Both the position numbers and the translations under genes were made by a program. A stretch of 31,140 bases of DNA, taken from IMG/VR virus record IMGVR_UViG_3300030329_001587, positions 11,424 to 42,563 of that record. The stretch is one strand, 5' to 3'. Below are positions 1 through 31,140 of this stretch, one piece after another. A model generated the notes under the pieces. It was not told the origin of the DNA and made no database searches. It worked only from the letters and a program-made list of their open reading frames with translations. The stretch's first letter is position 1, and the number at the start of each line of letters is the position of its first letter. This DNA is from a virus.

Positions 1-2
1 CT

Positions 3-2237
3 AATGTTCTTATCAGTGTAAATACAACTCCAATAAGATTGATTGATGGTATTCTTAGCAATGTTTACCAACTAGAAATACCAAGCCCATCACCCATTAT
101 AACTGTAACTCAGCTAGGAGAAGTTAACTCTGATCGTGCTGACGGTCACTCAACAAACTGGTACACCCAAAACTTTCCTGTTCCATTTCAGTATGGTATT
201 GCAAGGTTTGACGATGCAACAGGAGGGGAATCTGGCATTTCATCACTTTCATCAATGGGGCTTAGTTCAGCAAACATTGGGAGAGACAAGGGGTCTGTGC
301 CTGTCTTACCAAAGGTTAAAATTAATGATAAAGATACTAATGACAGTTTCTATGGTAAGTTTGCTTTATACAGGGTAGGTGGAACCTCTACAACTGTTAA
401 AAAGATGCACGATGTTTTGTTGACTGCACAGGAGGATGGATCTCCAGTTTCTGTTGAGGTCGGTGTAAGTACTAATGATGTAACAGCCAAGGTCCACAAT
501 CTACCAACAGGAGCAGAATGGTTTGTAAAGTATTATGGCTATGGAGCGACTGGAAGTAGGAGAACTTACACAACTAAAGGTCTATCAGCGATCAATGTTA
601 CTTCCGCAGGAAGCGGATATACATCAGTGCCTACAGTTACAGTAGCTGCTCCTGGCGGTTCTGGAGGAAAAACAGCAACGGCAGAAGCACATATATCAAG
701 TGGATCAGTCGCACAGATTGTTATCACAGATAAAGGTAGTGGATATGAAAGTACTCCTTCCGTAACAGTATCAGGTAATGCAACAGCAACCGCAGTAGTG
801 GAAGCAGCAGATAACGCAGGAGAAAGCACTTACTTTTCTGACACAAATACTGACCATAAGCTCTACGGAGGTAATGCAAGTCACCAGATAGACTTACATT
901 TCTTTGTGAAGTTTACATCAACGGCTGTTGACCCGAATACTGGTAAACCTTTTAATGAAGATACCAGGGAATATATGTTTGCTAGTACCAATGTGGATGC
1001 CACTACTGTATATGCAGACAATGGAAACGGCCATGATGGTTGTGGTACTTTTCTTGATTTCACCCCACCTAGAGCGTTGATAGAAATAGAACCTATCAAC
1101 GACCCAACTGAAGTTCCATACAATCTACAGTACTTGTCAGAGTACAATAACTTTTTTGTAGGAGCGATTGACAAGAGATTACACATAAGTAACTACGCCA
1201 AGCCAAACAACTTTGCTATTGATGGATACCTAGACTTTGATGCTCAAATAACAGGGATCGCCACAAGAGGTGGTGAGGCAGTAGTCTTTACAGAGTTTGG
1301 TGCCCATAGGGTGTATGGTAATGCACACAATGAAATGAGAAAGGTTAAAATTCCTACAGTTCAAGGTATTCCAATGGGGATGCACAAGACCATAGGGAAT
1401 ATTCGTGACTCCATTATATATGTATCTCATGCAGGTATTTGTATGTTTGATGGAAGAAACGTACAGGTTTTAACAGAGCCATTAATCCAAGATTTCTCAC
1501 CACCAAGCGGAACTCCAGCCGAGAATGTAGCTGGTGTAATAGATGATATTTATTATTTGCTTACATCTGGTGGACAGGGATGGAAAGTTGATATGAGGTT
1601 TGGGACCACTAAGATTTGTAAGTCCACTATAAATGCTTCCAATATGCTATATAGAGCGTCTGTTAATAAACTCTTTACAGAGTCTGGTTTTATTGGAGGA
1701 GCAGCCCTGTCTAATAATTACAGTTTTGAAACTAGAGATTTTACAGGTGGTGACATTACCTCTGAAAAGGTATATCAAACTATTTATATAACAGGAAGTG
1801 ATTTTTCAGGAAATATTGACATAAAATGTGATGGTAATCTTACTGATACTTTTAGTTTTCCTACACCACAAGCAGAGTTTAACAGGGCTTTATCCCTTGC
1901 TAGTGCTACTGTTGCCAATAGAGCATCAATAGAGTTTAGAAATTGTACTGGGAAGATACAGTCAATATCAGTTAAATATGAGATGCTTTCTGAACAATCA
2001 AAGCGTAGATTTAATGCGGTTAACCTAACATATACAGGAACACCCTCAATAATTGCAAAGATTGATGCTGTTGAAAAGATAGCATTAACTACCTTAACTG
2101 ATCCTGGGACAGGAAATACAGGTACTGCGACATTGTATTTTCCTTCTATGACTGAAGGTCACTTACCTCATCTGGTCACAAACGAAACAGAAACCAGTAG
2201 GATCTCAGGAATGGTGTTTGATGCAGAGGCAATCTAA
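3..2237 (+). CDS. Tail/neck beta-propeller-like structural protein, 5'-truncated
   Basis: This reading frame is open to the left edge: codons from position 3 read NVLISVNTTPIRL without a stop. The TTG at 39 is therefore not a convincing start and the gene begins outside the window. About 745 residues are visible. The middle (roughly nt 1100-1500) has a pattern seen in phage DNA-stabilising or nozzle proteins: an IDKRLHISNYAKPNNF-like strand, a DFDAQITGI segment, GEAVVFTEFGAHRVYG, then ISHAGICMFDGRNVQVL-type blades. This suggests a propeller at the head-tail joint, such as the P22 gp10 or T7 gp12 class; that assignment is inference from pattern. A pair of GSGY repeats interrupts the N-terminal half. 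It is first in a tightly packed structural operon and its TAA overlaps the next ATG (TAATG). Confidence 0.6.
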   Translation, partial: NVLISVNTTPIRLIDGILSNVYQLEIPSPSPIITVTQLGEVNSDRADGHSTNWYTQNFPVPFQYGIARFDDATGGESGISSLSSMGLSSANIGRDKGSVPVLPKVKINDKDTNDSFYGKFALYRVGGTSTTVKKMHDVLLTAQEDGSPVSVEVGVSTNDVTAKVHNLPTGAEWFVKYYGYGATGSRRTYTTKGLSAINVTSAGSGYTSVPTVTVAAPGGSGGKTATAEAHISSGSVAQIVITDKGSGYESTPSVTVSGNATATAVVEAADNAGESTYFSDTNTDHKLYGGNASHQIDLHFFVKFTSTAVDPNTGKPFNEDTREYMFASTNVDATTVYADNGNGHDGCGTFLDFTPPRALIEIEPINDPTEVPYNLQYLSEYNNFFVGAIDKRLHISNYAKPNNFAIDGYLDFDAQITGIATRGGEAVVFTEFGAHRVYGNAHNEMRKVKIPTVQGIPMGMHKTIGNIRDSIIYVSHAGICMFDGRNVQVLTEPLIQDFSPPSGTPAENVAGVIDDIYYLLTSGGQGWKVDMRFGTTKICKSTINASNMLYRASVNKLFTESGFIGGAALSNNYSFETRDFTGGDITSEKVYQTIYITGSDFSGNIDIKCDGNLTDTFSFPTPQAEFNRALSLASATVANRASIEFRNCTGKIQSISVKYEMLSEQSKRRFNAVNLTYTGTPSIIAKIDAVEKIALTTLTDPGTGNTGTATLYFPSMTEGHLPHLVTNETETSRISGMVFDAEAI
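588..812 (+). repeat. Two GSGYxSxPxVTV protein repeats within the tail protein
   Basis: Two tandem units are encoded here. The first contains AGSGYTSVPTVTVAAPGGSG and the second contains KGSGYESTPSVTVSGNATAT. Units like this, rich in Gly, Ser, Thr and Val, recur in structural proteins of marine phages and are predicted to form short beta-sheet modules. They are most likely a decoration or spacer module inserted into the structural protein. The function is not known from sequence. Confidence 0.75.
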
Positions 2238-2413
2238 TGGCAGTAAAATTAGGAACTTCTGATGCTGATCTTTACTTTGAAATAGAAGATGAAAAAATAA
2301 GGGATTGTTTAAGACAACTATTTGATAATACTCGTATTCTTAACTCAGTTGTAAAGAAATTAGAGCATAAAGTTTTCTTACTAGAAACAGAAAAAGATTC
2401 GGATTACACATGA
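2237..2413 (+). CDS. Small hypothetical protein (58 aa) in structural operon
   Basis: A 58-residue gene starts with ATG inside the stop of the upstream gene (TAATG) and ends with TGA inside the start of the next gene (ATGA). Overlaps at both ends argue strongly that it is translated by coupling. The protein begins MAVKLGTSDADLYFEIED and continues with a charged helical stretch (KIRDCLRQLFDNTRILNSVV) that may form a short coiled coil. No family is recognised. By position it could be a minor virion component or an assembly chaperone, but nothing in the sequence proves it. Confidence 0.75.
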   Translation: MAVKLGTSDADLYFEIEDEKIRDCLRQLFDNTRILNSVVKKLEHKVFLLETEKDSDYT

Positions 2414-3210
2414 TTCAGGAAAGAAAGGTTTTCCAGTCATTATTACTTGAATATCTAGGACAACCGACTGTCAAGGTAACAATTGATGGTGCTGACATCC
2501 TTACCGCAACAGGCAAAACATTACCTGATCATGCAGTTCGTCAGACAAGAAGAATTTCTCTTCCAAAGGGATCAAATGGTTATGTAGGTCAAATGAGTTG
2601 TGACATACCTGATGTGGTCAGGCATCAGTTTGAAGCTGTGCCTGAGTCACAGTTCAGAAATAATAGTTTATTTCAGTATTTTGAGGTAACATTTAATAAC
2701 AACTTACAGTTAAGACTCTATATAGATGAAACTCCAATCTTTCCTAACAATAGCAACAAGAAAACCTTGTCACTTATACCAAGGAAGGGTAAAAAACAAG
2801 ATACGAGAAAAGTTTATTTTCCACCTCTTTCATACGGTTATGTTCCGCATATTGAGCAAGTTATCTCATCTGCACAAAAGGGACAAATTTTATCAGCAAG
2901 GCCGATTACCTTGCCTCCAAAGTTTTACCGTGGTTTAAAAACTCACTCAGAGTATCAAGTGACCTATCAAGGGGATGTTGAATTAGGGGTTTACTTAGAT
3001 GGAGAACTACTATTTAAGGAATGGTTGCCAGAGGTTTTAATACCTCAAGATGGAGGATATAAAACACATAAAGACTATCTTCCAGCAGGAGCCACAGGAC
3101 AAGTATTACAATGGGTGCAATTAGATGGGGATGGAGATATTGCACTATTTGAAACGGATGTAACACAAGTAGATCAAGAACCACCAGCACAACCTTCACC
3201 ACCGAGTTGA
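2410..3210 (+). CDS. Hypothetical structural-operon protein (266 aa)
   Basis: The ATG overlaps the preceding stop as ATGA. The protein is rich in beta-strand-type sequence and has no signal peptide or membrane segment. Two halves look loosely similar: VKVTIDGADILTATGKTLPD near residue 20 and VELGVYLDGELLFKEWLPE near residue 200, suggesting a duplicated beta-domain. The C-terminus is a flexible Pro-rich tail (EPPAQPSPPS). Lying between a tail/neck protein and long internal-virion-like proteins, it is probably a virion protein. I do not recognise the family. Confidence 0.7.
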   Translation: MIQERKVFQSLLLEYLGQPTVKVTIDGADILTATGKTLPDHAVRQTRRISLPKGSNGYVGQMSCDIPDVVRHQFEAVPESQFRNNSLFQYFEVTFNNNLQLRLYIDETPIFPNNSNKKTLSLIPRKGKKQDTRKVYFPPLSYGYVPHIEQVISSAQKGQILSARPITLPPKFYRGLKTHSEYQVTYQGDVELGVYLDGELLFKEWLPEVLIPQDGGYKTHKDYLPAGATGQVLQWVQLDGDGDIALFETDVTQVDQEPPAQPSPPS

Positions 3211-3212
3211 TT

Positions 3213-5582
3213 ATGAGAGAGCCAGGATTTATGGGACTTGCCAAGCAGAGAGCAAGTCAAGCACCAATGATGCCACAGCAGGGGCCAAAGACTCCTGACG
3301 AGCAAGCAGCGATGCAACGTAAGCAATTACTTCAACAGCAAATTGCACAGCAAGAGATGGCAAATAGGAATCAACGTCAAGGAATGGAAGAGAAGATGAA
3401 TCTGTTTCGTCAACTTCAGGAAGACAAACAGCAAATGACTGAGGTTCCAATGACATATAGACCCCCTAATGGTGCAGAGCCAGAAAGCCTTGCCTATGTC
3501 AACCAGAGAGAGATGGAAATGTTACGCAGGGCTGGTGGGTCTGGCGAAATGACCCCGTATGGTGTCCCGTCTTTTGTTGAAACTTTTGATGATAACACTG
3601 ATAGAGATTTAGCCTCAAGTGATCCTTCAACAACCGCTTTTTCAGGCGGAAGTTCTGGATGGGGTAGTGTAGGTGATACGGTAAGTGGTTGGGCTAAATC
3701 AGCAGGAGATTATTTAAGAAACTCTCCTGGCGCAGGAGATAGCCCACAAATAAATGCCCCTGGAGGTGGAGGTGGCGGTGGTGGTAGTGGAAGCAGTAGT
3801 GGTAGTGGTAGTGGTGGTGGTGGTGGTTTTACCCAGGCTGATATTGATGCTGCTAAAGCCGAAGGCAAGTCGGCAGGAATGACTGAGGGAATGGAAACAG
3901 GAAGAAAAGCGGGCCTTGAGGACTACAGAACTAGCAAAAGAGGCAACCTTGTAGGCGAGTATGAGGATTACAAGGATCAGGCAAAAAAACTTGGAGCAGA
4001 AACTAAGACAGGGACTCAAAGGTTTGGGGATCTTTCAGGTAAGTTAGAAGGATACCAGAGTAAATTTGATGAAATAGCCGCCGATGCTAAGACTAGAGGT
4101 GATGCCGCTGAAGGTTATTTTCAAGATAAAGCTGGTGAGTTTCAAGAAGAGGCACAAAAGGGACAAAAAACTCAAGAGCGTTTAGCTGGTGAGATGGAAG
4201 GGCTTGCTGGTAAAGCAGGTAAGATGGGAGATGTTTATAAGGGAATTGGAGAAGCCTATCAAGGCGTTGATGGTCAAGGTATTGCTGATGCCGCTTCAGC
4301 CGCTCAAAAAGGCATAACTGATGTTACAGGCAGAATGCAAGGGTTGGAAGGTGACGTAGATACTGCCGTTAAAGAAGGACAAGAAGGTTTTAGAACTGGT
4401 GCTTCTGACGTTGAAACAGCTAAGGGACAATTTGGAAAGGAAGGTTTCCAAAAAGAATCCGCAGGTTTGCAAGCAAGAATGCAAGGTCTTGAAGATAGAA
4501 CACAAAGCCTTGGTCAAAGAGGACAGGGGTACGAAGAAAAACTGGCTGGTTTTGCTGACAAGGCAATGTCAGGTGATGTTGGTCGAGCGCAAGGTGAACA
4601 ACTTCGTGGTCAAATGGAACAGCAAAGGATGGCAAGTCAGAAGGGTAGTGAAGAGAAGCTACGCAGAGAGTTGGCTCAGTCTGGTGCATCCCCTTCTGAG
4701 ATCGCCGCCAAGGTTGCACAGTTTCAGAAGCAGTCAGCATCTGATCAGGCTTCCGCAGGAAGACAAGAACGACTATCTTCTGCACTCCAAGGTCAGCAAA
4801 TGGGCCAGAGTCAATTAGGTCAGGCCGCTGGCATGACTCAATCTGCACTGGGCGCACTCAATCCACAGATGCAAGCACAAGCACAACAGCTTGGACAACA
4901 ACAAGCACAGGCAGGATTGCTAGGACAGAGAGCAGGGTTCGCAGGTCAACAGGCGAATCTGGGGGCACAACAGGCCGCACTGACTGGTCAAGCCGCTGCT
5001 ATGGGAATGCAAGGTGCAGGTCAAAAAGCGGGCTTAATGGGTCAGCAAATGGCTGGCGCACAGGCCGCTGGTCAGTTTGGGATGCAGGGCGCACAAGGAC
5101 AGCAACAAGCCAAACTCGCATCACTCTCAGGACAGATGGGTGCCGCAGGTGGGCAGATGGGCGCAATTGGTCAGCAAGCAGGTATGACAGGTCAGGCTGG
5201 TGGAATGTATCGTGGTGCCACAGGAATGGGACTCCAGGGTATGCAAGGAGCAGCAGGTATGATGGGCCAAGGTCTAGCCGCAGGTATGCAGGGATCACAG
5301 ATGCAAGGAAGTATGCTGGGTCAGGGCATGGGTGCGTTAGAATCTGCTGGTGGAATGACCAACCAACAAATGAGAGGATTGGCACAACAAGGTAACTTTA
5401 TAGATCAACAGGGTGGTTATACTCAAGCCCAACTTAATGACATCATTGCACAACAAACCATGCAGTATCAGCGAGATAACGCTGGAGCCGTTGCTGCTTC
5501 TAACGCTGCCGCCCAAGGAGGTGGTGGAGGTGGAGGTGGAGGATTCCTCGGCAGTTTGGGAAGTGCAACAGGATTATGGTAA
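3213..5582 (+). CDS. Gly/Ala/Gln-rich coiled-coil protein, probable internal virion protein
   Basis: The preferred start is the ATG at 3213, just after the upstream TGA; an in-frame TTG two codons earlier (3207) is less likely. The roughly 790-residue protein has four zones. First is a Gln/Met-rich N-terminal helix region (to about residue 80). A Gly-Ser tract follows near residues 184-206. Then comes a long Lys/Glu/Gly-rich helical region with recurring AGEMEGLAGKAGKMGD-like segments (about 210-490). Last is a Gly-Met-Gln-Ala zone dominated by GMQG, GQQ and AQA (about 500-760), ending in poly-Gly. Low complexity hides homology. Position directly before other long internal-core-like genes suggests an ejected or scaffold-type virion protein, by inference. 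Confidence 0.7.
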   Translation: MREPGFMGLAKQRASQAPMMPQQGPKTPDEQAAMQRKQLLQQQIAQQEMANRNQRQGMEEKMNLFRQLQEDKQQMTEVPMTYRPPNGAEPESLAYVNQREMEMLRRAGGSGEMTPYGVPSFVETFDDNTDRDLASSDPSTTAFSGGSSGWGSVGDTVSGWAKSAGDYLRNSPGAGDSPQINAPGGGGGGGGSGSSSGSGSGGGGGFTQADIDAAKAEGKSAGMTEGMETGRKAGLEDYRTSKRGNLVGEYEDYKDQAKKLGAETKTGTQRFGDLSGKLEGYQSKFDEIAADAKTRGDAAEGYFQDKAGEFQEEAQKGQKTQERLAGEMEGLAGKAGKMGDVYKGIGEAYQGVDGQGIADAASAAQKGITDVTGRMQGLEGDVDTAVKEGQEGFRTGASDVETAKGQFGKEGFQKESAGLQARMQGLEDRTQSLGQRGQGYEEKLAGFADKAMSGDVGRAQGEQLRGQMEQQRMASQKGSEEKLRRELAQSGASPSEIAAKVAQFQKQSASDQASAGRQERLSSALQGQQMGQSQLGQAAGMTQSALGALNPQMQAQAQQLGQQQAQAGLLGQRAGFAGQQANLGAQQAALTGQAAAMGMQGAGQKAGLMGQQMAGAQAAGQFGMQGAQGQQQAKLASLSGQMGAAGGQMGAIGQQAGMTGQAGGMYRGATGMGLQGMQGAAGMMGQGLAAGMQGSQMQGSMLGQGMGALESAGGMTNQQMRGLAQQGNFIDQQGGYTQAQLNDIIAQQTMQYQRDNAGAVAASNAAAQGGGGGGGGGFLGSLGSATGLW

Positions 5583-5591
5583 GGAGGAACA

Positions 5592-6257
5592 ATGTCTTTT
5601 AATCCAAGCGCAGTAAATTATCAGCAACAGATTTCAGCCTTTGAGCGTGGTGAAGCTCGAAAGAATCAGGCTGAAAAAGAGAGAATGGCTCGTCAGGCTG
5701 AGATAGATAAGAAGAAAGCCTCCAAGCGATCTCCTTTTGAAAAGTTAGTTAGTGCTGGCCTAAGAGGGGCTGCTGCTTACTACACTGGAGGGCTTAGTGA
5801 AACATTAGGCGGTGGTAAGATGATCGACAGCGTTATGCTTGGAGAGGGTGCGGAGCGCAATGAGTTTGGAGATATGGTTGGGCTGGCAAGTGGTCTTGGT
5901 ACTGCAATGTCTGCCAAATCCGCAGGAGATGTTGCCAAAAACCTGGCATCACAATCACTTGCTGATGATAAGATGCAGTCAAGATTAGACACAATTGCAG
6001 CAACTGGAACTGAAGATGATAAAATGGCTGCTTTTGACTTTGCAAGGAAGCGTCGTCAACGTGATGAAGAAAATAGAAAAAGAATGCAAGAGTATAAAGA
6101 TAAAGGTTTTCTGGGTGCATTCTCAAAGCCAGAAAACATTGATTACGGAAAAATAAATTATGTGACGGAACCTTCAGGAGCAATGCCTGAACCTGATGCT
6201 CCACAACTTAGTGGGGATTACATGAGTAATTACCAAGCAAGCCAACTGGGAAGATAA
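5592..6257 (+). CDS. Hypothetical virion-associated protein (221 aa)
   Basis: It has one of the clearest ribosome binding sites in the window: AAGGAGG seven bases upstream of the ATG at 5592. The N-terminus is a basic, charged helix (ARKNQAEKERMARQAEIDKKKAS). A Gly/Ala-rich, moderately hydrophobic central zone follows (about residues 58-100; LRGAAAYYTGGLSETLGGG) and could insert into or associate with membranes. The C-terminal half is charged. Short Gly/Ala-rich proteins of this kind often sit beside ejection proteins in podoviruses, so a minor internal virion role is plausible. No named family is recognised. Confidence 0.65.
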   Translation: MSFNPSAVNYQQQISAFERGEARKNQAEKERMARQAEIDKKKASKRSPFEKLVSAGLRGAAAYYTGGLSETLGGGKMIDSVMLGEGAERNEFGDMVGLASGLGTAMSAKSAGDVAKNLASQSLADDKMQSRLDTIAATGTEDDKMAAFDFARKRRQRDEENRKRMQEYKDKGFLGAFSKPENIDYGKINYVTEPSGAMPEPDAPQLSGDYMSNYQASQLGR

Positions 6258-6259
6258 CT

Positions 6260-8869
6260 ATGGCTAGATTCACTAGGAGAGTAGACAAACAGAATAAGAC
6301 CGTTACTGTCACTGACAATATGACTGGTGAGAGTGTTACAGGGAGGTACCACGACTCTCTTGGTGCGAAAGAAACTGGCGATGCTATTGAAGGGAATCTT
6401 GTTCAAAAAGAAGCAAGGCCAAGGGTTTCAGATGAAACCTCAACGGCCATGCAGACAATGCAATTACAGGATCAGAGTGGAGCCAACAAGATAGCTCAAG
6501 AGGGGTTTCTTTCTGGACTTGAAAGGTACAAGTCACTGAATGCAACGAAAGCACAGCCTGAAGGAGAAAGTGCATTAACCAGGGCAAGTCAAGGAGTATC
6601 CGCTGTTAATAATAATGACCCTGGAATAATGAACATTCCTGATATGCCAAAGCAGGATGTTCAAATGTCCACTAACCTGGCAATGCAAAAGTCTAGGGAT
6701 CAAATCCCTAAACCTGAACAAGGCCCAGTTCCAGCTACAGCCCTCAAAAGAAGTAATTTAGGACCAGATACTCCTAACCCTGGAAACCAAAGATTACCCT
6801 CAATGGAGGAGCTAAAAAGGAGGGCTGTATTAGCAAATCAGGCGGCAAAAGAACGAGAAGAAAATCAAAAACAAAAGGAAGTATCTACTCTTTTAGCCGA
6901 AGCTAATGACCAAGAAAGCCTTCAAAAAGCATTAGCAACAGAGCAAGGTCGTGGCTCTTTTGAAGATGTATTGAAGCCTAAGAAACAGTCTAGTGGTCTT
7001 ATGGAAGAAGCACTAATGGCAAAAGACAAACCCTTGATGACCGAGGTGGATTTATTGACACCTAAAAAAGTTCCTACCGAATTAGCAATGGAGGCAACAG
7101 AAGGAAGTACTGGGGAGTGGAGCTATCCAGTAATTGATGGGAGAATGCACGCTATCAAAAGAGAAAAGAATGCTCCAATGATTGAGGAACAAATGATCTC
7201 AACGGATGAGCCTTCTGGTTTACTGGAGGAGTCTACAATTAGCGGTGATGATCCAGTTAACTTCCTTACTGAAGACATAGTAAGGACAAGAACCCAAGAT
7301 ATAGATGCTGCTGGTGGAATAGATCAAGCAAGATCCCCACAAAGCGAAGATGAAGCAAAATTTGGTCAAGGTGCAGAGTTACAAGAGATGAAGCTAGGAA
7401 GAAGCACTCCTGCATATAGATCGATTGAAGAAACTGAAGTTAAGTTTGATGCAGAAAAACCAGTTCCAAAGAAGATTGCACAGCTACCCAGAGAAGAAAA
7501 GACTGCGGCAAAAGAGGCCAATGGTACTCATGTAAGAGATGAGAGTACAGGTTTTACTTTGAATTTGAGTAGATTAAAGAAGTCTTTTAAACGACAGGAA
7601 CACTTTGCAATGTTAAAGCATATTCCCCAAGAAAATCGTGCGGCTATGTTAGCGGAGTGGGGGTACATTGATCCTGACGAATTAACAGTTGCACAAAAGA
7701 AGTCTGCACTTCAACTTCAGAAGTTAGAAAACGCTAAACTTCAAGGAGCTAAATATCAAATTGATTTAGAACAAGCACAAAAGAATGTAGGCCAATCGCT
7801 AACACCAGTGCAGGAAAAACAATTCTCTATGCTAAAAGATCAGTATAAAGAAGCTGCTGGAAGGAAACCTCCAAATTGGGTAATGATGGAAGAAATTGGC
7901 AACGAGCTAGGGAAAATACATCCTTCTTTTAAAGATAAAAGAAACTATAAACAAATGAAGAAGCAGTACATGGAGAACGAAAAGAAGGAACTAATGAAAG
8001 ATGGTGCTGTTGTTAAAGCGTTAAGTGGAATTGGCGTTAAAGGAAAAGATTATTACGACACAAAAGAAAGATTATACTTGTCTGCAGAGGAAAAGGTAAA
8101 GGGTGCAAGTGTAGAGGATCTTTTTAAAATGAATATGCCTCAAAAAGGTGGGGCTACTACTAATCTAGGTAATCTATTAGAAAGCCAGGGCTTTGCATCG
8201 TGGGAGGCAGTTGATGAACTCCAAAATAATAACCCAGAAAGCAACCAACTTGTGGGATTAAGAAAAGCTCTTGGGTTAAAAGAGGGTTCAGCAATTACAC
8301 CTCAATCTTACAAGGGGTGGGCAATGGATCAGTTTGTAAATAGATCAATGACTGATATTTATGGGGATACTCATTTAATGGTTCAGCAGTTAACAACTGA
8401 ACATATAAGAGCTTTGCAAGATGAAGTTAATAATCCAAATGCTACTGAAGAAGAAACTACTGCTAAAATTCCTAAACCTAAACCAGAACCTAACCCAAAA
8501 CCTGAACCAAAGCCCAACCCTAAAGTAGTAGATACTGTTGAAAAAAACTTACCTTTAATTGATCAAGCATTTGCTAATGAATTGACAAGAGGGGGCAAAG
8601 AGTACCAGACTAAATTTCTTAGTTTCCTTAGAAGTCCAGACAATGTAATTGATGCAATGAAAGTTGGTAAAAAAGACTTAGGCTCCTACATGAGAAAAAG
8701 GAGAAGGGCTTTTAATATGGATGCATCAGCTATAGATAGTTTGGTTAGTGATTCACAAGCTATTGTTGATTTTTTTAGAAAAAATGTTGAAGAGTATGCA
8801 AAACTTCCCGATGAAGCTAAATTTTATATAGCACAAGAAGATCAAAATCTAAAAGCTGGAAGAAAATAG
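6260..8869 (+). CDS. Large hypothetical virion protein (869 aa)
   Basis: It starts three bases after the previous stop. It is highly charged and hydrophilic, with no signal peptide or membrane segment. The first half is disordered-looking with repeated acidic/Met segments (LMTEVDLLTPKKV, MISTDEPSGLLEES). The centre (about residues 420-620) is predicted helix rich in Gln and Lys. A Lys-Pro-Glu-Pro tract near residues 736-754 (KPKPEPNPKPEPKPNPK) is a rigid linker of the kind used to span envelopes or separate domains. The C-terminal ~100 residues look globular and helical. It lies between a Gly/Ala-rich virion-like protein and the giant polyvalent protein, so it is a likely internal core or ejection protein. 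No family is recognised. Confidence 0.65.
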   Translation: MARFTRRVDKQNKTVTVTDNMTGESVTGRYHDSLGAKETGDAIEGNLVQKEARPRVSDETSTAMQTMQLQDQSGANKIAQEGFLSGLERYKSLNATKAQPEGESALTRASQGVSAVNNNDPGIMNIPDMPKQDVQMSTNLAMQKSRDQIPKPEQGPVPATALKRSNLGPDTPNPGNQRLPSMEELKRRAVLANQAAKEREENQKQKEVSTLLAEANDQESLQKALATEQGRGSFEDVLKPKKQSSGLMEEALMAKDKPLMTEVDLLTPKKVPTELAMEATEGSTGEWSYPVIDGRMHAIKREKNAPMIEEQMISTDEPSGLLEESTISGDDPVNFLTEDIVRTRTQDIDAAGGIDQARSPQSEDEAKFGQGAELQEMKLGRSTPAYRSIEETEVKFDAEKPVPKKIAQLPREEKTAAKEANGTHVRDESTGFTLNLSRLKKSFKRQEHFAMLKHIPQENRAAMLAEWGYIDPDELTVAQKKSALQLQKLENAKLQGAKYQIDLEQAQKNVGQSLTPVQEKQFSMLKDQYKEAAGRKPPNWVMMEEIGNELGKIHPSFKDKRNYKQMKKQYMENEKKELMKDGAVVKALSGIGVKGKDYYDTKERLYLSAEEKVKGASVEDLFKMNMPQKGGATTNLGNLLESQGFASWEAVDELQNNNPESNQLVGLRKALGLKEGSAITPQSYKGWAMDQFVNRSMTDIYGDTHLMVQQLTTEHIRALQDEVNNPNATEEETTAKIPKPKPEPNPKPEPKPNPKVVDTVEKNLPLIDQAFANELTRGGKEYQTKFLSFLRSPDNVIDAMKVGKKDLGSYMRKRRRAFNMDASAIDSLVSDSQAIVDFFRKNVEEYAKLPDEAKFYIAQEDQNLKAGRK

Positions 8870-8875
8870 ATCATC

Positions 8876-11800
8876 ATGTCCCTGACTAAATGGTTAGTAT
8901 TTAATAAAAAACCAGGGGAGTCTCACGATGAGGCAGTCAAGAGGTACGCCCTGGAGAATAATCTCAATGAAGATGATGTAAGAAAAGACGATCCAGTCTA
9001 TCAGTATAAAGTTCAACAGTCAGGGTTGCCTGATATGTCACAGATTGGAGCAGAAACTTACCAGCCAAAACCTGAAGTAGTACAAGACCCAGGAGCTTGG
9101 GACCAGTTTAAAGCTGGCGTTGATGAAGCACAGGCTGGTGGATTCAGTTCTCTTGGTGCGCTTGGTGGAGGCTTCCTTGAGGATATTGGTCAACCTGAAT
9201 TGGGCCAGGATCTCAAGGACTGGGCACAGGAGGGAAGAGAAAGAAACCTAGCCGAAGCCGCACTCGTTCCACAACCCAAATCCGTTGATCAAATTTTAGA
9301 AGAAGATCCAGACTCATGGTATGGTCTTCTTCCTGAAACGATTAGAGAAGATTTTCCTAGTGGTGGTGAAATGATTCGTGGCACCCCCACAAGCCTAGCA
9401 GCCGCAACGGTTGCAGCCCCCTTAGCTGTTGGTGCTGGTGCATTAGCCCCTGCTGGTTTAGCCACACTCCTTGTGGGTGGTGGCGTTGGTATGGTTGCAG
9501 GTAACTTGGCAGGATCTGCACAGGTTGCAGGAGAATCTTATGAAAGGGCGAAGGAAGAAAGGGTCATACGAGAACAGCTTGGAGTTGATCCTGACAAGCC
9601 CTTCAAGGATCTCTCACCAGAAGACCAGCAAAAGATAGACAGGATAGCAACAGACATCTCACAGACCTCCTTTGGTCACAGGCTATACACCTCTGGTCTT
9701 GTTGAAATGGCATCCTACATTCCGTATGGCGGTGCGCTACTCAGGTGGGCCGCAGATACTGGACTGGGTACTGCATCTGAGATGTGGGATCGTGAACTTT
9801 ATGCAGAGGATGCGGTGGACAATCTTGTGGACTATGGGCTTCCACGACACAAGGCAGAAGAGTTCCGTGAGAAGATCCTTTCAATGGGTCCAGGCGCAAA
9901 GGAAACCTTTATTAAATCACTGGTACAAGAGGCTGTAACAGGTGGTGGGTTTACTGCGGTTGAGAGTGCTGTTGGTAAGGTGGATGGAAGGGTTAATGCC
10001 TCTGCCACTTTTACAAAAAAGAGGTTAGAGGAAGATCAAAAATTAATTGATGACTATAAGGATGTCCAGAAGCAGATTGCTTTAGAACAGGAAAAACAAC
10101 GAATACAGTTCGATCCTGCAAAAGCAACAGCGCAAGACATTAAAAACAGGATAGCACAGTATGATGTAGGAACAGCAAAAGAAACACTACTCCAATCTCA
10201 ATTACGAAATATCAATGAGCAAAAGAAGTTAGACCTTCAAGATGCAAAATTAGAACAGGAAAAAGAGAAAATTAAAAAGATTCAAGAAGAGAATAAACAA
10301 TTAAAACTTAGTGCTGAAGGGTTAAGTGATTTTGAAGCTGATGCAAAAGCAACAACAGAACAGTTACAAAGGGAAGAGCGAAGAAAAAAAGAGTCGGCTG
10401 AACTAAAAAAGAAAGTTCAGGAAAAGAAAACTTTAGCCTCTGCTAGAAAAAAACAGACAGAAGTAAGAACACAAACTGGTAAAAAACCGAAGACAAGTTT
10501 TACTGAAGCAGAACTTGTTGCACTGGCTAAAGATAAAAGAGAGCCAGAGCCAGGTTTTCAGCAGGATACTTTTGATTTAAAACAAGATAAAGGTATAAGA
10601 ACTGCCGCCGAAATTCAGGCAGAAAGAAAGAGAATAAGAAGGTCTGTTTCACAGAACAAACAAGACGGTGATGTTACAACTTTTGAAAAAACTGAAGACC
10701 AAAAACAAGCAGAGACAGAAAAAAAAGAGGAAGTCACTCTTAGTAAAAGAGAGTGGGAATTGCTTTTTAAAAAGGTTGAGAGAAGAAATAAAAACCTTGC
10801 TGGAAAATACACAATACTGGAAAACTCAGAAGCAGATGCTCAAGTATTAGCCAATGAGTTAGCAAAAGCAAAACTATCACAGTTCCAAGACAAAGATGGA
10901 AACTTTGCTCAAAGAACTGGATTAGAAGATGATCCTTACCTTGTTGCGGCCAGAAAATATTTAGCCACTACAAATGGTTTTGTTCTCCCAACGGCTGATG
11001 GTGGAAAGGTTTTCCTTAATGCATCAAACCTTACAGGTTCCACGAGAGAAGATGCAATACGGTTTGGATCACAGATTGGAATTTTCCATGAACCTATAAC
11101 ACATATAGGTCTAAAAAAGTTTGTCGGTGAAGAAAAGTTTGGAACATTTCTTGACGGTTTCTACAAAACAAATACAGAAAAAATTAATGATTGGGCTACA
11201 AAAGAGGCACTCAGCAAAGAAGGTAAGCTTGCTTATTTAGATGACGCAGATGATATAAACAACTTATCAAAAAGTAAAAAACGTGAACTTGCTGAAGAAT
11301 ATATAGCTCATAAATTTGTTGAGTATGGAGTTAGAGATCCAGATATTATTTCTAAAATTGGAGATGGATTAAAGAGTACTTTACTTGGTCTTCTTGGAAA
11401 AAATAGAGTATCAGATGTTCAGGTCAGAGCAATACTTGCAGACGTTCAACGTCACTACATTGGAGGAAAGAAAAACTTTATTACTGGTGATGCTTTTGAT
11501 CCAACTACTTTTGCTAAATTCAAGCCTGATACTGTAGTTGATGAGGAAAAGGTTCAAGGAGAGGAACAGGGAAAGGATGACGATACGTCTATAAGGTTTA
11601 GTAAGTCAAAGATTCCTAATCTGAAGCGTGACCCAGAGGTTGTTAAAGCAGTTAAGGATTATGAGGCAGGAAAGATTACTCAGGATGAATACATTAAAGT
11701 AGTTCGTGAGAGGATGCCGATCAGTTCAATCCCTAAAGAGGAGGCTGAGATTGCAACGATTGCTGAAATTAATACTGCCTTAAAGCCTGAACAGATTGAA

Positions 11801-14800
11801 ACTGGTATTTATAAAAAAGACAAAAAGGTTACAGAAAAAATTCGTGAGCTGGGTGGTAAGATTGCCGCAAGGCTTGATATTCCTGCTTATTCACGTTTTG
11901 GAACGTGGGTTGTTTCTCTCCATGATGGCACAAAAAAGGGAGGGGCTTCTATTGGTTATTCTCAAACCGCACACCTTACTGGTGGGGTTACTTTTGAATC
12001 AAACCCTAGATCAGCAATAAAAGTTGCAAAAGGTCCAGAGGAAACAGGAGCAGTGACAGGAAAGGGGATGAATAAATCTACTTTTGCTCGTATGTTTGGA
12101 AACTTTAAAGACCATGATCCACAAACTTTGTTTAAAAAAGCAAAGGAACTTATGGATTCTAAAGAATGGGTTCAGGTTGGTATGAATCCGTTCCGACATT
12201 CCTATTTCTACGACAAGGCAGACGGAAACCCCGTTGTTAATGCAGATGAAGTTATCCAAGTGGGAGCATTGGTCCTTGCAAAAAATGTCACAAAAACCAC
12301 TCCAAGTGATCCCCAGTTTCAGGTCGGAAGTACGGATCTAAGGTTCTCCAAGGGGCGCAGACCAACAGACTTTGACCGCTTCGTGTCCTTTGGAGGGAAG
12401 GCACCATTAAAGCAGTACGATAAAAAAAGATTTGATCCTGCAAGGGCACCAAAAGAAACCGCAGAAGATGCACAGCGTTACGTCGATGCAACTTTGTTAG
12501 AGGCAATGAAAAGTAAGACTTGGCCTGAACGATTGGTTAAAGACTTGATGGACTTTGATAAATTTCCAAAAGCGTTTCGGGACTCCTTTAGAGAATCCTT
12601 GAAAACTGGATTAAGAAAACGAGAGCAGGAACTGGCTAATGCGGTCCTAATGAAGGGGCGTGAGGCATATCTACAAAAAAAGAAAGGGAATGTAACGCCT
12701 AGTGTTACAGCACTCAAAGGCTTTGAATCTGGCGGGGCCAAGTGGAAGGAATTGGTTGACGATGTTCCCCAGTTTGCCAGGACTACTCCTGAGATCCAAC
12801 GTGCGCTAAGAGCAGAAAGTAAACCCTCAAAAACTGATGATCTGAGGTTTTCTAAGGCTGGAAAAATAGATAGTCCAGAATTTAAGAAGTGGTTCGGAAA
12901 ATCAAAAGCTGTGTCAAATACGGGAAAACCTAAAATGTTTTTCCACGGAACTAAAAATGTGTTTTCTGAGTTTAAAGGTGCATCATATTTTACTGCATCT
13001 CCAGACGAAGCTGCAAATTATAGTGGATACGATGACGATTATTTTATGAATTGGGCACCTAAAGAAGTTAACTATGACCCCAAAAAACACAAAATCAATT
13101 TAAAAGAAATTGAAGATGGAGGATCGGAAATCGAAACATGGTGGGAGCCTGAAAAGATATATGCGCTAATAGCTGACGACAGTGATAAAAAAATTGTTCA
13201 AGGTAATTCTGTTTTTACTCCTTTTGATCTTTTTTATCAAGAAAAAGCTGTTGATATTTTTGGAACTCCACGGCTTAAAAGAATAGTGGGTGTAAAAGTG
13301 TATGACGAATACAATAATAGTTTTAAAAGCCTTAAAGCCAGACAAAAAGCTCTAAAAGAAGGCAAATTATGGAAGGGGTTTACTAAAATAAAAAGGAATA
13401 AAGAAAAGGCAAACAATACTCCACCTAAAAGTGGAACTATAATCCCTGTATATTTAAGTATTCAGAATCCTAAAATACTTAGTCCTCTTGAAGCAAATGT
13501 TTTAGGTGAAAGAATGGGGTCCATGGACCAGACACAAATAAAGAAATATGTAAAAGATTTGCAAGCTCAGGGATACGACGGAATACAATCACATTCTGAT
13601 ACAGCATCGTTGGATATAGACTCTGAACTTGATTGGGGAGGTGTTCCTGAAATTTTTGTTTCCTTTTCCCCTGAACAGGTCAAGTCACCTTTTAATATGG
13701 GGTCTTTCAGCAGGAAAAGCAAAGACATCCGTTTCTCAAAAGTACCAAGGGCTAAGGCTTCAGATATGTCTCCAGAGTCTTTATTTGCGCCTGAAGGAAA
13801 CATAAGAGCATCCAAGGTACTCCTGTCCAGGGCTGCTCGTTTTGCGATGGCTACAAGCGGTCCTCAGCAGAAAACTGGGTGGCGTTATAAGCTGGCAAAA
13901 AAACTGACTAATAGATTGGTTGCTCAGGGAACTCTTAATGACTCTGATTTGTATAAGGCTCTTAGGCGTAAGGCAAAGGGAACAATATATAATGCTGAGA
14001 AGAGAGGTCGTGAACTGTACGACATACTACGGAAGACAAAACAGCCCGATAAGATCTATGATTACATGACCACAATTGGGGCTAATTCTAATATGATTTC
14101 TGATCCAAAGGAAAGAAAAGCTGCTGAAAACGCTAAGTGGCAGATACAAGCTATTGGAAATGAGTTGGTTAAACGTGGTTTAATGTCTCAAGGTCAGCTT
14201 AATAAATACAATGGACAGTATTTGCCAAGGATGTACTTCAAGCACCTGCTAAGTAAAGATGATTATCAGGCAGTTATTACTGGAGGTACACTTTCAAATA
14301 TGGCTTACCTTAAAAACAGGAAAGATATTCCCAAAGGAATTAGGGAACTAATTCTTGGGGAGGTTAAAGATCCTGCATTCCTCTCAGCAAAAGCTACGGT
14401 TACTCCCCAGACAGACCTTGCAATGTTAAACCTCTTAGAGCAGATATCCGTAGAGGGGGCAAAAGGAGATCGTGCATGGGTTGTTCCAGATACCTTTATT
14501 GACTACGACATCCTTGGAAGGATGAAACATTTTGCTAAAGGGAATACCAAGCTAATCAAAGACCTTGAGTTAAGAGATACTCAAGGAGCAAGCTTCACTG
14601 CTTTCTGGCTAGCAAATGAGGCAGACAGGATTAAACACGTTGCTGATAAATACTTATTTGATAATGTGATTACCCAAACTGAAATGGATCTGGTTAACAG
14701 TCTTGTTGGTGACATGAGGAATGTTTCTGAAAAGGGGGTGCCTAAGAATTTTGATGGTTCCAAATACCGACAACTTCCTAATACACAAAGATACGGAATG

Positions 14801-16420
14801 CTTGCTGGTATGCCTCTGAGGAAAGAGATTTACGATGATATCCTTGGAGGAACTATTAATATGCATGGCGACCTCAGTACTGCCGAAAGGATTCTTGGTG
14901 ATGGTGGTCTTATGGGAAGGTTTGGCAGGTTCTGGAAATGGGCAAAGGTCAGTGCCAACCCTCCTAGTTGGGTCAGAAACTTCACCAGTAACTTGATTCT
15001 GATGAATCTTGGAGGCGTTCCTTTTTATAAGATGCCGATGCTCCTTGCAAAATCGGCTAAGGAATTAAGGTCCAATGGTCAGTATGCACAACTAGCCAAT
15101 GATCTGGGGCTGACTGCTGGTACATTTGCTAATGTGGAAATGGGTAGGATTGAGCGTGAGTTCAACGACATGGCAAGAAGGATGGAACGTGGTAAGGGAC
15201 ATCCAATGGAGGTTCTCGGCTATGCTAAGGGCGCATTTGACAAGGTTAGGGATTGGAGCAGTGACAAGTATGGAAGTATTGATGCCCTTGGCAAGACCAT
15301 GATGCTGATGCACGAGATGCAAAAAGCAAAACTAAAGCCAAAGGATCTTGCATCTTATAGTGCAACTGAAATGGATGCCCTCGATAATGCTGCACTGAAT
15401 GCAGAAAAGTATTTATTTGATTATAGTAATGTTGTTCCCTCAGTGAGATATTTAAGGACAGCAGTTGTCGGTGCGCCTTTCGCTTCATTCTACAGTTTTG
15501 TTGCTCCGTTGATGATTGAAACGGCGATCATGAAACCCTGGAAGTTTGTTCCATATTACGCACTAGGGTTTGCACTCAAGGAAGTATTCAAGGAGAAGAA
15601 CGATTTAGATGAGGAACAGTACGAGGGCTTAAAGGTTGGTCTTGCTGAGTATTATAGGAACAAGGCAAAGAAGAGCATCTTTCCCGCAGGAATTGTTCCG
15701 TGGCCGTGGATAGATGAAAATGGCAGGGTTCAGTTTATTGATCTCAGTTACCTCTTTCCATGGGGAACCTTTTCGGAAATGGCAGGAGAGTTGCAGGCTG
15801 GGGAACCAGTTGAAGCTATTAAAACTGCTGGTCTAATGGGTGGTCCACTCCTTAACCTCGCTTCTGCATCTCTCACTGGAATAGATCCCTTCTCAGGAAG
15901 GACTATTGTTAATGACTTTTCGACTACTCCAACAGAAAAGGGTATGGATATAGTGCATTACCTTTTTAATATGAGTATGCCACCGATGCTTCATGGAATG
16001 AGCCAACCGAATGAACCAGAAGGGGGATTTGGTGCGATTAAAAGACTTTACGAATCAATGACAGGGGTTGTAACTAAGGATGGAGAAGCTAAGTATACTT
16101 CTACCCAGGCAGTCCTGAAGATGGGCGGTATTAATATCTCTCCACTTGCAGTTCCAGAGGGAAGAAATAAGATGCTACGATATGAGTACTCAAGGATTCA
16201 GAAACTTCAACGTGAAATGAAGCGTAGAGTTCGTGATATGATGATCATGCAACGTCCTCAGTCTGAGATTAAGGAAGAGATCAAGGAGTACGGAGAGAAG
16301 TTACAAACTATGACTAAAGAGTTCACTGAAAAAGTGAAGAAAAGTGTTCCCCCGAAACAGCTTCTGAAAGCTAGAGAGGCCGCACTCAAGGCTCAGGCTG
16401 AAGCTCGTCGAGCCGCTTAG
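8876..16420 (+). CDS. Giant polyvalent virion protein with metallopeptidase- and ART-like domains (2514 aa)
   Basis: Layout in residues: an N-terminal ~160 unassigned residues; a Gly/Ala hydrophobic stretch (about 170-222) that could associate with membrane; a helical domain (about 240-370); a long Glu/Lys/Gln coiled coil (about 375-540); a metallopeptidase-like domain with HEPITH at 738-743 and AEEYIAH at 806-812; a module with RLDIPAYSRFGTW near 999 and VQVGMNPFRHSYFYDKA, recurrent in phage polyvalent proteins; an ADP-ribosyltransferase-like domain (about 1330-1615); then a ~900-residue C-terminal region with KWAKVSANPPSWVRNFTSN near 2021 and hydrophobic helices near 2195-2235, resembling LPD38-type domains. 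Four RFSK motifs separate modules. Last gene of the operon, in the place of the T7 gp16-like ejection protein. Family knowledge suggests delivery into the host with DNA. Catalytic activity is inferred. Confidence 0.8.
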   Translation: MSLTKWLVFNKKPGESHDEAVKRYALENNLNEDDVRKDDPVYQYKVQQSGLPDMSQIGAETYQPKPEVVQDPGAWDQFKAGVDEAQAGGFSSLGALGGGFLEDIGQPELGQDLKDWAQEGRERNLAEAALVPQPKSVDQILEEDPDSWYGLLPETIREDFPSGGEMIRGTPTSLAAATVAAPLAVGAGALAPAGLATLLVGGGVGMVAGNLAGSAQVAGESYERAKEERVIREQLGVDPDKPFKDLSPEDQQKIDRIATDISQTSFGHRLYTSGLVEMASYIPYGGALLRWAADTGLGTASEMWDRELYAEDAVDNLVDYGLPRHKAEEFREKILSMGPGAKETFIKSLVQEAVTGGGFTAVESAVGKVDGRVNASATFTKKRLEEDQKLIDDYKDVQKQIALEQEKQRIQFDPAKATAQDIKNRIAQYDVGTAKETLLQSQLRNINEQKKLDLQDAKLEQEKEKIKKIQEENKQLKLSAEGLSDFEADAKATTEQLQREERRKKESAELKKKVQEKKTLASARKKQTEVRTQTGKKPKTSFTEAELVALAKDKREPEPGFQQDTFDLKQDKGIRTAAEIQAERKRIRRSVSQNKQDGDVTTFEKTEDQKQAETEKKEEVTLSKREWELLFKKVERRNKNLAGKYTILENSEADAQVLANELAKAKLSQFQDKDGNFAQRTGLEDDPYLVAARKYLATTNGFVLPTADGGKVFLNASNLTGSTREDAIRFGSQIGIFHEPITHIGLKKFVGEEKFGTFLDGFYKTNTEKINDWATKEALSKEGKLAYLDDADDINNLSKSKKRELAEEYIAHKFVEYGVRDPDIISKIGDGLKSTLLGLLGKNRVSDVQVRAILADVQRHYIGGKKNFITGDAFDPTTFAKFKPDTVVDEEKVQGEEQGKDDDTSIRFSKSKIPNLKRDPEVVKAVKDYEAGKITQDEYIKVVRERMPISSIPKEEAEIATIAEINTALKPEQIETGIYKKDKKVTEKIRELGGKIAARLDIPAYSRFGTWVVSLHDGTKKGGASIGYSQTAHLTGGVTFESNPRSAIKVAKGPEETGAVTGKGMNKSTFARMFGNFKDHDPQTLFKKAKELMDSKEWVQVGMNPFRHSYFYDKADGNPVVNADEVIQVGALVLAKNVTKTTPSDPQFQVGSTDLRFSKGRRPTDFDRFVSFGGKAPLKQYDKKRFDPARAPKETAEDAQRYVDATLLEAMKSKTWPERLVKDLMDFDKFPKAFRDSFRESLKTGLRKREQELANAVLMKGREAYLQKKKGNVTPSVTALKGFESGGAKWKELVDDVPQFARTTPEIQRALRAESKPSKTDDLRFSKAGKIDSPEFKKWFGKSKAVSNTGKPKMFFHGTKNVFSEFKGASYFTASPDEAANYSGYDDDYFMNWAPKEVNYDPKKHKINLKEIEDGGSEIETWWEPEKIYALIADDSDKKIVQGNSVFTPFDLFYQEKAVDIFGTPRLKRIVGVKVYDEYNNSFKSLKARQKALKEGKLWKGFTKIKRNKEKANNTPPKSGTIIPVYLSIQNPKILSPLEANVLGERMGSMDQTQIKKYVKDLQAQGYDGIQSHSDTASLDIDSELDWGGVPEIFVSFSPEQVKSPFNMGSFSRKSKDIRFSKVPRAKASDMSPESLFAPEGNIRASKVLLSRAARFAMATSGPQQKTGWRYKLAKKLTNRLVAQGTLNDSDLYKALRRKAKGTIYNAEKRGRELYDILRKTKQPDKIYDYMTTIGANSNMISDPKERKAAENAKWQIQAIGNELVKRGLMSQGQLNKYNGQYLPRMYFKHLLSKDDYQAVITGGTLSNMAYLKNRKDIPKGIRELILGEVKDPAFLSAKATVTPQTDLAMLNLLEQISVEGAKGDRAWVVPDTFIDYDILGRMKHFAKGNTKLIKDLELRDTQGASFTAFWLANEADRIKHVADKYLFDNVITQTEMDLVNSLVGDMRNVSEKGVPKNFDGSKYRQLPNTQRYGMLAGMPLRKEIYDDILGGTINMHGDLSTAERILGDGGLMGRFGRFWKWAKVSANPPSWVRNFTSNLILMNLGGVPFYKMPMLLAKSAKELRSNGQYAQLANDLGLTAGTFANVEMGRIEREFNDMARRMERGKGHPMEVLGYAKGAFDKVRDWSSDKYGSIDALGKTMMLMHEMQKAKLKPKDLASYSATEMDALDNAALNAEKYLFDYSNVVPSVRYLRTAVVGAPFASFYSFVAPLMIETAIMKPWKFVPYYALGFALKEVFKEKNDLDEEQYEGLKVGLAEYYRNKAKKSIFPAGIVPWPWIDENGRVQFIDLSYLFPWGTFSEMAGELQAGEPVEAIKTAGLMGGPLLNLASASLTGIDPFSGRTIVNDFSTTPTEKGMDIVHYLFNMSMPPMLHGMSQPNEPEGGFGAIKRLYESMTGVVTKDGEAKYTSTQAVLKMGGINISPLAVPEGRNKMLRYEYSRIQKLQREMKRRVRDMMIMQRPQSEIKEEIKEYGEKLQTMTKEFTEKVKKSVPPKQLLKAREAALKAQAEARRAA
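10976..11330 (+). other. Metallopeptidase-like domain (HExxH) of the giant protein
   Basis: Residues about 700-818 of the giant protein. The motif IFHEPITHIGLKKFVGEEKF contains HExxH, with His738, Glu739 and His743. About 64 residues later, AEEYIAH offers Glu807/Glu808 as a possible third metal ligand. The HExxH-hydrophobic-GL arrangement followed by an (A/E)E motif matches the peptidase domain found in phage polyvalent proteins. The proline inside HExxH is unusual because that segment is normally helical, so activity is not certain. Confidence 0.65.
12863..13741 (+). other. ADP-ribosyltransferase-like domain (ART-PolyVal type) of the giant protein
   Basis: Residues about 1330-1622. The domain opens with SPEFKKWFGKSKAVSNTGKP, then FFHGTKNVFSEFKGASYFTA, with HGT at 1357-1359 and the YFTASPDEAANY strand near 1371. 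It closes with VYLSIQNPKIL, a GYDGIQSHSD segment, PEIFVSFSPEQVKSP (Glu1592 region) and finally KDIRFSK. This order is characteristic of the ADP-ribosyltransferase domain of phage polyvalent proteins. The His of HGT and a late Glu are the expected NAD-binding and catalytic positions. The host target is unknown. Confidence 0.75.
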
Positions 16421-16505
16421 ACAATTCCTTTATAACAATATTCTGTTTCCGTATCTGTTTTGATTGCTCCAGTACCATCTCTTGAAGTTGGCTGATGGGG
16501 TCCAT
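16386..16505 (-). CDS. Small coiled-coil protein (39 aa)
   Basis: This is the most distal gene of the minus-strand block. Start chosen at the ATG at 16505, because GAGAGG precedes it by nine bases. A longer in-frame extension upstream would run through the neighbouring 60-residue gene in another frame. The product begins MDPISQLQEMVLEQSKQI and continues with heptad-like KQNIVIKELSKRLDEL, a short amphipathic coiled coil probably able to oligomerise. Its last 35 bases overlap the 3' end of the giant gene on the opposite strand. Function unknown; existence is likely but not certain for so short a gene. Confidence 0.5.
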   Translation of the reverse strand: MDPISQLQEMVLEQSKQIRKQNIVIKELSKRLDELQPEP

Positions 16506-16521
16506 CCTTGCCAACCTCTCG

Positions 16522-16704
16522 TTACGGAGATGGATCAATTTCTGGGGCTTTCGGTTCTTGGTGGCAAGTGGTAAACGGATTCTCTCCATTCCAGAATTCT
16601 TCTGACTTCTGTTCGGGATACACTGTAACTTTACCACCGCCTTTGACGAATTCACGGATTTCCTTTTTATATTCTGAGTTTCTAAATGGTAATCTTCTTG
16701 GCAT
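16522..16704 (-). CDS. Small basic hypothetical protein (60 aa)
   Basis: Start chosen at the ATG at 16704 (MPRRLPFRNSEYKK), eight bases after the stop of the Na/Pi cotransporter gene and preceded by AAAGGACTT. An upstream in-frame ATG at 16737 would add 11 residues and overlap the transporter gene. The protein is basic and has a compact EYKKEIREFVKGGGKVTVYP segment followed by a Pro/Glu-rich tail (PKAPEIDPSP). It has the look of a small conserved phage protein but no family is recognised. It is probably co-transcribed with the ribonucleotide reductase and transporter genes. Confidence 0.6.
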   Translation of the reverse strand: MPRRLPFRNSEYKKEIREFVKGGGKVTVYPEQKSEEFWNGENPFTTCHQEPKAPEIDPSP

Positions 16705-16711
16705 AAGTCCT

Positions 16712-17164
16712 TTAAAATTGTTTAATAAACCGTGCAATATGATGTACGAAAGGAAGGAGCGACACGGCCATTAAAGCATTTACTCCTGTATGGACTAAAG
16801 CTATGTGCCTTGTAGATCCTGTTGGCATTCCGTCTGAAACCATCATACCTGCCAGCCAGATTGTACCAGTTGTACCTATGTTTGCGCCAAGTATTGCTCC
16901 TACTGCTGAGTGGAGAGGTAAAGCACCACTTGCTACAAGACCGACGATTGCTGTTGTGGATAGGGACGAGGATTGCCAGAGTAAAGTACAAACAATCCCG
17001 CCCAAAAACATCCAGTAAGGATTAGATATAAAGTATTCCAGATGTTCTAACTTTCCCATTGCTTTCATTCCACCACTAAACATCTTCAGTCCTATATAAA
17101 AAACAATTAATCCAAGGACTGCTTGAACAATGGGATTGTTTAAAATCATGAGGGGTTTGTCCAT
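16712..17164 (-). CDS. Half-size Na+/phosphate cotransporter family membrane protein (150 aa)
   Basis: The protein has the hallmark of one Na/Pi-cotransporter repeat (PF02690 family). GGIVCTLLWQSSSLSTTAI carries the QSSS motif at residues 64-67, followed by a hydrophobic span and ILGANIGTTGTI at 91-102. Hydrophobic segments lie near residues 11-28, 50-70, 72-105 and 128-146. Full-length bacterial relatives have two inverted QSSS repeats and often over 300 residues; this one has a single repeat, so it would need to dimerise or pair with a host protein. It overlaps the ribonucleotide reductase gene by 19 bases. The expected role is sodium-driven phosphate uptake at the host inner membrane during infection; whether it transports alone is inference. 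Confidence 0.8.
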   Translation of the reverse strand: MDKPLMILNNPIVQAVLGLIVFYIGLKMFSGGMKAMGKLEHLEYFISNPYWMFLGGIVCTLLWQSSSLSTTAIVGLVASGALPLHSAVGAILGANIGTTGTIWLAGMMVSDGMPTGSTRHIALVHTGVNALMAVSLLPFVHHIARFIKQF

Positions 17165-19065
17165 CCTGGCTCAAATTCGCATTGGTTTCCAACACAGGCT
17201 AACTCCTGGCTGGCAACAGTATAGTCTTCCTGCTCATACTCTGACAGTTTAGACCAATCGACTTCAGGAATCTGTTCTAAAAGTTTATTATACTCTTCTT
17301 CAGTACACTCCTGGTATGGAGCTTGTTGATAAGAGTGGTCAGAGTGAGGAAGAAATGATACGCCAGACATCCAAGAGAAGTTATTATAGACCCAGGCACC
17401 CACACTTAACCACTCATCTTCTTTTACGCTGACAGTGATAGAGGGTTTGTGAGTACACCAGAATTCTTGATAGTCCTTCCATACTGATAGCTGTTCTACT
17501 GCGCTCATCTTGTCCCTGTCCACACTTTTGGTGGGACTCTTCATGGCGAAGGAGAATACTAGAGTATCGTTGGGTTTCATAACATCTGGTGCATTGGGAA
17601 ATCCCTGCTCCTGCATGAACCTACTGAGAGGATCTTTTTTGTCCATCCGTACTGTCCTTATGTAGTAAGGAGAATGTCTTGCGTGTATTCCACTTGCACT
17701 ATCACATAATTGACTGACAGTTCCGCTTGGTTTGATACAAGTGATGGATGCGCTCTTATTAATCCCAATCTTTTCGGCAAGTTCTTCATTGGTTCTGATC
17801 GCTTCATCTCTGAGGTTCTGAAGGATGTGAGGTTCAGGATAGGCGAAGAGTTCATTGTCCATTATTCCAGTCAATGAAACTCCTAGTAATCTTTCCTCTT
17901 CACAGTTCTTTTTCCATTCTCGTGAGAGATATTTAAAGTTGGTAAGAGTTGATTGATAAGTTCCCAGGATCGTAGCAAGCCTGACCTTGCGTAATACGTC
18001 TTCTTCCTTATCCTCTGCACGGATAATGACCTCTGAAAGGTTACAGAACTCTCTGGACTTGAGAATTATCTCAGAGCAAGGGTTCGTGCCATAGTGTTCT
18101 CTTGGCTCTGCTCTTCTCCCATGTTTAAAGGCTTGCAATCTTGATGCCTTAGATGAGAAAATTCCACGCTCTCCTGACTTTGAATCATATAATGCGGTCC
18201 ATTCACGGAGAAAGGTTCCTGTTGTCGGTTCCTCATGATAGTTTGCTGAGTTATTTGCCAGTGCCCTCTGAGGGTTTTCTTTCCACCACTCTCCTGACTT
18301 GCAGTGTCGCATTTCGTCGTCATTCAGGTCGCTCAAAGAGATCAATGCTGATCGTCTGACTCCACCAACCACGACAATCTCTGCAATCTTGCATACAATA
18401 TCGTGGCATTCAATAGGCTTGAGCCTTCTCCCTCTGGCGATTTCAAATAATGCGGTAACAAAAATGAAAAGTTTATCCAGTGGTTCAGGGCCAGATGCTC
18501 TGCCACCGAAAGTCTTGAGGATGGAACCTGCTTGTCGGACCTTTGAGAGATCCCATTTAGGAATGTGCCCTGAGTAGAGAAGCCCCATTACTTCCTTCAA
18601 CGCTCTTGCCCAACCAAGTTTTGAGTCTGCAACTACCACAGTAGTTTCAGTTGGGAATAATTCCTCTGGAACTATGGGCAGCTTTTCAGTGTATTTTGAT
18701 TCAACTGAGAATCCTACACCAGTTCCATTCATAAGAACGTATAGGATCTCATCGAATGACCTGGGACTATCTACCTGGACGTAGGAGCAATTGTAGCCAG
18801 CGATATTTTCCTTCTTTAAAGCTGGTCCTGCGGTCATGAGACAGCGCATGGAAGGCATAATCTCCTGCTTGAGGATTGCTTCTCTGATTTCCTCAATCTC
18901 TCCGTCAGGATCATAGTCGTGCTGTTCTTGCAGATGCTCCCTAAAGAAGTTGATGTAGCGATCTACGGTTTCAGACCATGTTTCTCTGCGCTTCTTATCG
19001 TAGTCCCATCTGGAGTATCTCGACAGATGGATAAACTGTTGGTATTGGGTAGGAAGTTCTGTCAT
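17146..19065 (-). CDS. nrdJ: Adenosylcobalamin-dependent (class II) ribonucleotide reductase, monomeric type
   Basis: It reduces ribonucleotides (triphosphates in the monomeric RTPR group) to deoxyribonucleotides using a B12-generated radical. Visible residues fit the family. Cys93 (AGYNCSYVQ) and Cys341 (REFCNLSEV) are the dithiol pair. Cys330 and Glu332 in GTNPCSEI are the thiyl-radical site. The C-terminal CVGNQC (624-629) is the swinging redox pair. At 639 residues it is about 100 shorter than the Lactobacillus leichmannii enzyme. Start is the ATG at 19065, overlapping the mazG stop as ATGA. Neighbours are MazG upstream and a phosphate transporter downstream, forming a nucleotide/phosphate supply unit. 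It implies a host that makes or imports cobalamin. Confidence 0.93.
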   Translation of the reverse strand: MTELPTQYQQFIHLSRYSRWDYDKKRRETWSETVDRYINFFREHLQEQHDYDPDGEIEEIREAILKQEIMPSMRCLMTAGPALKKENIAGYNCSYVQVDSPRSFDEILYVLMNGTGVGFSVESKYTEKLPIVPEELFPTETTVVVADSKLGWARALKEVMGLLYSGHIPKWDLSKVRQAGSILKTFGGRASGPEPLDKLFIFVTALFEIARGRRLKPIECHDIVCKIAEIVVVGGVRRSALISLSDLNDDEMRHCKSGEWWKENPQRALANNSANYHEEPTTGTFLREWTALYDSKSGERGIFSSKASRLQAFKHGRRAEPREHYGTNPCSEIILKSREFCNLSEVIIRAEDKEEDVLRKVRLATILGTYQSTLTNFKYLSREWKKNCEEERLLGVSLTGIMDNELFAYPEPHILQNLRDEAIRTNEELAEKIGINKSASITCIKPSGTVSQLCDSASGIHARHSPYYIRTVRMDKKDPLSRFMQEQGFPNAPDVMKPNDTLVFSFAMKSPTKSVDRDKMSAVEQLSVWKDYQEFWCTHKPSITVSVKEDEWLSVGAWVYNNFSWMSGVSFLPHSDHSYQQAPYQECTEEEYNKLLEQIPEVDWSKLSEYEQEDYTVASQELACVGNQCEFEPGWTNPS

Positions 19066-19394
19066 CGTTTATCCCCATCACCACGGATTACTCCACGTTC
19101 TTTTCGTGATTGCAGTTTTGCTATGTTTTCCGAGGCAACGATTGATAAATCATACTTTAAATGACCTGCAAACTGAGCGACGAACCACATAATATCACCC
19201 AGTTCGTACATCAGTTCTTCTGTGTTAACATCCTTATCTTTGCGATAGGACTTGGCGACCTTTGAACATAGTTCGCCTACTTCTCCTGCTAATCCAGTTG
19301 ACAAATATTCCATCCAGTTTTCATCTGGGTAGATTGCAGTTTCTTTTGCCCTGCTTTGGTACTGGTCTAAATCTTTTATTAGTTCATCCAACAT
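19062..19394 (-). CDS. mazG: MazG-like nucleotide pyrophosphohydrolase
   Basis: The 110-residue protein has a single all-alpha MazG-type domain. The metal-binding signature is clear: E38xxE41 in GLAGEVGELCSKV and E64xxD67 in MYELGDIMWFV, with a Lys/Arg segment between them. The C-terminus has the KERGVIRGDGDKR tail common in phage versions. The family hydrolyses NTPs or dNTPs to monophosphates and has been proposed to act on non-canonical nucleotides or to influence (p)ppGpp signalling; which applies here cannot be told. The ATG directly abuts the primase TAA, and AAGGA lies six bases upstream of the ATG. It overlaps nrdJ by four bases. Confidence 0.9.
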   Translation of the reverse strand: MLDELIKDLDQYQSRAKETAIYPDENWMEYLSTGLAGEVGELCSKVAKSYRKDKDVNTEELMYELGDIMWFVAQFAGHLKYDLSIVASENIAKLQSRKERGVIRGDGDKR

Positions 19395-21707
19395 TTACTT
19401 TCCTTGAATTAAAGTTATTTTTCCACCTTTCACGGCCTTACCTTCCATTCTCTCCATGATGATCCTTCCTGACTCTTCCAGTGATGTGAGTATGTAATCG
19501 TACTCTGAATGACCCCCATCTAGGATTCGTGATGACAGTAACTTCTGTCGAAGGACTGCTCCCCCTCGTCCTGCAATATACTCAACAATCTTTCTTTGCT
19601 TGTTCTGATGAGAACTCTCACCAAGTTCACGTTGAAACAAGTGTCTTGTGCATTTTTCAGCATAAAGAGACAAAGAGATCCCAGCCATAACGGAAGCATC
19701 CGATATGGTTTGGCTCTCGCTATCTAGCAAATACTGAAAAAGAATAGCTGACTTCAGTACACCTGGACTCCATCGTTTTAGGAACGGATCAAGGATGAAC
19801 TTGGTACTGTCATCGGAGCTATTGAAGCGATCAAATAGATTGTTGTGGTATTCCTCAAAGACTTTTTTAGCGTCTGAGGTAAGAGTATATTCTATCGGAA
19901 CCGTGATATTATCAAGCTGGTTATATAACTCACTGAGTAGTCTGTAAGAGTGCAGTTCCTGTATCTTTTTAGTAGTCACAGGGAGTGCAGTTGGTATGTT
20001 TTCAGTGGGTGGTGGCTTGAACAGCAAGAATCGTGCCAAGAACCCAGATCCTGCATCATCTTTTCCAAGTAGCCCCTGTAAAAACTCAATGGTTGATACT
20101 CCAGAGATCGCTACAAATGGATGTTTAAGTACCTTACTTCCTCTGGTTCTGGTTACATCCTCAAAGTATGAAGGAACATCGTATAATTCGGTGAGATGCT
20201 GCCTGAACCCCCTATTATGGCTAGTCTCCAACATGGCAAGCCAAGCACCGAATTCAGACAGCAACCAGACACCGCCACCAGTGTCGTCAATTCTATCAAT
20301 ACACGCTTCCCATGATGCTTTATTAGGCAGTATCTTGCGTAATGATCTGAATCTCTCTAGTTCGTTTATCGTTTCTAGGAGTTCATCATTGTCATCATCC
20401 ACTCCAGCTTCACGGAGAGCGTTTAATCTACCTTCAGACTCCTTCACTTCATAGATAATCCTTTCCTCTCGGTCCTTTAGTCGAGATGACCCTGCGTTCA
20501 GGGCCGTGGTTTTAAATGATCCACTCTCAGCAATGCTTAAACACCAGAGATTGCCGTAGAGAGGTACGAAATAGTTCGGTGGTTTGATTGATAGCTTGAT
20601 TCCTGCGTGTGCCCCAAGGCAAGAGAGAGCCGTGCCGTACATGATTGCAGAGTTTGCATCTGTCAATTCGCAGGCTTCTCGTATGTGATCCTTGAGAATG
20701 CTAGGGATGAGATTATCATCAAACTCTTCAGGATCTGATCGTTCCAGTAAGGAGTTACATATCTCTTTTAATTCCTCTGGTCGTGGTCCTGGTATATTGG
20801 TCTTTTGATGATGCCTCAGTTCTGCTGATCGGCGCAGGAAGAGTTCACTGACCTTGATCTTGAAGTAGTCACAGAGGGTATTGAGAGAACAACCTGAGTG
20901 GCACCTCATGAGGATCTTGTCCTGCTCTAAGGTGATGCTCAGGGAAGGTTTCTGGTCTTCATGCGTGGGGCATATCGCATTAGCCGTTTGGCCCGACCAA
21001 GAAACCCCCCTAAGCTGGGCGATTATATTATCGAAGGTTTCTTTGAGGTTGTTCTCAACCTGGGATTTTTCGTCCTCATTCAGAAAGTCATCTACGTTTA
21101 ACTCGCCAAGACTCCAAGACTTGTCCAGGTTTAGAAGTGATGTGGCAGGAGTCCATGGTTGTTTGTTCTCCTCGATCAAAGTCAGGAGTGACTCCTTCTT
21201 TGATTGGGGTGTTCCTTTTATTGAGTCAAGGTAGTCAGTGGTATCACCGCCCTTCTGGGATAAGCCTAACGAGACTACCCAAACCTTTGCACAATCTTTG
21301 AAGTGTTCACCACTCTCCTGAGCAAACTTCTCACCTGCCTCATCGTTATCTGGGATGATGAAGATGTGTTCAAATTGCTTAAAGTATTTGTCAACGAAGT
21401 CTGGTTGTCGCTTTAGGAGTGGACCCCATGCGTTGCTTCCACCTGCTATGGTGGTGGCCGTGATGCCAATGGATTGAAGGTTGTCTACATCCTTCTCACC
21501 CTCTACAAAGACTATTGCCTTTGCATCTTTGATATTCGGCCATTGATAGGGAACCTGTTGAACGCCTTCCCAGTTCCAGTGTTCTTTACCGTCCTGGTCG
21601 TAGCGTAGTCTGCGGAAGTTTTTACCTGGAAACTTAACTACAAGGTAAAGGAGTCGCCCATTCCCATCCCTGTATTCATAGCTTGTCCTGTCTTGTTGAT
21701 TTGTCAT
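19395..21707 (-). CDS. Primase-helicase: Toprim, CHC2-like zinc finger and DUF3987 P-loop region
   Basis: Three regions are visible (numbering from the ATG at 21707; a GTG at 21716 would add three residues). A Toprim domain comes first, with VFVEGEKD near 66-73 and IPDNDEAG near 118-125, preceded by the YEYRDGNGRLLY strand common before phage Toprims. A zinc finger follows with CPTH near 246 and CHSGC near 269. Then comes a DUF3987-type ATPase core with AESGSFKTT near 393, a divergent Walker A, and GVWLLSEFGAWLAM. Together these imply primer synthesis and possibly helicase activity at the fork. Toprim before the zinc finger is the reverse of the usual order. It overlaps the resolvase gene by 32 bases and is followed immediately by mazG. 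Confidence 0.85.
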   Translation of the reverse strand: MTNQQDRTSYEYRDGNGRLLYLVVKFPGKNFRRLRYDQDGKEHWNWEGVQQVPYQWPNIKDAKAIVFVEGEKDVDNLQSIGITATTIAGGSNAWGPLLKRQPDFVDKYFKQFEHIFIIPDNDEAGEKFAQESGEHFKDCAKVWVVSLGLSQKGGDTTDYLDSIKGTPQSKKESLLTLIEENKQPWTPATSLLNLDKSWSLGELNVDDFLNEDEKSQVENNLKETFDNIIAQLRGVSWSGQTANAICPTHEDQKPSLSITLEQDKILMRCHSGCSLNTLCDYFKIKVSELFLRRSAELRHHQKTNIPGPRPEELKEICNSLLERSDPEEFDDNLIPSILKDHIREACELTDANSAIMYGTALSCLGAHAGIKLSIKPPNYFVPLYGNLWCLSIAESGSFKTTALNAGSSRLKDREERIIYEVKESEGRLNALREAGVDDDNDELLETINELERFRSLRKILPNKASWEACIDRIDDTGGGVWLLSEFGAWLAMLETSHNRGFRQHLTELYDVPSYFEDVTRTRGSKVLKHPFVAISGVSTIEFLQGLLGKDDAGSGFLARFLLFKPPPTENIPTALPVTTKKIQELHSYRLLSELYNQLDNITVPIEYTLTSDAKKVFEEYHNNLFDRFNSSDDSTKFILDPFLKRWSPGVLKSAILFQYLLDSESQTISDASVMAGISLSLYAEKCTRHLFQRELGESSHQNKQRKIVEYIAGRGGAVLRQKLLSSRILDGGHSEYDYILTSLEESGRIIMERMEGKAVKGGKITLIQGK

Positions 21708-22062
21708 ACGCCCCACAGCAAATTATGATGTACCCCTTTTTCCTTGGATCAATTTCAAACCTCTCGATTAGGATCTTGTCAACCTGAGAGTCATCTGTGA
21801 ACCAAGGGATTGAATCCTCAACTATTTTAATTAGATTTGATATATCTCTTTTCCTGTTGTCTGGTGGATATACCTCAATGGTTAACCAGACTCGATCTTC
21901 CTTACCAGTGAAGTGACACTTTTCTTGTGCAAGTATAATGCCACATGCATCCTTGTATGCTTTCCCTTTCTTTTTTAGAAACACTTTTCCTGAGCGGTTT
22001 GTACCATACATGGCGTTAACCGATACAGGCCAAGGTAGTATTGCTTTGTGCATTTCAGTCAT
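21676..22062 (-). CDS. rusA: RusA-like Holliday junction resolvase
   Basis: The 128-residue protein matches the RusA family in length and motifs. The N-terminal strand PWPVSVNAMYG is followed by a Lys-rich KVFLKKKGKAYKDA. The catalytic region is PPDNRKRDISNLIK (acidic residues Asp68 and Asp73) followed by FTDDSQVDKI (Asp90/Asp91). RusA dimers cut four-way junctions, which fits resolving replication or recombination intermediates before packaging. It sits between the SSB-like gene and the primase gene in the replication block. No good ribosome binding site is seen before the ATG at 22062; an ATG three codons later is an alternative. Confidence 0.9.
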   Translation of the reverse strand: MTEMHKAILPWPVSVNAMYGTNRSGKVFLKKKGKAYKDACGIILAQEKCHFTGKEDRVWLTIEVYPPDNRKRDISNLIKIVEDSIPWFTDDSQVDKILIERFEIDPRKKGYIIICCGAYDKSTRQDKL

Positions 22063-22126
22063 AAGGATGGGGGCAAGGCCATGGAACGAAACCTCACCCC
22101 CTGGCAGGGAAACAGGAAACCCCGCC

Positions 22127-22633
22127 TTAGAATGGCAGGCCGTCTTTCTCCTTATCAGTTACTGGAGAAGATCCAGTAGGAGACTGGTTAGAAGAGAACG
22201 ATGAAACGGAACGGATCTCGTTGTATCCGTTCTTGTTAGGTCCGTAATCAACTATTACGAACTTACCAGCAATATCCTCAAAGTCATTCATAGCTTTGAG
22301 TCCAACAGCAGATGCGAGTCTGGCAACCTTGCGCTTTGAAATTCCATCTTTAGTTTTGCCAGCTTGATCGTGCTGGTTATTCATATAGATGGCTTCAAAC
22401 AGCCAACTGCTATCGTAATCCCCACCTGTTATTTCAAGCGGCAAAAGGATTTTGTTGTGTCCTTTTGAGTCCTGGCGTGGCTCAGGAAGTGGACGTTGAA
22501 TTTGAGCGACGTATTCCCCTGGTGGAACTTCAACACGCTCACGTTTCTGTTCTGTCTCAAGAATTTCTTGGACGTTTTCGATTGAGAATGCAGTGTCCTG
22601 TATTCCCATGTCTGAGTTAGTATGCGGATGCAT
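22127..22633 (-). CDS. DUF669-family single-stranded-DNA-binding-like protein
   Basis: The 168-residue protein has the DUF669 layout. It opens the fold with EVPPGEYVAQIQRPLPEPRQ, then SKGHNKILLPLEITGGDYDS, a helix with RKVARLASAVGLK, and GKFVIVDYGPNKNGYNEI. It ends in a disordered Ser-rich tail and an acidic-hydrophobic tip (EKDGLPF), much like the DxxPF tip with which SSB proteins recruit partners. Genes of this family commonly pair with Sak4-type ATPases, as here. The probable role is coating single-stranded DNA during replication and annealing. Its ATG overlaps the ATPase stop as TAATG with AAAGGA upstream. Confidence 0.8.
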   Translation of the reverse strand: MHPHTNSDMGIQDTAFSIENVQEILETEQKRERVEVPPGEYVAQIQRPLPEPRQDSKGHNKILLPLEITGGDYDSSWLFEAIYMNNQHDQAGKTKDGISKRKVARLASAVGLKAMNDFEDIAGKFVIVDYGPNKNGYNEIRSVSSFSSNQSPTGSSPVTDKEKDGLPF

Positions 22634-23457
22634 TATTTTCCTTTATCTGAGTTCTGTGTTTGAGGGCCACCCCAGAAATCGTCGATTAATTTCTGGTACT
22701 CATTCCAGTCTGCTGGAATTTCGGCAGGTAGATTGAATCGGTTCTTTGCATCAACTCCCATTGATCCACTGGTGTAGAGGAACCTCTTACCTGACTGGAT
22801 TGCTCGTGAGTCTTTGCGGTTGAAGCCTGTTTCAATCTTTTTTACGATGGTTTCAAATGCAACGAATAGGATAACGTCAGCCCATTCAGTTATGTCGGCA
22901 GATATTGCCTTGTGTAACTTCAGGACGAAGCTATCGTATGGCTCCATCGTTGGTTTGTTAATTGTCCTCACCTGTGTGTGACAGATCAAGATCGGTTGAA
23001 TGGACTTGGAGTCACGCAGGTAATTCATAGCACTGAGGAAGCGTTGCATCTCCCCTCTTGCGTAAGAATACCCCTTACCGTATCCCATGTCCTCTATATG
23101 TGCAACTTTATGGTTTATGCATACCTTAGCCTGGGCAAGCATTTCTATCTTGTCTACGCTATCTACAATGATGCGTTTAATGGAGCCACTATCGTTAGCC
23201 ACATCACGCATAGTATCCATTAACGTGTCCCACTTGGCAGCATTTTCCTTTACATCTCCAGTGGGTAGGCAATCGTGTATGTATTCGACTCCTGTTTTAT
23301 GAAATGCAGTTTCTCCACCATCATCTGCATTGATTACAAATGCAGGTTCTTTTTTGGTGTTACTTGAGCAAGCAAAGGTAGTCTTTCCTGCCCCTGCTTC
23401 TCCTTCTACTACCATTTTCTCAGGCTTTCTCATGATTGCCCTTTTGAATTTTTCCAT
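22633..23457 (-). CDS. AAA/RecA-like P-loop ATPase, Sak4-type
   Basis: Walker A is VEGEAGAGKTTFA (Lys25, Thr26) and Walker B is KRIIVDSVDKIE (about 94-105). A QPILICHTQVRTI segment near 158 is a sensor-like strand, followed by DITEWADVILFVAFE. This is the AAA_24/Sak4 pattern: a RecA-core ATPase used by phages for single-strand annealing with an SSB partner. The next gene is the DUF669 protein, the usual companion. The ATG at 23457 lies four bases after the upstream stop and has no obvious ribosome binding site, suggesting coupling. The annealing role is by family; no experiment is implied. Confidence 0.85.
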   Translation of the reverse strand: MEKFKRAIMRKPEKMVVEGEAGAGKTTFACSSNTKKEPAFVINADDGGETAFHKTGVEYIHDCLPTGDVKENAAKWDTLMDTMRDVANDSGSIKRIIVDSVDKIEMLAQAKVCINHKVAHIEDMGYGKGYSYARGEMQRFLSAMNYLRDSKSIQPILICHTQVRTINKPTMEPYDSFVLKLHKAISADITEWADVILFVAFETIVKKIETGFNRKDSRAIQSGKRFLYTSGSMGVDAKNRFNLPAEIPADWNEYQKLIDDFWGGPQTQNSDKGK

Positions 23458-23461
23458 TTGC

Positions 23462-23887
23462 TTACATGCTTAAAAGTTTACTAATATCCAAATCATCACC
23501 ATCATATTCATGCAACTTCTGTGCCTTCCATGTTTCAAAAAGTTTTTTAAGTGTGTCTTTTATCTCGTGTTCGTAGCACCGTTTAGTACAGCGTAGACAA
23601 AAGAGGTGATTGCCCTTCTTAGTATTGTGAGCCAACCACCATACAGAGTGTTCGTCGGGTCGATCTCCACAGAAGCATGGGAAGTTATTGTTTTCTCCAC
23701 CTTTTCGGTACCCAAGGTCGTGAAGTCTTTCCACCACGATCCTGTCCTCTCTCCTTCTCTTCTCCCACTCTGGACTGCTCCTTTTCTTCTTTTGTTTCCA
23801 AAATTTCTTGGAGTTGCCCTGTGGTCGAGAGGGCGTTGAGGAGAAGTCTTGTGGCTTCTTCGTAGTTTTCGTGTCGGATTTCGTCAT
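23462..23887 (-). CDS. Zinc-finger protein (up to 141 aa), start uncertain
   Basis: The C-terminal ~90 residues look genuine. NNFPCFCGDRPDEH, an LAHNTKKGNH segment and LFCLRCTKRC give a cluster of five Cys and two His able to bind zinc, followed by a charged helix and an acidic end (DGDDLDISKLL). The N-terminal ~50 residues are Lys/Arg/Ser-rich and overlap the upstream gene in another frame over 203 bases, so the ATG at 23887 may be too early. An in-frame GTG (IVVERL region, near 23740) preceded by AGAGGACAGGATC is a good alternative. The finger resembles primase-type fingers and could support DNA binding. No named family. Confidence 0.6.
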   Translation of the reverse strand: MTKSDTKTTKKPQDFSSTPSRPQGNSKKFWKQKKKRSSPEWEKRRREDRIVVERLHDLGYRKGGENNNFPCFCGDRPDEHSVWWLAHNTKKGNHLFCLRCTKRCYEHEIKDTLKKLFETWKAQKLHEYDGDDLDISKLLSM

Positions 23888-23945
23888 ACGCCAATTCTAA
23901 ATGCTTTTCTAGTATGAGTAACCTTGTATAAACTTGAACATCCAT
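23685..23945 (-). CDS. Hypothetical helical protein (86 aa)
   Basis: The ATG overlaps the nuclease stop as TAATG, good evidence of coupled translation. The first 50 residues form a convincing amphipathic helical domain (MDVQVYTRLLILEKHLELAY, then EEATRLLLNALSTTGQLQE). After that the sequence becomes Glu/Lys/Arg-rich and ends KRWRKQ, which resembles out-of-frame translation over a purine-rich stretch. The last 203 bases lie within the zinc-finger reading frame, shifted by one. It is either a true overlapping gene or the front part of a frameshifted protein whose C-terminus is the zinc finger. No family is recognised. Confidence 0.55.
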   Translation of the reverse strand: MDVQVYTRLLILEKHLELAYDEIRHENYEEATRLLLNALSTTGQLQEILETKEEKEQSRVGEEKERGQDRGGKTSRPWVPKRWRKQ

Positions 23946-24754
23946 TAGATTTCAATCTTCTCGATCAGTTGCTCTGTTGTTTCAAAGTTTTCATAGTGAC
24001 AACGATCAAAGAAGTCGCACCACATTGGAGAGCAGAGAGAGTGACTGCGGTTTAAAGGCCAGTAGTCATTGTCTATTCTGGTGTTTAATTCAGTAAGCGA
24101 TTTGTATGCCGTGTACAGATGTTCAGGTGTCAGTTCTGTGTTCAGGAATACTGGAGCCTTACCTGGAATGATTAAGTGATTCTCAAACTGAGGAATCTCT
24201 GTCAGGCTTCTTTGCTTCATTAAAGCTAATGCATAAAGTGCGCCTTGCATGATCCATTCATGCTTTGCTTTTTTGAGTGGTTTGGACTGGCGTTTTATGT
24301 CAATGATAAGCGGCATATTTTGCCTCTCGGCAACTATGTCCATGTATCCTGTGGTTGGTCTGGTGTGTCCCTTGAATTGCAGTTTAAAGAAGTGCTGTGT
24401 CTCCAGTGGGTTGTAGTTGATCCAGCCCATGTAACCTTCAACTGCTAGAACATGTTGATCTAGTGTTGATACTAACTTCTCCATCTCTGGTTCTGGAAGA
24501 TTTGGCATGATCTCTGTAAGTTTGTCTTCCATTGCCTTTCGGATTGACTGAGCATTTATTCCAGTCATGAGAGCCTTGAGTCCTGCTTCGTAACCTGCAT
24601 CAACCAAGGTTCCTGCTCCGTTGTAGAAGTTGTAAAAGGTTGGTGCCTTCTTAACTTTCCTGTACCAGAGTTGCATACCACAGAAGTTCATTGAACTACT
24701 ATGACTTAGTTTGATTTCTGGATGGATCATATTTGCATCGGTTACTATTCCCAT
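23945..24754 (-). CDS. PD-(D/E)XK nuclease, Cas4/RecB-like, probable Fe-S cluster
   Basis: The catalytic core is visible as GYMDIVA (Asp139), IIDIKRQSK (Asp152 and Lys154) and WIMQGALYALAL (Gln170 and Tyr174, the RecB-family QxxxY motif). Four cysteines are placed as in Cas4 and AddB: one early (Cys25 in MNFCGMQLWY) and three at the end (Cys241, Cys246 and Cys252 in SLCSPMWCDFFDRC). They probably hold a 4Fe-4S cluster. The length of 269 is typical. The expected activity is exonuclease resection generating single strands for the downstream Sak4 ATPase and DUF669 protein. No Cas1, Cas2 or repeat array is nearby, so it is a recombination or DNA-processing nuclease, not part of a CRISPR locus. 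Confidence 0.82.
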   Translation of the reverse strand: MGIVTDANMIHPEIKLSHSSSMNFCGMQLWYRKVKKAPTFYNFYNGAGTLVDAGYEAGLKALMTGINAQSIRKAMEDKLTEIMPNLPEPEMEKLVSTLDQHVLAVEGYMGWINYNPLETQHFFKLQFKGHTRPTTGYMDIVAERQNMPLIIDIKRQSKPLKKAKHEWIMQGALYALALMKQRSLTEIPQFENHLIIPGKAPVFLNTELTPEHLYTAYKSLTELNTRIDNDYWPLNRSHSLCSPMWCDFFDRCHYENFETTEQLIEKIEI

Positions 24755-24978
24755 AGCTTTTCTTCTTCCAGTTTGATTAATCTTTTAAGGTAAAACTCTG
24801 CCTTCTGGAGATCCTGAATCGGGTTTTCGGTTTTACGTCCCGCTCTCAGTAAGTATTTGATGATATTGCCTGTGTGAAAGTTAACACCCCACTCCTCTAT
24901 TGCATCCAAAACTTCTATCTTGGAGAACGTATAGTGACTGGGGTGGTTGACAGGATCGTGTTTAGCAGTCTGATCCAC
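24745..24978 (-). CDS. DUF3310-family phage protein
   Basis: The core reads DPVNHPSHYTFSKIEVLDAI, then EEWGVNFHTGNIIKYLLRAG and RKTENPIQDLQKAEFYLKRL. This is the DUF3310 signature seen in many phages, often as a stand-alone protein or fused to nucleotide kinases. Its function is not established. The GTG at 24978 (product begins VDQTAKHDP) is preferred because it limits the overlap with the upstream gene to 17 bases. An ATG at 25038 would add 20 residues but overlap the neighbour by 77 bases; neither has a strong ribosome binding site. It overlaps the nuclease gene start by 10 bases. Confidence 0.82.
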   Translation of the reverse strand: MDQTAKHDPVNHPSHYTFSKIEVLDAIEEWGVNFHTGNIIKYLLRAGRKTENPIQDLQKAEFYLKRLIKLEEEKLWE

Positions 24979-25312
24979 GTTGACTATTCTCTTTGATAGC
25001 TTCAGGGAGAAACTCAGACTCAAGGGCTTCCTCTTCATGAGGGAGCAGAGAATAGCTTAGGATCTCATAGGGGATCTGACTGTTTGAGAGGTATGCAATA
25101 ACAGGTTCTCTTCCAGGCCAGTTTACAAAGATGTCTCTGTAAGCCCTGTCATAACGATCTACTGCGTGGTCGGCAGTAGTACTGGAGATCCACATATTTG
25201 ATGGGTGGAAGTTATGTTGAGTGTCTGCTGACCACAACATATTGATAATCGTGTCGAGACAACCTGCCTCACTAAAGTTGCCTGAACTTGGTTTAAATAC
25301 TCTTACTATCAT
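24962..25312 (-). CDS. Hypothetical protein (116 aa)
   Basis: It begins MIVRVFKPSSGNFSEAG and contains ADHAVDRYDRAYRDIFVNWP, an aromatic-rich central stretch, then an acidic C-terminus (PHEEEALESEFLPEAI). No signal peptide, membrane segment or catalytic motif is seen and no family is recognised. The ATG shares its first base with the stop of the upstream gene (TAATG), so the start is well supported by coupling. It belongs to a run of short early-type genes between the Hsp20 gene and the recombination block. Confidence 0.65.
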   Translation of the reverse strand: MIVRVFKPSSGNFSEAGCLDTIINMLWSADTQHNFHPSNMWISSTTADHAVDRYDRAYRDIFVNWPGREPVIAYLSNSQIPYEILSYSLLPHEEEALESEFLPEAIKENSQRGSDC

Positions 25313-25653
25313 TAGTAGTCTCCGTATGTTGTTTGAATAGTCATGTGCATTTTAACCGTATCGGCCTCTCCATTTTCAACCAAATCATCAAGTGCATGAA
25401 GTACTTGAGCTAAGGTCTGACTTGTTACATTAAAAAAATGCAAATCAGCAATTAGGGTTTTCTCTTGGTCTTCCTTTCCCCATTCATCCCATACTTGAAC
25501 ATCTACTTTATTATCGTAGGGGAGTGAGATGTTTTTACGCCACTTCTGGCGTAACTGATCTAACTCAACTTGCTGTTTGAGTCTGTCTACTTCCTCTTGA
25601 AGTACTTCTACTTTTTGTGTAGGGGTCAAAGCTTTTTCCTGTTTTTCAGGCAT
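25312..25653 (-). CDS. Hypothetical coiled-coil protein (113 aa)
   Basis: The N-terminal half is a clear heptad-type coiled coil (TQKVEVLQEEVDRLKQQVEL, continuing DQLRQKW). It is followed by a small beta-rich section (KVDVQVWDEWGKED, TLIADLHFFNV), a short helix (TLAQVLHALDDLVEN) and a terminal strand (VKMHMTIQTTYGDY). The layout suggests a small oligomeric regulator or accessory protein. No family is recognised. It is preceded by AGGAGACAGA upstream of the ATG at 25653 and coupled to the next gene by TAATG. Confidence 0.65.
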   Translation of the reverse strand: MPEKQEKALTPTQKVEVLQEEVDRLKQQVELDQLRQKWRKNISLPYDNKVDVQVWDEWGKEDQEKTLIADLHFFNVTSQTLAQVLHALDDLVENGEADTVKMHMTIQTTYGDY

Positions 25654-25661
25654 TCTGTCTC

Positions 25662-25931
25662 CTAGTATTTAGGCGTTAAAAAGATCGGGGTTCTTGGTCC
25701 CACATACGAGTTCTTGATATTAAATTCATAGAATTCGTATGCCTCATCAGAGTTCCAATCGTTCTTCGCCATTAGGTTGTGAACAATTTTCTTCTCATCA
25801 TACACTAGCACTGGATCGAGTCCTAATCTCTCACCTATACCAATGATCGCAGACTCATGACCATCTATTAATAGCATGTCTGGATTCTCTTCGAGCATAG
25901 ACTCGTATTCAAAAGTGTTAGCGTTTCTCAT
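25662..25931 (-). CDS. Conserved hypothetical phage protein (89 aa)
   Basis: The sequence MLLIDGHESAIIGIGERLGL, followed by DPVLVYDEKKIVHNLMAKN and the end YEFYEFNIKNSYVGPRTPIF, follows a pattern that recurs in small proteins of diverse phages: an IDG-x-E/D-x-AIIG strand, a VYD strand, then an EFN region ending in G-x-RTP. I know of no established function. It is a compact alpha/beta protein without membrane or signal features. It sits among early-type small genes. Its start overlaps the end of a 50-residue upstream gene by 14 bases. Confidence 0.75.
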   Translation of the reverse strand: MRNANTFEYESMLEENPDMLLIDGHESAIIGIGERLGLDPVLVYDEKKIVHNLMAKNDWNSDEAYEFYEFNIKNSYVGPRTPIFLTPKY

Positions 25932-26070
25932 GTAACTTTTTGAGATTCAAGAAGTGTGCCTTCATGCGCTCTTGCTCGGCTTTTTCTTTTTCTCTCTGTT
26001 CATCGAGATGAGATTGTATGTATCCATACCATTGATCACGCTGTTTCAGCGACTTTTTCATTTCTATCAT
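25918..26070 (-). CDS. Small charged helical protein (50 aa)
   Basis: A 50-residue frame starts MIEMKKSLKQRDQWYGYIQS and continues with an almost continuous charged helix (DEQREKEKAEQERMKAHFLN, ending LKKLHEKR). It fills an otherwise empty gap of about 100 bases between two better-supported genes, overlapping the upstream gene by 35 bases and the downstream start by 14. A second in-frame ATG three codons later is an alternative start. Close packing and sensible composition support it, but no family is recognised and the helix could be fortuitous. Confidence 0.5.
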   Translation of the reverse strand: MIEMKKSLKQRDQWYGYIQSHLDEQREKEKAEQERMKAHFLNLKKLHEKR

Positions 26071-26335
26071 GTTTGATTATTGATTCACCGATACTGTTAA
26101 TGTGAAGTTGTAGTCGGTGTGTTGAAGGATTCCAACTCTCAATATTATAGCCTGTTAGTGGTTTACATTCACCATTTTCCTTTTCTAAACAGTTACTTAT
26201 GTCGAAAAAGAATACATGACACTTGCTTCTGGTATGTTTGTTTAAATGTTTTAATGCATTAACTATGCCACGATGCGAATGTTGCCAGTGAGTTCGTCCA
26301 GTTTTGGTATTTACTGTGAGTACTTGTACTTCCAT
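26036..26335 (-). CDS. Hypothetical protein (99 aa)
   Basis: It is preceded by CAGGAAC immediately before the ATG at 26335. The product begins MEVQVLTVNTKTGRTHWQHS, has a basic middle (NALKHLNKHTRSK) and a beta-type C-terminal half (HVFFFDISNC, HRLQLHINSIGESI). The beta-alpha-beta pattern suggests a small globular protein, but no motif or family is recognised. It is the first minus-strand gene left of the Hsp20 gene, so it may be read from a promoter in the 79-base divergent gap. Confidence 0.6.
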   Translation of the reverse strand: MEVQVLTVNTKTGRTHWQHSHRGIVNALKHLNKHTRSKCHVFFFDISNCLEKENGECKPLTGYNIESWNPSTHRLQLHINSIGESIIKHDRNEKVAETA

Positions 26336-26414
26336 TATGTTCCTGTTATTATTAGGTTTTCTGGAGTTGCCTTAATGGGACTCCCTATTCTAATCTTTGC
26401 TTTGAAAGGAAGAT
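26336..26414. promoter_or_regulatory. Divergent intergenic region between hypothetical gene and Hsp20 gene
   Basis: These 79 bases separate two divergently read genes, the only such head-to-head junction in the window, so they should carry at least the start of Hsp20 transcription. On the plus strand TTGCCT and TAATCT are 18 bases apart; on the minus strand TAGAAT resembles a -10 box without a good -35. Neither is convincing as a sigma-70 promoter. The plus-strand ribosome binding site AAAGGAAGAT before the Hsp20 ATG is clear. Confidence 0.35.
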
Positions 26415-26858
26415 ATGGCTTATAGTATCGAACTGTTCCATCAGATCGCCAGAGATACGACTCTCGGATTTGATGATATGTTAAACCTCATCAGTTCTCG
26501 CTTGCAGAACTACCCCAATCAGTCAAGTTACCCACCTTATAATATACTCAAGGTTGATGATAACCTTTATCAGATCCATATCGCTCTGGCAGGGTTGTCA
26601 GAAGATGATATATCTGTTGAAGTCGTTGAACAAAAGTTGTTTGTAAGACACAAACCATCGACTGAAAATAAACCCCAGGAAACCATACATCGTGGAATTG
26701 CTTCTCGGTCCTTTGAAAAGATGTGGACACTTTCTGAAGATATGGAAGTTCAAGGTGCTACGTTTATTAATGGTATGTTAGAGATAGATGTTGCACGAAT
26801 CGTGCCAGAGGATAAGAAACCCAAAACTATTGAGGTTGTTTCTGGTCGTGGGAAGTGA
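26415..26858 (+). CDS. Small heat shock protein (Hsp20/alpha-crystallin family)
   Basis: The 147-residue protein has the IbpA-like layout. A short N-terminal arm is followed by PPYNILKVDDNLYQIHIALA starting near residue 40, then GLSEDDISVEVVEQKLFVRH, then the FEKMWTLSEDMEVQGATFIN-GMLEIDVAR block that defines the alpha-crystallin domain. The end is a basic tail (VSGRGK). Such holdases keep unfolding proteins soluble; phage copies, known from cyanophages, are thought to aid virion protein folding or host stress tolerance. It is the only plus-strand gene in the right half and converges on the next gene with a 32-base overlap, suggesting later acquisition or separate, late-phase expression. Confidence 0.9.
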   Translation: MAYSIELFHQIARDTTLGFDDMLNLISSRLQNYPNQSSYPPYNILKVDDNLYQIHIALAGLSEDDISVEVVEQKLFVRHKPSTENKPQETIHRGIASRSFEKMWTLSEDMEVQGATFINGMLEIDVARIVPEDKKPKTIEVVSGRGK

Positions 26859-27108
26859 ACTTTCTGTCTACATCCTCAACAAACTGTTTTAGGTAGGATT
26901 GAAGCTCTATTGCATCACGTTCATCGATTTTGATGTGGTGCTGTAGGGCTTCTCGGTCCACTAAAAAGTCCTTAGCCTGATCATAGGTGATGATGTGTTG
27001 GGTGATTAAGTCAGAGTGACAGACAAACTGTTGGTCATTCTTACTGTCTGGCCCGCTGGACATCCAGTAAGTGTAGAAGTCGGAGTTGATCCACCTTGAG
27101 TATGACAT
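26827..27108 (-). CDS. Hypothetical protein (93 aa)
   Basis: It begins MSYSRWINSDFYTYWMSSGP, an aromatic-rich N-terminus seen in some small phage proteins. This is followed by an acidic/His-containing central segment (LITQHIITYDQAKDFLV) and a helical C-terminal half (ERDAIELQSYLKQFVEDVDR). No signal peptide or membrane span is seen and I cannot assign a family. No ribosome binding site is evident before the ATG at 27108. The 3' end overlaps the convergent Hsp20 gene by 32 bases. Confidence 0.6.
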   Translation of the reverse strand: MSYSRWINSDFYTYWMSSGPDSKNDQQFVCHSDLITQHIITYDQAKDFLVDREALQHHIKIDERDAIELQSYLKQFVEDVDRKFTSHDQKQPQ

Positions 27109-27113
27109 AAGGG

Positions 27114-27251
27114 TTATAGGTTCAGGTTCATGAACTTATATTCAATGCGTGGGGGTTTTTCGGGTTTTGTAATCTCCCTGTGTGCCAGGATTACGACTAG
27201 ACCAAGCACCACAAAGGATAGGAGTAGGATCGTTTTTAGGTCAGGCATCAT
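27114..27251 (-). CDS. Small single-span membrane protein (45 aa)
   Basis: A 45-residue frame starts with the ATG of an ATGA overlap with the nuclease gene stop and fills the gap before the next gene. Residues 6-24 (KTILLLSFVVLGLVVILAH) form a textbook single transmembrane helix, followed by a basic/Pro tail (REITKPEKPPRIEYK). The topology is probably N-out or N-in with a short basic tail. Candidate roles include a holin-like or exclusion peptide, but sequence alone does not decide. Coupling to the upstream nuclease and lipoprotein genes suggests the three act together. Confidence 0.65.
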   Translation of the reverse strand: MMPDLKTILLLSFVVLGLVVILAHREITKPEKPPRIEYKFMNLNL

Positions 27252-27772
27252 AAGTCATACAGCCATTCAGGTTCTGTGAAGTCGGTGTAAGGTTTGACAA
27301 GTGAGTTTCTTGTATTCTTTTGTGCCTTTTCGATGTCAAAGACACGGATTTGGAGTGAAGTTGGCTTTGTGCCTCTCGGTGTGATTACTTCAAAGTCCTC
27401 TTTCCTTGCAAAGACCAGTTCCTTAATATCGTAAATGTAAACTGTGAAAATGTTAATGTAATTCATGTCGTAGAATTCATACTTCGTATTTTTATTTGTT
27501 CGGTTCTTACGAAGGTCTATTCTTATCGTTCCTATTCGGCTATGTTCCTTTTCTGAACTGGAAGATCTGTAAACTTGGGTTGCTTTCGATTGAACTCTGT
27601 ATAGTTTCCTGTTCTTTTCAATGATGTAGTCAGCCTCGCTCATGTGGTTGAGTGGAATGTATACTTGAAATCCTCTCTCGGTGAAGTATGCTTGGCTTTT
27701 GAGTTCTCCAATCACTCCATGCTGAATGTACTTACCATCATACTCATCAATCCCCTCTGGTAAGTTGGTCAT
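27248..27772 (-). CDS. PD-(D/E)XK endonuclease-like protein (PDDEXK_5-like)
   Basis: The first 65 residues show a restriction-endonuclease-type fold. GVIGELKSQAYFTERGFQVY supplies Glu23, SEADYIIEKN supplies Asp48, and KLYRVQSKATQVYRS supplies the QxK pair (Gln61, Lys63). This G-x-x-GE, P, D, VQxK pattern matches small PD-(D/E)XK endonuclease or Holliday-junction-resolvase-like proteins found alone in phages and bacteria. The remaining ~100 residues are beta-rich and basic, perhaps contacting DNA. It could cut host, competitor or junction DNA; the target is unknown. It is translationally coupled by ATGA overlaps on both sides, upstream to the lipoprotein and downstream to the membrane peptide. 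Confidence 0.75.
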   Translation of the reverse strand: MTNLPEGIDEYDGKYIQHGVIGELKSQAYFTERGFQVYIPLNHMSEADYIIEKNRKLYRVQSKATQVYRSSSSEKEHSRIGTIRIDLRKNRTNKNTKYEFYDMNYINIFTVYIYDIKELVFARKEDFEVITPRGTKPTSLQIRVFDIEKAQKNTRNSLVKPYTDFTEPEWLYDL

Positions 27773-28113
27773 ATCATTTTAGGAATATTAAAGGTTTGTT
27801 TTAATTCTTTCATGCACTTGTCTGTTGCTTCGGTGAAATAAGGAATCATTTCTCCTTGGGTCTTATTGTCAAGGTCTGATCTAGTGAAGTCTTTGCGAGT
27901 GGAGTCTAGGATGCAGTCGCAAACTGGAATAAAGACGTTAGGATGGATGGTGGGGTTTGACCTTCGGTGTGAAATAAAACATACAGTCCAAAGATCTCTT
28001 GTATATTTTGTGGTAAATCCTCTCAGAGGATCGCTTTTCGGTGGTGTTGTACAGGATGCTGTACAGATTATAAAAAAAGTTACTAGAGTAACAATTGAGT
28101 AAGAGTAATTCAT
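27769..28113 (-). CDS. Predicted phage lipoprotein (114 aa)
   Basis: The N-terminus MNYSYSIVTLVTFFIICTAS is a hydrophobic leader followed by Cys21, giving a TAS-C lipobox; the leader lacks the usual positive charge, a small weakness. Residues after Cys21 begin TTPPKSDP, a typical tether. The mature part has four further cysteines (WTVCFISH, PVCDCILD, DKCMKEL), which could form disulfides outside the inner membrane. Phage lipoproteins can be outer spanins or superinfection-exclusion proteins such as the T5 type. The length and cysteines do not match a classic spanin. A good AAAGGAAAGAC precedes the ATG, directly after the tRNA gene. Confidence 0.7.
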   Translation of the reverse strand: MNYSYSIVTLVTFFIICTASCTTPPKSDPLRGFTTKYTRDLWTVCFISHRRSNPTIHPNVFIPVCDCILDSTRKDFTRSDLDNKTQGEMIPYFTEATDKCMKELKQTFNIPKMI

Positions 28114-28132
28114 GTCTTTCCTTTGTTAGGGG

Positions 28133-28218
28133 TGGTGAGGATGGAAGGATTCGCACCTTCTCAGTATTAAACATCTGATTTACAGTCAGACCCGACTCTC
28201 TCACTTCGGCGCATCCCC
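28133..28218 (-). tRNA. tRNA-Tyr (anticodon GUA), atypical
   Basis: Read on the minus strand, a full cloverleaf with class II length (86 nt with CCA) can be drawn. Acceptor strands GGGGATG and CATCCTC pair with one G-U. The D stem is CCGA/TCGG. The anticodon stem TCTGA/TCAGA encloses CTGTAAA (GUA). A 13-base variable arm follows. The T stem is GAAGG/CCTTC, then A and an encoded CCA. The anticodon arm and T stem closely resemble bacterial tRNA-Tyr. Three near-universal features are missing: U8 is C, the D loop lacks GG, and U55 is G (loop TGCGAAT). It may be divergent or decaying. Its 5' end overlaps the upstream coding sequence by 18 bases. Confidence 0.75.
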
Positions 28219-28467
28219 ATTAAGGTCTTCGATTCTTGCAAGTACCCATTCCAAAGCTTCGATCCAGCCTTGTGTTGCTCCATCGTCATCTTCAGCTTCT
28301 AATTCATTAGCTAGTTTCTGCTCTTCTTCCTTCAAACATACCATGATTTCTACTTTTAAGGTATCTACGTTGAAGGGAGTCTTGATTCGGCGTTCCTTCA
28401 TTCCTTCAAGAGCATTAGCAATTCTGCGTATGTCTCTTGCTTGGTCAATCTCGTATTGCATCGCCAT
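28201..28467 (-). CDS. Hypothetical acidic helical protein (88 aa)
   Basis: It starts MAMQYEIDQARDIRRIANAL and is almost all helix, with EEEQKLANELEAEDDDGATQ and WIEALEWVLARIEDLNG; it is acidic with no cysteine zinc site. The TAATG overlap with the gene upstream supports the start; a second ATG two codons on is possible. Its last five codons and stop lie inside the first 18 bases of the tRNA gene, so transcript processing of the tRNA would cut off the end of this message. No family is recognised. Confidence 0.6.
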   Translation of the reverse strand: MAMQYEIDQARDIRRIANALEGMKERRIKTPFNVDTLKVEIMVCLKEEEQKLANELEAEDDDGATQGWIEALEWVLARIEDLNGDAPK

Positions 28468-28667
28468 TATTTATGCCCCATGAAGATGGTTGATTCGCAA
28501 GTACTACATTGAATGATGGTTCCAAGAAGACTGTTCCTCGTTTCTGTGAATACAGCAGGTTCCTTGTGGGGAGTCTTAATCTCTCCTGTGTCTTGTAGGT
28601 GACACCTTTTCATGTTGTGGATACTCTGCTTGAACTTAACACTCTCTCTTAGTTCTCTAGTGATCAT
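28467..28667 (-). CDS. Small hypothetical protein (66 aa) with CxxC
   Basis: The start at 28667 is preferred because GGAG lies six bases upstream; an ATG at 28679 would add four residues. The protein begins MITRELRESVKFKQSIHNMK and has cysteines at MKRCH and at the C-terminal QCSTCES. The arrangement could form a minimal zinc site or knuckle, as seen in small phage regulators, but only three Cys and nearby His residues are present. It overlaps the upstream gene by 11 bases and is coupled to the downstream one by TAATG. Confidence 0.55.
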   Translation of the reverse strand: MITRELRESVKFKQSIHNMKRCHLQDTGEIKTPHKEPAVFTETRNSLLGTIIQCSTCESTIFMGHK

Positions 28668-28989
28668 CGTCATCTCCATCTAGTTTGTTAATTGCCAAGG
28701 TAGTTAGTTCATCAAGCATTTCTTTCAGGTTATCGGCCATTTCGTAATCTAGTTCCTCTGCCACTTCTTTAAGGCAATCTGTGGTGAGTAGCATTTTACC
28801 TAGATCCAGTCTTATTACTTCCTCAGTTGTTTCTTTTGGGACTGGATCTTTCAGGAATATGACCACGGAATCTATTTCTGGTCTTCGGTTGATAGGAAGC
28901 ACATCATCAACCTCGATCCATTCCCAATTGGTATGTCCTGTGAGTTGAGTGGATGCTTCGTCCAATGTATCTGAAACGTATTTGCCCAT
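28657..28989 (-). CDS. Hypothetical acidic protein (110 aa)
   Basis: Start chosen at the ATG at 28989 (MGKYVSDTLDEASTQ), which is preceded by AAAAAAGGAGACACT, a strong ribosome binding site. A longer frame continuing upstream to 29199 overlaps the zinc-ribbon gene in another frame and is unlikely. The protein is acidic and ends in a run of Asp (DGDDDDH). It contains INRRPEIDSVVIFLKDPVP followed by a helical half (CLKEVAEELDYEMADNLKEM). No family is recognised; the acidic end may mimic DNA or bind basic partners, which is speculation. Confidence 0.6.
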   Translation of the reverse strand: MGKYVSDTLDEASTQLTGHTNWEWIEVDDVLPINRRPEIDSVVIFLKDPVPKETTEEVIRLDLGKMLLTTDCLKEVAEELDYEMADNLKEMLDELTTLAINKLDGDDDDH

Positions 28990-29029
28990 AGTGTCTCCTT
29001 TTTTTATTAGTGTTGCAGGATTCGTGCCA

Positions 29030-29218
29030 TTAAATCGGTGCGACTGATTCTTCCAGAGCATCGTCTGGATCTCTGAAGTGGGTGAAGTGGTTTGTGCATT
29101 TCGGGCACCATACTTCTTCCTTGGTTTTCGTTGAAGGTTTTTCATCGAACTGAATGATGGACCTTTTGTGCCCACATATGGAACATTTTGCCTGCTCACG
29201 GAAAATTTTGCCTACCAT
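29030..29218 (-). CDS. Zinc-ribbon protein (62 aa)
   Basis: Two CxxC knuckles are spaced as in a zinc ribbon: KCSICGHKR near residue 11 and EVWCPKCTNHFTHF near residue 38, with beta-type sequence between. The C-terminus is acidic (DPDDALEE). AAGAGG lies five bases before the ATG at 29218. It is the first gene read leftward out of the repeat-rich non-coding region, a typical place for an early regulator or nucleic-acid-binding accessory protein. The function cannot be stated beyond zinc and probable nucleic acid binding. Confidence 0.7.
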   Translation of the reverse strand: MVGKIFREQAKCSICGHKRSIIQFDEKPSTKTKEEVWCPKCTNHFTHFRDPDDALEESVAPI

Positions 29219-29309
29219 TTTTGCCTCTTGAGTTGTTTGAGTAAATCTTGAGTAAATTACTCAAGCGATAAAGCCATGAAATCATTGAAGAAAGTGTCCA
29301 AAAATAGGG

Positions 29310-29402
29310 GTTCTTGAGTATTTGAGTAGGGGGGGGTCTATACAAAAGGAGAAAGAGAAATCTCTCCGAGGTATAAGGGGGGGTACTCAAACACTCAAGA
29401 AC
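29310..29402. repeat. Long inverted repeat with G-tracts at the inner ends of the arms
   Basis: The arm GTTCTTGAGTATTTGAGTA (29310-29328) and the arm TACTCAAACACTCAAGAAC (29384-29402) are inverted copies over 19 bases with one mismatch. Just inside lie G8 (29329-29336) and G7 (29377-29383) on the same strand. The middle holds a weaker fold (TATAC/GTATA). It may be a cruciform, a dimer binding site pair, or a site made by tandem iteron duplication and inversion. Confidence 0.7.
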
Positions 29403-29409
29403 TACCATT

Positions 29410-29467
29410 TTATTGATTATATATATATATATATTATATATTTATATTAATAATATTAGTACTTTAT
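29410..29467. other. TA-rich tract, candidate DNA-unwinding element
   Basis: An almost pure A/T stretch with TATATATATATATAT runs and TTTATATTAATAATATT, between the two halves of the iteron cluster. An easily melted tract flanked by iterons is the classic layout of a replication origin. The assignment is inference from arrangement. Confidence 0.55.
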
Positions 29468-29540
29468 ACGTTCTCTTTTCAACGAAATTTTCTTGAGTAA
29501 ACTACTCAAAATCACTCAAAACTACTCAAACCAAAAGTTT

Positions 29541-29571
29541 TTTAGACTGGCAGTTGGACTACCAGTCTAAA
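29541..29571. other. Perfect 10-bp hairpin downstream of the DUF932 gene
   Basis: TTTAGACTGG (29541-29550) and CCAGTCTAAA (29562-29571) are perfect inverted repeats with an 11-base loop. It lies seven bases past the stop of the DUF932 gene. On the minus strand, the direction of that gene, the stem is followed by A's, not T's, so it is a poor intrinsic terminator. On the plus strand TTTT follows. It may be an mRNA-end stabiliser, part of the origin, or a weak terminator. Confidence 0.5.
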
Positions 29572-29577
29572 TTTTGA

Positions 29578-30336
29578 TCAGTTAAATAAGACTCCAGTAG
29601 ACTCTTCGATCACTTGATCGAAAGTTTTGTGGAGAATCTTGGTTCGATCAATCTGGTCGGCATAATTTGCCCCCTTGTTGACCTCTGTGAAGGCATTGAA
29701 AAGTGACCACGCATTTCGGTTGGAGAACTCCTTGTGAGAAGGATCTCTCCATTCCTTATCGACCTTAGTAATCTTGGTCTTTGGCATGGCCCCTGCTCTC
29801 AAAGATTCCATGAGAAAGTGATCAGCAAGTTTATTGTCAACTTGGAACTTCTTATAGTTCTTATATCGACGATGTAATGCTTCACCCTGAGTGACGAGAG
29901 TTCCGCAGAGTTTGTCTAATCGACTCTCGAAATTGGATCTAACATTCTGAGAATGCTTTGCCCCGATCTCGTATTCTGATACCATAGCCATGTTATCACA
30001 AATGAATACTCTGGAACCTGTGCCTGCCTTGGCCCGAAACGCCATGTCGTTGGCATTCCTAAAAGCCCAGACAATTTCATAATCGTCTTGAGCATCTCCG
30101 TTCCTCAGAGAAAGCAAACCAAAACAACGCTTTCCTTTGTGAGAAATACCATACTCTTCTTTTACAACGTCATACTTCCCAATCTTATTGAGTGAGAATT
30201 TCAGTTGATCGACAACTTCCCAATGAGGAACTGGCTCATGGGTTGGTGACATCGGAATTGGATGAGGCATGGACTTCATCTCATTGTAACGGATCGGTTG
30301 TGCCCCACAATGGAGCATGATACTACCTGAAGGCAT
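29578..30336 (-). CDS. DUF932-family phage/plasmid protein
   Basis: The 252-residue protein shows the DUF932 pattern: GLLSLRNGDAQDDYEIVWAF, NDMAFRAKAG, then SRVFICDNMAMVSEYEIGAKH followed by helices with LCGTLVTQGEALHRRYKNY. DUF932 proteins are common in phages and plasmids and their function is not established. AAGGAGATAT before the ATG at 30336 is a very strong ribosome binding site. It lies eight bases downstream of the serine recombinase gene and directly beside the iteron region, so a role in replication or its control is possible by position only. Confidence 0.75.
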   Translation of the reverse strand: MPSGSIMLHCGAQPIRYNEMKSMPHPIPMSPTHEPVPHWEVVDQLKFSLNKIGKYDVVKEEYGISHKGKRCFGLLSLRNGDAQDDYEIVWAFRNANDMAFRAKAGTGSRVFICDNMAMVSEYEIGAKHSQNVRSNFESRLDKLCGTLVTQGEALHRRYKNYKKFQVDNKLADHFLMESLRAGAMPKTKITKVDKEWRDPSHKEFSNRNAWSLFNAFTEVNKGANYADQIDRTKILHKTFDQVIEESTGVLFN

Positions 30337-30344
30337 ATATCTCC

Positions 30345-31040
30345 TTATTGTTTAATTAAACGCCAAACTTGCGTATTATTTAGAGGTTGACCAGTACTAG
30401 GCTGGACAAACCCCTTCTCGGCCAAGGCTTTTGATACCTTGGAAAGACTCTTATTATTATGCAATTTTTTTGCCACCATTGCAATTTTAGGTCCGTAAAT
30501 CTCTACCAGAGACTTTCTTCCCTCGCACTTTTTACCCTTGGATCTGATTCTCTCCCTCGCACCCCTCAGTTTAGCTACTAAATTGGACTTTTCAAACTGG
30601 CTTACTGCTCCTAAAATTTGTCTTATCATATCCAAACTAGGTGAGCCAGAAGAAAAGTAATCTGGAGCATCAACAGGGATTAGTGAGATTCCAAGTTTTT
30701 GAAGTTCTCTGTATCCCATTTCCTGAACGACAACATCCCTAGCAAATCGACTAGCATTTTCACAAAGGATGGTATCGATCTGGTTTTCAATACAGTAATC
30801 GATCAGATCACCAAACCCTTTTCGGTCCATCACCATGTCAGTACCTTTGATCGCTTGATCATAGGCACCAGTAATAATTTCCATGGCATTCTTTTCCGCA
30901 TAGGAAAGTATTGCCTGCTTTTGTCGTTCCTCAGAGTCACCATCAAGATTAGATGCTGATGATGTTCTGAGATACATCACCACAGGCTTATTCTTTTGGT
31001 TTGTATCCAATGACCACCTCTTTTTCGTTTTTATCAACAT
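30345..31040 (-). CDS. Small serine recombinase (resolvase/invertase family)
   Basis: The catalytic domain is clear. VVMYLRTSSASN holds Arg25 and the probable nucleophile Ser27. CENASRFARDVV holds Arg98 and Arg101, equivalent to the resolvase DR-x-x-R motif. QFEKSNLVAKLRGARERIRS is the long E helix. The C-terminus (LSKVSKALAEKGF, then NNTQVWRLIKQ) is a helix-turn-helix for DNA binding. At 231 residues it is a small resolvase or invertase type, not a large integrase. A TTG at 31010 with AGAGG six bases upstream is an alternative start that shortens the overlap with the upstream gene. Possible roles: dimer resolution, inversion switch or integration; no partner sites were recognised. Confidence 0.85.
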   Translation of the reverse strand: MLIKTKKRWSLDTNQKNKPVVMYLRTSSASNLDGDSEERQKQAILSYAEKNAMEIITGAYDQAIKGTDMVMDRKGFGDLIDYCIENQIDTILCENASRFARDVVVQEMGYRELQKLGISLIPVDAPDYFSSGSPSLDMIRQILGAVSQFEKSNLVAKLRGARERIRSKGKKCEGRKSLVEIYGPKIAMVAKKLHNNKSLSKVSKALAEKGFVQPSTGQPLNNTQVWRLIKQ

Positions 31041-31140
31041 AAGTTATGATCTTATTTAAAACCGCTGAGATTAGATCAGCATCACCAGACATACCCTTCA
31101 CAAATACTGTTTGTTTTATGTGTTGGTATGTATCTGGCTC
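30988..31140 (-). CDS. 3' end of an unknown gene, cut by the window edge
   Basis: Fifty codons are open from the right edge to a TAA at 30988-30990. The visible end reads KGMSGDADLISAVLNKIITY, then VDKNEKEVVIGYKPKE. Composition is ordinary and globular. It overlaps the start of the recombinase gene by 53 bases if that gene starts at 31040, or by 23 bases if it starts at 31010. No family can be assigned from this fragment. Confidence 0.5.
   Translation of the reverse strand, partial: EPDTYQHIKQTVFVKGMSGDADLISAVLNKIITYVDKNEKEVVIGYKPKE

Follow-up and report, generated by a model that had tools for sequence, protein, structure and literature searches.

A predicted giant ejection protein of a podovirus-like phage with peptidase-like and ADP-ribosyltransferase domains

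Does a phage that ends its structural operon with a gene for a 2514-residue protein send enzymes into its host together with its DNA? The question is raised by a gene in the IMG/VR virus record IMGVR_UViG_3300030329_001587, of which positions 11,424 to 42,563 were analyzed; this whole stretch of 31,140 nucleotides is referred to here as the window. The first-pass annotation had described an ejectable protein that combines a peptidase-like and an ADP-ribosyltransferase-like (ART) domain. We favor, and regard as likely, an explanation in which a podovirus-like phage has this gene product as its largest ejection protein, with a structural C-terminus joined to an enzymatic payload. Enzymes that act on the host are probably injected together with the phage DNA, and the protein is well supported as a member of a class already known, that of polyvalent injected proteins.

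The giant gene and its surroundings

The gene, described as encoding a giant ejection-type polyvalent protein on the basis of its reading frame, relatives and operon position, occupies positions 8876..16420 of the plus strand (20299-27840 in the 42,563-base virus record) and is an open and intact reading frame of 2514 aa. It closes the structural operon as the last of a run of plus-strand genes, one of which is internal-virion-protein-like (phrog_511 match), and faces a reverse-strand block with a ribonucleotide reductase. In podovirus MW202615 the giant gene is likewise placed before a reverse-strand ribonucleotide reductase. Upstream lie a 221-aa gene in a gp14-like position (5592..6257, +), with a homologue at the same place in L094 (41%), and an 869-aa gene in a gp15-like position (6260..8869, +), homologues of which immediately precede the giant gene in L007, L096 and L094; in L094 the counterparts of both genes follow the same order. 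The gp14-gp15-gp16 gene order is small, medium and giant (PMC8954989), with which the sizes of the operon genes here agree; the gene that the earlier claim put at the end of a structural operon is the last member of a gp14/gp15/gp16-like run. Elsewhere in the window, on the minus strand, a gene at 30345-31040 matches integrase (phrog_95) and DNA invertase (phrog_125) families, and genes for a MazG-like pyrophosphatase (19062-19394) and a Sak4-like annealing protein (22633-23457) adjoin those for ribonucleotide reductase and primase/helicase.

A search of viral contigs with the whole protein gave zero relatives; these were found once the C-terminus had been aligned with MW202615. In L007, L094, L095 and L096 both ends of the protein and the peptidase domain are kept, and the middle payload is exchanged. 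Three adjoining tail-fibre-like genes in L006 (733-6573) all match phrog_9942.

The N-terminal region, aa 1-372 (8876..9991, +), is conserved in the closest relatives, with 49% identity to L007, and contains the most hydrophobic stretch of the protein as judged by hydropathy (aa 183-201). It has no family match and matches no known ejection protein. PHROG matches of the P0002 N-terminus to virion RNA polymerase and DarB were dropped as evidence as no such matches were seen for the P0001 family, and hhalign of P0002 against the P0001-family N-termini was negative. The N-terminal region is followed by a charged, K/E/Q-rich stretch at aa 380-640 (10013..10795, +) that, read by eye from the translation, is probably a coiled coil. 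Further along, beyond the peptidase-like domain, aa 918-1150 (NPFRHSYFYDK...VIQVG; 11627..12325, +; phrog_586, E 7e-4) form a domain without a Pfam match. This sequence, NPFRHSYFYDK...ADEVIQVG, is common to portal-adjacent giant genes of Roseobacter phages; in phages CRP-207 and CRP-9, and in MW202701, the RHSYFY-domain giant genes sit between the portal and coat genes. For the region at aa 1160-1320 (12353..12835, +), read from the translation, no family match was found.

The peptidase-like domain, the ART domain and their linkers

The motifs on which the first-pass annotation rested are all located where it had placed them: HEPITH at 738-743, AEEYIAH at 806-812, HGT at 1357-1359, YFT at 1371-1373 and PEIFVSF at 1591-1597. 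The first of these does form a peptidase-like motif, although its spacing is that of HExxxH (+5) rather than HExxH. From the composition of the protein, 0.03 HExxH or HExxxH motifs would be expected. All relatives recovered by sequence search (P0001, L007, L094, L095 and L096) keep HEPI[TA]H...LAEE within two conserved blocks, HEPI[TA]H[LI]G and LAEE[YF][LI]A[HN]K, such that this phage domain family retains H738, E739 and H743, and then E807-E808 some 65 residues on. When these relatives were compared with a distant HExxxH.G...EE set, hhalign returned a probability of 98 (E 1.9e-13); the distant set had been chosen by its motif, but the match of 144 columns runs well beyond that motif. With an HExxxH and a downstream glutamate on a second helix, the domain has the motif features of the HEXXXH group of zincin-like MPTases of polyvalent proteins named by Iyer et al. 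2017 (PMC5512222).

A structural model of the domain (pLDDT 76, pTM 0.70) consists of a helix, two strands, a long helix bearing HEPITH and a later long helix bearing the EE pair. Comparison with solved folds (Foldseek/VIA) gave no zincin among the matches; in a PDB fold search the hits were phycobilins and globins, with E > 0.5, and a single helical match of Z 5.8, all of which were set aside as uninformative. BFVD gave two large proteins (E 0.006 and 0.055). Searched by sequence, PDB contained no significant match to the peptidase region, to the full protein or to the C-terminal profile. The peptidase assignment thus stands as membership in a conserved HExxxH...EE family, although no solved zincin was matched and the motif spacing is non-classical. 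Catalysis is accordingly only predicted, because no solved zincin fold was matched, and aa 690-890 (10943..11545, +), with H738, E739, H743, E807 and E808, are best described as a predicted metal-dependent peptidase, in fold and metal binding as well as in catalysis.

The ART-PolyVal domain spans aa 1330-1605 (12863..13690, +). When aa 1329-1612 are scanned alone, Pfam PF18760 is matched with 46.1 bits (E 1.1e-11), above the curated cut-off of 31.2; the score is 46.5 bits with the neighbours joined and 29.7, just under the cut-off, for the full-length protein. The type, 'WFGdSkvvd..GkPlvvYHGT...FYFTd...GYDGi...FsPeQIKS', is widespread, with at least 407 relatives in viral contigs. Across 22 aligned ART domains H1357 and D1568 (in YDGI) are among the invariant residues and the column of Y1371 is mostly aromatic, in agreement with the H-Y-D active-site residues of ART-PolyVal; D1568 would be the aspartate that Iyer et al. 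describe as catalytic. The HGT...YFT...PEIFVSF pattern had thus pointed to a domain that Pfam recognizes as ART-PolyVal, but its last element is not the conserved acid, because the acid position in PEIFVSF varies across the 22 domains and D1568 is invariant.

In the AlphaFold model of this domain the core is confident, whereas an insert at about 1389-1516 is poorly modelled. Among solved structures the model comes closest to the catalytic domains of PARP and tankyrase and to chain B of PDB 9k3a, tied at Z 6.2-6.9; 9k3a chain B is the top match at Z 6.9, tied with the PARPs and below the tool's guideline of 8, and the Foldseek E-values alone are non-significant. The Pfam match, the 22-row alignment and the presence of PARP-type folds among the best structural matches together bear out the ART identity. 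With this ART and the HExxxH domain, a single reading frame carries two unrelated effector domains, as expected of a polyvalent protein.

A feature that the first-pass annotation did not list is a repeated linker, [IL]RFSK, which occurs four times and in every copy at a domain border: at aa 907-910 (11594..11605, +), 1156-1159 (12341..12352, +), 1324-1327 (12845..12856, +) and 1619-1622 (13730..13741, +), the coordinates being those of RFSK. These four RFSK copies compare with 0.03 expected from composition, for a Poisson P of about 4.5e-8 that overstates the surprise, the motif having been chosen after sight. The codons differ among the four copies, so it is the peptide and not the DNA that has been kept, and recent copying at the DNA level is thereby ruled out as the origin of the linkers. 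In five related giants the broader pattern [ILVF][RK][FY]S[KR] is observed 11 times against 0.31 expected. Other polyvalent proteins, L102, L111, L116, L125 and L170, each repeat their own variant of a DIR[FY]S tag several times, the variants being R[FY]SLR, R[FY]SR, RFSN, RYSLR and RYSL. Elsewhere among phages a DIR[FY]S tag is in many cases simply the tail of an ART domain, and the repeated variants of the polyvalent proteins, too, often have this place.

The RFSK linker may serve for processing or as a tag for docking, or may simply be a spacer. A more specific reading, which we consider doubtful, is that the HExxxH peptidase within the protein recognizes the [IL]RFSK copies as its cleavage sites, such that a packaged effector polyprotein cuts itself at assembly or after injection. 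On this reading, other polyvalent proteins would have linker versions of their own (R[FY]SLR, R[FY]SR or RFSN). DIRFS-type linkers and peptidase motifs do co-occur (25/25 versus 36/50, Fisher p 0.003), but the co-occurrence is not decisive because p becomes 0.07 for proteins longer than about 1500 aa, in a hand count. A literature search on linkers and self-cleavage found nothing. The repeated linker makes the long-standing proposal that polyvalent proteins process themselves testable concretely and cheaply.

The alternative that survives best keeps the protein packaged in the same way and directs the peptidase at a host protein rather than at its own chain; we judge it possible, if on the unlikely side. 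Such a role is among those listed by Iyer et al. (PMC5512222), but the four linkers of the same type at domain borders provide candidate internal sites, and in P1 DdrB, a protein with such a domain, processing precedes packaging (PMC5512222). Of the two host-modifying activities that the annotation had proposed, only the ART is a clear candidate; autoprocessing by the peptidase is, from published precedent, at least as likely as an attack on the host.

The C-terminal module and packaging

The C-terminal pre-ejectosome or LPD38-like module, aa 1683-2454 (13922..16237, +), is recognized by hhalign to the cyanophage A-4L ORF26 family and to the LPD38 region, and recurs in 84 viral contigs. The proteins that contain it are either giants of about 2100-3400 aa or have about 1085 aa. 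Many relatives are of the latter kind, which has no recognized HExxH or HExxxH motif, and the payload is therefore dispensable for the module. The Pfam LPD38 model (PF18857) matches neither this protein nor ten relatives, although it does match 11 of 24 other polyvalent records. In profile-profile comparison with LPD38-containing C-termini, hhalign gave 93.6-97.4%, against less than 1% for reversed, shuffled and unrelated controls. The annotated LPD38-like C-terminus is thus upheld by hhalign only, and the name 'LPD38-like' is used in preference to LPD38 because the Pfam model itself is unmatched.

The same module matches the ORF26 family of cyanophage A-4L, with an hhalign probability of 96.4% in default (local) mode and of 99.0% with -glob 0 (E 2.7e-17, 615 columns); controls for this comparison gave 0.4% or less. 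ORF26 and ORF27 of A-4L are chains A and B of PDB 9k3a, 'Cyanophage A4 pre-ejectosome', and it is from the title and chains of this entry that the residence of the A4 homologues in the pre-ejectosome is taken. In ORF27 a YHGT at 1425 and a subsequent GSGTYFS lie in register with the ART profile, to which this ART-like region is weakly matched by sequence (hhalign 11%). The two neighbouring A4 genes, ORF26 and ORF27, would then correspond to one fused chain here. The protein encoded before ORF27, the internal protein ORF28 (L190, 25321-28497), matches M23 peptidase and lytic transglycosylase structures.

Could the protein be a purely structural ejection protein, with peptidase-like and ART-like domains that have decayed or that act as folding or packing spacers? 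The stand-alone modules of about 1085 aa that lack a recognized HExxH or HExxxH motif would suit such a role, as would the long unmodelled insert in the ART and the swapping of payload among the closest relatives, of which L007 carries a different ART (1999) and L094-L096 none that was recognized. We nonetheless think it improbable, as H738, E739, H743, E807, E808, H1357 and D1568 are all kept at about 15-45% identity to distant relatives.

That the protein is packaged as an ejection protein, as the annotation had deduced from position, is supported indirectly by the homology of its C-terminus to ORF26, by operon order and by synteny. We infer packaging of this particular protein. Plasmids also encode polyvalent proteins (PMC5512222), but it is very unlikely that the protein is never packaged and instead, once synthesized by the infected cell, acts in the cytoplasm as an early effector or in late host takeover: its gene is last in a structural operon, and its C-terminal module is homologous to a pre-ejectosome chain and weakly matches a PHROG called virion structural protein.

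Proposed mechanism and known systems

The domain homologies, the conservation of predicted catalytic residues, the operon order and the homology of the C-terminus to a virion-component protein were established by computation, and from these we infer enzyme activity, targets, timing and processing. In the favored explanation, a payload-bearing ejection protein, the C-terminal ~770 residues would act as a structural module in the pre-ejectosome core of the virion, and the N-terminal two thirds would be an exchangeable payload of the predicted HExxxH metallopeptidase, the RHSYFY domain and the ART. During infection the chain, with its domains loosely joined, would thread through the tail together with the DNA and refold in the host. 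The ART could then ADP-ribosylate host targets ahead of phage gene expression, and the peptidase would most likely process its own chain, releasing or trimming domains, or else cut a host protein.

Several known systems resemble parts of this arrangement. T4 Alt is likewise a packaged and injected ART, but belongs to the R-S-E clade of ARTs and is no part of a polyvalent protein (PMC5512222). The virion RNA polymerase of phage N4 is a packaged and ejected giant in which an HExxH domain precedes a large helical C-terminus (PMC12633501), and thus shares the giant chain in which a zincin-motif domain adjoins such a C-terminus; it differs in having HExxH and an RNA polymerase, and its C-terminal domain has no detectable homology to the module described here. 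With T7-type gp14, gp15 and gp16 the shared feature is a rise in gene size, from small through medium to largest, in the closing part of the structural operon; the assignment is made by position only, and no sequence match was found. In cyanophage A-4L, where the giant genes also come after an internal protein gene, ORF26 resembles the C-terminal module and ORF27 has the ART-like YHGT...TYFS region, but these are two genes rather than one chain, and no HExxH or HExxxH motif was found in either.

A close parallel is provided by the phage polyvalent proteins of Iyer et al. 2017 (PMC5512222), which likewise combine unrelated enzymatic domains, MPTase and ART-PolyVal, in one giant chain. Unlike those, the protein described here has a C-terminal module traced to a pre-ejectosome protein and RFSK linkers at its domain borders. 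The class and the strategy are thus known; what is new is the ejectosome anchor, the link of the parts to a solved ejection machine, together with the linker pattern. Polyvalent injected effectors, a predicted class, are in this way tied to an ejection machine that has been solved structurally, and the tie to the A4 ejectosome therefore makes packaging testable in a culturable relative, cyanophage A-4L.
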